Origin: Cladocopium goreaui
Taxonomy: Eukaryota; Sar; Dinophyceae; Suessiales; Symbiodiniaceae
Direction: 5' to 3'
DNA: 64,000 bases
Assembly (NCBI GenBank): GCA_947184155.2
Contig: CAMXCT020001002.1
Span: forward strand, 516,013-580,012
Made by a program: the position numbers and the translations under genes. The notes under the pieces were generated by a model. The model was not told where the DNA came from. It made no database searches and was given only the letters and a program-made list of their open reading frames with translations. Positions 1 through 64,000 of the stretch are shown piece after piece. Every line of letters begins with the position of its first letter. The first letter of the stretch is position 1.

Positions 1-369
1 CGGTAATCCTGGCAATCGTTTCTTCTGGGCATCAAGTCTGCTTTGCTTCTCTATGAACGGGAGCTTTCGGATCGGCTCCGAAGCATCTGCACATGCAGAC
101 TGGGTCTTCATCTCGGCAATAAGGAGGGTGCAAGACTCAAAGTGTAACCTCCTGAGAATTGCTGTTGTGCCCAACGTAGACTGAGTTTCAAACACTGCAT
201 CTGCCAGTTTGGTGAATTCATCATCTGAAACTGGATTCTGAGGTCTACCCAAAGCGAAAGCAAGCGTCGAGAAAGAACCGATGTTTTGACCCTGCAGCTT
301 CTCAAATAGTCCATCATGCATCTCTTCACACCGTTTCTGAAAAGCCTTCTCAGAGTCCATGAGTGCCAT
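1..369 (-). CDS. Conserved hypothetical ORF, 5' part, runs off the window
   Basis: The minus strand is open from the ATG at 369-367 (a second Met codon lies at 360-358) to the window edge, about 122 codons with no stop. In-frame stops lie just upstream of the ATG. The peptide contains the stretches FALGRPQNPVSDDEF, LRRLHFESCTLL and RKLPFIEKQSRLDAQKKRL, so it is mostly helical and basic towards the end. I recognise this type of sequence from dinoflagellate hypothetical proteins but know of no assigned function. It lies downstream of, and on the same strand as, the tyrosine-recombinase-like gene, so it may be a later exon of that gene or the second gene of the same element. The open frame is directly seen; the link to its neighbour is inferred. 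Confidence 0.5.
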   Translation of the reverse strand, partial: MALMDSEKAFQKRCEEMHDGLFEKLQGQNIGSFSTLAFALGRPQNPVSDDEFTKLADAVFETQSTLGTTAILRRLHFESCTLLIAEMKTQSACADASEPIRKLPFIEKQSRLDAQKKRLPGLP

Positions 370-686
370 CACCACTAGGTCTAAAACTGAGCGATCACAG
401 TTTCAAAGAGTTTAGTTTCGTTTGTACTTGTTTGGAGCCACAGGACACACAAACATTCACAACTATTTACCTCTACTGAGGAGTTGCATTTGCTCAAACA
501 GGTCATCTGTTGCCATGCTGACAGCTGACCAAAATGGAGTGAACATGTTGCACTTACAAATTACGGACACAAAATCCTTAATTAGGTTGAACATTGTTCA
601 TGTTTTGCCGTCATGATTGGCTCAAACATGTGTGATGCATGTTTCCACAAATCGAACCAACTGAGAGGCAGCATGATTCCTCAATT
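370..686. other. Gene-free spacer
   Basis: About 320 bases between two minus-strand ORFs. I see no coding frame, repeat or RNA gene here. It could be an intron if the flanking ORFs belong to one gene. Confidence 0.3.
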
Positions 687-2555
687 TTACCGCAATCTTG
701 AGGTGAGCGGTGTGTTCGAAGCCCGCCAGCAGTGACTGCAGCAGGGTGTATCCCACCTGAGAGACGCCGGTGGTTTATAAAGGCTTCCATTGGCCATTTC
801 GACCTTCCGGCCGCAAAGCAGGTATCGCTTGTGGTCCTCTTGGATCAGGTGAAGCATCCTGGACTTAGGATACTGCCTCAATTCAGTCCCAGCCGGAGCC
901 TTTGGCGCACTGACCATACGGGCTGCATGTGTCACCGCAGCTTGTTCCTCCTCTGAGCTCGAAGAGGTGTCGCTGCCTGACCCAAGGTCCTCTCCTGCTT
1001 CCTCATCCAAATCTTGCTGCTGCCGATCGACTGGATCCCAAGGCTCGTCGTCCCCTTCGACTGAAAGGACTTCAACCTTGACGTCTGCCGTCATCATACC
1101 CGATCTGGTTGCGTTCGGGTTGAAGGATCCTTGTCGTATGCGCTCCAGCATGTTATTCAGCACCCTCAATGGACTTGCAAGTGAGTCCCTGGAGTAGGTC
1201 AGCACCGATTTCATGCGGCCAGTGTGGCCACCTAGAATTTCCCTGTCAGGTATGGAGGCGCCGAACTTCGCCAGGAAACTGAGCAACGTAGCCTTGCATG
1301 AGTGGCTCGAAATCCTGCAATCCTCTGGCAAACCCCCATTCCTGTCCAGGATCATTTTGACCCACTTGCTGAACTCTGCTGTGCTGAGTGGCCGAACCGT
1401 TGCTGATCCTTCGCCATCCGGTGCTGGCATCAAAGGTACACCCGACCCAAATTGATCGCCCAGCTGTTGCCTGAGCTCCCACCAAGTTCTGACCCAGTTG
1501 CCCTGCACCACTCCCAGTGCTGGTCCAACTGCCGCCATAACTCCACCTCTCCAGGCGTTCGCTTTCTTGGTCTTGAACTCTTTGATCTTGAGCTCGACAA
1601 AAACTGGATCGTTGGGATCTGGGTCCATCACCACCTCATCAGTGTGCTGCATGTCCATCCACCTCGACCTGGTGTAGACCGCCACCAACGCTGCACCACT
1701 GACCAATCTATCCCAAAAGAGGGCAGATCTGTCATGCAAAACGCCATGCAAAATTGTCAGCTGCTCGACAGTGAAAGGGTCAGACTGTTTCAATACCGTC
1801 TCACCCACTCGTCTGGAAGCCCCAATGCACCTCTTAGAAAGAAGTCTCTGACTCAGCCCTTCAATGCCAAAAACAAATTCTGTAAATCTGATGGCTTCCA
1901 CAATAGATCTGAGTCGACTCAAGGCAATGCCGCTGTTTCTCAAGTCACAAAAATACGCATACAGGAAAGACTCGTCGCCTGGAACTTGGACCTTAGCCTC
2001 TCGTAGCTTCTCAATATACTTGAGCATGGAGTTGGCTCTCTTGATCAATGTGGCTGGAGCCTTCCCTGATAAAATATCCCTGAGCATACGAAGTTGTTCG
2101 GCAAGACCTGCTAAGAGATGTAACTGCTTCACTGTTTCGTGAATTTCAGGAAATTGCGAAATGATGTCAAACCACCTCTTCAAAGCAACATCCATCTTGG
2201 CCTCTTGGTCTTCTTTCCAAGAAATTGCATCTGTATTGGCAACGATTTGCCTCCAGTGGTCAGCCACCAAAATTCGCCTGGGCATCTTTGCAGGCTTCTC
2301 CAGTTGCTCCCGTTGTGGGTCTGCTGGGCAAGCCAAACGCTTCCATTTCCGTTGAGGGCTGACACAAAGTGGTTTGTTGCAAAAGATGCTTCCCCAAATG
2401 CCTTTTTCCCAAGGCAGTTCTAGGTCCGGGCTTGGATCCAGGTCCAGCCAAGTCCTTTCCAGTATATCTGGGGTCAGGAACTGTGGTGAGTGTTCATCTC
2501 TTTGCGAATCACCCGGTAAAGCCCCATCATCCAACTGTGATTCGGCTGAACCCAT
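687..2555 (-). CDS. Tyrosine recombinase/integrase-like protein (Crypton/DIRS-type relative)
   Basis: The frame is open from 2711, but the first 52 codons read as a hydrophobic stretch. The Met at 2555 (MGSAESQLDD) is the more credible start and gives about 622 aa. Residues are numbered here from 2711. A helical core-binding-like region spans about 215-290. The catalytic region has an arginine motif (TRSRW, R348/R350), a lysine-rich turn (KTKK, about 380), an HxxK box (H470, K473 in SSHSCKAT), a GGH box (H496) and a candidate nucleophile Tyr506 in VLTYSRD. This is the R..K..HxxR/K..H..Y order of tyrosine recombinases, with Lys where most members have Arg. An acidic serine-rich segment and a Cys-rich tail (CCSHC) follow. 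Such enzymes cut and rejoin DNA through a 3'-phosphotyrosine. It could be the integrase of a mobile element or a domesticated copy. No terminal repeats were seen around it. Confidence 0.7.
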   Translation of the reverse strand: MGSAESQLDDGALPGDSQRDEHSPQFLTPDILERTWLDLDPSPDLELPWEKGIWGSIFCNKPLCVSPQRKWKRLACPADPQREQLEKPAKMPRRILVADHWRQIVANTDAISWKEDQEAKMDVALKRWFDIISQFPEIHETVKQLHLLAGLAEQLRMLRDILSGKAPATLIKRANSMLKYIEKLREAKVQVPGDESFLYAYFCDLRNSGIALSRLRSIVEAIRFTEFVFGIEGLSQRLLSKRCIGASRRVGETVLKQSDPFTVEQLTILHGVLHDRSALFWDRLVSGAALVAVYTRSRWMDMQHTDEVVMDPDPNDPVFVELKIKEFKTKKANAWRGGVMAAVGPALGVVQGNWVRTWWELRQQLGDQFGSGVPLMPAPDGEGSATVRPLSTAEFSKWVKMILDRNGGLPEDCRISSHSCKATLLSFLAKFGASIPDREILGGHTGRMKSVLTYSRDSLASPLRVLNNMLERIRQGSFNPNATRSGMMTADVKVEVLSVEGDDEPWDPVDRQQQDLDEEAGEDLGSGSDTSSSSEEEQAAVTHAARMVSAPKAPAGTELRQYPKSRMLHLIQEDHKRYLLCGRKVEMANGSLYKPPASLRWDTPCCSHCWRASNTPLTSRLR

Positions 2556-2711
2556 ATCCACGATCGTGAGGATAACACTTGTGATAAAATATAATACAGT
2601 GCTGAGCAGTTGCAAGAAAATTACCAAATCTCCAGGCTGAAAGCTTGCAAGTCGTGCTGTGAAATCACGTACCAGGATGGTGAGTTTCAATGTCCCACAG
2701 AAGCCAAACAA

Positions 2712-3120
2712 AAGTTGCTATGACTCCAAGACAGAAACCACTGGCCAAATGAAAAACAAACCACGACTGAGATTGCAAAGAAGGCCTCTGGAATGCGGTA
2801 CGCCCTTTGTCACGTAATGTATCGGCGCGAAATCGAGCAACCATGCACTGACAAAAAATTTCCCTTATTTAAAAGGGACTCCCTCCCTCCCACCACTTGA
2901 TTGGGAAAAGCCACAGCATTTCAATTGATGATGTGACGAGTTAAGGATGTGGTTTGTTTCCATTGGAACTGCTGAATGCCACATCGAAAAATTCACAATG
3001 AAAAAGTGAATAGAACGCTGAATTGTTTGCGTCACAATGTTTGGTTGGATGTTAACCATTAACAAACATTTGTTTACCACCAAACAGGGATGATTCTTGT
3101 TGATCCTTACTTGTGAGACT
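2712..3120. other. Spacer between the two recombinase-like loci
   Basis: About 400 bases without a convincing coding frame. The minus strand is open from 3155 to 2865, but the peptide has no recognisable feature and overlaps the end of the upstream gene. It is probably intron or decayed sequence. Confidence 0.3.
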
Positions 3121-4382
3121 TCACAAATTTTTGTTTGGAGAAATAAGGCTTTCATCTTTTTTCAAAAGAGTGACATCAAGAAATGCACCCAGTACTAAGA
3201 TCTCTGCCATGGGGGTCTCCCGAACCAGTATGTGGCGCTCGAACTGGGACATGATGTAGAGACTGAATGGCAAACTCTCCTTCCTGTCATGTGGAATCTT
3301 TGATTGAAATGAAGAAATCAACGGACCAAATGCCACTGAAAAACAATCTAATTGTAGTTGCTTGAAGCCCCATCGAATGGCTTTGATAAGCATCGAGTGC
3401 GATGCTCCAGCATCAGTTGAATGCTTCGATAGTTTCCCAGCCACCAGTATGTCTGCCAATTGAAGCTCTGAAAGGTTGGACAAATCCAAACGCATGTCAA
3501 CTGCCAGTTGATAAAAAGTCTGCAAAGCCATCAGATACTTGATTAAGGTCGAGGCTGCGTAGTTGTCCACAAGTCGCTGGGAATGCTGCTGATAAAAAGA
3601 ACTTGATTGGATCTGCTCCAAAAGTGGTGAAAATGTTGCATATAGTTGGACCACTGATCCCCACAAAGACATCACTAAGCCCGAATCTGAAGCACTGCGC
3701 ACCCTTGTAACATCTCGAGAACTCGATTGCCCAGGCTGAGCAAGTTTGAGTGCCACGCGTGGTCGTTTTGGAGCTCGTGGGAGAGGCTGCAACGGGAATC
3801 TACCCTGGTCCCCTGCTCAACTGAAGATGTATCTGTGTCCAACATCAAACTGCGTGGAACGACATGATGCAAATGTGGTACTTGCAAACCATTGGAATCC
3901 GGAACATGTGAAGAAAACGTGGGTTGAGGTCTGGACGGAGCTGCCAATCCGCCTAACTGAGGTGTGCCTGAAACCCTGGTCTCAGTTCGTGAACGCGACA
4001 AACATTGCCGAATCACTGGTGCAGCTAATGGCGAAGCTTTACATTTCGGTGACACATGCAATGAAATGTGAGCATGCGAAGGAGCAGGTGATTGCACTTC
4101 ATCATTAATGAGAAACCAGTCTGGCACGCTAAGGTCTGCACTGCAATCCAAATTGTCACTGTCCATAAATGCCAGCACAATGGTGAAACACCAATCCAAT
4201 AATAGTTGAACTCCAACCAGTAAAACAACCGTCCAAGCTGAAGCAATTCTGAATGAAAGTAAGGGCCACCGACGCTGCCCGGAGACCATGCGGCAACTAC
4301 CGCCCGAGAGGAGTTCAACTAGGTGAAAACAAAACAGAAAGCGGTTTGTGTTGTCCTGACAATTGAACAGTGGAAACGCCAA
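3121..4382 (-). pseudogene. Truncated tyrosine-recombinase relative (N-terminal half only)
   Basis: Two overlapping minus-strand frames appear to encode one broken protein. Frame 4382-3675 starts with a hydrophobic run followed by an acidic segment (MDSDNLDCSADLS), resembling the first exon of the intact neighbour. Frame 3792-3121 continues with KRPRVALKL and then a helical core-binding-like domain (LIKYLMALQTFYQLAV, then LPFSLYIMSQFERHIL). The switch near 3790 is either a frameshift or an unspliced intron. The protein stops before any catalytic R, HxxK or Tyr box, so it cannot be an active recombinase as it stands. Its order of parts matches the intact gene downstream, so the two are probably paralogues. 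An apparent spliced-leader relict lies about 125 bases upstream. Confidence 0.5.
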
Positions 4383-4507
4383 ATAAAACTGAAAACTGCT
4401 GTTCCATGATCATGTTCACAAGCGACAAAAAGACATGCAATCTCAATAAAGCAACGCAGCAAAAAATTTAGAAACAACGCAATAAAACCTAATGCAATGA
4501 ATGCCAC

Positions 4508-4521
4508 CTTGAGCCAAAATG
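4508..4521 (-). other. Relict of the dinoflagellate spliced leader (DinoSL)
   Basis: The minus strand reads CATTTTGGCTCAAG, an exact match to the last 14 of the 22 bases of the trans-spliced DinoSL. A random 14-base match is unlikely in a 64 kb window (below one in a thousand). The bases further 5' no longer match. Known DinoSL relicts mark genes that arose by reverse transcription and reintegration of a trans-spliced mRNA. Here the gene so marked would be the truncated recombinase relative that follows on the same strand. Confidence 0.6.
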
Positions 4522-5327
4522 TAGTGGTTACAACATATAATGAAGTACCCCCTACAAACATTACTGAACGAGTACAGTTAAAGTTCCAACAGGGCTTCCA
4601 TCTGGGCTCGGTTGAGCACTCATTCCAAAGATCCTTGAGTCTTGCCCTAGATCTATCCAGAAATGCTATGGCACCAACGGCAACGAAGAAAAGTCCCAAG
4701 GTCCAAACGAGACCTTATGAGCCCTCACCGGAGCAGCTGTTCTGCCACCGGATCACGGGGCTCCGCTACCATAAAAACTCTGTTTTGAACCCACAAAGTC
4801 TCGCACACAACGTCGTTTCACATGCTCATGCGTCTTGCATGGCATGAGGTTTCTATTTCACTGGTTTCAGTGTTTGGGGTAGTTTTCAACTAGCAAACTC
4901 CTACACGCAACTGTCTAAACTGGCTAAAGTGGTACGAAAACATTTCCATATTTTGAGAATCTGCGCAACTTCCTCATCCATGGATGATTTCAGTTTCATT
5001 TCGCCACCCTTCAGGTCAACTAAGCGGCGCAACCAAAAACCAAGTTTGACGCTCTGTGTTCAGCACGTTCATGCACATCTGTGTTATGATAAAAATAAAT
5101 TGTCTCCTGCAGAACTTCCGGCAGAAGAAGTCAAAGCAGTGGAGTTTCATGTCGTCAGCATTTCTAAATCCCAGAACATATAAATTACATGTACCCGCGG
5201 CATTTTGCCAGTCGATCAACCGACGATGTCAAAACCGATCTGCGCTCGGACCCCGTATGCTTAACTGCGAAGCAAATCGGTTTTGCCTCATCCAAACGGG
5301 CTATTGGCACATATTCGATTGTGCGTG
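4522..5327. other. Gene-free stretch
   Basis: No supported gene. Open frames on both strands are short and of random composition, and no tandem repeat was seen. It separates the recombinase-like loci from the tail of the copia element. Confidence 0.3.
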
Positions 5328-6168
5328 TCATCCTTGCGCAGGGGTCACTTCATAACATGGTCTGCACATGCAAAAGACTGACATGAGTGTGGAATGCATT
5401 TCTTCGCACTCCTCCTTCGGATTCAAAGCCGTTGCCGTTTTGACTCCGACTGAACTTTCACTCATGTATCTCCCTAGGACCAATTTGGTCAGGGAAGTGA
5501 CAGCATTAGTGTTTCGATCCTTGTGATCTCTGTGCAAATTCGTTCAGCTTCGATCTCATCACTAACCATCGCTGCACCTTCTTGTTGTTCTGGAAGTTCA
5601 TGCAGTAAGGTTTGCATGCGATCAATTTGTTCTTGAAGTCCTTGGATATGCAAACACTGGTCCAACTTCTTCATCAGGCTGACGTCCTTCTGGATGTACT
5701 TCTTCTGGTAGTCCATGGGGTTCAGGTTCTTATGTGGTCTGAGGAGGACCATACTCAGTAGGTGGCTCCAGACTAGGTGATGGACCTTCACCATCTTCTG
5801 CAAATGACCTCCTCGTCGGTGTTGAGTGTTTGCTGGATCTACTCCTCAGACTTCGCGCACCTTGTTCTTGTTCATGGTCGTCCATGTTCTCATTGTTCAG
5901 GTGCGTCACTGCTCCTCTGGATCCAAAAATCTCCTTGTGTTTGGGATCCATCCTCCAACTCTAGCAAGACCCATCCATAGGTGTCCAGTCAGCTGCTGTT
6001 GCTGCTCGACTCCATCCTCCAGCTCGTTGAAGAACTCCGTGCTGACTTCGTACATTTGATCCACCTTGGAAGTCAAACTCTCCTGTCTCGAGTGCATACC
6101 TTGCACCTCCTCTCGAAGTGACTTCATGTTCTCCTCAGCTTCCACCATCTTGTTCTTCATGTCATCGA
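5328..6168 (-). pseudogene. Coiled-coil ORF fragments downstream of the copia element
   Basis: Three overlapping minus-strand frames (6295-5906, 5951-5730, 5803-5489) carry charged, heptad-like helical sequence such as KLIDDMKNKMVEAEENMKS and LQEQIDRMQTLLHEL, plus a Ser/Arg-rich linker (RSLRSRSSKHSTPTRR). They look like one coiled-coil protein broken by frameshifts. They follow directly after the transmembrane tail of the copia-type reading frame, so they may be a lost extension of that polyprotein or a second ORF of the element. No known domain was recognised. Confidence 0.4.
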
Positions 6169-6306
6169 TCAGCTTGTAGACCTGTAGACGATGTAGAGCA
6201 CCATGAAGATCACTGCACTGATTGCGAGCGCTGCTGCGAATGCAAAGCCTGAGAAACTCCAGGTGCTCAGTGATGTAGTGTCGTCCGCATAACACATCCC
6301 ATAGTC
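6169..6306 (-). other. Transmembrane tail after the copia RNase H
   Basis: The minus frame from about 6300 reads GMCYADDTTSLSTWSFSGFA and then a hydrophobic helix (about 20 residues, FAAALAISAVIFMVLYIVYR), ending in STS and TGA near 6169. A single membrane anchor at the end of a copia polyprotein is unusual. I inferred the frame by direct translation of the bases. Confidence 0.5.
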
Positions 6307-7041
6307 CAGGTTATCATCCGTAATTGGAAGAACTTGTTGTCAATGGGAGTTCTCCTGGAAGACATTGTCTTTGCAAGACCTTTCACTCGCTTTCCATACT
6401 CCATCTTCTCTGTCATTTGTTCATGCTCCATTTCTCCCACGCTCTCGAAGCTTTCTCCTTGTACTGCACCAAATATGTAGAGTAGGCCTTTCAACCTTGA
6501 TGCCATAAGGGCTTTTGTACCAGCATCCGCCATGTTGATGGTGGTACTGACCTGAATCACCCCCAGATCTCCATTGTTGGTTTTCTGTTGGACCCAAAGC
6601 AGCTTTCCATTGGATGCCGTATGCGTCCACAACCACTCTTGACAGCAATAGTCTTCGCTGCCACATTGTCCACCAGCACATAGTGTTTGACGTAGAGACC
6701 CGTGAGGAACGTCAGGCACTCCTGAATGTAGATTTCAGCTGCACCGAATGTAGCTCTGCTTCGGCACTTGGCAGCGAGACAACGCGTTGCGTACGCGAAG
6801 TTGTGAAAAGCACGTTCCCATTCAACACGTGAACTGCTGACGAAGTAGATCTTCTATGCACCTTGTTTCCTGACCAGTCACTGTCGGAAAAGGATTCCAA
6901 GTTCAGCTCGTGATTGCTATGGGCAACCAATCCAACACCAGGCTCAGGAATCGTAAGCTTGCACGCATAGTCTGCTGTGGCCTTGAGGTAGCCCAGCAGC
7001 TTCTTCAATCGTGCTAAGGCAACTGTTGTTGGTTTCGCCAT
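6267..7041 (-). pseudogene. Copia RNase H and C-terminal end (broken)
   Basis: Frame 7041-6712 contains SDSDWSGNK..RRSTSSAVHVLNG and LPSAEAELHS, typical of the copia RNase H domain (Asp of SDSDW, Glu of SAEAELHS). Frame 6719-6267 continues with STTINMADAGTKAL, the usual last block of copia polyproteins. The joins between frames are frameshifts. RNase H would degrade the RNA strand during reverse transcription. Confidence 0.75.
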
Positions 7042-8228
7042 CTTCGACGCCAGCTCCTGTCACAAAGCCAACATCCATTCTTTCCTGCGAGAGGTAGATG
7101 AGCATGCCAATGAGGGACCTGTAGATGCTTGAGGCTCTGGCATCCAACTCCTGCGATCCATCTTCCACTTGTATGGATCCATCAACTGGAACCTTCTGAG
7201 CTCGTACTGGGCCAAAATTCGACTCGTACAGCTCCAACATGTTGTTGATGTAGTCACCAGGCATAACCACCAAGCCATCACTCACACGCAAATATGATCT
7301 CTTCAGGAAGGAAATCTTGTCACCAGGCTTCTCCATGATGTTGATGCTGATGTTGAACTTCTCTTTCACCTTCGGCAGGAAGTGGTTCAGCACGTATAGT
7401 CCCTTCCACCAAAGATCATCATGTCATCCACATGGATAAGTGCTGTCATCTTTGAGTTCTTGGCGAGACATGGGCTGAGTGGGCAAAACTCCAGCGCAAA
7501 CTCGTCCTGCAGGTACTTGGACACATGGTCAAACCAAGCTCGAGCACCAACACGCTGACCAGGGATGTTCCTCAGAACGATATGCTCTGAGCCTCCAAGT
7601 CGCAGTCGTAGAGGTTCTTCTTGGGATACTTGAAGAAATGCGTCCTGGAAGTCAATGCATCCAAGCACTGGGGCATCAGGGGAAGTGTTGTTGATTGTTC
7701 CTCCATCCCCTGAAAGCAGCTCCAAATAGAGACATGGCAACATCCTCAAAAGGTGTGTAGAGGAAGCTGGTGAGTAGACATCATCTCGTCGACCCCCTTG
7801 AAAAGCATAGTCTCTAGCAACCAGTCTTGATCTCCTTCTCCACATTTTCACTGCTTTCCCTTCTCCCAAACTCTGGTCTTCAACCTCCAGTCGTAGACAA
7901 AGCGCGCTGTGAGAACTTTCTGTATCTCTTTGTCACTTGTGGCTGCTGGTCTCATCACACCCATGTTGGTGAGTCGCTCGACCTCGAAAGCATCAGCTGC
8001 TCTGTCCACTTCAACTTGAGGTGTTGGTGGAACAACATCCACTGGACCATCAAACCAAAGACATTCAGGAACTCCTCCTGAACCTTCATCCTCATCTTCA
8101 AGCCCATCATCATAGTCGTTGATCTCCTCCTCGGCCTCAGGCATGTCTTCATCCACAGGGTAGTACCGGGTCTTCCCCTCCAAATGAAATTGTTCTGATC
8201 TTCTCTTCAACCTCCTCCTCCTCCTCAA
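6944..8228 (-). pseudogene. Copia reverse transcriptase (broken)
   Basis: Three minus frames make up an RVT_2-type reverse transcriptase. Frame 8228-7848 holds the acidic entry segment and VERLTNMGVMRP...LTARFVYDWRLK. Frame 7869-7387 holds RSRLVARDYAF, the motif with GCIDFQDAFLQV (first catalytic Asp), and ALIHVDDMMIFG, the equivalent of the YVDD box. Frame 7393-6944 holds the connection region (YRSLIGMLIYLSQERMDVGF). Motif content is complete but spread over frames, so the gene is decayed, not functional. Confidence 0.8.
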
Positions 8229-8292
8229 CCTGTCGTAGTTTGAGCTTCTTCACAGGTGTAGGTTTGAGCTTCTTTTGTGGGTGAAGCTTCAG

Positions 8293-8934
8293 CTACATCT
8301 CCAGGCGTAGAGCTTGTTGGTCTTGTAGATGCTGGGTTCCTGCTCGTGGATCCCCCTGGCAAGTAGATTGAGATCCTTGTGGTTGGTCTGAAAATCTGAC
8401 CCTCAATCCTTCAGTTCCTTGTAGTGATTGTAGTGCTGCAAGAGGGGTATTGTCATCCACCACAACTTCTCCTTGTCCAGGTTGCACTTGTCCAGGTTGA
8501 ACTTCTCCACCATGATGTTGAGCAACTGGTCTCGACGAAGTTGAAGAAGTTGTAGAATCCACCAGTTGAGCTTGTTGAGGAAGTACAGCTGGAAGTGGAA
8601 CTGAGTGAGCTTCAGCTTGTCCAGGAAAGACGTTAGTAACAGCTGGTAGAACCATCTCGTCATGCTCCAGCAAGACCATTGAAGCCTTCTTTGTATCACC
8701 ATGCGCTCTCATCCTCTCAAGTTCATTCTCTCCTCGTCCTTCTTCAATAGCCTTCTTCGCAACTGCCTCCGCCTCATAGTCCCTTTTCTTGATGACGATG
8801 GCCTCCAAAGGAATCAAGCTCTCAGCTGTAGGAAGTGCAACTGCCTCTCGCTTCGTGGGAATCAACCTTGCCCCAAATCCAGTCTGGTAGTCGTAGGAAG
8901 GGTAGCAGAAATCCTTGTATAGGCATAGGCTCAA
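8293..8934 (-). pseudogene. Integrase-RT linker of the copia polyprotein
   Basis: An open minus frame of about 213 codons between integrase and RT. It begins GFGARLIPTKREAVALP, the end of the integrase module, and then becomes low-complexity and rich in Gln, Ser, Thr and Pro (VQPGQVQPGQGEVVV). Such variable linkers are usual between copia integrase and RT. No catalytic motif is expected or seen. Confidence 0.5.
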
Positions 8935-8969
8935 GCCTTACTGCTGTTTTACTCGTGTTATAGACTTGC

Positions 8970-9565
8970 TCAATAGGATCTTCTCCCCATCGAAGCAGAT
9001 GAAGGCATCTTGGTTCTCAGTCTTCCCAATGAACAGAGTCTTGTACCATTTGCGTTCTCCTTTGCGAGCTGACTTGACAAATGCAAAGCAGGGCTCCCCA
9101 AACAACCATGGGTGGGCTCATAGGCTGTAACTCCTCTCACTGGCTTGAACCTGTTTACCAACCAAGCTGCATGTCTTGCAGCCCAACTCCAAACGGGATT
9201 TGCTGTGTCAAGCTTGATGCCCAAGTTCTCCTGGAGTTGCTCCATCAAAGTGCCAGTGAGACCACGTACTCGTTGAACTGCATTCTCTGCAAGACTGTTG
9301 CCATGGTCGTAAGGTTTTGCTGAGGTAAGGTAATCTTTGTTGGCAAGCCCAATGCATGTCGAAGGATTTTCCTCACGGCTGGTTCATGGTCTATGTGGAA
9401 GCAAACAGAGTGATAGCCCAGCCCTTGTGTGCAAGCCATGACCTCAGTTGTTGCCAGCTTGATTTGTCCTTTTCCTCGAAGAGGTACACATCCAACTGCT
9501 CCAGCTTGTGACTCCACCATGACCATCCATAGTGATGCAGGGGACACTTTATTCAGCAGAATCAT
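8970..9565 (-). pseudogene. Copia integrase core (broken)
   Basis: Frame 9565-9245 carries the integrase region around LRGKGQIKLATTEVMACTQG and FHIDHEPAVRKIL, where a D in an FHxD context would be part of the DDE triad. Frame 9248-8970 carries VWSWAARHAAWLVNRF followed by TAYEPTHGC, the conserved stretch after the catalytic Glu in copia integrases of algae and protists. The enzyme normally inserts element cDNA into the chromosome. The two parts overlap in different frames, so this copy is dead. Confidence 0.6.
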
Positions 9566-9568
9566 CAG

Positions 9569-10154
9569 CTAAGCTCTTGGCTGTGCAAAAGTCGAAGCTG
9601 ATGACAGGGGTTGACCGTTCTTTGGCACCATCACATCATCAGAGAGGATGGTGATGACTCCTCTCATACCAGGCTGTTCAAAGGTTAGATCACTGAAGAT
9701 CATGTCCTCCATCTTCTCACATCTCGATGAGCTCCCAGCGTCCATCATCAAATTGCATCAGCGTAGTTCGATGGAACTCTCCATAAGAAACGTCATCCCC
9801 AAGGGGTTGACATAGGCATTGCTGATGTGAGAGCCCACTGGTAAGCCAGTTGGTGTGCGTTGCAATCCATGTTGTAGATTCGTAGATGTTACCTGTTACA
9901 AAGAATCATGCAAATGAGCTCCTAACCACGTGTGGCTCCTGTTGGATCATCCTGATATGGCCTTTCAAAGCAAGGCTTCGATGTTGCATGTCCACTGGAA
10001 TCTGGATGTCATATTGTGGGTGGTACATGACCTGTTGTTGCGCATCCAAACTCCAGCCAGCCTCCATGAGCTTCCCATGCCATAGCACAAGATGGGCTGT
10101 GAAATGCCAGTGGATATGGTGACTCGCTCTTTCAAGCATATGTCTCGTCCTCAA
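9569..10154 (-). pseudogene. Copia polyprotein remnant upstream of integrase
   Basis: Minus frames 10154-9906 (peptide with LVLWHGKLMEAGWSLDAQQQ) and about 9800-9719 (LMQFDDGRWELIEM, then TGA) and 9751-9569 are short and out of phase. Position and strand place them in the protease/linker part of the copia polyprotein. The active-site D-S/T-G of a protease was not found, so the assignment rests on context. Confidence 0.35.
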
Positions 10155-10883
10155 AGATCGTAGAAAATCAAAACCGATCTTGCCAAAAGTTTACGCGCGG
10201 TTAGTTAACACAAACTCGAAAACGCAAGGTTCATGAAGTGTCAAAAACCAATGGCCTCACTCAGTCTGATCCCTTTTCCGTATGCACTCCACCGTCTGTC
10301 CAGCAGCAGGTCAGCAGTTACACACGGTAACACAACAACCCAAAACAAGGACGTGAGGTGTCTTACGCTGACTCTTCACAGGCTCACAAGGTTTCACCTT
10401 GAGCCACGTGTTTAAAAGGTTGAGTTAGTTCCAAAAACTGTTTCCATTCTCTTTCTATTTCCTTCTCCACAAACAAGAGGCAGACAACACACACCCAATG
10501 GATGTGTTTGTCCCCTTCAGACGTCAGTCTCTCATCACAATGAGTAAGGCGTAGCTCGAAGCTACCTGAATGACTGACATGTGTCATCATCAGGAGACAA
10601 AGCAACATCCAATAGAGCGATGAAGTCGCCACCTGCCAAGGTCACAGGAAACAAACGTTGACACCTTCTCAAACTGCAACAACTCAGTTCACACTGCCGT
10701 TCAAACTGTTTTGGTTCCACCAAAATAGTGAGTTCAAACTCGTTCGGTCAAAACAAAATAGGTCACAAATTCTGTTTGCCAAAAACTGATCCCAGCAACT
10801 CACGTCGTATCACGTGTGCAAAAGCCAACCTACTTTGTTCAAAACTTGCAACCTGTACTCATGGCATCGGAAAGTATCGTTAT

Positions 10884-10995
10884 GACATGAAGTTGACAAC
10901 AAACCAAAACACGCGTGAAAGGAAGGCGCTATATAAACTGCGCTGTCACAAATCTACAAACTTAAGTGAGGCTATCGCCGCGGTAAGAATAACAA
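10884..10995 (+). repeat. Direct repeat with TATA-like box, copy 1
   Basis: This stretch matches 11,872-11,990 closely: ACATGAAGTTGACAA, AAACCAAAACAC, GAAAGGAAGGCGC, then a TATATAAA box, and AAATCTACAAACTTAAGTGA, ending in GGTAAGAATAACAA. The copies are about 1 kb apart. They may be LTR pieces or a duplicated promoter. Confidence 0.6.
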
Positions 10996-11871
10996 CAAAT
11001 ATACACAGTGAATATTATACATATAATATATTATATATATATATTCAACTGTGCAGTGCAATTGGACTGAACTCGGCTGTTTCTTTTTTACCACAGCTCA
11101 CGGCTGCAAGATCGGGGAAGTTCAACTGGTCTTCTGGTATTTTCCTGTTTGGAAAATTTTGTCAACAACTTGAACAGTCCTTGGACTCATTCCACAGCAC
11201 TTCGCTTTTTCAAAGACAACGTAAGTCTTCTATGCGCTTTGTATTTGCGTCTCTCATGTTTGTTTAACAAACAAAACTCTGTCTCCCCGTTGACGCACAC
11301 GGTAAAAAGTGTTGAATCCGGAAACACTTTGACAGTTTTTGGGTTTTGGGTGGGAGGGACAAAAACTGGAAAAAGGGTTTCAAATCCCTCCGCACCCGCC
11401 CTTGACTTGTAAAAATCCGAACATAACATTGATCAACGTGATCAACAACATGTTTTGAAACTGTCCTGCAACAGTAAGAAAACATTACAACCTTATACCT
11501 TTGGCCTTGGCTTCACAAAGGTGTCAACATGTAAAAATGCGCCTCAAAAACATTCAGCACGTCGCATGAGTTATGATTCCTTGGTTTCTAACACTGCTCG
11601 GCAAAAGCCTAACATAAAGTGCCCCAACCGAAAGTGCTTCGGTTGAGGCACTTTGTCGGGAATTCAAACAAGTTATAATTCCTTGAGACAACTTGTCGAA
11701 ACGTTTTCACCATTTTTTTAAGCAGGCGTTCTTAAAAACAAACTCAAGTTGTTTGGAACAACAAGCCAAAGTGTTTTGGTTAGACAGAAAGTTGTCAAAC
11801 AACTTTCAAGAGGGGCAACTTCTTTTGTCATAATTCATCATGAGTTTTCAACTCAAGTATTGCTTACGACA

Positions 11872-11990
11872 TGAAGTTGACAAGAAACCAAAACACACGT
11901 GAAAGGAAGGCGCTATATAAACTGCCTAGTTTCAAACGCGCTGTAACAAATCTACAAACTTAAGTGAGGCTATCGCCACGGTAAGAATAA
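11872..11990 (+). repeat. Direct repeat with TATA-like box, copy 2
   Basis: Second copy of the 10,884-10,995 repeat, in the same orientation. It has a short insertion (CTAGTTTCAAACG) after the TATATAAACTGC box and a few substitutions. It lies just before the long 9-bp repeat array. Confidence 0.6.
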
Positions 11991-12185
11991 CAATTAAAGG
12001 ACCGGATAACCCCACAAGTCAACTTCTTCCAATAATGAGCTTCAAAGGTTGTAGCGGGGTCGGGGAAGGAAGGAAAGGCAAAGGATGTGGTGAAGGATCG
12101 AGAAGTTAAAACAGTTGTGTGTGACAAAGTGGAATGTGAAAGAGGGTGTGTGACAAAGCAAGAAGGTGTGTGAAAAGATAGTAAT

Positions 12186-13979
12186 GTATGTATGTATGTA
12201 TGTATGCGATGTATGCGATGTATGCGATGTATGCGATGTATGCGATGTATGCGATGTATGCGATGTATGCGATGTATGCGATGCATGCAATGCATGCAAT
12301 GCATGCAATGCATGCAATGCATGCAATGCATGCAATGCATGCAATGCATGCAATGCATGCAATGCATGCAATGCATGCAATGCATGCAATGCATGCAATG
12401 CATGCAATTGCATGTATGCAATGTATGCAATGTATGCAATGTATGCAATGTATGCAATGTATGCAATGTATGCAATGTATGCAATGTATGCAATGTATGC
12501 AAGTATGTATGCAATGTATGCAATGTATGCAATGTATGCAATGTATGCAATGTATGCAATGTATGCAATGTATGCAATGTATGCAATGTATGCAATGTAT
12601 GCAATGATGTGTATGCAATGTATGCAATGTGATATGCGATGTATGCGATGTATGCGATGTATGCGATGTATGCGATGTATGCGATGTATGCGATGTATGC
12701 GATGTATGCGATGTATGCGATGTATGCGATGTATGCGATGTATGCGATGTATGCGATGTATGCGATGTATGCGATGTATGCGATGTATGCGATGTATGTA
12801 TGCAATGTATGCAATGTATGCAATGTATGCAATGTATGCAATGTATGCAATGTATGCAATGTATGCAATGTATGCAATGTATGCAATGTATGCAATGTAT
12901 GCAATGTATGCAATGTATGCAATGTGTGCAATGTGTGCAATGTGTGCAATGTATGCAATGTATGCAATGTATGCAATGTATGCAATGTATGCAATGTATG
13001 CAATGTATGCAATGTATGCACTGTATGCAATGTATGCAATGTATGCAATGTATGCAATGTATGCAATGTATGCAATGTATGCAATGTATGCAATGTATGC
13101 AATGTATGCAATGTATGCAATGTATGCAATGTATGCAATGTATGCAATGTATGCAATGTATGCAATGTATGCAATGTATGCAATGTATGCAATGTATGCA
13201 ATGTATGCAATGTATGTGTATGCAATGTATGGAATGTATGCAATGTATGCAATGTATGCAATGTATGCAATGTATGCAATGTATGCAATGTATGCAATGT
13301 ATGCAATGTATGCAATGTATGCAATGGATGCAATGTATGCAATGTATGCAATGTATGCAATGTATGGAATGTATGCAATGTATGCAATGTATGCAATGTA
13401 TGCAATTGATTATGCAATGATGCAATGTATGCAATGTGTGCATGTATGCAATGTATGCAAGTATGCAATGTATGCAAGTATTGCAATGTAGCAATGTATG
13501 CAATGTATGCAATGTATGGTATGTATGCAATGTATGGTATGTATGGTATGTATGCAATGTATGGTATGTATGGTATGTATGCAATGTATGGTATGTATGC
13601 AATGTATGGTATGTATGGTATGTATGGTATGTATGGTATGTATGGTATGTATGGTATGTATGGTATGTATGGTATGTATGGTATGTATGGTATGTATGGT
13701 ATGTATGGTATGTATGGTATGTATGGTATGTATGGTATGTATGGTATGTATGGTATGTATGGTATGTATGGTATGTATGGTATGTATGGTATGTATGGTA
13801 TGTATGGTATGTATGGTATGTATGGTATGTATGGTATGTATGGATGGTATTGTATGGTATGTATGATGGTATGTAGCAATGTATGGTATGTATGGTATGT
13901 ATGGTATGTATGGTATGTATGGTATGTATGGTATGTATGGTATGTATGGTATGTATGGTATGTATGTATGGTATGTATG

Positions 13980-14010
<31 letters not shown>
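12186..14010 (+). repeat. 1.8 kb array of 9-bp repeats flanked by TATG tetramers
   Basis: The array is built of homogeneous blocks: TATG tetramers (12,186-12,206); GATGTATGC (to about 12,280); AATGCATGC (to about 12,408); AATGTATGC (to about 12,605); GATGTATGC (about 12,635-12,798); AATGTATGC (about 12,800-13,405); a mixed stretch; GGTATGTAT (about 13,515-13,970); and TATG tetramers again to the end. Because the unit is nine bases, all frames stay open and produce long but meaningless ORFs of His, Tyr, Cys and Met repeats. The block order suggests successive expansions of single variants. Confidence 0.95.
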
Positions 14011-14555
14011 TATGTAGAGTAAGTTGTTTGTGAGTAGGTTGTTTGTGAGTAAGTTGCTCCGCTTGCTTCGAGTTCCAGGCTCTGCTATCAAAGCGATGGT
14101 GTGCTCACCATACTTCCGCTGACCAAAGTAATGTTCTACACTCTTTCGGGCGCAGCCGCAAATTTTGCGAACTCTTTCTGCATGCCCTGTGGCTGGTAAT
14201 CATACCTGGCATATAGTCAGGATCAACTGCTAATCCTCCGGCGTTACTAGGAGAGCCATCCTGTGGGGTTCTTCGTTTTGTTTGTATGCATGTATGTATG
14301 GATGTGTGTATGTATGTAGGTATGTACGTATGTATGTGTATGTGTCTGACAAAGTTGCGTGTGAAAGATGCTGCGCGTGAAAGATGATGTGTGTGTGCGC
14401 AACAGTGCAGACCATTTTTTTCGCCAGCGCTGCAATACCGCGGACCTGGAATGAGCTGAACGATTTTTTTTCCGTACGTGACCGGAAGCCGCCCTCAAGG
14501 TGACCACCTCGAGCCAACCGCAAGGTCACCTCGCGGTGACCTGCGGCATCATTGG
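14011..14555. other. Flank with degenerate TATG repeats, no gene
   Basis: No gene supported. At 14,283-14,345 an imperfect (TATG)n run recurs, followed by GACAAAG and GTGTGAAAGATG motifs that resemble the left flank of the 9-bp array at about 12,120-12,180. This could be an old edge of the same array. Confidence 0.4.
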
Positions 14556-14764
14556 CGTTCAAGGTGAACCACACCGGTGTTTAAGGTGTACCACACCCCT
14601 GGTGTTTAAGGTGAACCATACCGGTGTTTGAGGTGTACCACACCCCTGGTGTTTAAGGTGAACCACACCAGTGTTTAAGGTGTACCACATCCCTTGTGTT
14701 TAAGGTGAACCACACCAGTGTTTAAAGTGTACCACCACCACGGTGTTTAAGATGAACCACACCA
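14556..14764 (-). repeat. 47-bp minisatellite, inverted orientation copy
   Basis: About four to five diverged units of the family found at 17.1 kb and in every A module, here in reverse orientation (GGTGTTTAAGGTGAACCACA and GGTGTTTAAGGTGTACCACA alternate). Each unit contains the palindrome ACACCGGTGT. With the copy at 17,078-17,505 it forms an inverted pair around 2.3 kb. Confidence 0.9.
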
Positions 14765-14837
14765 CAGGGCCTCGAAACTTGGCGCTCCCAGCGTTGCTCC
14801 TCCACGCCTCCGCGGCAAGAGTGGAAAGCAAAAGCCT

Positions 14838-15118
14838 TGAAATTAGGTTGGTGGAAATATGGGGCCGGGTGTGTGGGAAAATGATGTGGAGGAGCAATAC
14901 GAGTCCTCCAGGCATTCCGCCAATCTAATGACTCCTCCACCCTGTTTTAAATATATACTACTATATATTCCAGGAAGAGGACTCCTCCACGATATGGGCA
15001 CACTGCATCTGCTGCATCCGTGTTTCTGTGATAGTCTAAGAGGGAAAGGGGTTGGCATGGCCGCATCAAACTGCGGCACACGCAGTGCTTTCTGGACCCC
15101 GCAAAGGGGGCCCCCGCT
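14838..15118 (+). repeat. Direct duplication, copy 1
   Basis: From CTTGAAATTAGGTTGGTGGA through TATGGGGCCGGGTGTGTGGG and the pair GGAGGAGCAATACGAGTCC / GGACTCCTCC, this stretch is repeated at 15,349-15,595 with small differences. It ends in a GC-rich stretch reading SAFW-TPQRGPP, a peptide signature that also appears near 15,760. Confidence 0.8.
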
Positions 15119-15348
15119 TGCGCTTGAACAAAACCCAACTTTGATTTACTTGCGTAATGTAAAGAGCTTCGTGTTTCGAGCAGGTTCCACACTGCCAAAA
15201 AGGGATTGCCATGCGCTACCGCTTTTCGCTTTGGCCATTTCGAGGCTGTTTCAATTTCTATTTTAATAGCAGGCGAGACCAAAAACGGCCGCGCTAAATC
15301 CATGCGTTGGCGCGTGTGGCAATCCTGTTTTTGGGGTTGCGACATGAC
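15119..15348 (-). repeat. Dispersed 360-bp repeat, partial inverted copy
   Basis: On the minus strand this matches the tandem 360-bp units at 56,190-56,973: GTGGAACCTGCTCGAAACAC, GAAGCTCTTTACATTACGCA, then GTTGGGTTTTGTTCAAG. It sits between the two copies of the direct duplication. Confidence 0.75.
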
Positions 15349-15595
15349 GCTTGAAATTAGGTTGGTGGAAATATGGGGCCGGGTGTGTGGGAAAATGATC
15401 GTGGAGGAGCAATACGAGTCCTCCAGGCATTCCGCCAATCAATGACTCCTCCACCCTGTTTTAAATACATACTACCATATATCCAAGGAGAGGCTCCTCC
15501 ACGATATGGACACACTGCATCCGCGTTGCTGTGACAGGAGTCTAAGAGGGAAAGGGGTTGGCATGGCTGCATCAAGCTGCGGCACACCACAACTC
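15349..15595 (+). repeat. Direct duplication, copy 2
   Basis: Second copy of 14,838-15,118. It differs by a few substitutions and small indels, and its final GC-rich part lies further on (about 15,755-15,805). Confidence 0.8.
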
Positions 15596-15890
15596 AAATG
15601 TCAAGTGTTAACTTCGGTCTTTTCTCCATCTCTTCATGGAGCAATGCCTGGGGTCAATCACGCTCCAAGACAAACATGAAAATGGATGAGCACGTCCCAA
15701 CGAGTCAAATGCTGAACCCAGGAAGAAAGTGAGCGACATCACTTGTGGCCGTGGAAGCCGTAGTGCTTTCTGGATCCCGCAAAGGGGGCCCCCTCAATGG
15801 CTTGAAGTCAGCTTGAAGTTCCTTTTGATGTTATTCCGAGGTTACGTTCAGGTTTGCTTGGAAGTCAGCTTGGAGTTTGTCTTTAGGAGC
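15596..15890. other. Gene-free stretch
   Basis: No gene seen. A GC-rich hairpin-like segment (about 15,770-15,795, CCCGCAAAGGGGGCCCCC) resembles that at about 15,095-15,117. Confidence 0.3.
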
Positions 15891-16015
15891 CTTTTTTTTC
15901 CGTCCAACGCCATGTGCCTTCCGCCAGGTCGTTCAACAGCTAGACAAGCCTGTTGCAAATGAGATTAATTATTGAATTCACGCAGGGACCGATGCTGTAG
16001 TGGCCGCAAAAGTAA
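15891..16015 (-). repeat. Dispersed A-tailed repeat (GGCGTTGGACGG family)
   Basis: On the minus strand this reads TTTACTTTTGCGGCCACTAC ... GAACGACCTGGCGGAAG ... GGCGTTGGACGG and an A tail. Related copies lie at 60,108-60,236 and 61,560-61,677 (plus) and 58,196-58,290 (minus). The A tail and dispersal suggest retroposition. Confidence 0.7.
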
Positions 16016-16318
16016 ACTGGGAGTTTGTCTTTGGGAGCTGGAGCGCACCTAGAGGTCAGCATTTTGCAGCAGTCCGTTCACTCCGTTGATTTCGATTCGC
16101 CGGTGTGACCTCTGTTTTCGCAGGTTCACAATTTAGACAGACAAGCGATTTGTTTTGCATTTGGATCTGGGTGCCATGGCTCCAAAGCGCAGCAATGCCC
16201 AGCAGGATGCCTGGGACCCAGGTGAAAAACGTTCATTTAGACAAAGCCACTTTCCGGGTTGATACTGGCTAGTGGAAACGGACCCCCAGCATGGGCCCCC
16301 CTCAGTACTACGTGACAA

Positions 16319-16470
16319 TTACGCCTTTCCTACAGCCACGAATCCAACGATGATGACATAGAGGAAAGCAACCTTTGCCGCTTGTTTTGCCGCCTTCTTA
16401 GCATTGTCCTTCTCTTCTTTTGCTTTCTTCAGCTCATCACAGAGCAGCGCCTGCCCATTTTTGCGGGTCA
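16319..16470 (-). pseudogene. Remnant with charged coiled coil and membrane helix
   Basis: The minus frame reads DELKKAKEEKDNAKKAAKQA and then a hydrophobic run (VAFLYVIIVGFVAVG), ending in GKA and TAA at about 16,319. No clear start was found and the upstream frame changes. It looks like the last exon or a decayed end of a small membrane-anchored coiled-coil protein. The product is not recognised. Confidence 0.35.
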
Positions 16471-16876
16471 GATTTGAAGTCTTCAAACTTGCTTCTCAAC
16501 TGGCTTCGCCTACGAGGGCCTCCCCAGTAATATATGCAATATGGTGGAACCAGTAAGATTTCATTGGCTGCCCCTCTTATGTTGTAACAAAATCGCACGC
16601 ATGAAGCCTCTTTGTGAAGAAGCATCGCGAACCGACACCTATTTGAATGTCCATGATGCCTGTGTGTTCTATGGGGTTTTTCTTGCTCTCATTTGCATGT
16701 CGTCGGTCTTGGTTGTTTGTGAAGCGCCGCGCGCGCTTGCTCAAGGCAAGACATGGTTCGTTTCCACTGAAGGATTGCTTTCTCCTAATATACCACCAAG
16801 CAATGGACCCTTACACAGACCGCAAGTCACTTCTAGTTACAATTGTTTTGCGTCAGAATGTTCTGTCGTACTGCAG

Positions 16877-16993
16877 GCGGCAAAGGGGTTATCAAAAGAA
16901 GACATACAGCTTTTGCTGACAGCCAAGGAAGCAGACAAGGTGACTAGAAGCTGGAGGGCGTTCATGTTGCCTTGGGTTCATGTGTGCCTTTGA
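16877..16993 (+). pseudogene. Exon-like ORF related to module A (AAK-LS-DL exon)
   Basis: After a CTGCAG acceptor-like site the plus strand encodes AAKGLSKEDIQLLLTAKEAD, closely similar to AAKMLSTADLKLLVEAKEAG at the same place in each A module (24,833, 34,998, 43,269, 51,462). The peptide ends at a TGA near 16,993. No donor or upstream exon could be fixed. It is probably a decayed relative of an A-module exon. Confidence 0.5.
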
Positions 16994-16999
16994 GTGACT

Positions 17000-17077
17000 G
17001 CTAGGTGCAGGTTTGAGGATCGTAGGCGGAGCTTGCAGGGTTGCAGGTGGGGTGTACCTTACACACCGCGGTGGTGG
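17000..17077 (+). repeat. Flank shared with the A-module minisatellite
   Basis: GGTTTGAGGATCGTAGGCGG, GCTTGCAGGGTTGCAGGTGG and GGTGTACCTTACACACCG match the sequence before the minisatellite in every A module (for example about 23,873-23,940). The minisatellite and its flank are thus a dispersed unit. Confidence 0.75.
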
Positions 17078-17505
17078 TACACCTTAAACACTGGTGTGGT
17101 TTACCTTAAACACCGTGGTGGTGGTACACCTTAAACATTGCTGTGGTTCACCTTAAACACCGCGGTGGTGGTACACCTTAAACACCGGTGTGGTTCACCT
17201 TCCAACACCAGGGGTGTGGTACACCTTAAACACCGGTGTGGTTCACCAAAAACACCAGGGGTGTGGTACACCTTAAACACCGGTGTGGTTCACCTTAAAC
17301 ATCAGGGGTGTGGACACCTTAAACACCGGTGTGGTTCACCTTAAACACCAGGGGTGTGGTACACCTTAAACACCGGTGTGGTTCACCTTAAACACCAGGG
17401 ATGTGGTACACCTTAAACACCGGTGTGGTTCACCTTAAACACCAGGGGTGTGGTACACCTTAAACACCGGTGTGGTTCACCTTAAACACCAGGGGTGTGG
17501 TACAC
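17078..17505 (+). repeat. 47-bp minisatellite, about nine units
   Basis: Alternating half-units TACACCTTAAACACCGGTGT and TTCACCTTAAACACCAGGGG. Every unit contains the 10-bp palindrome ACACCGGTGT and the near-palindrome ACACC-AGG-GGTGT, so cruciform formation is likely. Same orientation as in the A modules, opposite to 14,556-14,764. Confidence 0.95.
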
Positions 17506-17999
17506 TGTGTTGCAAACCGCGCGACGCAATCTTATTCTAGGTGAATCTATTTACTTACACAGCGACGCGTTTTGATGTGCCATTGCAAGTAGTAGGTTGG
17601 TTTGCATGTTTTCGGCCCTGGTTTGTTGATTTACGACATATCCCGCGTGTTTGCAACATGGCTTGTGCTTCGACCTTTGCTTGAGCATGCCTCTGCGCCT
17701 TGTGGGATTTTGGTTGGTCGCTGTGGGGTTCTGCCGAAGGAGGGTTTACTACAAGGCCACTGGGTTCGCGCAAGTAACTCGGAAGTTAGGCAACAGAAGG
17801 CAACACGCGATGCGATGGTGTTCCTTGTGGCGACTCTTTTTTGAAACAGCGATATGATGTGCATGTTCAACCTGAGTTGCAACCCTCGCAGCTTTTGCCA
17901 GTTTGGTGATTCTTTTTTTTCCCTCCGGTTTGGCCGATTCGCACTAGGCACGGTCCTTACAATTGAGTAAGCGGTGAAAAGCATTCAGAAAAAGGACAC
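17506..17999. other. Gene-free stretch
   Basis: Short open frames on both strands, none with a recognisable motif. No repeat seen. Confidence 0.3.
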
Positions 18000-19510
18000 G
18001 TGTGGTCCCTAAAATGCAGGCAAATCATCACATCAACACAAACCAAACACAAAAAACGCAACCAAAAACGACCCGCAAATCCCCCAGCCAGATTTGCGTT
18101 TCGCCAAGAAGCAAAACAGCGAAGCAACAAAGAACGGGGCCGGGCCCAAACAAACAACCAAACCAAACATTCAGTGATTTGCCAAGGATACAGTGACAGA
18201 AGTCACTGCATCGTCATCAAAAACATGCAAACTAATTAGGTACTGCAGAACGAAAAATATCGTGCACGATCACCCAGAATCTCATCGCCTGTAATCCGTT
18301 GCTGTTGCTCCATCACTCTGATAAGTAGGCAAATCAGGAATCGTGAATAGTACAATTCGTACCAGTTGCCAGTCTCATTATCACAGTTAATCATATGAAG
18401 AGAAGTGAAGTCGGAGTCCAGTCTCTGTAGTGAGATGCTGCCGCAGTGGTGATGTGACTTAATACCCCCCTCGCGGGGGGTAGGGATTGACAGCCTGTAG
18501 GTCATGCAGGACAAAGTGTGTAATTCACCACAGATGCTGTCAAATCGTAGGAAGCCAAGAGGACCTGAAAAGGTGCCAATGGCAAGCTGTAGCCACAAAA
18601 GAAATGGATGATCCTCTCCGTATAGTCTTTGCAGATGAATAAAATGCACTCATGCAGAGGGTAGGCTTAAGCAAGAAAGATTGCTACTAGCGAACTGTAC
18701 TCAATTGTGCCGCTCTCGCATGTCAGTCGTGCTCACGCCACAAACTTGAAAAGGTGACTAGGTGCGCTGTACCAGCACCAGATTGACAAGCAGAATTTAC
18801 AAGGTGTCATCGTCCCTGCGAAAGAAAACTGCTGCAAATCAGCTGTTCCAGAGGTTCGCAGTGCATCTCGCATAAGGCCACTCTCCCCTAGAGTAAGCCA
18901 GTAGCAGAATCACAACGTCCCATCAGCGCACCGATCCATGTGGGCAGGCTTTGCTGCACTAGGGCGCTCCAGACTGAACAGCAGGAAGCACCACTGGACA
19001 GCGCCAGTAGAGCTCACTGCAGTGCAGCCTGGTCCATGGCTCTACCGGGGATCTACCGCCCCTCCCTGAGAATACGCAGAAACAAAACAAAAAGAGAAGG
19101 GCCCTCCCCAGACAGCCAACGAAAAAGCCACAAGAATCAAACAGCCAAAAGCAAACAACAAGAACCAAAAAGAGGTAAAACGGAGAGGGGGGGACGGTGA
19201 CAAAAGTCTGCCCCACCGCAAACGAATTCCTAGGAGCTAAAGCTAAGACCAATATAGTAGGGTGAAATGACAGAGCACTGATGTAGGGCGGTAACCTCAG
19301 TATCCAGGCAGCAGGTTAACCAGAAGGCACCAATTTAAACAAGTCAATCAAAAAAAAGCCAAAGAGAACCCTGCCATCATGGGGGGAAGCAAACCACACA
19401 AGGGGGAGAGGCCAAGACAAAGCACACACAACGACACCGGCCACACAGAAGGAACGAGGAGAGGAGCCAGGAGGCAGCAGAGGACAGAGGGAGAGGGACA
19501 CACCCGCACC
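18000..19510 (-). repeat. Long dispersed T/G-rich repeat, minus copy
   Basis: On the minus strand the stretch carries, in order, a T/G-rich segment (19,510-19,080), a block GCCATGGACCAGGCTGC ... CAGTGGTGCT (about 19,060-18,940), GCAGGGACGATGACA (about 18,810), a C/G-run hairpin (about 18,460-18,490) and GCATGTTTTTGATGA ... ATTTGCGGGTCGT (about 18,230-18,060). The same blocks in the same order and spacing occur on the plus strand at 62,640-64,000. The copies are diverged. No coding frame is supported. Confidence 0.7.
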
Positions 19511-20529
19511 AGAAGGGGTACAATTGTGCCTTAGCGGAGTTCAAAGAAGGGGCCACGGATCATACAATGATGAATACCTCAGTGAGGGTGCACACAGCAC
19601 TCCAACAACACGGGAAACATGGTGGAGAGGGAAAGATCCCCACACAGGGACAAAGGCCTTTAATGCCATGAGACACAATGAAGAGGAGAAATCAATGCAC
19701 AGCAATCACTCCAAGCACGGAGGCAAAGCAACAAGGCCGTCGCCGGGAGCAACGATACCCCGAGGGAGGGACCAGTAAAACCTGGACCGAGGCGCCAAGT
19801 AGGAACATCCGAGGGGGAGTGAGGGTCACGTCAGGCAGGGAACAGTAACCTAAACTAAAAACAGACAGAAAGAGGCACCAACACCTAGTTTAGCTCTGCA
19901 TATGGTAAAATCTATAGATGAGTTAGTGAATTCAAGTGCCTTAGTTGGTGAAAAAGGGTGGGGGAGTGGGTGGCTCATAACGACGACATCTGGGGACAAC
20001 ACCAGCATCTTTACCCATCGATGATTGTCAGGCACAGACTGTGAAAAAGCGAATGCGTGCACAAGGCTTTCAACAAAGGCAACCTTAGTACAAGCTAAGC
20101 GCGCGACGGGACAAACATGGAGAGAACAGGTATTAACGGTGCCATGGGCACGATCTGTTAAGCTTACGCTGGCACCCGCACACAAAGCCAACTGTGGCTC
20201 ACAATTGCTGGCGAGATCTAGATTGGTTGGAGCCAGGCATGTGTCACATGAGGAACCTAACAATTATAAATGGGAAAGGTGTGTCTCCTGCTGCATACCA
20301 GTGCACCTGTCACGTCCTTGGACAGACACACTGGGTATGCACAGTTCACTGAAGTAGATGTGACAAATGAGCCTATTAGACACGAGAGTCATCTTCCACC
20401 ACCGTGATTGATGAAAACAAAACCAACTAATGGGTGAAAAACCAGAGTGAAACAGAAAAACGAGAAGAGGAGGGGGGAGGGGGGTGGACACACGGAGGAA
20501 AGTGTGAAAGTAGGGGGTTGAGCTGGGGG
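19511..20529. other. Gene-free stretch downstream of the helicase remnant
   Basis: No gene supported. The frames seen (for example 20,263-19,850 minus) are short and of random composition. A purine-rich run (about 20,450-20,515) lies just 3' of the helicase stop codon on the opposite strand. Confidence 0.3.
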
Positions 20530-23301
20530 TCATGTCATACCTCTCGTGAAGTGTTCAAGATGACGTTTTTTGTCTGCTATAATAGTATCATACCATTCAT
20601 TGGTGAGCACAAATGAAACTGGGTTCACTGCTTGCTGGGCAGTGGCACGCTGATGAAGTGCTCTGAGCGCCCTTCGATGTGCGTCCAGATCCTCAGGAGG
20701 GACCTTCCTTCGGACTCGCCTGTCGGGGAAATTTCGTTCCCTCAGGTTGGTTTGCAAGGCATGTTCCGCTATATAGACTGCTGGCTGCTGGAATAAAACT
20801 CGCTCCTCGAATCTGTCAAGATGGACTGTCCACTCAGCAAACATATGGTTGTGTGACTGTTGCTTCCTGAGTCGCGCCTCTGTTTGATGAAGGCTCCCAT
20901 TCATATGCCACAAACGTAAAAGACTGTAATTGGAAGGCCAGTCAAGTGGGCACAGTGTGGCTGTTTCTTTCCATTTCTCGGGGGTAAGCCCTTCTGGAGA
21001 AGGAATGATCACCTCCAGAATAGTACGATTCGATCCGAGTGGTTGGAGACCTCTCATCATACATGGTTCAACGAGCCCTGCGGTGTACCCATGGATGAGC
21101 TCCTGGAAGCTTCCAGCCATTCGAAAGTCTTCATCCAACCCCAGGTGAAAACCAGGCAAATTTGTAGAAACAAATTTGACTGCTTGGAGCAGCTGTTTTT
21201 CTCCTTCCGCGGAAAGCTCGTCACAGGAACGTTTCGGGCACGTGAGGTTGATTTCTTGAGGTTTCTGTGCATTCTCAGGAGCATGCTCGAGGAGTTTGGG
21301 AGCAATTTTACTGGCCCAACTAGCCGGAAACCATGCCAAGAGGGCAGAGGCTCCACCCGTAAGGTCCACTAACCCAGTAGTGCGCCGATGCGGCCGATCT
21401 GTTACTAAAACTTTAACAGGGCCACTCGGCGCTCGACTCCGATTCACCTCGGAGCTCTCGCGGGCTGAGCCAATGAGTTCAGAAAGGATGGGCCGAAACC
21501 AGTATGTGGCATACAAAAGGCATTCAGTTTCTGGAGTCACCATGGATTCAGCCAATCTCATCAAAGAGCTCATCGCTTGGGCGAGCTTCTCTGCCAAACG
21601 AATTGTGAGAGCCCTGGCTGTTTGCATAAGGACATCCTCCACTCTGGCACCTTGCCCGCGCAACCACAGTTCGCCAGCCACACTGAGCAAGACACGTGCA
21701 AACTTTTCTTGGATGGCAATTAAAGACAAGGTCAATCTCGCCTGAAGCCATAGCGGCGGGAGAATGCCAAGGTTTTCTGGTATGCAGAATGGGTTTCCGT
21801 CAAGTTGGGTATTGTCAAGTAAGATGGCTAGCTTATCAGCTGCGCTCAAGATCTCGTCCTCAGAGGGATCTTCAGCTGCTTCAGGTATGGGTGGACACCA
21901 TGAGATGGTAGGATCTTCTGGATCACTTTCTCCATGGGTAGAGGCTGCTTCTTCATCCGAGGAGGGGTCGCTCACTGTGTCTCTTGCACCTTCCGGGCTT
22001 GCAAGTTTCATCGTGCCTGGATCAAACTGGCGATCGAGTGTGGCCAAAAGCTCTGGTTGCAGCCGATGGGCATCAAAGTAATGGATACCAGGGATGACAA
22101 CGAGCTGTCGATCCTGTATACCAACATGAAAGAACACCTTGTGACCTCTATGTCGATGAACTAGGGCAGGAGACCCATTGTAAGCTGCACAAAGCCAGAG
22201 GGGAGATCTGTAACCATCAGCAGCGTAACCATATAAGTATTCACGATCAATTGAGCAGGGGAAAAATCCGCTGGTCGTCAATACATGGTCACGTGTGCGG
22301 GGCTCTAGCGCTGCAAGGACGTTGGGGGGAAGCCGTAGCCTGTCTCTGCATGCCACTACCAACCGATATCGTCTCCACGCTCGTGTGCCATTGATGGTCA
22401 CTATCATGGCAATAGCAAGGGGCGATTTATCTTGGGGAGTAAAGGGTACCGCTAATCCCCAGTCCAGTATGGTACATCTATCGCTAGGGTAGTTTGTAGG
22501 GCCACGGTACTGAATATTACGGCCTTTCAGAGTGAAATATCCGTAATGGTAGACCCCTAGTGTCTGAGCCATTCCAACCAAGCCTGCCATGTCGAGAGGC
22601 GAGACTATATAGGTGTGGTCAATGGCTCTTGTCAGCGCTACAGTTGCACGTCCATAGCAGTCCTCGCGCTCGTCTGCTGTTGAATCTCTCCGTCCTCCAC
22701 TGAGAAAACCTACCCCTGTTTGAACAATGACAGCAATGCGTGCTGTCGCTCCCGCAGCAGAGGAGGTGGTGGAAACTCGCAGCCCTCCATACCACTCGGT
22801 CTGAAAGCCGTGTTGGAGTAGCAACTTATGTACATCCGTACGGTTGCACAAGACAAGCAGCTGCGAGGTCGCTCCCTGTTGCAAGTTACGATAATAATTC
22901 TTCAGGTGGATACAAAAGGCAACCACATCCTCAACTGCAGACCTAAGATCCTTAGGTGCTTTCCACAATACTGTGCGGAAGCCTCCGATGGCAACAGTGG
23001 ACTCATGTGGCACGAAATGGCCAATGTAGATGTGGTTAGACTCATGGAGGACTAGCTCCGGATATCGAACTGCAACGATCGCTTGGTAGGTCAGCATTGA
23101 AACTCGCGAACTGTTAGGGAGAATGATTCCCCATCGGTGAGGGCCACAGAGTCCAGCTGCCTCAAGGGTCGTGGTGCTCTCAGGTACGCCAAACTCCTCT
23201 GGTGCTGTGGCAATCAACAAGACTGCGAGCACCGCTGCAATCAGACTGCTGTGTGCATCCAACTGGCAAGAACCAGTTTGGTGATTCTTATCTTGAAATA
23301 C
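20530..23301 (-). pseudogene. SF1 helicase, C-terminal part, cut by the repeat array
   Basis: A minus frame of about 920 codons. The first nine codons of the open frame (23,328-23,302) come from repeat module A, so the true upstream exons are missing. Residues numbered from 23,328: a helicase 2A-like region follows at about 60-180. Motif V-like VGFL lies at 206-209, and a motif VI-like block with CYGRATVALTRA at about 224-235 resembles the UPF1/ZNFX1-type signature VALTRA. The rest is a long unclassified C-terminal region with an acidic Ser/Asp/Glu linker (about 455-500). Walker A and B are absent because the N-terminal half is not here. Helicases of this type unwind RNA or DNA with ATP. As it stands it is a gene fragment, unless a splice joins it to exons beyond the array. 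I saw none at 56-64 kb. Confidence 0.6.
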
Positions 23302-23311
23302 GGGGGGGGCT

Positions 23312-23636
23312 GTGTCCAGGGGCTTCAAAATTGAAGTGCAAAAGCGGCGCCAGTTTTGGGGTCCACCTTATCGGCCAGGAAATTACAAAAGACGAGTTGG
23401 CAAGGCTCAAGGGCCAGCGCTCCGACTTGCGCAAAGCAATGCGAGAGAATCGCAAGGCAGCTAAGAATGCAGCAAAGCGGAAGAAGCGACTTGTCAAGGC
23501 GCTGTCCATGCAGATTTACGCAGTGCAAAGAAATCTTGGTGGAAGTCGTTTATACTGTCTGCTTGCTAAAACTGGTTTATGGTCCTTGCGGACAGCGAAT
23601 GTAAGCAGCGTTTCTAAGGACAAAGTGCTAGGTTAA
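23312..23636 (+). CDS. Basic coiled-coil ORF of module A, copy 1
   Basis: The plus frame contains EITKDELARLKGQRSDLRKA and then RENRKAAKNAAKRKKRLVKA, a highly basic helical segment. The frame enters from module B or flanking sequence, so the start is unknown. It stops at 23,636. The end of the basic segment (KRLVKA) fits directly to the exon AAKMLSTADLK at 24,833, so the two may be exons of one protein with the minisatellite in the intron. Basic coiled-coil segments of this kind also begin the module B transposase ORF. Function unknown. Near 23,618 copy 1 differs by small changes (CTAAGGACAAAG), which change its C-terminus. Confidence 0.4.
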
Positions 23637-23940
23637 AAGATACAGAGAACAAATGTGAGCCCGATGTTTTCAAGCAGTTTGGAACAAAGTAAGAGGTCAA
23701 AAAGAACCCCGAACTGGCGAATGTGCAAAGGTAAAACGGATTTGAGTTTGTTGCTTGGAGACACCCCTGTCAGTCCACGTTTGAGTTTGTCGCTTGGAGA
23801 CACCCCTGTCAGTCCACTCCCTGTACAAGGAGATTGCAGGTCGCAGGTGTGACCTGGAAGGGTCGTAGGTGGAGGTTTGAGGGTCGTAGGCGGGCTTGCA
23901 GGGTTGCAGGTAGGGTGTACCTTACACACCGTGGAGGTGG

Positions 23941-24379
23941 TACACCTTAAACACTGGTGTGGTTCACCTTAAACACCGGGGGTGTGGTACACCTTAAACA
24001 CCGGTGTGGTTCGCCTTAAACACCAGGGTGTGGTACACCTTAAACACCGGTGTGGTTCACCTTCCAACACCAGGGGTGTGGTACACCTTAAACACCGGTG
24101 TGGTTCACCTTAAACACCAGGGGTGTGGTACACCTTAAACACCGGTGTGGTTCACCTTAAACACCAGGGTGTGGTACACCTTAAACACCGGTGTGGTTCA
24201 CCTTAAACACCAGGGGTGTGGTACACCTTAAACACCGGTGTGGTTCACCTTAAACACCAGGGTGTGGTACACCTTAAACACCGGTGTGGTTCACTTTAAA
24301 CACCAGGGGTGTGGTACACCTTAAACACCGGTGTGGTTCACCTTAAACACCAGGGGTGTGGTACACCTTAAACACCGGG
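23941..24379 (+). repeat. 47-bp minisatellite in module A, copy 1
   Basis: About nine units of the same family as 17,078-17,505, with the same 5' flank. Length 439 bp, against 391, 440 and 345 bp in copies 2-4. The differences are close to multiples of the unit, so this is a VNTR within the array. Confidence 0.95.
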
Positions 24380-24832
24380 ATTTGAGGCCGTAGGTTTGAC
24401 CTGGACGGGCGGTAGGTAGACCCGTGAGGGCGGTAGGCGGTAGGTTGTGTTTCGACACCGGGCTTTGTTTGGGGCCTTGCTGCTTGTGGGCTGGTTAGTC
24501 TACACCGCGCGGTTGCCACAGTGCGCTTGTTTGGGGTCGCAGGCTTGGCCTTGAAGGGTTGTAGGTGCAGCGGTGCGGGATGTTGGTGTGCTGATTGTGG
24601 TTTGAAGGTGGCCAGATATAGGTTCTTAATTTGGGAGCTTGAAACGCGTAGTTCTCCAAGACCACATGGGCAGCATTCCCCCATAGTATTGCCACCGATG
24701 TTTGGGTGGCAAGCAGATGTTTCTCTTAACCTTCGGTGGAATCGCTTGGATCTTTTCTCGTAGGGGTCTAGTTGACCATAAAGCGTTTGAATGTTAGTGG
24801 CGAATCTGTGTACCAGTCTGTTGTTCCTGCAG

Positions 24833-25012
24833 GCGGCCAAAATGTTGTCCACCGCAGATTTGAAGCTCCTGGTCGAAGCCAAGGAGGCAGGGAGCATGTT
24901 TCAAAGGTTTTTCATACCGGGCCAGAGCAATGCTGTCCTGAGGCGGAGGCTGCAGAGTTGGCGAGAGCCCCCAACTAGGCGTGGTAGAGTTAGAGAGCCT
25001 GGTTGGTTTTGA
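24833..25012 (+). CDS. AAK-LS-DL exon-like ORF, copy 1
   Basis: Begins after a CTGCAG acceptor-like site and reads AAKMLSTADLKLLVEAKEAG, then a Phe/Arg-rich end (FQRFF, RRRLQSW) to a TGA at 25,012. Related to 16,877-16,993. Probably the second exon of the basic coiled-coil protein. Function unknown. Confidence 0.4.
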   Translation, partial: AAKMLSTADLKLLVEAKEAGSMFQRFFIPGQSNAVLRRRLQSWREPPTRRGRVREPGWF

Positions 25013-26457
25013 CTGCTGAACCAGTCATTCCAAGCTATGCAGCGTCCATTCTGTCAATGCCGTACCGAACCTGCGGCAGTTTCGTTTTTGATCATGTCCG
25101 TGTCACATTTGACTGAAAGAGAGAGAGCCTGCATTTGAAACACAGTAATAAAAGTGTTCTGTCTCAGAATGGACAGCGCCCATGCTATCAATGCCGCTCC
25201 GAGCCAACCTCATTGTTGTCGTTGTTTTGATTGTGACATGTGCTTGCAGGGAGATCGGGCAGAATGAGAGGTGCGTGAGGCTCGCAGGAGCCTTTGCCTC
25301 GCAGAGCATGGGAAACTACAGTTGCAGTGGTGCAGACCACAGGCCCCAAGGTACAGTTGGAGTGGCATAGATCACTCCCTTGAGTGGCCTTCGGTTGTGT
25401 AGCTGCTTTTCACTCTGCCCGGCTCGTGACACAGACGACCAAAGTGCGACAGCAAATGGGAAACTCGTCGCAACAGCCAGTTTGCTTGTAATTTGCCGCA
25501 CAGTGCTGGCCGATGATTGCGTATAACATAATCTGATCTGTCAAGCAAGGGATGAATATGGAATCGGGGCTTGCGAAACAAGATTTAGGAAACCCATTTT
25601 GTCAGCTAAACATCTTGTTTTGCCAGTTGTTGTCACAAAGGGTTTTTGGACCACATTGAACATTGAACAAGACTTATGAGACCTCTTCCCCATGCGCGCC
25701 TTTGGTTTTGGCAATCCTCGTCGGTAGAGTTAACTGGACAACCGTCTTTCTATGGGAAGAGATGTGAGCTTGAATTGCCTGAGGTTATAGATCCCGGGTA
25801 AGACTTCTGGACTTTATTATTTGTAGCCGTGACGAGGCCTGCAGTCTTGTAGTTGCAGCTTCGAGCACGGCCATTTCCTGTCCACCTGCAGCATGTTTGT
25901 ATGTTTCCTAGTTGTTCCTAGTTTGGTTAACATGTTTGCCGTGTCTTGTAGCAGTGCTGGGTTCCCAAGTCTGAAGTGTCAGAGTGGTAGGTCCTTGCAT
26001 GATGTACGGGAATGCATGTGGTGCTCGCGATTTTCTCTGTGTAGCTGATCAGCCGCTTCTGTCTCAGAAACTTTGACCTCAGGAGTCGGCAGTCATCTGT
26101 CAGCTTAGTGCAACACATGACGCGCATTTGCTTTTGACCATGGCAGCTCCTGGTTTTCTACAAACCGCATTTATAGCACGGTCATGTGATTAGCTTGGTT
26201 GCTTTGACAGCATTATGTCAGAGTCAGTCGTGACACTTCGAAGGTGTTGTAGTCGTAGTTGCGTGTCATCCTATAGCTACTTGCTTCCAGGTACACACGC
26301 GCCGACCCAATGCATCTCCAAGACGGTGCAGGCGGGGTGATGAAGTGGACGGGGGTCGACATGGACATGTACCGGTTCGCGACTCCGTAGTGTCAGGACC
26401 TGCCCCCTTCACCCCCGTAGACTCTTAGCGCCTTACTTCCCAATTCATTCTTAGTAG
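25013..26457. other. Gene-free upstream region of the Rep gene
   Basis: About 1.4 kb without a convincing coding frame on either strand, repeated in all A copies (35,178-36,700, 43,449-44,971, 51,642-53,164). It is conserved between copies as well as the genes are, which reflects recent amplification more than selection. Confidence 0.4.
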
Positions 26458-26653
26458 CTTGCGGAGGAGGTTCTTTCCCGACAGAAATAACATTGTATTT
26501 TTAGTTCGGGCGAAACCTCCTCCGCGTATTTTCCATTGCAAAAGCCACCTGATTTGGCTATTACTCCTCCGCAAGGGTTTACTCCAAACCTACTCCGCAC
26601 ATTGTTTCCAATCAGAACTAACGCGTTGCTTTGCAGTAAAACTTCCTCCGCTG
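26458..26653 (+). promoter_or_regulatory. Candidate rolling-circle origin: hairpin plus iterons, copy 1
   Basis: GCGGAGGAGGTT (26,461-26,472) and AACCTCCTCCGC (26,514-26,525) form a perfect 12-bp GC-rich stem. CCCGA/TCGGG adds an inner stem around an AT-rich loop (about 26,482-26,504). The core TCCTCCGC or TACTCCGC recurs at 26,564-26,575 (there as a perfect 12-bp inverse of 26,458-26,469), about 26,590-26,600 and 26,642-26,653. GC stem, AT loop and short repeats just upstream of rep are the known layout of CRESS-virus origins. The canonical nonanucleotide was not found in the loop. Confidence 0.5.
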
Positions 26654-26672
26654 ATGTCCTGTGAGGCAGTGG

Positions 26673-26684
26673 TTTTGGTTCAAG
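26673..26684 (+). other. DinoSL-like sequence fused to the Rep start codon, copy 1
   Basis: TTTTGGTTCAAG, which matches the 3' end of DinoSL at 11 of 12 positions, lies immediately before the Rep ATG. It repeats at 36,916, 45,187 and 53,380. It may be a spliced-leader relict from a retroposed mRNA. At 12 bases with one mismatch, chance is not excluded. Confidence 0.35.
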
Positions 26685-28079
26685 ATGGTAGCTTCCGCTG
26701 TGCAGGTGGCGAAACGCGCCTTAGTTTCCTTGTTGTTGGCGTTGGCCCACCAATATGGAGTCTGCGTGAAGGTCACGCGGGAGAGCCCTGATCCTTTGGT
26801 GGAGAAAGCTTTCCGGTGCATCATCAAGAAGGTGCACCCTGACAAAGGAGGCTGTGTGGAACACGCTCAGCAGTTGCAACGAGCGCGGGAGGAATGGCAA
26901 ACGGTGAAAGGGAGGAAGGACCCTGGTGGCCGACCAGCCCAAGCTTCCGCTATGTCTTTGGTAGGCAAGAAGGAGACAGGCCGCCAAGGGTATCGGATTC
27001 GTTCCGTTGCAGTGCTGTTGACGTACCATGGCGTGCAGCAGGATCAATGGCCAGCTTTCTTGACTTTTGTTCGTGATCATGTTGCTCATTGGGGAGTAGA
27101 GAAGTGGTGTGCTTCCATGGAGACATGTTCATCAGGCAAGCCACACGTCCACCTCATGGTGCAATTCCACAAAGCCTTAGACAGCCGTGTGGTTGATGTG
27201 TTTTCCTTTGCTGCTGCCAGACCAAATGCGAGCTCCACAGATCTCTGTGGTGAAGGGCTGTCTGGGCGACAGTTGCAACGGTCCATTGACCGGGGGATGT
27301 TTTACGTCTTCGCAGACAAAATCGGCACACTCTTTGGCAAGGATGGGTTGCCGTTCACAGAGGGCAATTATTTGCCATGCTGGGTTCGGTGTGAGAAGAC
27401 CTACCAAGTCCTGGGCAAGTGGCCGGAGACGTTGTGGAAGCAACGTAAAATCAGCTCAGCCACTTATGAGAAATTGCTTTATTTGACAAGAGATGGTGTG
27501 CTCTCACGCAAACGAAATTTAGATGCTTGCAAGGACCATGAGGATAGTGCAGCTTTGACTTTGGCCATGGCAGAGCGAGTTCAAAGGATTCGGTCCAACC
27601 CCAGCCTCTTCCGGCCGTTTCCGAAAGTGCCAGATGCTGAGGCTTGGCTCAAGCTTTTTCAAGCTGATGCCTTGCGCTACCCTATCTTGGTTGTGCTCGG
27701 GCCTTCCCGAGCAGGGAAAACTGAATGGGCCAAGAGCCTGTTCAAGCGACCTTTGGAACTGAAGATAGGAACTTTGGAGTTTTTCCCAGAGACCATGAGG
27801 CACTTTCAGCGGGCCGTACATGATGGATTGGTCCTTGATGATGTGAGAGATTTGAATTTCCTTGTCAGCCACCAGGAAAAGCTTCAGGGCAAGTATGATG
27901 CCTTAGTTGAATTCGGTTCAACTGCAGGTGGCACATGCGCATACCATCGCGATTTGTTTGGCGTGCCAGTGGTTGCAACAGTCAATTATTCAACGAAGAA
28001 TTTAGATTATTTGGAGAATCACGATTGGCTTGCCAACCCTGGAAACAGGGTGGTGGTAGTGCTAAGCGGTTCCAATTGA
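26685..28079 (+). CDS. rep: J-domain/HUH endonuclease/SF3 helicase fusion (CRESS-type Rep), copy 1
   Basis: 464 aa from the ATG at 26,685; the frame is open from 26,661, but the first ATG follows the DinoSL-like sequence. Residues about 20-80 form a J domain with helix II (EKAFRCIIKK) and the loop H51-P-D-K-G-G, which would recruit an Hsp70. Residues about 104-220 form an HUH nuclease: motif I VLLTYHG (110-116); motif II GKPHVHL with H154 and H156, and E146 at the geminivirus spacing; motif III FYVFADKIG with Tyr207. Residues about 310-464 form an SF3 helicase: Walker A GPSRAGKT (339-346), Walker B LVLDD (D385, D386) and motif C VVATVN (N434). Known Reps nick an origin hairpin, stay joined to the 5' end and unwind the template. 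The J domain fusion is unusual. No intron is evident. Expression and activity are inferred only. Confidence 0.85.
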   Translation: MVASAVQVAKRALVSLLLALAHQYGVCVKVTRESPDPLVEKAFRCIIKKVHPDKGGCVEHAQQLQRAREEWQTVKGRKDPGGRPAQASAMSLVGKKETGRQGYRIRSVAVLLTYHGVQQDQWPAFLTFVRDHVAHWGVEKWCASMETCSSGKPHVHLMVQFHKALDSRVVDVFSFAAARPNASSTDLCGEGLSGRQLQRSIDRGMFYVFADKIGTLFGKDGLPFTEGNYLPCWVRCEKTYQVLGKWPETLWKQRKISSATYEKLLYLTRDGVLSRKRNLDACKDHEDSAALTLAMAERVQRIRSNPSLFRPFPKVPDAEAWLKLFQADALRYPILVVLGPSRAGKTEWAKSLFKRPLELKIGTLEFFPETMRHFQRAVHDGLVLDDVRDLNFLVSHQEKLQGKYDALVEFGSTAGGTCAYHRDLFGVPVVATVNYSTKNLDYLENHDWLANPGNRVVVVLSGSN

Positions 28080-29317
28080 TTCTTAATTTGTTTTGCATAG
28101 GCTGACGCCCGACCTTCTTGCTAATGTGTTGAAAAAGGTGACATTTCATGTTTTGTCGCAGGTGGTCAAAACACATGTCCTGTTGTCTGCCTTTTCCCTG
28201 ATGTTTGTTTCGTGATTTGTTGCAAGTTCACCAGTTTGCTGCTGATGGTTCGACAGGTCATTTCAAACAGTTTCGAATCCAGTCAATGCAGCTTCTGATT
28301 TTGCCAACGTGTCAGCTGGTTTGATGTTTTCCTTTGGCATTTCTTTCTGTATTGACCATGTTGTGGCTGACTGTGGTTTCATTTGATCGACCTGGCAGGC
28401 TGAGACTTTGCGATTCAGCTGTGAGCTTCGACATTGCCTGGAGGTGCGCTTCCAAGGGCTATTTTGGGCAAGATCCGCACAGTTTTGAGTCCAGTCTTTG
28501 CTCCATGTGTCAGCAAGGTTTCGGCAGGTCCCTTCAAACAGTTTTGACTCCAGTCAATGCAGCTTCTGATTTTGCTAAAGTGTCAGCTGGTGCTTTTGCC
28601 CTTTGATGTTGTCCTTTTGCATTGGGTTTTGTGTTGACTGATACTTCTCCGAAATATCCGATACGTCAGCCAGCGTACCTAAACTTTTGCAGTTTTTATG
28701 CGCCCGTTTTTCTGTGTGGAACATGGCTGTTACCATGGAAGGTGCTGCTATTTGATCCCTTTAGAGTGTGAGTGCTGACGAGAGATCTTTGCCACTTGAT
28801 TTTTTAGAGGCGATGTTCTGCCAGAGAACGTGAGAAAGGTCAGGCTACCTGATTTTTAAATACTTACAAGCTTCTGTTTCTTGGCAATTTCCTAGAACTG
28901 CCGCTTCTGGATTTGAGCATGGCCCGGCCTTGGTGAAGCGTAGGCTTCTAAGCAAACACGAAACAATCAGAAGATCTTCAATGCTTAAGGTATGATGCAG
29001 GGATGATGGAACCATGTTGGAATGGAGCGCTGAGTCTTGAGTTTCAATGGCTGACATTATGACATCAAGAGAGTTTATTGACGCTTTGACTTTGTTTCAC
29101 ATTGTAGGTCGTACTGGAGCATGGGTGCCTGGAGAAGCCAGCAGCTGAGAAATGCCACAGCAGCAGACCGCCTGTGCGCATTTTGTTGTTGGTGTTGAGG
29201 GTTTCAATGACTGCTGCCGTTTGTTGTTGTGTCATACCTAGCGGCAACTTGTGTTCAAGCCTTAGACCTTAGAGTTTGCTACTGCCTGCGCAAGTTTTGT
29301 CTTGTGGAAGTGGTCGC
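28080..29317. other. Downstream region of module A, with an internal 100-bp direct repeat
   Basis: No gene is supported. A block with CCAGTCAATGCAGCTTCTGA and GTGTCAGCTGGT occurs twice (about 28,255-28,345 and 28,530-28,620). Equivalent regions lie at 38,323-39,560, 46,594-47,831 and 54,787-56,024. Confidence 0.5.
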
Positions 29318-29517
29318 CCATGCCGCCCAAAGCAGCTGCGAAAGCGAAGTCGAAGGCTGAGGACTTGGGATTGGGGGTTCCGTTGTGCATTGGACATGTA
29401 TTTTCAGTCAAGGTTTGGAACCCCAAAACGGGGTCCAGAAAGAGGCTTGAATTCCAGGGCCTCACTGAAAGACCTCCATTGTGCAGCTTCTGCAGCAAAG
29501 CCGAAAGCCAAATCTGA
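29318..29517 (+). CDS. Short ORF MPPKAAAKAKSKA crossing the A/B junction
   Basis: Starts with MPPKAAAKAKSKAEDLGLG and runs from A into B (LTERPPLCSFCSKAESQI, stop). It could be the first exon of the module B transposase gene, since it is followed by it on the same strand. In copy 4 the A part is followed by other sequence and ends LYITQIN. Copies also lie at 39,561-39,760 and 47,832-48,031. The ORF contains WNPKTGSRK, read from a GGGGTCC-type repeat. Function unknown. Confidence 0.4.
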
Positions 29518-29601
29518 ATTGTTGACGATTTTTTGGCTCAAACATTTGCTGCTCGGATAGGTGCACTGCTATTCTTGATTGCGCGCGCACGCTTGTTAGC
29601 C

Positions 29602-30209
29602 ATGTGTGACCAACTAGCGGAGGTGCAAAAGAAGATTGCTAACTTGCAACGGCATATCAGAAGAGCCAAGCAGAGAGAAACAGCTCGGGAAGAAATTGTT
29701 GACCAACAAGCTCTGGTTGTCTTTATTTTTCAGGCTATCGTGCCGATGTCGCTGGTCACTTCCACCTTTCCAGATCCAAACGTTGCATGTCGCTGGACAG
29801 TGCAGTGGCTCACGTTGAGTGGGGGTACATCAGAGCTCCTTTGGAAGACAAGGTCATGCTCATGTTGGACCCTTACCGACAATATCCGATACATCGGCTA
29901 CTGGCAGCCTTTCGCTACCTAGTGCTGTTCCAACTGCGTGAGTGGGTTCAGAAAATGAATTATGAATTTGGAGTGGCCCCATCGCGGCGCATGATGGTCG
30001 ACCGCGTCCAGCATTTGCTGCCCGACAGTTGGCCTGTTGACTTGCAGGCACGGCTACTTCGCCCATTAGCAACTGCACGCGGCCAGCGCAGGTACCTTGC
30101 GGCCTTCAGGAATCGCTTTGGGTGCAAACTTGGCAAGCTACGGACGAGTCCACCAATGTCGTTGCAGGAGAAGCAGTCCAAGGCACGGGTGGTTGATTGG
30201 CTGGGTTAG
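29602..30209 (+). pseudogene. Transposase N-terminal exon, copy B1, frameshifted
   Basis: The ATG at 29,602 (MCDQLAEVQKKIANLQRHI) starts a basic coiled coil. A T run at about 29,725-29,730 has five T's where the other B copies have six, and the frame shifts. The rest of the domain, including the DNA-binding-like end (RRYLAAFRNRFGCKLGKL), stays open in the other frame (29,787-30,209). It is therefore a broken copy. Confidence 0.6.
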
Positions 30210-30400
30210 TGTTGTGCAAGCAGATTTGTAAAGGTTTCTTTGAGATGCTGTGTTGACATTCGGTCAATATTTGGGTATTCCGGTAAAATGCTGATTTGCT
30301 GTTTGTAGGACCATGACAAATCACAACCTCCGGTTCTTGCAGTTTTGAAGCATACAGTGCAAGTTTTGGATCTCATTTGTACGCATTTTTGATTCCAAAT

Positions 30401-30530
30401 GCGGACCCCGTTTTGGGGTCCAAAAAGCGGACCCCAAAGTGCAGATGACCAAGGTTTCTCACTTCCTAGCCATTGCTTGTCATTTTTGGGTCCGGAAAAT
30501 AGACCCCAAAACGGGGTCCGCTTTTTGGAC
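30401..30530. repeat. GGGGTCC/GGACCCC inverted repeat, copy B1
   Basis: Left arm GCGGACCCCGTTTTGGGGTC (30,401-30,420) and its exact reverse complement in the right arm near 30,510-30,525, with further pairing outside, form a hairpin of about 130 bp. It lies between the two transposase exons. Read through, the arms give GSAFW-like peptides. It resembles a MITE in an intron. Confidence 0.7.
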
Positions 30531-30545
30531 TGAAAATGATCATTG

Positions 30546-31447
30546 TCAAGCGGCCTTTGGCAGGCGATGGCCTTTTGGCAATGGTGCAATTATGCATTGA
30601 AGGATGCTGGTGACGAGCCTTTAGTTATCAACATGGATGAGTCCAGCATTGGGTTTCACTGGGGCGCGTTGTCTGGGACAGTTGTTCGACAAGGTGCCCC
30701 GATGGATAAAGTTAAATCGCAGGCTCTCAAAGCCAGGGCCACATACATTTGCGCTGTCACCCATGATCCTGAAGTCCAGCAGCTTCTGCCCCAGGTGTTG
30801 CTGGGCAACAAGCGTCTTTTCCCAGCTGCGTTTGCCCGGCATGCTGCGGAGCTGTGTCCGCGGGTGTGGTTTGGAGAGAGAACTCCGCATGGAATACGCA
30901 CCGGTTGATGGCCAGATACTTGCGACTCCTCTGTGACAGATTGGGGGCTATTTTGGAATCCCGCCAGGTGTTGTTGTTGCTAGACTTGGCACCGTGCCAC
31001 CTGCATGATTCTTTGTTTGATTTGGCTTATTCCCTGGGATTGCGTCTCCTATTTGTGCCTCCTGGCATGACGTCCTTACTTCAGCCATGCGACACTCACA
31101 TCTTTGCTGCTTTCAAGCATAATGTGCAAGAGTCATGGAGACGAAGAAGGGCTGCAGCTCCAGATGGACAGGTGAGCTTGGAACTGTGGTTGGAAATTGT
31201 AGCAAATGCCACCAAAAAGCTGTCGTCGAAGCCATGGAAGCATGCGTTTGAAAGTGATGGTATTCTTGGATATCAGCATCGTATTTCTTCTCCCTTGCTC
31301 AGCAAGCTCGGATGGGTGGATGCGCCGCCCGTTCCCTCAACAATGCCTTCTGGTGGTTTGCCTGACTGCCTGTTCCCTTTGAAGTGGCAAGGAAATGCGG
31401 CAAAATACATCCAATGGAACCCTCATGCGGTCCGCACCCTAGACTGA
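30546..31447 (+). pseudogene. Transposase catalytic exon, copy B1, frameshifted
   Basis: Same domain as 40,789-41,694, but the bases at about 30,864-30,870 read GGGTGTGG where the intact copies read GGGTGGTGG. This single-base loss moves the frame between the first and second catalytic Asp. The two halves are open as 30,543-30,908 and 30,854-31,447. Confidence 0.75.
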
Positions 31448-31620
31448 GGGTACAACTTGTGGGAAAATAGTTTCTGCGCTGGCTGCACTGTGCAGCTTCT
31501 GCAGCAAAGCCGAAAGCCAAATCTGAATTGTTGACGATTTTTTGGCTCAAACATTTGCTGCTCGGATAGGTGCACTGCTATTCAATGCTATTCTTGATTG
31601 CGCGCGCACGCTTGTTAGCC

Positions 31621-32229
31621 ATGTGTGACCAACTAGCGGAGGTGCAAAAGAAGATTGCTAACTTGCAACGGCATATCAGAAGAGCCAAGCAGAGAGAAAC
31701 AGCTCGGGAAGAAATTGTTGGCCAACAAGCTCTGGTTGTCTTTATTTTTTCAGGCTATCGTGCCGATGTCGCTGGTCACTTCCACCTTTCCAGATCCAAA
31801 CGTTGCATGTCGCTGGACAGTGCAGTGGCTCACGTTGAGTGGGAGTACATCAAAGCTCCTTTGGAAGACAAGGTCATGCTCATGTTGGACCCTTACCGAC
31901 AATATCCGATACATCGGCTACTGGCAGCCTTTCGCTACCTAGTGCTGTTCCAACTGCGTGAGTGGGTTCAGAAAATGAATTATGAATTTGGAGTGGCCCC
32001 ATCGCGGCGCATGATGGTCGACCGCGTCCAGCATTTGCTGCCCGACAGTTGGCCTGTTGACTTGCAGGCGCGGCTACTTCGCCCATTAGCAACTGCACGC
32101 GGCCAGCGCAGGTACCTTGCGGCCTTCAGGAATCGCTTTGGGTGCAAACTTGGCAAGCTACGGACGAGTCCACCAATGTCGTTGCAGGAGAAGCAGTCCA
32201 AGGCACGGGTGGTTGATTGGCTGGGTTAG
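31621..32229 (+). CDS. Transposase N-terminal exon, copy B1', intact frame
   Basis: MCDQLAEVQKKIANLQRHI starts a basic coiled coil. A region with SGYRADVAGHFHL and a basic helical DNA-binding-like end (RRYLAAFRNRFGCKLGKL) follow, to a TAG at 32,229. In the pogo/Tigger class this position is taken by helix-turn-helix domains that bind the ends of the element. The frame is open, but the catalytic exon of this copy is broken. Confidence 0.55.
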   Translation: MCDQLAEVQKKIANLQRHIRRAKQRETAREEIVGQQALVVFIFSGYRADVAGHFHLSRSKRCMSLDSAVAHVEWEYIKAPLEDKVMLMLDPYRQYPIHRLLAAFRYLVLFQLREWVQKMNYEFGVAPSRRMMVDRVQHLLPDSWPVDLQARLLRPLATARGQRRYLAAFRNRFGCKLGKLRTSPPMSLQEKQSKARVVDWLG

Positions 32230-32420
32230 TGTTGTGCAAGCAGATTTGTAAAGGTTTCTTTGAGATGCTGTGTTGACATTCGGTCAATATTTGGGTATTC
32301 CGGTAAAATGCTGATTTGCTGTTTGTAGGACCATGACAAATCACAACCTCCGGTTCTTGCAGTTTTGAAGCATACAGTGCAAGTTTTGGATCTCATTTGT
32401 ACGCATTTTTGATTCCAAAT

Positions 32421-32551
32421 GCGGACCCCGTTTTGGGGTCCAAAAAGCGGACCCCAAAGTGCAGATGACCAAGGTTTCTCACTTCCTAGCCAAATTGCTT
32501 GTCATTTTGGGTCCGGAAAATAGACCCCAAAATGGGGTCCGCTTTTTGGAC
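32421..32551. repeat. GGGGTCC/GGACCCC inverted repeat, copy B1'
   Basis: As at 30,401-30,530, with one substitution in the right arm (CAAAATGGGG). Confidence 0.7.
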
Positions 32552-32567
32552 TGAAAATGATCATTGT

Positions 32568-33472
32568 CAAGCGGCCTTTGGCAGGCGATGGCCTTTTGGC
32601 AATGGTGCAATTATGCATTGAAGGATGCTGGTGACGAGCTTTTAGTTATCAACATGGATGAGTCCAGCATTGGGTTTCACTGGGGCGCGTTGTCTGGGAC
32701 AGTTGTTCGACAAGGTGCCCCGATGGATGGATAAAGTTAAATCGCAAGCTCTCAAAGCCAGGGCCACATACATTTGCGCTGTCACCCATGATCCTGAAGT
32801 CCAGCAGCTTCTGCCCCAGGTGTTGCTGGGCAACAAGCGTCTTTTCCCAGCTGCGTTTGCCCGGCATGCTGCGGAGCTGTGTCCGCGGGTGTGGTTTGGA
32901 GAGAGAACTCCGCATGGAATACGCACCGGTTGATGGCCAGATACTTGCGACTCCTCTGTGACAGATTGGGGGCTATTTTGGAATCCCGCCAGGTGTTGTT
33001 GTTGCTAGACTTGGCACCGTGCCACCTGCATGATTCTTTGTTTGATTTGGCTTATTCCCTGGGATTGCGTCTCCTATTTGTGCCTCCTGGCATGACGTCC
33101 TTACTTCAGCCATGCGACACTCACATCTTTGCTGCTTTCAAGCATAATGTGCAAGAGTCATGGAGACGAAGAAGGGCTGCAGCTCCAGATGGACAGGTGA
33201 GCTTGGAACTGTGGTTGGAAATTGTCGCAAATGCCACCAAAAAGCTGTCGTCGAAGCCATGGAAGCATGCGTTTGAAAGTGATGGTATTCTAGGATATCA
33301 GCATCGTATTTCTTCTCCCTTGCTCAGCAAGCTCGGATGGGTGGATGCGCCGCCCGTTCCCTCAACAATGCCTTCTGGTGGTTTGCCTGACTGCCTGTTC
33401 CCTTTGAAGTGGCAAGGAAATGCGGCAAAATACATCCAATGGAACCCTCATGCGGTCCGCACCCTAGACTGA
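32568..33472 (+). pseudogene. Transposase catalytic exon, copy B1', frameshifted
   Basis: Carries the GGGTGTGG deletion of B1 (near 32,888) and in addition a four-base GATG insertion at about 32,725, so the frame is broken twice. The second and third catalytic Asp remain in the frame 32,879-33,472. Confidence 0.75.
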
Positions 33473-33520
33473 GGGTACAACTTGTGGGAAAATAGTTTGT
33501 GCGCTGCACTGGGGGGGCTG

Positions 33521-33901
33521 TGTCCAGGGGCTTCAAAATTGAAGTGCAAAAGCGGCGCCAGTTTTGGGGTCCACCTTGTCGGCCAGGAAATTACAAAAGA
33601 CGAGTTGGCAAGGCTCAAGGGCCACCGCTCCGACTTGCGCAAAGCAATGCGAGAGAATCGCAAGGCAGCTAAGAATGCAGCAAAGCGGAAGAAGCGACTT
33701 GTCAAGGCGCTGTCCATGCAGATTTACGCAGTGCAAAGAAATCTTGGTGGAAGTCGTTTATACTGTCTGCTTGCTAAAGCTGGTTTATGGTCCTTGCGGA
33801 CAGCGAATGTAAGCAGCGTTTCTAAAAGACAAAGTGCTAGGTTAAAAGATACAGAGAACAAATGTGAGCTCGATGTTTTCAAGCAGTTTGGAACAAAGTA
33901 A
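33521..33901 (+). CDS. Basic coiled-coil ORF of module A, copy 2
   Basis: As copy 1, but it keeps the longer C-terminus (SVSKRQSARLKDTENKCELD to FGTK). The open frame begins upstream in module B (33,482), so it may be read from B into A. Confidence 0.4.
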   Translation, partial: CPGASKLKCKSGASFGVHLVGQEITKDELARLKGHRSDLRKAMRENRKAAKNAAKRKKRLVKALSMQIYAVQRNLGGSRLYCLLAKAGLWSLRTANVSSVSKRQSARLKDTENKCELDVFKQFGTK

Positions 33902-34153
33902 GAGGTCAAAAAGAACCCCGAACTGGCGAATGTGCAAAGGTAAAACGGATTTGAGTTTGTCGCTTGGAGACACCCCTGTCAGTCCACGTGCATTTGAGTT
34001 TGTCGCTTGGAGACACCCCTGTCAGTCCACTCCCTGTACAAGGAGATTGCAGGTCGCAGGTGTGACCTGCAAGGGTCGTAGGTGGAGGTTTGAGGGTCGT
34101 AGGCGGGCTTGCAGGGTTGCAGGTAGGGTGTACCTTACACACCGTGGTGGTGG

Positions 34154-34544
34154 TACACCTTAAACACTGGTGTGGTTCACCTTAAACACCGGGGGTGTGG
34201 TACACCTTAAACACCGGTGTGGTTCACCTTAAACACCAGGGTGTGGTACACCTTAAACACCGGTGTGGTTCACCTTAAACACCAGGGGTGTGGTACACCT
34301 TAAACACCGGTGTGGTTCACCTTAAACACCAGGGTGTGGTACACCTTAAACACCGGTGTGGTTCACCTTAAACACCAGGGGTGTGGTACACCTTAAACAC
34401 CGGTGTGGTTCACCTTAAACACCAGGGTGTGGTACACCTTAAACACCGGTGTGGTTCACCTTAAACACCAGGGGTGTGGTACACCTTAAACACCGGTGTG
34501 GTTCACCTTAAACACCAGGGGTGTGGTACACCTTAAACACCGGG
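34154..34544 (+). repeat. 47-bp minisatellite in module A, copy 2
   Basis: 391 bp, about eight units, one unit fewer than copies 1 and 3. Confidence 0.95.
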
Positions 34545-34997
34545 ATTTGAGGCCGTAGGTTTGACCTGGACGGGCGGTAGGTAGACCCGTGAGGGCGGTA
34601 GGCGGTAGGTTGTGTTTAGACACCGGGCTTTGTTTGGGGCCTTGCTGCTTGTGGGCTGGTTAGTCTACACCGCGCGGTTGCCACAGTGCGCTTGTTTGGG
34701 GTCGCAGGCTTGGCCTTGAAGGGTTGTAGGTGCAGCGGTGCGGGATGTTGGTGTGCTGATTGTGGTTTGAAGGTGGCCAGATATAGGTTCTTAATTTGGG
34801 AGCTTGAAACGCGTAGTTCTCCAAGACCACATGGGCAGCATTCCCCCATAGTATTGCCACCGATGTTTGGGTGGCAAGCAGATGTTTCTCTTAACCTTCG
34901 GTGGAATCGCTTGGATCTTTTCTTGTAGGGGTCTAGTTGACCATAAAGCGTTTGAATGTTAGTGGCGAATCTGTACACCAGTCTGTTGTTCCTGCAG

Positions 34998-35177
34998 GCG
35001 GCCAAAATGTTGTCCACCGCAGATTTGAAGCTCCTGGTCGAAGCCAAGGAGGCAGGGAGCATGTTTCAAAGGTTTTTCATACCGGGCCAGAGCAATGCTG
35101 TCCTGAGGCGGAGGCTGCAGAGTTGGCGAGAGCCCCCAACTAGGCGTGGTAGAGTTAGAGAGCCTGGTTGGTTTTGA
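34998..35177 (+). CDS. AAK-LS-DL exon-like ORF, copy 2
   Basis: Same peptide as at 24,833-25,012. Confidence 0.4.
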   Translation, partial: AAKMLSTADLKLLVEAKEAGSMFQRFFIPGQSNAVLRRRLQSWREPPTRRGRVREPGWF

Positions 35178-36700
35178 CTGCTGAACCAGTCATTCCAAGC
35201 TCACATTTCATACTAAGAGAGGTCCCGCACTGGAGTGGCAGGAAAGGTCTGCATTGGTATGTTTTGGTTGAGAATGAGCCATGCAGCGTCCATTCTGTCA
35301 ATGCCGTACCGAACCTGCGGCAGTTTCGTTTTTGATCATGTCCGTGTCACATTTGACTGAAAGAGAGAGAGCCTGCATTTGAAACACAGTAATAAAAGTG
35401 TTCTGTCTCAGAATGGACAGCGCCCATGCTATCAATGCCGCTCCGAGCCAACCTCATTGTTGTCGTTGTTTTGATTGTGACATGTGCTTGCAGGGAGATC
35501 GGGCAGAATGAGAGGTGCGTGAGGCTCGCAGGAGCCTTTGCCTCGCAGAGCATGGGAAACTACAGTTGCAGTGGTGCAGACCACAGGCCCCAAGGTACAG
35601 TTGGAGTGGCATAGATCACTCACTTGAGTGGCCTTCGGTTGTGTAGCTGCTTTTCACTCTGCCCGGCTCGTGACACAGACGACCAAAGTGCGACAGCAAA
35701 TGGGAAACTCGTCGCAACAGCCAGTTTGCTTGTAATTTGCCGCACAGTGCTGGCCGATGATTGCGTATAACATAATCTGATCTGTCAAGCAAGGGATGAA
35801 TATGGAATCGGGGCTTGCGAAACAAGATTTAGGAAACCCATTTTGTCAGCTAAACATCTTGTTTTGCCAGTTGTTGTCACAAAGGGTTTTTGGACCACAT
35901 TGAACATTGAACAAGACTTATGAGACCTCTTCCCCATGCGCGCCTTTGGTTTTGGCAATCCTCGTCGGTAGAGTTAACTGGACAACCGTCTTTCTATGGG
36001 AAGAGATGTGAGCTTGAATTGCCTGAGGTTATAGATCCCGGGTAAGACTTCTGGACTTTATTATTTGTAGCCGTGACGAGGCCTGCAGTCTTGTAGTTGC
36101 AGCTTCGAGCACAGCCATTTCCTGTCCACCTGCAGCATGTTTGTATGTTTCCTAGTTGTTCCTAGTTTGGTTAACATGTTTGCCGTGTCTTGTAGCAGTG
36201 CTGGGTTCCCAAGTCTGAAGTGTCAGAGTGGTAGGTCCTTGCATGATGTACGGGAATGCATGTGGTGCTCGCGATTTTCTCTGTGTAGCTGATCAGCCGC
36301 TTCTGCCTCAGAAACTTTGACCTCAGGAGTCGGCAGTCATCTGTCAGCTTAGTGCAACACATGACGCGCATTTGCTTTTGACCATGGCAGCTCCTGGTTT
36401 TCTACAAACCGCATTTATAGCACGGCCATGTGATTAGCTTGGTTGCTTTGACAGCATTATGTCAGAGTCAGTCGTGACACTTCGAAGGTGTTGTAGTCGT
36501 AGTTGCGTGTCATCCTATAGCCACTTGCTTCCAGGTACACACGCGCCGACCCAATGCATCTCCAAGACGGTGCAGGCGGGGTGATGAAGTGTACGGGTGT
36601 CGACATGGACATGTACCGGTTCGCGACTCCGTAGTGTCAGGACCTGCCCCTTCACCCCCGTAGACTCTTAGCGCCTTACTTCCCAATTCATTCTTAGTAG

Positions 36701-36896
36701 CTTGCGGAGGAGGTTCTTTCCCGACAGAAATAACATTGTATTTTTAGTTCGGGCGAAACCTCCTCCGCGTATTTTCCATTGCAAATGCCACCTGATTTGG
36801 CTATTACTCCTCCGCAAGGGTTTACTCCAAACCTACTCCGCACATTGTTTCCAATCAGAACTAACGCGTTGCTTTGCAGTAAAACTTCCTCCGCTG
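36701..36896 (+). promoter_or_regulatory. Candidate rolling-circle origin, copy 2
   Basis: Stem arms 36,704-36,715 and 36,757-36,768. Iteron-like repeats follow to 36,896. Stem, loop and iterons are unchanged from copy 1. Confidence 0.5.
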
Positions 36897-36927
36897 ATGT
36901 CCTGTGAGGCAGTGGTTTTGGTTCAAG

Positions 36928-38322
36928 ATGGTAGCTTCCGCTGTGCAGGTGGCGAAACGCGCCTTAGTTTCCTTGTTGTTGGCGTTGGCCCACCAATATG
37001 GAGTCTGCGTGAAGGTCACGCGGGAGAGCCCTGATCCTTTGGTGGAGAAAGCTTTCCGGTGCATCATCAAGAAGGTGCACCCTGACAAAGGAGGCTGTGT
37101 GGAACACGCTCAGCAGTTGCAACGAGCGCGGGAGGAATGGCAAACGGTGAAAGGGAGGAAGGACCCTGGTGGCCGACCAGCCCAAGCTTCCGCTATGTCT
37201 TTGGTAGGCAAGAAGGAGACAGGCCGCCAAGGGTATCGGATTCGTTCCGTTGCAGTGCTGTTGACGTACCATGGCGTGCAGCAGGATCAATGGCCAGCTT
37301 TCTTGACTTTTGTTCGTGATCATGTTGCTCATTGGGGAGTAGAGAAGTGGTGTGCTTCCATGGAGACATGTTCATCAGGCAAGCCACACGTCCACCTCAT
37401 GGTGCAATTCCACAAAGCCTTAGACAGCCGTGTGGTTGATGTGTTTTCCTTTGCTGCTGCCAGACCAAATGCGAGCTCCACAGATCTCTGTGGTGAAGGG
37501 CTGTCTGGGCGACAGTTGCAACGGTCCATTGACCGGGGGATGTTTTACGTCTTCGCAGACAAAATCGGCACACTCTTTGGCAAGGATGGGTTGCCGTTCA
37601 CAGAGGGCAATTATTTGCCATGCTGGGTTCGGTGTGAGAAGACCTACCAAGTCCTGGGCAAGTGGCCGGAGACGTTGTGGAAGCAACGTAAAATCAGCTC
37701 AGCCACTTATGAGAAATTGCTTTATTTGACAAGAGATGGTGTGCTCTCACGCAAACGAAATTTAGATGCTTGCAAGGACCATGAGGATAGTGCAGCTTTG
37801 ACTTTGGCCATGGCAGAGCGAGTTCAAAGGATTCGGTCCAACCCCAGCCTCTTCCGGCCGTTTCCGAAAGTGCCAGATGCTGAGGCTTGGCTCAAGCTTT
37901 TTCAAGCTGATGCCTTGCGCTACCCTATCTTGGTTGTGCTCGGGCCTTCCCGAGCAGGGAAAACTGAATGGGCCAAGAGCCTGTTCAAGCGACCTTTGGA
38001 ACTGAAGATAGGAACTTTGGAGTTTTTCCCAGAGACCATGAGGCACTTTCAGCGGGCCGTACATGATGGATTGGTCCTTGATGATGTGAGAGATTTGAAT
38101 TTCCTTGTCAGCCACCAGGAAAAGCTTCAGGGCAAGTATGATGCCTTAGTTGAATTCGGTTCAACTGCAGGTGGCACATGCGCATACCATCGCGATTTGT
38201 TTGGCGTGCCAGTGGTTGCAACAGTCAATTATTCAACGAAGAATTTAGATTATTTGGAGAATCACGATTGGCTTGCCAACCCTGGAAACAGGGTGGTGGT
38301 AGTGCTAAGCGGTTCCAATTGA
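36928..38322 (+). CDS. rep: J-domain/HUH/SF3 Rep, copy 2
   Basis: 464 aa, identical in sequence to copy 1, including HPDKGG, E146/H154/H156, Tyr207, GPSRAGKT and the DD of Walker B. Preceded by the same DinoSL-like sequence at 36,916-36,927. Confidence 0.85.
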   Translation: MVASAVQVAKRALVSLLLALAHQYGVCVKVTRESPDPLVEKAFRCIIKKVHPDKGGCVEHAQQLQRAREEWQTVKGRKDPGGRPAQASAMSLVGKKETGRQGYRIRSVAVLLTYHGVQQDQWPAFLTFVRDHVAHWGVEKWCASMETCSSGKPHVHLMVQFHKALDSRVVDVFSFAAARPNASSTDLCGEGLSGRQLQRSIDRGMFYVFADKIGTLFGKDGLPFTEGNYLPCWVRCEKTYQVLGKWPETLWKQRKISSATYEKLLYLTRDGVLSRKRNLDACKDHEDSAALTLAMAERVQRIRSNPSLFRPFPKVPDAEAWLKLFQADALRYPILVVLGPSRAGKTEWAKSLFKRPLELKIGTLEFFPETMRHFQRAVHDGLVLDDVRDLNFLVSHQEKLQGKYDALVEFGSTAGGTCAYHRDLFGVPVVATVNYSTKNLDYLENHDWLANPGNRVVVVLSGSN

Positions 38323-39844
38323 TTCTTAATTTGTTTTGCATAGGCTGACGCCCGACCTTCTTGCTAATGTGTTGAAAAAGGTGACATTTCATGTTTTGTC
38401 GCAGGTGGTCAAAACACATGTCCTGTTGTCTGCCTTTTCCCTGATGTTTGTTTCGTGATTTGTTGCAAGTTCACCAGTTTGCTGCTGATGGTTCGACAGG
38501 TCATTTCAAACAGTTTCGAATCCAGTCAATGCAGCTTCTGATTTTGCCAACGTGTCAGCTGGTTTGATGTTTTCCTTTGGCATTTCTTTCTGTATTGACC
38601 ATGTTGTGGCTGACTGTGGTTTCATTTGATCGACCTGGCAGGCTGAGACTTTGCGATTCAGCTGTGAGCTTCGACATTGCCTGGAGGTGCGCTTCCAAGG
38701 GCTATTTTGGGCAAGATCCGCACAGTTTTGAGTCCAGTCTTTGCTCCATGTGTCAGCAAGGTTTCGGCAGGTCCCTTCAAACAGTTTTGACTCCAGTCAA
38801 TGCAGCTTCTGATTTTGCTAAAGTGTCAGCTGGTGCTTTTGCCCTTTGATGTTGTCCTTTTGCATTGGGTTTTGTGTTGACTGATACTTCTCCGAAATAT
38901 CCGATACGTCAGCCAGCGTACCTATACTTTTGCAGTTTTTATGCGCCCGTTTTTCTGTGTGGAACATGGCTGTTACCATGGAAGGTGCTGCTATTTGATC
39001 CCTTTAGAGTGTGAGTGCTGACGAGAGATCTTTGCCACTTGATTTTTTAGAGGCGATGTTCTGCCAGAGAACGTGAGAAAGGTCAGGCTACCTGATTTTT
39101 AAATACTTACAAGCTTCTGTTTCTTGGCAATTTCCTAGAACTGCCGCTTCTGGATTTGAGCATGGCCCGGCCTTGGTGAAGCGTAGGCTTCTAAGCAAAC
39201 ACGAAACAATCAGAAGATCTTCAATGCTTAAGGTATGATGCAGGGATGATGGAACCATGTTGGAATGGAGCGCTGAGTCTTGAGTTTCAATGGCTGACAT
39301 TATGACATCAAGAGAGTTTATTGACGCTTTGACTTTGTTTCACATTGTAGGTCGTACTGGAGCATGGGTGCCTGGAGAAGCCAGCAGCTGAGAAATGCCA
39401 CAGCAGCAGACCGCCTGTGCGCATTTTGTTGTTGGTGTTGAGGGTTTCAATGACTGCTGCCGTTTGTTGTTGTGTCATACCTAGCGGCAACTTGTGTTCA
39501 AGCCTTAGACCTTAGAGTTTGCTACTGCCTGCGCAAGTTTTGTCTTGTGGAAGTGGTCGCCCATGCCGCCCAAAGCAGCTGCGAAAGCGAAGTCGAAGGC
39601 TGAGGACTTGGGATTGGGGGTTCCGTTGTGCATTGGACATGTATTTTCAGTCAAGGTTTGGAACCCCAAAACGGGGTCCAGAAAGAGGCTTGAATTCCAG
39701 GGCCTCACTGAAAGACCTCCATTGTGCAGCTTCTGCAGCAAAGCCGAAAGCCAAATCTGAATTGTTGACGATTTTTTGGCTCAAACATTTGCTGCTCGGA
39801 TAGGTGCACTGCTATTCTTGATTGCGCGCGCACGCTTGTTAGCC

Positions 39845-40453
39845 ATGTGTGACCAACTAGCGGAGGTGCAAAAGAAGATTGCTAACTTGCAACGGCATAT
39901 CAGAAGAGCCAAGCAGAGAGAAACAGCTCGGGAAGAAATTGTTGACCAACAAGCTCTGGTTGTCTTTATTTTTTCAGGCTATCGTGCCGATGTCGCTGGT
40001 CACTTCCACCTTTCCAGATCCAAACGTTGCATGTCGCTGGACAGTGCAGTGGCTCACGTTGAGTGGGAGTACATCAGAGCTCCTTTGGAAGACAAGGTCA
40101 TGCTCATGTTGGACCCTTACCGACAATATCCGATACATCGGCTACTGGCAGCCTTTCGCTACCTAGTGCTGTTCCAACTGCGTGAGTGGGTTCAGAAAAT
40201 GAATTATGAATTTGGAGTGGCCCCATCGCGGCGCATGATGGTCGACCGCGTCCAGCATTTGCTGCCCGACAGTTGGCCTGTTGACTTGCAGGCGCGGCTA
40301 CTTCGCCCATTAGCAACTGCACGCGGCCAGCGCAGGTACCTTGCGGCCTTCAGGAATCGCTTTGGGTGCAAACTTGGCAAGCTACGGACGAGTCCACCAA
40401 TGTCGTTGCAGGAGAAGCAGTCCAAGGCACGGGTGGTTGATTGGCTGGGTTAG
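39845..40453 (+). CDS. Transposase N-terminal exon, copy B2
   Basis: Intact frame from the ATG at 39,845 to a TAG at 40,453 (202 codons). Basic coiled coil first, then the DNA-binding-like segment. GGTTAGTG at its end (about 40,446-40,453) could be a GT splice donor to the catalytic exon, with acceptors such as TGTTTGTAG (about 40,552). A DinoSL-like TTTTGGCTCAA lies at 39,774-39,784. Confidence 0.6.
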   Translation: MCDQLAEVQKKIANLQRHIRRAKQRETAREEIVDQQALVVFIFSGYRADVAGHFHLSRSKRCMSLDSAVAHVEWEYIRAPLEDKVMLMLDPYRQYPIHRLLAAFRYLVLFQLREWVQKMNYEFGVAPSRRMMVDRVQHLLPDSWPVDLQARLLRPLATARGQRRYLAAFRNRFGCKLGKLRTSPPMSLQEKQSKARVVDWLG

Positions 40454-40644
40454 TGTTGTGCAAGCAGATTTGTAAAGGTTTCTTTGAGATGCAGTGTTGA
40501 CATTCGGTCAATATTTGGGTATTCCGGTAAAATGCTGATTTGCTGTTTGTAGGACCATGACAAATCACAACCTCCGGTTCTTGCAGTTTTGAAGCATACA
40601 GTGCAAGTTTTGGATCTCATTTGTACGCATTTTTGATTCCAAAT

Positions 40645-40776
40645 GCGGACCCCGTTTTGGGGTCCAAAAAGCGGACCCCAAAGTGCAGATGACCAAGGTT
40701 TCTCACTTCCTAGCCAAATTGCTTGTCATTTTTGGGTCCGGAAAATAGACCCCAAAATGGGGTCCGCTTTTTGGAC
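40645..40776. repeat. GGGGTCC/GGACCCC inverted repeat, copy B2
   Basis: As in the other B copies. It lies in the presumed intron. Confidence 0.7.
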
Positions 40777-40788
40777 TGAAAATGATCA

Positions 40789-41694
40789 TTGTCAAGCGGC
40801 CTTTGGCAGGCGATGGCCTTTTGGCAATGGTGCAATTATGCATTGAAGGATGCTGGTGACGAGCCTTTAGTTATCAACATGGATGAGTCCAGCATTGGGT
40901 TTCACTGGGGCGCGTTGTCTGGGACAGTTGTTCGACAAGGTGCCCCGATGGATAAAGTTAAATCGCAGGCTCTCAAAGCCAGGGCCACATACATTTGCGC
41001 TGTCACCCATGATCCTGAAGTCCAGCAGCTTCTGCCCCAGGTGTTGCTGGGCAACAAGCGTCTTTTCCCAGCTGCGTTTGCCCGGCATGCTGCGGAGCTG
41101 TGTCCGCGGGTGGTGGTTTGGAGAGAGAACTCCGCATGGAATACGCACCGGTTGATGGCCAGATACTTGCGACTCCTCTGTGACAGATTGGGGGCTATTT
41201 TGGAATCCCGCCAGGTGTTGTTGTTGCTAGACTTGGCACCGTGCCACCTGCATGATTCTTTGTTTGATTTGGCTTATTCCCTGGGATTGCGTCTCCTATT
41301 TGTGCCTCCTGGCATGACGTCCTTACTTCAGCCATGCGACACTCACATCTTTGCTGCTTTCAAGCATAATGTGCAAGAGTCATGGAGACGAAGAAGGGCT
41401 GCAGCTCCAGATGGACAGGTGAGCTTGGAACTGTGGTTGGAAATTGTCGCAAATGCCACCAAAAAGCTGTCGTCGAAGCCATGGAAGCATGCGTTTGAAA
41501 GTGATGGTATTCTTGGATATCAGCATCGTATTTCTTCTCCCTTGCTCAGCAAGCTCGGATGGGTGGATGCGCCGCCCGTTCCCTCAACAATGCCTTCTGG
41601 TGGTTTGCCTGACTGCCTGTTCCCTTTGAAGTGGCAAGGAAATGCGGCAAAATACATCCAATGGAACCCTCATGCGGTCCGCACCCTAGACTGA
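40789..41694 (+). CDS. Pogo/Tigger-like DDE transposase, catalytic exon, copy B2
   Basis: Open for 301 codons. Since no ATG starts the frame, it is probably an exon joined to the upstream ORF. Catalytic triad: D32 (VINMDESS), D148 (LLLLDLAPCH) and D184 (LLQPCDTH), with 35 residues between the second and third, a DD35D pattern. The sequence around D148 and VPPGMTSLLQPCD is characteristic of the DDE_1 (pogo/Tigger/Tc1-mariner) superfamily. The enzyme cuts and rejoins element ends. The matching inverted termini were not found, so the size of the mobile unit is unknown. Confidence 0.75.
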   Translation: MSSGLWQAMAFWQWCNYALKDAGDEPLVINMDESSIGFHWGALSGTVVRQGAPMDKVKSQALKARATYICAVTHDPEVQQLLPQVLLGNKRLFPAAFARHAAELCPRVVVWRENSAWNTHRLMARYLRLLCDRLGAILESRQVLLLLDLAPCHLHDSLFDLAYSLGLRLLFVPPGMTSLLQPCDTHIFAAFKHNVQESWRRRRAAAPDGQVSLELWLEIVANATKKLSSKPWKHAFESDGILGYQHRISSPLLSKLGWVDAPPVPSTMPSGGLPDCLFPLKWQGNAAKYIQWNPHAVRTLD

Positions 41695-41742
41695 GGGTAC
41701 AACTTGTGGGAAAATAGTTTGTGCGCTGCACTGGGGGGGCTG

Positions 41743-42123
41743 TGTCCAGGGGCTTCAAAATTGAAGTGCAAAAGCGGCGCCAGTTTTGGGGTCCACCTTG
41801 TCGGCCAGGAAATTACAAAAGACGAGTTGGCAAGGCTCAAGGGCCAGCGCTCCGACTTGCGCAAAGCAATGCGAGAGAATCGCAAGGCAGCTAAGAATGC
41901 AGCAAAGCGGAAGAAGCGACTTGTCAAGGCGCTGTCCATGCAGATTTACGCAGTGCAAAGAAATCTTGGTGGAAGTCGTTTATACTGTCTGCTTGCTAAA
42001 ACTGGTTTATGGTCCTTGCGGACAGCGAATGTAAGCAGCGTTTCTAAAAGACAAAGTGCTAGGTTAAAAGATACAGAGAACAAATGTGAGCTCGATGTTT
42101 TCAAGCAGTTTGGAACAAAGTAA
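41743..42123 (+). CDS. Basic coiled-coil ORF of module A, copy 3
   Basis: As copy 2. The open frame begins in module B at 41,704. Confidence 0.4.
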   Translation, partial: CPGASKLKCKSGASFGVHLVGQEITKDELARLKGQRSDLRKAMRENRKAAKNAAKRKKRLVKALSMQIYAVQRNLGGSRLYCLLAKTGLWSLRTANVSSVSKRQSARLKDTENKCELDVFKQFGTK

Positions 42124-42375
42124 GAGGTCAAAAAGAACCCCGAACTGGCGAATGTGCAAAGGTAAAACGGATTTGAGTTTGTCGCTTGGAGACACCCCTG
42201 TCAGTCCACGTGCATTTGAGTTTGTCGCTTGGAGACACCCCTGTCAGTCCACTCCCTGTACAAGGAGATTGCAGGTCGCAGGTGTGACCTGGAAGGGTCG
42301 TAGGTGGAGGTTTGAGGGTCGTAGGCGGGCTTGCAGGGTTGCAGGTAGGGTGTACCTTACACACCGTGGTGGTGG

Positions 42376-42815
42376 TACACCTTAAACACTGGTGTGGTTC
42401 ACCTTAAACACCGGGGGTGTGGTACACCTTAAACACCGGTGTGGTTCACCTTAAACACCAGGGTGTGGTACACCTTAAACACCGGTGTGGTTCACCTTAA
42501 ACACCAGGGGTGTGGTACACCTTAAACACCGGTGTGGTTCACCTTAAACACCAGGGGTGTGGTACACCTTAAACACCGGTGTGGTTCACCTTAAACACCA
42601 GGGGTGTGGTACACCTTAAACACCGGTGTGGTTCACCTTAAACACCAGGGGTGTGGTACACCTTAAACACCGGTGTGGTTCACCTTAAACACCAGGGGTG
42701 TGGTACACCTTAAACACCGGTGTGGTTCACCTTAAACACCAGGGGTGTGGTACACCTTAAACACCGGTGTGGTTCACCTTAAACACCAGGGGTGTGGTAC
42801 ACCTTAAACACCGGG
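42376..42815 (+). repeat. 47-bp minisatellite in module A, copy 3
   Basis: 440 bp, about nine units, with more AGGGG than AGGG half-units than in the other copies. Confidence 0.95.
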
Positions 42816-43268
42816 ATTTGAGGCCGTAGGTTTGACCTGGACGGGCGGTAGGTAGACCCGTGAGGGCGGTAGGCGGTAGGTTGTGTTTAGACACCGGGCT
42901 TTGTTTGGGGCCTTGCTGCTTGTGGGCTGGTTAGTCTACACCGCGCGGTTGCCACAGTGCGCTTGTTTGGGGTCGCAGGCTTGGCCTTGAAGGGTTGTAG
43001 GTGCAGCGGTGCGGGATGTTGGTGTGCTGATTGTGGTTTGAAGGTGGCCAGATATAGGTTCTTAATTTGGGAGCTTGAAACGCGTAGTTCTCCAAGACCA
43101 CATGGGCAGCATTCCCCCATAGTATTGCCACCGATGTTTGGGTGGCAAGCAGATGTTTCTCTTAACCTTCGGTGGAATCGCTTGGATCTTTTCTTGTAGG
43201 GGTCTAGTTGACCATAAAGCGTTTGAATGTTAGTGGCGAATCTGTACACCAGTCTGTTGTTCCTGCAG

Positions 43269-43448
43269 GCGGCCAAAATGTTGTCCACCGCAGATTTGAA
43301 GCTCCTGGTCGAAGCCAAGGAGGCAGGGAGCATGTTTCAAAGGTTTTTCATACCGGGCCAGAGCAATGCTGTCCTGAGGCGGAGGCTGCAGAGTTGGCGA
43401 GAGCCCCCAACTAGGCGTGGTAGAGTTAGAGAGCCTGGTTGGTTTTGA
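43269..43448 (+). CDS. AAK-LS-DL exon-like ORF, copy 3
   Basis: Same peptide as at 24,833-25,012. Confidence 0.4.
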   Translation, partial: AAKMLSTADLKLLVEAKEAGSMFQRFFIPGQSNAVLRRRLQSWREPPTRRGRVREPGWF

Positions 43449-44971
43449 CTGCTGAACCAGTCATTCCAAGCTCACATTTCATACCAAGAGAGGTCCCGCA
43501 CTGGAGTGGCAGGAAAGGTCTGCATTGGTATGTTTTGGTTGAGAATGAGCCATGCAGCGTCCATTCTGTCAATGCCGTACCGAACCTGCGGCAGTTTCGT
43601 TTTTGATCATGTCCGTGTCACATTTGACTGAAAGAGAGAGAGCCTGCATTTGAAACACAGTAATAAAAGTGTTCTGTCTCAGAATGGACAGCGCCCATGC
43701 TATCAATGCCGCTCCGAGCCAACCTCATTGTTGTCGTTGTTTTGATTGTGACATGTGCTTGCAGGGAGATCGGGCAGAATGAGAGGTGCGTGAGGCTCGC
43801 AGGAGCCTTTGCCTCGCAGAGCATGGGAAACTACAGTTGCAGTGGTGCAGACCACAGGCCCCAAGGTACAGTTGGAGTGGCATAGATCACTCACTTGAGT
43901 GGCCTTCGGTTGTGTAGCTGCTTTTCACTCTGCCCGGCTCGTGACACAGACGACCAAAGTGCGACAGCAAATGGGAAACTCGTCGCAACAGCCAGTTTGC
44001 TTGTAATTTGCCGCACAGTGCTGGCCGATGATTGCGTATAACATAATCTGATCTGTCAAGCAAGGGATGAATATGGAATCGGGGCTTGCGAAACAAGATT
44101 TAGGAAACCCATTTTGTCAGCTAAACATCTTGTTTTGCCAGTTGTTGTCACAAAGGGTTTTTGGACCACATTGAACATTGAACAAGACTTATGAGACCTC
44201 TTCCCCATGCGCGCCTTTGGTTTTGGCAATCCTCGTCGGTAGAGTTAACTGGACAACCGTCTTTCTATGGGAAGAGATGTGAGCTTGAATTGCCTGAGGT
44301 TATAGATCCCGGGTAAGACTTCTGGACTTTATTATTTGTAGCCGTGACGAGGCCTGCAGTCTTGTAGTTGCAGCTTCGAGCACAGCCATTTCCTGTCCAC
44401 CTGCAGCATGTTTGTATGTTTCCTAGTTGTTCCTAGTTTGGTTAACATGTTTGCCGTGTCTTGTAGCAGTGCTGGGTTCCCAAGTCTGAAGTGTCAGAGT
44501 GGTAGGTCCTTGCATGATGTACGGGAATGCATGTGGTGCTCGCGATTTTCTCTGTGTAGCTGATCAGCCGCTTCTGCCTCAGAAACTTTGACCTCAGGAG
44601 TCGGCAGTCATCTGTCAGCTTAGTGCAACACATGACGCGCATTTGCTTTTGACCATGGCAGCTCCTGGTTTTCTACAAACCGCATTTATAGCACGGCCAT
44701 GTGATTAGCTTGGTTGCTTTGACAGCATTATGTCAGAGTCAGTCGTGACACTTCGAAGGTGTTGTAGTCGTAGTTGCGTGTCATCCTATAGTCACTTGCT
44801 TCCAGGTACACACGCGCCGACCCAATGCATCTCCAAGACGGTGCAGGCGGGGTGATGAAGTGTACGGGTGTCGACATGGACATGTACCGGTTCGCGACTC
44901 CGTAGTGTCAGGACCTGCCCCTTCACCCCCGTAGACTCTTAGCGCCTTACTTCCCAATTCATTCTTAGTAG

Positions 44972-45167
44972 CTTGCGGAGGAGGTTCTTTCCCGACAGAA
45001 ATAACATTGTATTTTTAGTTCGGGCGAAACCTCCTCCGCGTATTTTCCATTGCAAATGCCACCTGATTTGGCTATTACTCCTCCGCAAGGGTTTACTCCA
45101 AACCTACTCCGCACATTGTTTCCAATCAGAACTAACGCGTTGCTTTGCAGTAAAACTTCCTCCGCTG
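44972..45167 (+). promoter_or_regulatory. Candidate rolling-circle origin, copy 3
   Basis: Stem arms 44,975-44,986 and 45,028-45,039, then the iterons. Identical to copy 2. Confidence 0.5.
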
Positions 45168-45198
45168 ATGTCCTGTGAGGCAGTGGTTTTGGTTCAAG

Positions 45199-46593
45199 AT
45201 GGTAGCTTCCGCTGTGCAGGTGGCGAAACGCGCCTTAGTTTCCTTGTTGTTGGCGTTGGCCCACCAATATGGAGTCTGCGTGAAGGTCACGCGGGAGAGC
45301 CCTGATCCTTTGGTGGAGAAAGCTTTCCGGTGCATCATCAAGAAGGTGCACCCTGACAAAGGAGGCTGTGTGGAACACGCTCAGCAGTTGCAACGAGCGC
45401 GGGAGGAATGGCAAACGGTGAAAGGGAGGAAGGACCCTGGTGGCCGACCAGCCCAAGCTTCCGCTATGTCTTTGGTAGGCAAGAAGGAGACAGGCCGCCA
45501 AGGGTATCGGATTCGTTCCGTTGCAGTGCTGTTGACGTACCATGGCGTGCAGCAGGATCAATGGCCAGCTTTCTTGACTTTTGTTCGTGATCATGTTGCT
45601 CATTGGGGAGTAGAGAAGTGGTGTGCTTCCATGGAGACATGTTCATCAGGCAAGCCACACGTCCACCTCATGGTGCAATTCCACAAAGCCTTAGACAGCC
45701 GTGTGGTTGATGTGTTTTCCTTTGCTGCTGCCAGACCAAATGCGAGCTCCACAGATCTCTGTGGTGAAGGGCTGTCTGGGCGACAGTTGCAACGGTCCAT
45801 TGACCGGGGGATGTTTTACGTCTTCGCAGACAAAATCGGCACACTCTTTGGCAAGGATGGGTTGCCGTTCACAGAGGGCAATTATTTGCCATGCTGGGTT
45901 CGGTGTGAGAAGACCTACCAAGTCCTGGGCAAGTGGCCGGAGACGTTGTGGAAGCAACGTAAAATCAGCTCAGCCACTTATGAGAAATTGCTTTATTTGA
46001 CAAGAGATGGTGTGCTCTCACGCAAACGAAATTTAGATGCTTGCAAGGACCATGAGGATAGTGCAGCTTTGACTTTGGCCATGGCAGAGCGAGTTCAAAG
46101 GATTCGGTCCAACCCCAGCCTCTTCCGGCCGTTTCCGAAAGTGCCAGATGCTGAGGCTTGGCTCAAGCTTTTTCAAGCTGATGCCTTGCGCTACCCTATC
46201 TTGGTTGTGCTCGGGCCTTCCCGAGCAGGGAAAACTGAATGGGCCAAGAGCCTGTTCAAGCGACCTTTGGAACTGAAGATAGGAACTTTGGAGTTTTTCC
46301 CAGAGACCATGAGGCACTTTCAGCGGGCCGTACATGATGGATTGGTCCTTGATGATGTGAGAGATTTGAATTTCCTTGTCAGCCACCAGGAAAAGCTTCA
46401 GGGCAAGTATGATGCCTTAGTTGAATTCGGTTCAACTGCAGGTGGCACATGCGCATACCATCGCGATTTGTTTGGCGTGCCAGTGGTTGCAACAGTCAAT
46501 TATTCAACGAAGAATTTAGATTATTTGGAGAATCACGATTGGCTTGCCAACCCTGGAAACAGGGTGGTGGTAGTGCTAAGCGGTTCCAATTGA
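45199..46593 (+). CDS. rep: J-domain/HUH/SF3 Rep, copy 3
   Basis: 464 aa, identical to copies 1 and 2 in all motifs. The DinoSL-like sequence is at 45,187-45,198. Confidence 0.85.
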   Translation: MVASAVQVAKRALVSLLLALAHQYGVCVKVTRESPDPLVEKAFRCIIKKVHPDKGGCVEHAQQLQRAREEWQTVKGRKDPGGRPAQASAMSLVGKKETGRQGYRIRSVAVLLTYHGVQQDQWPAFLTFVRDHVAHWGVEKWCASMETCSSGKPHVHLMVQFHKALDSRVVDVFSFAAARPNASSTDLCGEGLSGRQLQRSIDRGMFYVFADKIGTLFGKDGLPFTEGNYLPCWVRCEKTYQVLGKWPETLWKQRKISSATYEKLLYLTRDGVLSRKRNLDACKDHEDSAALTLAMAERVQRIRSNPSLFRPFPKVPDAEAWLKLFQADALRYPILVVLGPSRAGKTEWAKSLFKRPLELKIGTLEFFPETMRHFQRAVHDGLVLDDVRDLNFLVSHQEKLQGKYDALVEFGSTAGGTCAYHRDLFGVPVVATVNYSTKNLDYLENHDWLANPGNRVVVVLSGSN

Positions 46594-48125
46594 TTCTTAA
46601 TTTGTTTTGCATAGGCTGACGCCCGACCTTCTTGCTAATGTGTTGAAAAAGGTGACATTTCATGTTTTGTCGCAGGTGGTCAAAACACATTTCCTGTTGT
46701 CTGCCTTTTCCCTGATGTTTGTTTCGTGATTTGTTGCAAGTTCACCAGTTTGCTGCTGATGGTTCGACAGGTCATTTCAAACAGTTTCGAATCCAGTCAA
46801 TGCAGCTTCTGATTTTGCCAACGTGTCAGCTGGTTTGATGTTTTCCTTTGGCATTTCTTTCTGTATTGACCATGTTGTGGCTGACTGTGGTTTCATTTGA
46901 TCGACCTGGCAGGCTGAGACTTTGCGATTCAGCTGTGAGCTTCGACATTGCCTGGAGGTGCGCTTCCAAGGGCTATTTTGGGCAAGATCCGCACAGTTTT
47001 GAGTCCAGTCTTTGCTCCATGTGTCAGCAAGGTTTCGGCAGGTCCCTTCAAACAGTTTTGACTCCAGTCAATGCAGCTTCTGATTTTGCTAAAGTGTCAG
47101 CTGGTGCTTTTGCCCTTTGATGTTGTCCTTCTGCATTGGGTTTTGTGTTGACTGATACTTCTCCGAAATATCCGATACGTCAGCCAGCGTACCTATACTT
47201 TTGCAGTTTTTATGCGCCCGTTTTTCTGTGTGGAACATGGCTGTTACCATGGAAGGTGCTGCTATTTGATCCCTTTAGAGTGTGAGTGCTGACGAGAGAT
47301 CTTTGCCACTTGATTTTTTAGAGGCGATGTTCTGCCAGAGAACGTGAGAAAGGTCAGGCTACCTGATTTTTAAATACTTACAAGCTTCTGTTTCTTGGCA
47401 ATTTCCTAGAACTGCCGCTTCTGGATTTGAGCATGGCCCGGCCTTGGTGAAGCGTAGGCTTCTAAGCAAACACGAAACAATCAGAAGATCTTCAATGCTT
47501 AAGGTATGATGCAGGGATGATGGAACCATGTTGGAATGGAGCGCTGAGTCTTGAGTTTCAATGGCTGACATTATGACATCAAGAGAGTTTATTGACGCTT
47601 TGACTTTGTTTCACATTGTAGGTCGTACTGGAGCATGGGTGCCTGGAGAAGCCAGCAGCTGAGAAATGCCACAGCAGCAGACCGCCTGTGCGCATTTTGT
47701 TGTTGGTGTTGAGGGTTTCAATGACTGCTGCCGTTTGTTGTTGTGTCATACCTAGCGGCAACTTGTGTTCAAGCCTTAGACCTTAGAGTTTGCTACTGCC
47801 TGCGCAAGTTTTGTCTTGTGGAAGTGGTCGCCCATGCCGCCCAAAGCAGCTGCGAAAGCGAAGTCGAAGGCTGAGGACTTGGGATTGGGGGTTCCGTTGT
47901 GCATTGGACATGTATTTTCAGTCAAGGTTTGGAACCCCAAAACGGGGTCCAGAAAGAGGCTTGAATTCCAGGGCCTCACTGAAAGACCTCCATTGTGCAG
48001 CTTCTGCAGCAAAGCCGAAAGCCAAATCTGAATTGTTGACGATTTTTTGGCTCAAACATTTGCTGCTCGGATAGGTGCACTGCTATTCAATGCTATTCTT
48101 GATTGCGCGCGCACGCTTGTTAGCC

Positions 48126-48734
48126 ATGTGTGACCAACTAGCGGAGGTGCAAAAGAAGATTGCTAACTTGCAACGGCATATCAGAAGAGCCAAGCAGAGA
48201 GAAACAGCTCGGGAAGAAATTGTTGACCAACAAGCTCTGGTTGTCTTTATTTTTTCAGGCTATCGTGCCGATGTCGCTGGTCACTTCCACCTTTCCAGAT
48301 CCAAACGTTGCATGTCGCTGGACAGTGCAGTGGCTCACGTTGAGTGGGAGTACATCAGAGCTCCTTTGGAAGACAAGGTCATGCTCATGTTGGACCCTTA
48401 CCGACAATATCCGATACATCGGCTACTGGCAGCCTTTCGCTACCTAGTGCTGTTCCAACTGCGTGAGTGGGTTCAGAAAATGAATTATGAATTTGGAGTG
48501 GCCCCATCGCGGCGCATGATGGTCGACCGCGTCCAGCATTTGCTGCCCGACAGTTGGCCTGTTGACTTGCAGGCGCGGCTACTTCGCCCATTAGCAACTG
48601 CACGCGGCCAGCGCAGGTACCTTGCGGCCTTCAGGAATCGCTTTGGGTGCAAACTTGGCAAGCTACGGACGAGTCCACCAATGTCGTTGCAGGAGAAGCA
48701 GTCCAAGGCACGGGTGGTTGATTGGCTGGGTTAG
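48126..48734 (+). CDS. Transposase N-terminal exon, copy B3
   Basis: Intact from the ATG at 48,126 to a TAG at 48,734. Encoded peptide as in B2. Confidence 0.6.
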   Translation: MCDQLAEVQKKIANLQRHIRRAKQRETAREEIVDQQALVVFIFSGYRADVAGHFHLSRSKRCMSLDSAVAHVEWEYIRAPLEDKVMLMLDPYRQYPIHRLLAAFRYLVLFQLREWVQKMNYEFGVAPSRRMMVDRVQHLLPDSWPVDLQARLLRPLATARGQRRYLAAFRNRFGCKLGKLRTSPPMSLQEKQSKARVVDWLG

Positions 48735-48932
48735 TGTTGTGCAAGCAGATTTGTAAAGGTTTCTTTGAGATGCTGTGTTGACATTCGGTCAATATTTGGG
48801 TATTCCGGTAAAATGCTGATTTGCTGTTTGTAGGACCATGACAAATCACAAATCACAACCTCCGGTTCTTGCAGTTTTGAAGCATACAGTGCAAGTTTTG
48901 GATCTCATTTGTACGCATTTTTGATTCCAAAT

Positions 48933-49064
48933 GCGGACCCCGTTTTGGGGTCCAAAAAGCGGACCCCAAAGTGCAGATGACCAAGGTTTCTCACTTCCTA
49001 GCCAAATTGCTTGTCATTTTTGGGTCCGGAAAATAGACCCCAAAATGGGGTCCGCTTTTTGGAC
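48933..49064. repeat. GGGGTCC/GGACCCC inverted repeat, copy B3
   Basis: As in the other B copies. Confidence 0.7.
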
Positions 49065-49076
49065 TGAAAATGATCA

Positions 49077-49982
49077 TTGTCAAGCGGCCTTTGGCAGGCG
49101 ATGGCCTTTTGGCAATGGTGCAATTATGCATTGAAGGATGCTGGTGACGAGCCTTTAGTTATCAACATGGATGAGTCCAGCATTGGGTTTCACTGGGGCG
49201 CGTTGTCTGGGACAGTTGTTCGACAAGGTGCCCCGATGGATAAAGTTAAATCGCAGGCTCTCAAAGCCAGGGCCACATACATTTGCGCTGTCACCCATGA
49301 TCCTGAAGTCCAGCAGCTTCTGCCCCAGGTGTTGCTGGGCAACAAGCGTCTTTTCCCAGCTGCGTTTGCCCGGCATGCTGCGGAGCTGTGTCCGCGGGTG
49401 GTGGTTTGGAGAGAGAACTCCGCATGGAATACGCACCGGTTGATGGCCAGATACTTGCGACTCCTCTGTGACAGATTGGGGGCTATTTTGGAATCCCGCC
49501 AGGTGTTGTTGTTGCTAGACTTGGCACCGTGCCACCTGCATGATTCTTTGTTTGATTTGGCTTATTCCCTGGGATTGCGTCTCCTATTTGTGCCTCCTGG
49601 CATGACGTCCTTACTTCAGCCATGCGACACTCACATCTTTGCTGCTTTCAAGCATAATGTGCAAGAGTCATGGAGACGAAGAAGGGCTGCAGCTCCAGAT
49701 GGACAGGTGAGCTTGGAACTGTGGTTGGAAATTGTCGCAAATGCCACCAAAAAGCTGTCGTCGAAGCCATGGAAGCATGCGTTTGAAAGTGATGGTATTC
49801 TTGGATATCAGCATCGTATTTCTTCTCCCTTGCTCAGCAAGCTCGGATGGGTGGATGCGCCGCCCGTTCCCTCAACAATGCCTTCTGGTGGTTTGCCTGA
49901 CTGCCTGTTCCCTTTGAAGTGGCAAGGAAATGCGGCAAAATACATCCAATGGAACCCTCATGCGGTCCGCACCCTAGACTGA
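49077..49982 (+). CDS. Pogo/Tigger-like DDE transposase, catalytic exon, copy B3
   Basis: 301 open codons identical in sequence to B2 (D32, D148, D184). Confidence 0.75.
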   Translation: MSSGLWQAMAFWQWCNYALKDAGDEPLVINMDESSIGFHWGALSGTVVRQGAPMDKVKSQALKARATYICAVTHDPEVQQLLPQVLLGNKRLFPAAFARHAAELCPRVVVWRENSAWNTHRLMARYLRLLCDRLGAILESRQVLLLLDLAPCHLHDSLFDLAYSLGLRLLFVPPGMTSLLQPCDTHIFAAFKHNVQESWRRRRAAAPDGQVSLELWLEIVANATKKLSSKPWKHAFESDGILGYQHRISSPLLSKLGWVDAPPVPSTMPSGGLPDCLFPLKWQGNAAKYIQWNPHAVRTLD

Positions 49983-50030
49983 GGGTACAACTTGTGGGAA
50001 AATAGTTTGTGCGCTGCACTGGGGGGGCTG

Positions 50031-50411
50031 TGTCCAGGGGCTTCAAAATTGAAGTGCAAAAGCGGCGCCAGTTTTGGGGTCCACCTTGTCGGCCAGGAAA
50101 TTACAAAAGACGAGTTGGCAAGGCTCAAGGGCCAGCGCTCCGACTTGCGCAAAGCAATGCGAGAGAATCGCAAGGCAGCTAAGAATGCAGCAAAGCGGAA
50201 GAAGCGACTTGTCAAGGCGCTGTCCATGCAGATTTACGCAGTGCAAAGAAATCTTGGTGGAAGTCGTTTATACTGTCTGCTTGCTAAAACTGGTTTATGG
50301 TCCTTGCGGACAGCGAATGTAAGCAGCGTTTCTAAAAGACAAAGTGCTAGGTTAAAAGATACAGAGAACAAATGTGAGCTCGATGTTTTCAAGCAGTTTG
50401 GAACAAAGTAA
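50031..50411 (+). CDS. Basic coiled-coil ORF of module A, copy 4
   Basis: As copies 2 and 3. The open frame begins in module B at 49,992. Confidence 0.4.
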   Translation, partial: CPGASKLKCKSGASFGVHLVGQEITKDELARLKGQRSDLRKAMRENRKAAKNAAKRKKRLVKALSMQIYAVQRNLGGSRLYCLLAKTGLWSLRTANVSSVSKRQSARLKDTENKCELDVFKQFGTK

Positions 50412-50663
50412 GAGGTCAAAAAGAACCCCGAACTGGCGAATGTGCAAAGGTAAAACGGATTTGAGTTTGTCGCTTGGAGACACCCCTGTCAGTCCACGTG
50501 CATTTGAGTTTGTCGCTTGGAGACACCCCTGTCAGTCCACTCCCTGTACAAGGAGATTGCAGGTCGCAGGTGTGACCTGGAAGGGTCGTAGGTGGAGGTT
50601 TGAGGGTCGTAGGCGGGCTTGCAGGGTTGCAGGTAGGGTGTACCTTACACACCGTGGTGGTGG

Positions 50664-51008
50664 TACACCTTAAACACTGGTGTGGTTCACCTTAAACACC
50701 GGGGGTGTGGTACACCTTAAACACCGGTGTGGTTCACCTTAAACACCAGGGTGTGGTACACCTTAAACACCGGTGTGGTTCACCTTAAACACCAGGGGTG
50801 TGGTACACCTTAAACACCGGTGTGGTTCACCTTAAACACCAGGGGTGTGGTACACCTTAAACACCGGTGTGGTTCACCTTAAACACCAGGGTGTGGTACA
50901 CCTTAAACACCGGTGTGGTTCACCTTAAACACCAGGGGTGTGGTACACCTTAAACACCGGTGTGGTTCACCTTAAACACCAGGGGTGTGGTACACCTTAA
51001 ACACCGGG
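50664..51008 (+). repeat. 47-bp minisatellite in module A, copy 4
   Basis: 345 bp, about two units shorter than copies 1 and 3. Confidence 0.95.
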
Positions 51009-51461
51009 ATTTGAGGCCGTAGGTTTGACCTGGACGGGCGGTAGGTAGACCCGTGAGGGCGGTAGGCGGTAGGTTGTGTTTAGACACCGGGCTTTGTTTG
51101 GGGCCTTGCTGCTTGTGGGCTGGTTAGTCTACACCGCGCGGTTGCCACAGTGCGCTTGTTTGGGGTCGCAGGCTTGGTCTTGAAGGGTTGTAGGTGCAGC
51201 GGTGCGGGATGTTGGTGTGCTGATTGTGGTTTGAAGGTGGCCAGATATAGGTTCTTAATTTGGGAGCTTGAAACGCGTAGTTCTCCAAGACCACATGGGC
51301 AGCATTCCCCCATAGTATTGCCACCGATGTTTGGGTGGCAAGCAGATGTTTCTCTTAACCTTCGGTGGAATCGCTTGGATCTTTTCTTGTAGGGGTCTAG
51401 TTGACCATAAAGCGTTTGAATGTTAGTGGCGAATCTGTACACCAGTCTGTTGTTCCTGCAG

Positions 51462-51641
51462 GCGGCCAAAATGTTGTCCACCGCAGATTTGAAGCTCCTG
51501 GTCGAAGCCAAGGAGGCAGGGAGCATGTTTCAAAGGTTTTTCATACCGGGCCAGAGCAATGCTGTCCTGAGGCGGATGCTGCAGAGTTGGCGAGAGCCCC
51601 CAACTAGGCGTGGTAGAGTTAGAGAGCCTGGTTGGTTTTGA
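51462..51641 (+). CDS. AAK-LS-DL exon-like ORF, copy 4
   Basis: Same as the other copies, except for Arg to Met in the RRRLQSW segment. Confidence 0.4.
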   Translation, partial: AAKMLSTADLKLLVEAKEAGSMFQRFFIPGQSNAVLRRMLQSWREPPTRRGRVREPGWF

Positions 51642-53164
51642 CTGCTGAACCAGTCATTCCAAGCTCACATTTCATACTAAGAGAGGTCCCGCACTGGAGT
51701 GGCAGGAAAGGTCTGCATTGGTATGTTTTGGTTGAGAATGAGCCATGCAGCGTCCATTCTGTCAATGCCGTACCGAACCTGCGGCAGTTTCGTTTTTGAT
51801 CATGTCCGTGTCACATTTGACTGAAAGAGAGAGAGCCTGCATTTGAAACACAGTAATAAAAGTGTTCTGTCTCAGAATGGACAGCGCCCATGCTATCAAT
51901 GCCGCTCCGAGCCAACCTCATTGTTGTCGTTGTTTTGATTGTGACATGTGCTTGCAGGGAGATCGGGCAGAATGAGAGGTGCGTGAGGCTCGCAGGAGCC
52001 TTTGCCTCGCAGAGCATGGGAAACTACAGTTGCAGTGGTGCAGACCACAGGCCCCAAGGTACAGTTGGAGTGGCATAGATCACTCACTTGAGTGGCCTTC
52101 GGTTGTGTAGCTGCTTTTCACTCTGCCCGGCTCGTGACACAGACGACCAAAGTGCGACAGCAAATGGGAAACTCGTCGCAACAGCCAGTTTGCTTGTAAT
52201 TTGCCGCACAGTGCTGGCCGATGATTGCGTATAACATAATCTGATCTGTCAAGCAAGGGATGAATATGGAATCGGGGCTTGCGAAACAAGATTTAGGAAA
52301 CCCATTTTGTCAGCTAAACATCTTGTTTTGCCAGTTGTTGTCACAAAGGGTTTTTGGACCACATTGAACATTGAACAAGACTTATGAGACCTCTTCCCCA
52401 TGCGCGCCTTTGGTTTTGGCAATCCTCGTCGGTAGAGTTAACTGGACAACCGTCTTTCTATGGGAAGAGATGTGAGCTTGAATTGCCTGAGGTTATAGAT
52501 CCCGGGTAAGACTTCTGGACTTTATTATTTGTAGCCGTGACGAGGCCTGCAGTCTTGTAGTTGCAGCTTCGAGCACAGCCATTTCCTGTCCACCTGCAGC
52601 ATGTTTGTATGTTTCCTAGTTGTTCCTAGTTTGGTTAACATGTTTGCCGTGTCTTGTAGCAGTGCTGGGTTCCCAAGTCTGAAGTGTCAGAGTGGTAGGT
52701 CCTTGCATGATGTACGGGAATGCATGTGGTGCTCGCGATTTTCTCTGTGTAGCTGATCAGCCGCTTCTGCCTCAGAAACTTTGACCTCAGGAGTCGGCAG
52801 TCATCTGTCAGCTTAGTGCAACACATGACGCGCATTTGCTTTTGACCATGGCAGCTCCTGGTTTTCTACAAACCGCATTTATAGCACGGCCATGTGATTA
52901 GCTTGGTTGCTTTGACAGCATTATGTCAGAGTCAGTCGTGACACTTCGAAGGTGTTGTAGTCGTAGTTGCGTGTCATCCTATAGTCACTTGCTTCCAGGT
53001 ACACACGCGCCGACCCAATGCATCTCCAAGACGGTGCAGGCGGGGTGATGAAGTGTACGGGTGTCGACATGGACATGTACCGGTTCGCGACTCCGTAGTG
53101 TCAGGACCTGCCCCTTCACCCCCGTAGACTCTTAGCGCCTTACTTCCCAATTCATTCTTAGTAG

Positions 53165-53360
53165 CTTGCGGAGGAGGTTCTTTCCCGACAGAAATAACAT
53201 TGTATTTTTAGTTCGGGCGAAACCTCCTCCGCGTATTTTCCATTGCAAATGCCACCTGATTTGGCTATTACTCCTCCGCAAGGGTTTACTCCAAACCTAC
53301 TCCGCACATTGTTTCCAATCAGAACTAACGCGTTGCTTTGCAGTAAAACTTCCTCCGCTG
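53165..53360 (+). promoter_or_regulatory. Candidate rolling-circle origin, copy 4
   Basis: Stem arms 53,168-53,179 and 53,221-53,232, then the iterons. Unchanged from copy 2. Confidence 0.5.
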
Positions 53361-53391
53361 ATGTCCTGTGAGGCAGTGGTTTTGGTTCAAG

Positions 53392-54786
53392 ATGGTAGCT
53401 TCCGCTGTGCAGGTGGCGAAACGCGCCTTAGTTTCCTTGTTGTTGGCGTTGGCCCACCAATATGGAGTCTGCGTGAAGGTCACGCGGGAGAGCCCTGATC
53501 CTTTGGTGGAGAAAGCTTTCCGGTGCATCATCAAGAAGGTGCACCCTGACAAAGGAGGCTGTGTGGAACACGCTCAGCAGTTGCAACGAGCGCGGGAGGA
53601 ATGGCAAACGGTGAAAGGGAGGAAGGACCCTGGTGGCCGACCAGCCCAAGCTTCCGCTATGTCTTTGGTAGGCAAGAAGGAGACAGGCCGCCAAGGGTAT
53701 CGGATTCGTTCCGTTGCAGTGCTGTTGACGTACCATGGCGTGCAGCAGGATCAATGGCCAGCTTTCTCGACTTTTGTTCGTGATCATGTTGCTCATTGGG
53801 GAGTAGAGAAGTGGTGTGCTTCCATGGAGACATGTTCATCAGGCAAGCCACACGTCCACCTCATGGTGCAATTCCACAAAGCCTTAGACAGCCGTGTGGT
53901 TGATGTGTTTTCCTTTGCTGCTGCCAGACCAAATGCGAGCTCCACAGATCTCTGTGGTGAAGGGCTGTCTGGGCGACAGTTGCAACGGTCCATTGACCGG
54001 GGGATGTTTTACGTCTTCGCAGACAAAATCGGCACACTCTTTGGCAAGGATGGGTTGCCGTTCACAGAGGGCAATTATTTGCCATGCTGGGTTCGGTGTG
54101 AGAAGACCTACCAAGTCCTGGGCAAGTGGCCGGAGACGTTGTGGAAGCAACGTAAAATCAGCTCAGCCACTTATGAGAAATTGCTTTATTTGACAAGAGA
54201 TGGTGTGCTCTCACGCAAACGAAATTTAGATGCTTGCAAGGACCATGAGGATAGTGCAGCTTTGACTTTGGCCATGGCAGAGCGAGTTCAAAGGATTCGG
54301 TCCAACCCCAGCCTCTTCCGGCCGTTTCCGAAAGTGCCAGATGCTGAGGCTTGGCTCAAGCTTTTTCAAGCTGATGCCTTGCGCTACCCTATCTTGGTTG
54401 TGCTCGGGCCTTCCCGAGCAGGGAAAACTGAATGGGCCAAGAGCCTGTTCAAGCGACCTTTGGAACTGAAGATAGGAACTTTGGAGTTTTTCCCAGAGAC
54501 CATGAGGCACTTTCAGCGGGCCGTACATGATGGATTGGTCCTTGATGATGTGAGAGATTTGAATTTCCTTGTCAGCCACCAGGAAAAGCTTCAGGGCAAG
54601 TATGATGCCTTAGTTGAATTCGGTTCAACTGCAGGTGGCACATGCGCATACCATCGCGATTTGTTTGGCGTGCCAGTGGTTGCAACAGTCAATTATTCAA
54701 CGAAGAATTTAGATTATTTGGAGAATCACGATTGGCTTGCCAACCCTGGAAACAGGGTGGTGGTAGTGCTAAGCGGTTCCAATTGA
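53392..54786 (+). CDS. rep: J-domain/HUH/SF3 Rep, copy 4
   Basis: 464 aa. Differs from the others only at residue 126 (Leu to Ser, WPAFSTF). All catalytic motifs are kept. The DinoSL-like sequence is at 53,380-53,391. Confidence 0.85.
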   Translation: MVASAVQVAKRALVSLLLALAHQYGVCVKVTRESPDPLVEKAFRCIIKKVHPDKGGCVEHAQQLQRAREEWQTVKGRKDPGGRPAQASAMSLVGKKETGRQGYRIRSVAVLLTYHGVQQDQWPAFSTFVRDHVAHWGVEKWCASMETCSSGKPHVHLMVQFHKALDSRVVDVFSFAAARPNASSTDLCGEGLSGRQLQRSIDRGMFYVFADKIGTLFGKDGLPFTEGNYLPCWVRCEKTYQVLGKWPETLWKQRKISSATYEKLLYLTRDGVLSRKRNLDACKDHEDSAALTLAMAERVQRIRSNPSLFRPFPKVPDAEAWLKLFQADALRYPILVVLGPSRAGKTEWAKSLFKRPLELKIGTLEFFPETMRHFQRAVHDGLVLDDVRDLNFLVSHQEKLQGKYDALVEFGSTAGGTCAYHRDLFGVPVVATVNYSTKNLDYLENHDWLANPGNRVVVVLSGSN

Positions 54787-56189
54787 TTCTTAATTTGTTT
54801 TGCATAGGCTGACGCCCGACCTTCTTGCTAATGTGTTGAAAAAGGTGACATTTCATGTTTTGTCGCAGGTGGTCAAAACACATGTTCTGTTGTCTGCCTT
54901 TTCCCTGATGTTTGTTTCGTGATTTGTTGCAAGTTCACCAGTTTGCTGCTGATGGTTCGACAGGTCATTTCAAACAGTTTCGAATCCAGTCAATGCAGCT
55001 TCTGATTTTGCCAACGTGTCAGCTGGTTTGATGTTTTCCTTTGGCATTTCTTTCTGTATTGACCATGTTGTGGCTGACTGTGGTTTCATTTGATCGACCT
55101 GGCAGGCTGAGACTTTGCGATTCAGCTGTGAGCTTCGACATTGCCTGGAGGTGCGCTTCCAAGGGCTATTTTGGGCAAGATCCGCACAGTTTTGAGTCCA
55201 GTCTTTGCTCCATGTGTCAGCAAGGTTTCGGCAGGTCCCTTCAAACAGTTTTGACTCCAGTCAATGCAGCTTCTGATTTTGCTAAACTGTCAGCTGGTGC
55301 TTTTGCCCTTTGATGTTGTCCTTCTGCATTGGGTTTTGTGTTGACTGATACTTCTCCGAAATATCCGATACGTCAGCCAGCGTACCTATACTTTTGCAGT
55401 TTTTATGCGCCCGTTTTTCTGTGTGGAACATGGCTGTTACCATGGAAGGTGCTGCTATTTGATCCCTTTAGAGTGTGAGTGCTGACGAGAGATCTTTGCC
55501 ACTTGATTTTTTAGAGGCGATGTTCTGCCAGAGAACGTGAGAAAGGTCAGGCTACCTGATTTTTAAATACTTACAAGCTTCTGTTTCTTGGCAATTTCCT
55601 AGAACTGCCGCTTCTGGATTTGAGCATGGCCCGGCCTTGGTGAAGCGTAGGCTTCTAAGCAAACACGAAACAATCAGAAGATCTTCAATGCTTAAGGTAT
55701 GATGCAGGGATGATGGAACCATGTTGGAATGGAGCGCTGAGTCTTGAGTTTCAATGGCTGACATTATGACATCAAGAGAGTTTATTGACGCTTTGACTTT
55801 GTTTCACATTGTAGGTCGTACTGGAGCATGGGTGCCTGGAGAAGCCAGCAGCTGAGAAATGCCACAGCAGCAGACCGCCTGTGCGCATTTTGTTGTTGGT
55901 GTTGAGGGTTTCAATGACTGCTGCCGTTTGTTGTTGTGTCATACCTAGCGGCAACTTGTGTTCAAGCCTTAGACCTTAGAGTTTGCTACTGCCTGCGCAA
56001 GTTTTGTCTTGTGGAAGTGGTCGCCCATGCCGCCCAAAGCAGCTGCGAAAGCGAAGTCGAAGGCTGAGGACTTGGGATTGGGGGTTCCGTTGTGCATTGG
56101 ACATGTATTTTCAGTCAAGGTTTGGAACCCCAAAACGGGGTCCAGAAAGAGGCTTGAATTCCAGGGCCTCACTGAAAGACCTCCATTGT

Positions 56190-56973
56190 ACATTACGCAA
56201 ATAAATTAAAAAATGAAAGTTGGGTTTTGTTCAAGCAGCAAGCTTCAACGCAACAGTTCAGCACGTGGATGTTTGTGTCATCCTTTCTGCCTTTTGTGGT
56301 TTCATGTTTTCTGGCGAACTTTTGAAGCAGCTGGGTGCGTTCCGAGCGTCATGTCGCAACCCCAAAAACAGGATTGCCACACGCTCCAACGCCTGGATTT
56401 TGCGCGCCCGTTTTTGGTCTCGCCTGCTATTAAATAGAAATTGAAAACAGCCTCGAAATGGCCCTGTCCAAAGCGAAAAGCGGTAGCGCGTGGCAATCCC
56501 ATTTTGGCAGTGTGGAACCTTGCGACCTGCTCGAAACACGAAGCTCTTACATTACGCAAATAAACTAAAAAATGAAAGTTGGGTTTTGTTCAAGCAGCAA
56601 GCTTCAACGCAACAGTTCAGCACGTGGATGTTTGTGTCATCCTTCCTGCCTTTTGTGGTTTCATGTTTTCTGGCGAACTTTTGAAGCAGCTGGGTGCGTT
56701 CCGAGCGTCATGTCGCAACCCCAAAAACAGGATTGCCACACGCTCCAACGCGTGGATTTGGCGCGCCCGTTTTTGGTCTCGCCTGCTATTAAAATAGAAA
56801 TTGAAAACAGCCTCGAAATGGCCCTGTCCAAAGCGAAAAGCGGTAGCGCGTGGCAATCCCATTTTTGGCAGTGTGGAACCTTGCGACCTGCTCGAAACAC
56901 GAAGCTCTTACATTACGCAAATAAATTAAAAAAATGAAAGTTGGGTTTTGTTCAAGCAGCAAGCTTCAACGCA
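56190..56973 (+). repeat. Tandem 360-bp repeat, two full units and one partial
   Basis: Units begin ACATTACGCAAATAAA at 56,190, 56,549 and 56,910. They contain GTTGGGTTTTGTTCAAGCAG and AGCGTCATGTCGCAACCCCA. The third breaks off after GCTTCAACGCAAC at the left end of the possible TIR element. A partial inverted copy lies at 15,119-15,348. The open frames inside are incidental. Confidence 0.9.
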
Positions 56974-57819
56974 ACTGGGGAGGACCACTTTTTGGAGTCC
57001 AAAAAGCCAATGGGTTTACGGCCTCGAAAGTGAGATTGCTGCAGTGACCTTTTTCGCGAAAAATGGCGCAGCTTTACCAAAAAGCAATACTTTTGCAAGT
57101 GTAACGGAGTGGCAGGATTCCGGGGAACACGGTTGCTGATTGAAGGTCTCTAGCCCCGCCTGCATGTCGCCAGTCTTTGCCAAAGCACCATGTTGTTTGG
57201 AATTGTTTGGGTGTTGTTGTCGCAGGCTTTCGCAACATGGCGTGGGTGAGGTGCTGATTCCGCTGCGACATTGCTGGCGGGATGCTTTTTCTGTGTTTGC
57301 GTTTGCACTGCTCAGTTTTGTTTTGGTCTCTTGATGCGTTGTTTGTTTTTGGGCTCCCCCCCTTCGCCCCTTATAGACTCCTAACGCGGCAACTTTGCGG
57401 GTCGGGTTGTGTATGTCGCCCGGAGTTCAGTATCATCCGGTTAAAGAATAATAGTATATATTTAAACCGGATGAATCCTTTGTTTGCATTGGGGGAAGAG
57501 TTTCGATTTCATGACTCCAGCAGATTCCGTAAGAAGGCTGGAGATGCAAAACTTCGATTTTACCACAGTTTTGTGCCAGTTTTGATGTCTTTAGCTGCGG
57601 AGTCTTGCCGGAGTCGGGCGGAGTCGGTACACCTGCTGAAACCCCATTTACAATGTGGAAAGGGTTGAAAGAGTTCCAACTTTGCGCCTCCAGACGACTC
57701 CGCAAGAAACCGCAAGAAGTGCAAGATGATGTCACTGAACTGTTCGATTTGTTTCATGCCCATTTTTGGGGTTGGAAAGGTATATAGAATTTGGACTCCC
57801 AAAGGCGGTCCTCCCCAGT
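56974..57819. mobile_element. Possible non-autonomous DNA transposon with 29-bp TIRs
   Basis: The left end ACTGGGGAGGACCACTTTTT...CCAA (56,974-57,002) and the reverse complement of 57,791-57,819 agree at 26 of 29 positions. The element interrupts the third 360-bp unit. No transposase lies inside and no clear target duplication was found. The right end overlaps the head of a SINE copy, so part of the similarity could come from the SINE family. Confidence 0.5.
57434..57473. other. AT-loop hairpin
   Basis: CATCCGGTTAAA (57,434-57,445) and TTTAAACCGGATG (57,461-57,473) pair over 12 bp with one bulged base, around the 15-base loop GAATAATAGTATATA. It is isolated from any Rep gene. It may be a cruciform or transposon-internal structure. 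Confidence 0.5.
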
Positions 57820-57944
57820 AGTTGGTAGGGCGTCGTTCTTGACGACGCGGACAGACTACCGGTGGTGGTTCGATTCCCCGCTGGTCCGCAGGAAAGCCTC
57901 AAGTGGTGACCAGTCGAAAGACAATGGCGCCGGCCACAAAAAAA
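57805..57944 (+). mobile_element. tRNA-headed SINE, copy 1
   Basis: A box TAGTTGGTAGGG (57,819-57,830), B box GGTTCGATTCC (57,867-57,877), then a short body ending GGCGCCGGCCAC and an A tail. The anticodon-like stem-loop CGTCG-TTCTTGA-CGACG would give CUU (Lys). The T and acceptor stems are poor, so it is a tRNA-derived SINE and not a tRNA gene. No target duplication found for this copy. Confidence 0.7.
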
Positions 57945-58183
57945 TGGGGTTCTTGAGGCAGGCATGCCAATTCACTCGGTTGCGCTGTACTCATATGGAG
58001 GCGGCATTCGAGCAATGAAGGTACTGGATTGTGCTGAGCAAAACAGCAACGGGCGCCATGGCTTGATGTACTTTTACATCGTCCTACGCTATCAGTAACA
58101 CGATACAAGTAGAGGCCCATTGAAAAGGTTGCAATTATCCCCCTCTCCCTTCCTCTACAAAGGCTAGCTTACCCCACAATCAG
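57945..58183. other. Gene-free stretch
   Basis: No gene or repeat recognised. Confidence 0.3.
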
Positions 58184-58620
58184 TTATCTAGATACAAATC
58201 CTATTTTTTTCCGTCCAACGCCTCCGAGGCTTCGCCAGGTCGTTACACAAGCTTTTACTTGCCGGAAATTGAATTGATATGCATGCAAAGCCATCGGTAA
58301 AAGAAGGCTACAAAAGAGAGCCCATAAAGCTATCCAATTGCCGAGAACGAGCACAAAACAACAAGAAAGCAAAAAAACAAAAACCACAAAAAGCAAAACA
58401 GCACAAAAAACAGGGAAAATGGACAGCTATGTGCTCTTGAGATGAATTCCGATAGCAGCTTGACCATCTTAAAAGCAAACACAAACACAACAGAACAAAA
58501 CCACAAAAAATGGCCATCGGAGGGTGCGGAAGCAACAAGACACATTGCGGAAACCCAGGATCCCCCCAGCCAGGATCCCGGAGATCACAACGTGCAGCCG
58601 TAGAGGCATGACTCAGCACC
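58184..58620 (-). repeat. Dispersed A-tailed and T/G-rich repeats, minus copies
   Basis: 58,196-58,290 is a minus copy of the GGCGTTGGACGG family. 58,310-58,520 is an A/C-rich run on the plus strand (T/G-rich on minus), like 18,020-18,170 and 19,080-19,510. Frames over it are low-complexity and not coding. Confidence 0.6.
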
Positions 58621-58891
58621 TATGCACATCGACCGTGTCGATCCTGCAACGCGAGTGAAAAAAATGAGATGTGAAACATGGAGTGAAAGAGATCTAAGGT
58701 GAAAATTAAGCAAAAAGCTACGACACTCAGAGCCCACTCAGAGTCCACTACAAATGTAGTGGCCTATTAAAAGTGTTACAATTGCTCTCCTCCCCCTTCC
58801 TCCCTTACCGTAGTTACAAAGCCAAGCTTACCACCTCATCAGCTCCACAAGGAAGTAGTCAAGCATGGGTGACAGCACCTATCTACACCTA

Positions 58892-59350
58892 TCACATAAT
58901 GGTTCCCTGTCGTGTGGCAACCGTAGGTACCCCATTACCCGTGTGAGACTGCTGGAACTGCACGGGCTGACTGACACTGGGGTGTTCGTGGCTGCCGGTG
59001 CTACCTGCTGTGCTACTTGAGGGGGGTGGGTCACCACTTCCTGCTGGTTCAATCATTTGCGCGACAAGTAGATGGCTTTGCTTTGCAATCAGGATCCTTG
59101 TCATTTCGCGAGTGAAAGCTGCAGGGTCGTCCACTAGTGCCTTCGCTTCCGCCAGTGGCCTGTCAAGGACAATGGCAATGAGCATTTCGCCGCCGTCTTT
59201 CTGGATCAGGGCTGGTCGGCCGGCTTGCATCTGCGCAAGGATCGCCACCGCCTTGTTTTCACACAGGGTGCGTTCCCATTCCTCGAGAGCTCTTTGCGCT
59301 AGAGTGCCAGTTTGTGGTGGGGCTTTTTGAGCTGCCGGTGCCCAATGCAC
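58892..59350 (-). CDS. Hypothetical protein fragment
   Basis: Minus frame of 152 codons with regular composition (LAQRALEEWERTLCENKAVA, then IVLDRPLAEAKALVDDPAAF) and a Ser/Pro/Gly-rich tail. It could be an exon of a gene that also includes 59,402-59,854 and 60,719-61,207 on the same strand. Family not recognised. Confidence 0.4.
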   Translation of the reverse strand: MHWAPAAQKAPPQTGTLAQRALEEWERTLCENKAVAILAQMQAGRPALIQKDGGEMLIAIVLDRPLAEAKALVDDPAAFTREMTRILIAKQSHLLVAQMIEPAGSGDPPPSSSTAGSTGSHEHPSVSQPVQFQQSHTGNGVPTVATRQGTIM

Positions 59351-59401
59351 GGATGAAGGGACTGTCAGGCAGCGTGGAAGACGGCAGGTTTGTGATAGCA
59401 G

Positions 59402-59854
59402 CTACTGCACGTAAAATGTCACCTTCTTTGATGTCATAAGGGGAAGCTGCCCAATGGCTGGCTCGGAATCAGCCCATAGTTGCCGCAGCGTGTATCCTCT
59501 CTTTGGTTCCTTTTGCCTTCTGTTCCACACTGCGTTGTGAGACCATTGGGGTGCGTCATGGTTTATTTCAATTGCATTTTGCTCGATGATTGTGTCTAGC
59601 ATAAGTGCTGGGAATTCCGGTTGGTCGGTTTGGTGGAGGCGTGGTCTCTTTGGGTACTGCGATGTCTTCAAACCAAGGTGGGGCGGACCGACTGGAACCA
59701 GGAGAGACGGACAGACTGGACACCTATTGCACTGGCGGAACTCGCGTTCTTGATGCTTTCCCTGCGCAGGCTGTGGTAGACAGGAGGGATCATCCATGCG
59801 GACACAAAAACAGTGATAAACTGGACGTTCCAGATGACCTGTAGGTTCTCTCAA
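59402..59854 (-). CDS. Hypothetical ORF
   Basis: Minus frame of 150 codons with Cys-rich and Pro-rich parts (QCNRCPVCPSLL) and a Trp-containing end (WSHNAVWNRRQKEPKRGYTL). No known motif. Possibly an exon with the neighbouring minus-strand ORFs. Confidence 0.3.
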   Translation of the reverse strand: MREPTGHLERPVYHCFCVRMDDPSCLPQPAQGKHQEREFRQCNRCPVCPSLLVPVGPPHLGLKTSQYPKRPRLHQTDQPEFPALMLDTIIEQNAIEINHDAPQWSHNAVWNRRQKEPKRGYTLRQLWADSEPAIGQLPLMTSKKVTFYVQ

Positions 59855-59919
59855 TTTCTAGGCGATGCATCAAACTTGGCCATCTATGAATCTATGACTC
59901 GCGTGTACGATTCAGATCG

Positions 59920-60107
59920 GTCAAACCATGCTCACTGCTCGGTGGTTTGTTTTGTTTTTTAATTTGTTTGCTTTTGTTTTTGTGTGTTTGTGTTCTGTCT
60001 GTGTTTGGTTATTTTTTTGGGTTTTGTTTCTTTGTCTCTTGGGGTTTTGCTTGGTTTTCTGGATGAACGTGACAGTGCATAGGACTATGTATCGGTCCTC
60101 CACCAAT
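59920..60107 (+). repeat. T/G-rich dispersed sequence
   Basis: Runs of TTTGTTTT and TTTGTGTGTTTG, as at 61,400-61,500 and 63,800-64,000. Followed by ATGAACGTGACAGTGCATAG, which resembles the sequence before the repeat at 61,560. Confidence 0.5.
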
Positions 60108-60236
60108 TTACTTTTGCGGTCACTACAGTAACGGCCTTTGCGTGACTAATTAATTCATTAATCCCAATTGCAATATGCTCTGAAACAAGTTGAACGACCT
60201 GGCGGAAGCCTTGAAGGCGTTGGACGGAAAAAGATC
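60108..60236 (+). repeat. Dispersed A-tailed repeat (GGCGTTGGACGG family), plus copy 1
   Basis: TTTACTTTTGCGGTCACTAC ... GAACGACCTGGCGGAAG ... GGCGTTGGACGGAAAAAG. Its A-rich end was the target into which SINE copy 2 inserted. Confidence 0.7.
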
Positions 60237-60407
60237 GGTCAGGCGTCCCTGTGGAGTAGTTGGTAGGGCGTCGTTCTTGACGACGCGGACAGACTACCGG
60301 TGGTGGTTCGATTCCCCGCTGGTCCGCAGGTAAGCCTCAAGTGTGGTGACCAGTCGAAAGACAATGGCGCCGGCCACAAAAAAAAAAGGACGGAAAAAGA
60401 TCGGTCA
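60222..60407 (+). mobile_element. tRNA-headed SINE, copy 2, with 20-bp target duplication
   Basis: The SINE occupies 60,242-60,387: A box 60,257-60,268, B box 60,305-60,315, body and an A tail. It is flanked by perfect 20-bp direct repeats at 60,222-60,241 and 60,388-60,407 (GGACGGAAAAAGATCGGTCA). A duplicated A-rich target and A tail indicate LINE-type retrotransposition. The clean duplication implies a fairly recent insertion. Confidence 0.9.
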
Positions 60408-60718
60408 AACCATGCTGTGACTTTTAAGCCGAGGTATAGTTCTCTAAACCAGTATTCCTTGAGGAACATAAAGGAAAGATGAGGTCCCCATCACTTCCAA
60501 TACGTGCGTTGCTAGTATCAGGAAGGTGACTAGCCATTCCGCCAAAAATTCGATCATCCTTGCCTCAAGCTTTGGGAGGATTTTCTAGACCGCCTGGAGT
60601 GCTGTCTCGATGTCTGGGACGTGTGTTGCCGAGGGTACTCCCACTGTTCGTCTGGCATTTCGTCAGCAAAGTAGAGTCGGCAACAATTTGGAAACCCACT
60701 GGCTTGGTTTCTCCATAT

Positions 60719-61207
60719 CTATCGCGATCTTAGCCAGGGGCCATGGGGCAGGTAGCGTGGATAGGCAATGCAGTAGCTCGGAGTCAGTTCTGGAGATATT
60801 ACTGGGAGCGTTCCTCCTTGTGGTCGATAATCTGCGCTTGACCCTGCTGTGCCTTTGCTCATTTGTGTGTGGATGCGGGCTGCCTTATGCACTTCTTGTA
60901 TGGTGGACTCATATTGGTTGACCATAGCTCTTAGGTACTTACATGCGCGGACCGCTGCCCGCCTTGTATTTGGCTCATCTTCCGCCTGATTCTTAGCGGC
61001 TGTCGCAAGGATGTCTCTCGCTTCTTCTTCTGGCGACCGGGTTGGTTCCGTACTAGCTGAGGGTGTAGCAGGAGTGATATCCCGGACTGGCGCTTCTTTG
61101 GTGCGTGGTAGGTTGCTGGGGATTGGTAGCGTTGGATGTACCCGCCATCCATCAAAGAAGTACATACCTGACAAAGGTAGAAAAAAAACAAAACAAACAA
61201 AAAACAA
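60719..61207 (-). CDS. Hypothetical protein fragment
   Basis: Minus frame with a helical region (EARDILATAAKNQAEDE, then YLRAMVNQYESTIQEVHKAA). The N-terminal part (MFFVCFVFFLP) is read from T/G-rich repeat and is probably not coding. Family not recognised. Confidence 0.35.
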   Translation of the reverse strand: MFFVCFVFFLPLSGMYFFDGWRVHPTLPIPSNLPRTKEAPVRDITPATPSASTEPTRSPEEEARDILATAAKNQAEDEPNTRRAAVRACKYLRAMVNQYESTIQEVHKAARIHTQMSKGTAGSSADYRPQGGTLPVISPELTPSYCIAYPRYLPHGPWLRSR

Positions 61208-61559
61208 GAGGGATCGCTACCACCTATGAGAATAACATGCACGATGACATCTTGTGTGTCATAGATTCCGGTATGACTCTTTCGTGATTTCGGTTTGCCT
61301 GGTTGATGTGTGCCATACCAATCTTATGGGTGATACAATGCTATCATCTTCTCAATACGTTTCAATTCCTGTTAACTGACCAGCTGATCACCACCGTGCC
61401 GTGGATGTTTGTTGTCTTGTTGGGTTTTGTTTTGGTTTCTGTGTTTTGTGTGTCTTTGGGTTTCGTTGTTGTCTTTGTTGGTTTCCTTGTTGCTTTACAC
61501 GGTGACAGCTCTATGGATTATGTATCGATCCACCCAAGCTCCTTTTGATGCACATTGTC
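61208..61559 (+). repeat. T/G-rich dispersed sequence
   Basis: About 61,390-61,500 is T/G-rich and is followed by GGTGACAGCTCTATGGATTA, parallel to 60,067-60,090. No gene. Confidence 0.4.
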
Positions 61560-61677
61560 GTCATGATGATGTTGCCACTGCATTAATTCGGGGAATTTGC
61601 AAAATGCAACTGGCTGTTCGGATTGATAAACGACCTGGCGAGAGCCATGTGGCGTTGGACGGAAAAAAAAGCAAGTA
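61560..61677 (+). repeat. Dispersed A-tailed repeat (GGCGTTGGACGG family), plus copy 2
   Basis: Ends AAACGACCTGGCGAGAGCC, GGCGTTGGACGG and an A8 tail. Confidence 0.7.
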
Positions 61678-61779
61678 GCGGCATCTGCAGTCTTGGGTCA
61701 TGATGAAAGCAATTATTTGAGCAATTATTCGGGCTGTTTTTCTGAAGGATTTCGATCTGCTGTCTGGAAACACAAGAAC

Positions 61780-62640
61780 AAAGCTCTTTGCCGTTTTGGT
61801 CTCCTGTGCTCTTTGTCCCTGGGCACCGCGTCGTGATTTGCTCCCGCCTGCTGCGGTGTGGTGGGGGTCTTTTTGCGGGCCTCCGTGGGGTTCTGTCCCC
61901 TCCTGGCCCCCGTTCTTGTTTGGCTGTTTTTGCGCGTGCTTGGTTTGGGCTGTGCTCTCCCTGCCGTCTTTTGTCCTTGGTCTTGTGTTTCGCTTCCTCT
62001 CGTGCTTGGCCCCCCTGTTTTTTTGTTTGGTGTTTTTGTTGTGCTGGTGCTTCTGCCTGCGCTTTTGCGGGTGTCTTTTCCTTGGCCGTCGTGCGCCTCT
62101 TTGTGTGTGGTGGGGTTTCTTTGCGTTTGTCTTTTGCTTGACTGTTGTCGGCTCCCCTCCCCTGCCGGTTGTTGCTTCCCGCCCCCCCTGTGGTTGGTCC
62201 CTTGTGGCGTCCTGGCCCAGTTCTTATGCTGGTCCCTCCCTCTGGGTATCTGGTTGCTTTGTGACGGCCTGGTTGCCTTGCCTTACTGCTGGGGGTGTGG
62301 TGGTGCTCTGTCGTCCTCACTTCATTTTGTCTCATGGCAGCAAAGGCCTTTGGCCCTGTGTGGGGTTTGTTTTACCCTCTACACCATGGTGCATGTGTTG
62401 TTGGGGTGCTCAGTATTCCTACGCTGAGGTATTCATCTGCTGATGATCCAGGTCCCCCCATTGGACACCGCTAAGCTACACCTTTGCCACTCTTGGCAGT
62501 AAGTGTGGCATACTCCGCCCCTGTCCTCTTCTGCCTTCCCGGCGCCCCCTCTCTCTGCTCCTGTTGTGGTTGTGTCTTGGTTCTTTGCTTGTTGGTACCT
62601 TCCGTCTCTTCATGCAATCTCCCCTGCCTTCACTTAGGCG
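61780..62640 (+). repeat. T/G/C-rich low-complexity stretch
   Basis: Strongly strand-biased (few A on the plus strand). It produces long open frames on both strands (for example a Lys/Arg/Gln-rich minus frame 62,335-61,583) that I do not regard as genes. Confidence 0.6.
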
Positions 62641-64000
62641 TGTGACGTCTGGAGCTAAGATTGTTGCGAGAGTGTTTTGTGTTTAGTTTGGTGTGCCTTC
62701 GTTGTTTGTAGATGTTGTTTGAGTGGCAAGGAAACAGCAGTGCTCACTAAGGTGACTAAGGACTGGAATCTTTTGGCGCCCCCGAGGGCCCCTGTTTTTG
62801 CCCCTCTTCCTTTGCTTTGCCCTCCTCCGGGGGAGGTTTCTACCTGAATTCGTTTGTCTCGTCTGAGTTTGTATTGGGTGTCCTTTGTCCGGTGGCTCTA
62901 CGGGGTCGGCCTTGTCTATCTGAGAGGGGCGGTAGGTAGCCGGCCGAAGCCATGGACCAGGCTGCGCTGCAGTGAGTCTCACTGGAGCAATCCAGTGGTG
63001 CTCCCTGTAGGACAGCCTGGGGCGCCCGCGAGCAGCACAAGTCTGCCTGCATGGTTCGTTAGTTGGTGGACGAGAATTGGTGACTCTGCAGCCTGCCTAC
63101 TCTGCGGGTGAGTAGTGGTACGGGTTTGGATGCACTACAAACGTCTACTTTGCATACTGCAATGCACTGCAGGTCTTTCAGGGACGATGACATCCTGAAA
63201 TGTCTTGAACAGTTCTGCGGTTGGCACGTTTAACGAACCTGCAACAACTAGAGCTACGTTGTCGAATGTCAAGTTGGTATGGCGAAACTGCTGTTGTGCA
63301 GTCATGTCAATTTTCGGTTTGCTTTCGCTGTCCAAGCGTGGAGTCATCGCATTTTCTGGCTTCATGCTATCTGCACGACTGAAGATATTTTTGCATGCTT
63401 TTCGTCTATGCGAGCGTTGCCTATAGCTGAGGAGTACCGCTGGCTGAGCTCAATCACTTTGCAGGCTTACACTTCTCCCCTATGAAATTAGGGGCCCTGC
63501 ACTACATGATCTACGAAGGCTGTATGGAAGTTTTTCACTGGCTTGCGAATCTTCCTATGCGCCACTACCGTCCGCCCCCCCTACTGGGGGGGTACCTGGT
63601 ACAGTGACCACCACGACATTCTTGCTCACAGAGAATAGATGATGGTGATTCCGTCCATGGAGGCCTTCTGTACAAGCTGATCTGAGAGGACGCTGAGAGA
63701 GGCACATTTGTAGACCCGTGCTCATGTACAGCTTCGGCACATCTTTGCCAAAGTAGACAGGCTGAATGTTTAGGCCTTCATGTCTTCTTGAATGTCGTGG
63801 TTCTTAATTCTTTTTTGCATGTTTTTGAGAGTGATGCAGTGGTCAGACCACTGTGTCCTTTGGCAAATCTTTTTGGTGGGTGTTTTTGTTTGGGTTCCTG
63901 CCCCTTTTGTGTGTCTGGTTTGTTGTTTCTCTTGACGAAACGCAAGTCTGGCTGGGGGATTTGCGGGTCGTCTGGCTGGTCTGTGTGTTGGTTGGTTTGT
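62640..64000 (+). repeat. Long dispersed T/G-rich repeat, plus copy, cut by window end
   Basis: Shares ordered blocks with 18,000-19,510 on the other strand: GCCATGGACCAGGCTGC (62,949), CAGTGGTGCTCCCTG (62,993), CAGGGACGATGACA (about 63,179), a C/G-run hairpin (about 63,571-63,592), GCATGTTTTTGA (about 63,818) and ATTTGCGGGTCGTC (about 63,959). No coding frame is supported. Confidence 0.7.

What the first reader, a model, noticed from the sequence alone, without database searches (positions are those of the whole stretch)
26685..28079. J domain fused to a geminivirus/CRESS-type HUH-SF3 Rep in a dinoflagellate chromosome
Seen directly: HPDKGG in a J-domain context, E-x7-H-x-H, a Tyr-containing motif III, GPSRAGKT, LVLDD and VVATVN in one open frame, four times. 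CRESS Reps normally start with the nuclease. A J domain is known at the N-terminus of polyomavirus large T, which is a different lineage, so this would be a convergent gain of an Hsp70-recruiting domain by a Rep. It hints that the replicon uses host chaperones for complex assembly or disassembly.
Basis: partly seen in the sequence, partly recalled or inferred. Interest (0 to 1): 0.92.

Follow-up and report, generated by a model that had tools for sequence, protein, structure and literature searches.

The report
Chaperone-recruiting replication protein inside paired transposons
A dinoflagellate-type genome carries dozens of copies of a jumping DNA element whose gene joins a J domain, known for recruiting chaperones, to a geminivirus-like replication enzyme, next to a transposase element, which looks like a hybrid between a cut-and-paste transposon and a rolling-circle replicon.

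Summary
In detail: window 26685-28079 (+) encodes 464 aa with J, HUH and SF3 modules, four near-identical times. Relatives in Durusdinium, Symbiodinium, Polarella and Karenia share the layout (HPD in 116 of 120 listed), so the fusion is an old family, not an assembly accident. Profiles and models support a J domain, a geminivirus-like HUH nuclease and a Rep-type AAA+ helicase.
The context goes further. The gene lies in a ~6.2-kb element (U) with fixed ends, inserted at TA (9 of 9 distinct left flanks, 16 of 17 right flanks); uninterrupted paralogues show TA once. U is arrayed head to tail with D, a 2-kb DDE_1 transposase element, itself found TA-flanked. Two diverged J-Rep families (52%, 73%) also have a homologous DDE gene upstream. 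About 150-160 bp before Rep lies an origin-like inverted repeat whose 12-bp arms differ between families A and C yet stay complementary, with iteron-like repeats; family B does not show it clearly.
Best reading: a Tc1/mariner-type two-component transposon whose partner carries a J-Rep rolling-circle replicon. Modules and elements: strong. Copying of excised circles and Hsp70 use: inferred.

The parts
26685..28079 (+). J-HUH-SF3 Rep, copy 1 (464 aa): J domain aa 1-78, low-confidence linker 80-97, HUH nuclease about 103-240, helical linker 245-305, SF3/AAA+ about 310-464
36928..38322 (+). J-Rep copy 2
45199..46593 (+). J-Rep copy 3
53392..54786 (+). J-Rep copy 4 (differs from copy 1 by at least one residue, L to S)
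23300..29482 (+). element U, unit 1, left end at T|ACGGGGGGGG, right end CCATTGT
33508..39725 (+). element U, unit 2
41730..47996 (+). element U, unit 3 (6267 bp, used as reference unit)
50018..56189 (+). element U, unit 4; right end of the array at a TA
29483..31482 (+). element D copy (DDE_1 transposase element)
31483..33507 (+). element D, second copy in tandem with the first (D-D junction)
39726..41729 (+). element D between U2 and U3
47997..50017 (+). element D between U3 and U4
40789..41694 (+). DDE_1 domain ORF of D (301 aa; PF03184 E 5.1e-13); a 225-aa ORF at 39776-40453 just upstream is homologous to the matching ORF in family B (27%)
26461..26525 (+). origin-like inverted repeat: 12-bp perfect arms GCGGAGGAGGTT/AACCTCCTCCGC, loop core AAATAACATTGTATT at 26485-26499; the arms are inverted iterons
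26562..26651 (+). further iteron-like repeats (CTCCTCCGC, CTACTCCGC, TTCCTCCGC) between inverted repeat and Rep start
26404..26433 (+). 30-bp motif CCCCTTCACCCCCGTAGACTCTTAGCGCCT, 28 of 30 identical in family C, weaker in B (81% over 27, E 0.19)
23919..24378 (+). 47-bp repeat array of U1 (others at 34132-34543, 42354-42814, 50642-51007)

Best explanation
The gene is a J-domain Rep: an N-terminal J domain, a geminivirus-like HUH nicking domain and an SF3 AAA+ helicase. It is carried by a ~6.2-kb TA-inserting element, U, which is moved together with a partner element, D, that encodes the DDE_1 (Tc1/mariner/pogo-class) transposase. Shown: the modules, fixed ends, TA target, homologous DDE genes upstream of three diverged J-Rep families, mixed U/D arrays, and an iteron-flanked inverted repeat upstream of Rep in families A and C. 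Inferred: the D transposase excises U and D; their ends join through a shared 3-nt CTG/TTG into circles or head-to-tail chains; J-Rep nicks the hairpin of the circular form and drives rolling-circle copying; the J domain recruits Hsp70 to load or remodel the Rep oligomer; products reinsert at TA, leaving U/D arrays.
Against: No circle, transcript or nicking was observed. The arms are inverted iterons, so their co-change may reflect Rep binding rather than a hairpin. Family B has only a 6-bp stem that folds no better than shuffles (z 0.00), and C's fold is only modestly better (z -1.96). In family B the U-D junction keeps a TA, so the single 3-nt joint is seen in family A only, and the one outer left end read in B is preceded by CA, not TA. 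The four window units differ by 3-17 of ~4190 bases against a median of 11 for unlinked copies, so this array is not one fresh burst; within-array pairs are somewhat closer overall (mean 7.4, permutation p 0.03, with badly aligned copies inflating the rest). Whole-chain Foldseek TM-scores are low (about 0.2-0.3), so domain placement differs or is badly predicted. Motif III spacing is unusual. 22 of 175 J-profile hits lack HPD. In L027 the U right end is not followed by TA.
Confidence: 0.55

Rival explanations
1. U is simply a non-autonomous DDE transposon that once captured an endogenous CRESS-type Rep; the Rep persists by selfish copying or serves another role (regulation, defence), and no rolling-circle step occurs. 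Arrays form by unequal crossing-over and nested insertion.
For: TA insertion and a DDE partner explain the spread; window units are not clonal; no circle seen.
Against: HUH and SF3 catalytic positions are invariant or at least 90% conserved in the 65 aligned proteins; dN is far below dS in HUH (0.17 vs 1.84, A-C) and in J (0.27 vs 3.6, saturated); inverted repeat and iterons kept in A and C; Rep and DDE gene neighbours in three families.
Confidence: 0.27
2. An integrated ssDNA virus (true CRESS virus with a J-Rep) that uses a DDE transposase to integrate and is, or recently was, infectious.
For: Rep of geminivirus/genomovirus type, origin-like region.
Against: 6 of the 10 non-Rep ORFs of at least 70 aa in unit 2 were searched and none matches Pfam at 0.1, 4 of these also not PHROGs at 0.01; a 184-aa ORF of unit 1 has no Pfam match at 0.01. 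Three ORFs under the Rep frame, one at the left end, and spliced genes were not tested. IMG/VR: 51 pattern matches, none confirmed as a relative; no match in phage records.
Confidence: 0.08
3. The J-like N-terminus is only a structural or oligomerisation module and does not recruit Hsp70.
For: 22 of 175 J-profile hits lack HPD but keep the rest; weak stand-alone fold score.
Against: HPD kept in 153 of 175 and in 116 of 120 first-search proteins; H, P and D are among the 90%-or-more columns, though not alone there.
Confidence: 0.3
4. Contamination or assembly artefact.
For: Tandem identical units are assembly-prone.
Against: Copies lie in many contigs, some over 1 Mb, with different flanks; relatives carry the names of several dinoflagellates.
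Confidence: 0.01

Closest known systems
Rep of Geminiviridae/Genomoviridae (Cressdnaviricota)
   Same: HUH motifs, SF3 Walker A/B and motif C, best HUH structure matches TYLCV and wheat dwarf virus Rep, inverted repeat and iterons upstream of rep (general layout recalled)
   Different: N-terminal J domain, Y-x4-K spacing, chromosomal TA-flanked element, no capsid gene seen
Polyomavirus large T antigen
   Different: HUH catalytic residues are retained here (large T's origin-binding domain lacks nuclease activity: recalled); the J profile scores cellular DnaJ chains better (1e-5) than T antigens (0.01-0.11)
Tc1/mariner/pogo-class DDE_1 transposons
   Same: PF03184 transposase, TA target, short terminal repeats in D, 3-nt end signature (3-nt stagger of mariner elements: recalled)
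   Different: Paired with a Rep-bearing partner element and arranged in mixed arrays
Teratorn (piggyBac-herpesvirus fusion; PMC10175614, passages seen)
   Same: Cut-and-paste transposon combined with a DNA replicon
   Different: Different transposase class and a rolling-circle-type Rep; that 2023 review calls Teratorn the first example of a cut-and-paste transposon-DNA virus fusion
Helitrons and Replitrons
   Same: HUH proteins in eukaryotic mobile elements (recalled; only a search listing seen)
   Different: Here the HUH protein has an SF3 helicase and a J domain, and insertion follows a DDE/TA pattern

Membership tests
CRESS-type Rep | HUH motif II and motif III Tyr | tested here: met
   E146, Y207, K212 invariant and H154/H156 at 90% or more in 65 aligned proteins; fold match to TYLCV Rep; Tyr assigned by sequence only, spacing Y-x4-K
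CRESS-type Rep | SF3 helicase motifs C-terminal to HUH | tested here: met
   GPSRAGKT, LVLDD, VVATVN; Vientovirus Rep and AAV Rep68 chain matches; Z alone does not separate it from other AAA+
CRESS-type Rep | Hairpin origin with iterons near rep | tested here: inconclusive
   12-bp arms and iterons in A and C, 0 of 200 shuffles each; family B not above shuffles; nicking not testable here
CRESS DNA virus | Capsid gene on a small circular genome | tested here: inconclusive
   No match among the unspliced ORFs tested; circularity not testable here
J-domain protein | Three-helix J fold with HPD between helices II and III | tested here: met
   Model helices 5-24, 36-50, 58-77 with HPD 51-53; PF00226 in 63 of 65; stand-alone fold match weak
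J-domain protein | Stimulates Hsp70 ATPase | not testable with these tools
   needs biochemistry
Polyomavirus large T | Sequence relationship of J and helicase to large T | tested here: inconclusive
   J matches T antigens only at 0.01-0.11; no helicase-region hit to large T among the 60 of 67 matches shown; fold matches only
Tc1/mariner/pogo-class transposon (D) | DDE transposase | tested here: met
   PF03184 E 5.1e-13
Tc1/mariner/pogo-class transposon (U) | TA target-site duplication | tested here: met
   left and right sides of the empty site come from two insertions (L027, L029)
Tc1/mariner/pogo-class transposon (D) | TA target-site duplication | tested here: inconclusive
   TA on both sides of one standalone copy and at 2 further left ends; no empty site read
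Tc1/mariner/pogo-class transposon (U) | Terminal inverted repeats bound by the transposase | tested here: inconclusive
   Ends CTGGGGGGGC and CAATGGAGGT are only loosely inverted; binding not tested

The most novel reading that the evidence does not exclude
A new kind of eukaryotic mobile element: a two-component cut-and-paste transposon in which one component is a chromosome-resident rolling-circle replicon. Its J-Rep uses host Hsp70 to amplify excised circles before they reinsert as arrays. Its J-HUH-SF3 protein is a catalytically competent analogue, conceivably a relative of the ancestor, of polyomavirus large T.
Probability: 0.4. Interest if true: 0.92.

Novelty: new variant of a known kind. 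Interest (0 to 1): 0.8.

Why it matters
It shows the J-HUH-SF3 order of polyomavirus large T in a Rep that keeps its nicking residues, in a different lineage. That makes the question of why replication initiators recruit chaperones testable outside animal viruses. It also joins cut-and-paste transposition with a rolling-circle-type replicon in dinoflagellate chromosomes, and offers a possible route to tandem arrays there. Nearly identical, intact copies in a group of algae that includes cultured species (recalled) make the mechanism open to experiment.

Full report
What is there. The frame at 26685-28079 (+) encodes 464 aa without a stop, and the same ORF lies four times in the window. A window self-comparison shows tandem units of about 8.2 kb, mostly 99.4-99.7% identical outside the repeat arrays, with one extra 2-kb duplication in the first. 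P0001 alone matches Pfam DnaJ below the curated cut-off (15.2 bits against 27.8) and no relevant PDB chain. The family settles it. 506 proteins match at E<=0.01 among the 7994 candidates scored; 120 are listed, with names from Durusdinium trenchii, Symbiodinium and Polarella glacialis and one EukProt entry from Karenia brevis. Of 65 aligned proteins (the query and 64 that I chose of the 120) 63 match PF00226 at E<=0.1. A profile of the 65 finds many J-domain chains in the PDB (best 1.1e-5), then geminivirus Rep nuclease domains at 0.021 and 0.06.

How general the fusion is. Among the 233 homologues in hand from two searches, all match the HUH-SF3 profile and 175 the J profile; in all 175 the J comes first, and all 153 proteins with at least 90 residues before a covered HUH start carry it. 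Both profiles were built from part of this set. HPD is present in 153 of 175; in the examples printed of the 22 without it, the loop is changed or shortened. Of the 120 first-search proteins 116 have HPD in the first 200 residues.

Selection. Between family A (window) and family C (L036, 73%), NG86 gives dN 0.27 and dS 3.6 for J, 0.17 and 1.84 for HUH, and dN 0.11 for SF3 with dS not computable; the linker has dN 0.70. Synonymous sites are near saturation, so ratios are rough, but J and HUH look constrained and the linker does not.

Mobile element U. In the own genome 91 matches were scored of 750 candidates: 48 full-length copies at 99-100%, of which 47 have no stop, truncated copies, one at 73% and 18 listed at 52%. 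Comparing 20 fetched stretches, 15 of them family A, with the unit shows breakpoints returning at the same two places. Leaving out L002 and L013, which duplicate window copies, and counting only ends that match the end motif, 38 right ends were read: 19 continue into D, 19 into other DNA with 17 distinct flanks, and 16 of the 17 start with TA. All 9 distinct non-D left flanks have TA before the end. The exception, L027, abuts another repeat. The target interrupted on the left in L027 and on the right in L029 is found uninterrupted in three paralogues with a single TA, so the insertion duplicates TA; the two sides come from different insertions.

Element D. D encodes a DDE_1 domain (E 5.1e-13), and 49 matches to D are listed. 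A D at C6073 has TA at both ends (CTGTGCAGC...GCTGCACTG), and D has TA on its left at C3816 and C4785. Thus D is an element of its own and can begin an array. In family A the D-D, D-U and U-D junctions keep only one 3-nt CTG or TTG where two ends meet. This is what joining of 3-nt complementary overhangs would leave; the 3-nt stagger of mariner elements is recalled. Family B, at 52% Rep identity, has three right ends with different flanks and the junction to its own D, all starting with TA; its one outer left end read is preceded by CA. Its DDE ORF, 39.5% identical to D's, ends just before the U left end. Family C has a homologous DDE ORF upstream on the same strand (38% to A, 44% to B). 33 D relatives were found in the protein collection, some named Durusdinium trenchii; a J-Rep (P0010) and a D relative (P0239) both have a longest contig of 6744 bases, perhaps the same one.

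Origin. About 150-160 bp before the Rep start, family A has GCGGAGGAGGTT...AACCTCCTCCGC and family C has CGTGGAGTAATT...AATTACTCCACG, each a perfect 12-bp inverted repeat with a 41-42-nt loop; none of 200 dinucleotide shuffles of either stretch reaches 12. Compared without gaps, by hand, the arms differ at eight of twelve positions, each with the partner changed too; the aligner instead sets a gap in one arm, so the number of independent changes is uncertain. The loops share AAATAACA-TGTATT. The arms are inverted copies of each family's direct repeats, CTCCTCCGC in A and TACTCC(A/G)C in C, so co-change may also reflect Rep binding. In A the fold is far better than shuffles (z -5.91), in C modestly (z -1.96), and in B a 6-bp stem is no better (z 0.00). 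B's loop has TAGTATTAA, close to the CRESS nonanucleotide (recalled). 36 of 37 family A copies keep the stem. The 47-bp repeat arrays are something else: they are 97-99% identical between A and B despite 52% Rep identity, and a 34-mer from them occurs 2114 times in the genome with up to one mismatch against 0 for the reversed control, so they seem to move or convert independently.

Array history. The four window units differ pairwise by 3-17 of about 4190 bases; 656 pairs from different places have median 11. Within-array pairs (10 in all) average 7.4, closer than in 97% of label shuffles, but badly aligned copies inflate the comparison. Some variants are shared across places. The window array is thus not a single fresh burst of copying.

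Mechanism. Established: modules, ends, TA insertion of U, D/U neighbourhood in three families, origin-like region in two. Inferred: excision of both by D's transposase, end joining into circles or chains, J-Rep nicking and helicase-driven copying of circles, Hsp70 recruitment for loading or remodelling of the Rep oligomer (by analogy with large T, recalled), and reinsertion at TA. I give this chain 0.55, with the passenger-Rep rival at 0.27.

Known or new. Ten literature searches listed nothing on a J-domain Rep; the library lacks most subscription papers and all bioRxiv preprints. A 2023 review names Teratorn as the first example of a fusion between a cut-and-paste transposon and a DNA virus (passages of PMC10175614). 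I file the protein as a new variant of CRESS-type Rep. The element pair may deserve a category of its own if circles are shown.

Noticed in passing
window 14553-14764 (-) and 17002-17505 (+): The same 47-bp repeat occurs outside U, in two arrays of opposite orientation about 2.2 kb apart; no Rep was found between them. Possibly a separate element.
   Followed up: partly
window 12183-14011: Minisatellite of about 204 copies of AATGTATGC.
   Followed up: no
window 20530-23328 (-): 932-aa ORF with no Pfam or PHROGs match at 0.01 whose 5' end runs into U1; it may be a host gene cut by the insertion.
   Followed up: partly
window 687-2711 (-): 674-aa ORF that looks to me like a tyrosine recombinase C-terminus (recalled motifs); no Pfam match at 0.01.
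   Followed up: partly
L027 7010-9901 and contigs C6064, C5800, C5792: Sequence right of U in L027 belongs to another repeat with about 7.16-kb spacing in several contigs.
   Followed up: no
P0235, P0237, P0246: D relatives sit on public contigs of 2010-2011 bases at most, nearly the D-D period of 2009; could be collapsed tandems or circles.
   Followed up: no
window 56189-56975: Direct repeat of about 428 bp (98%) just right of the array.
   Followed up: no
L022: A U right end is followed by a few bases of D and, 113 bases on, by a second U right end: an internal rearrangement at the array edge.
   Followed up: no
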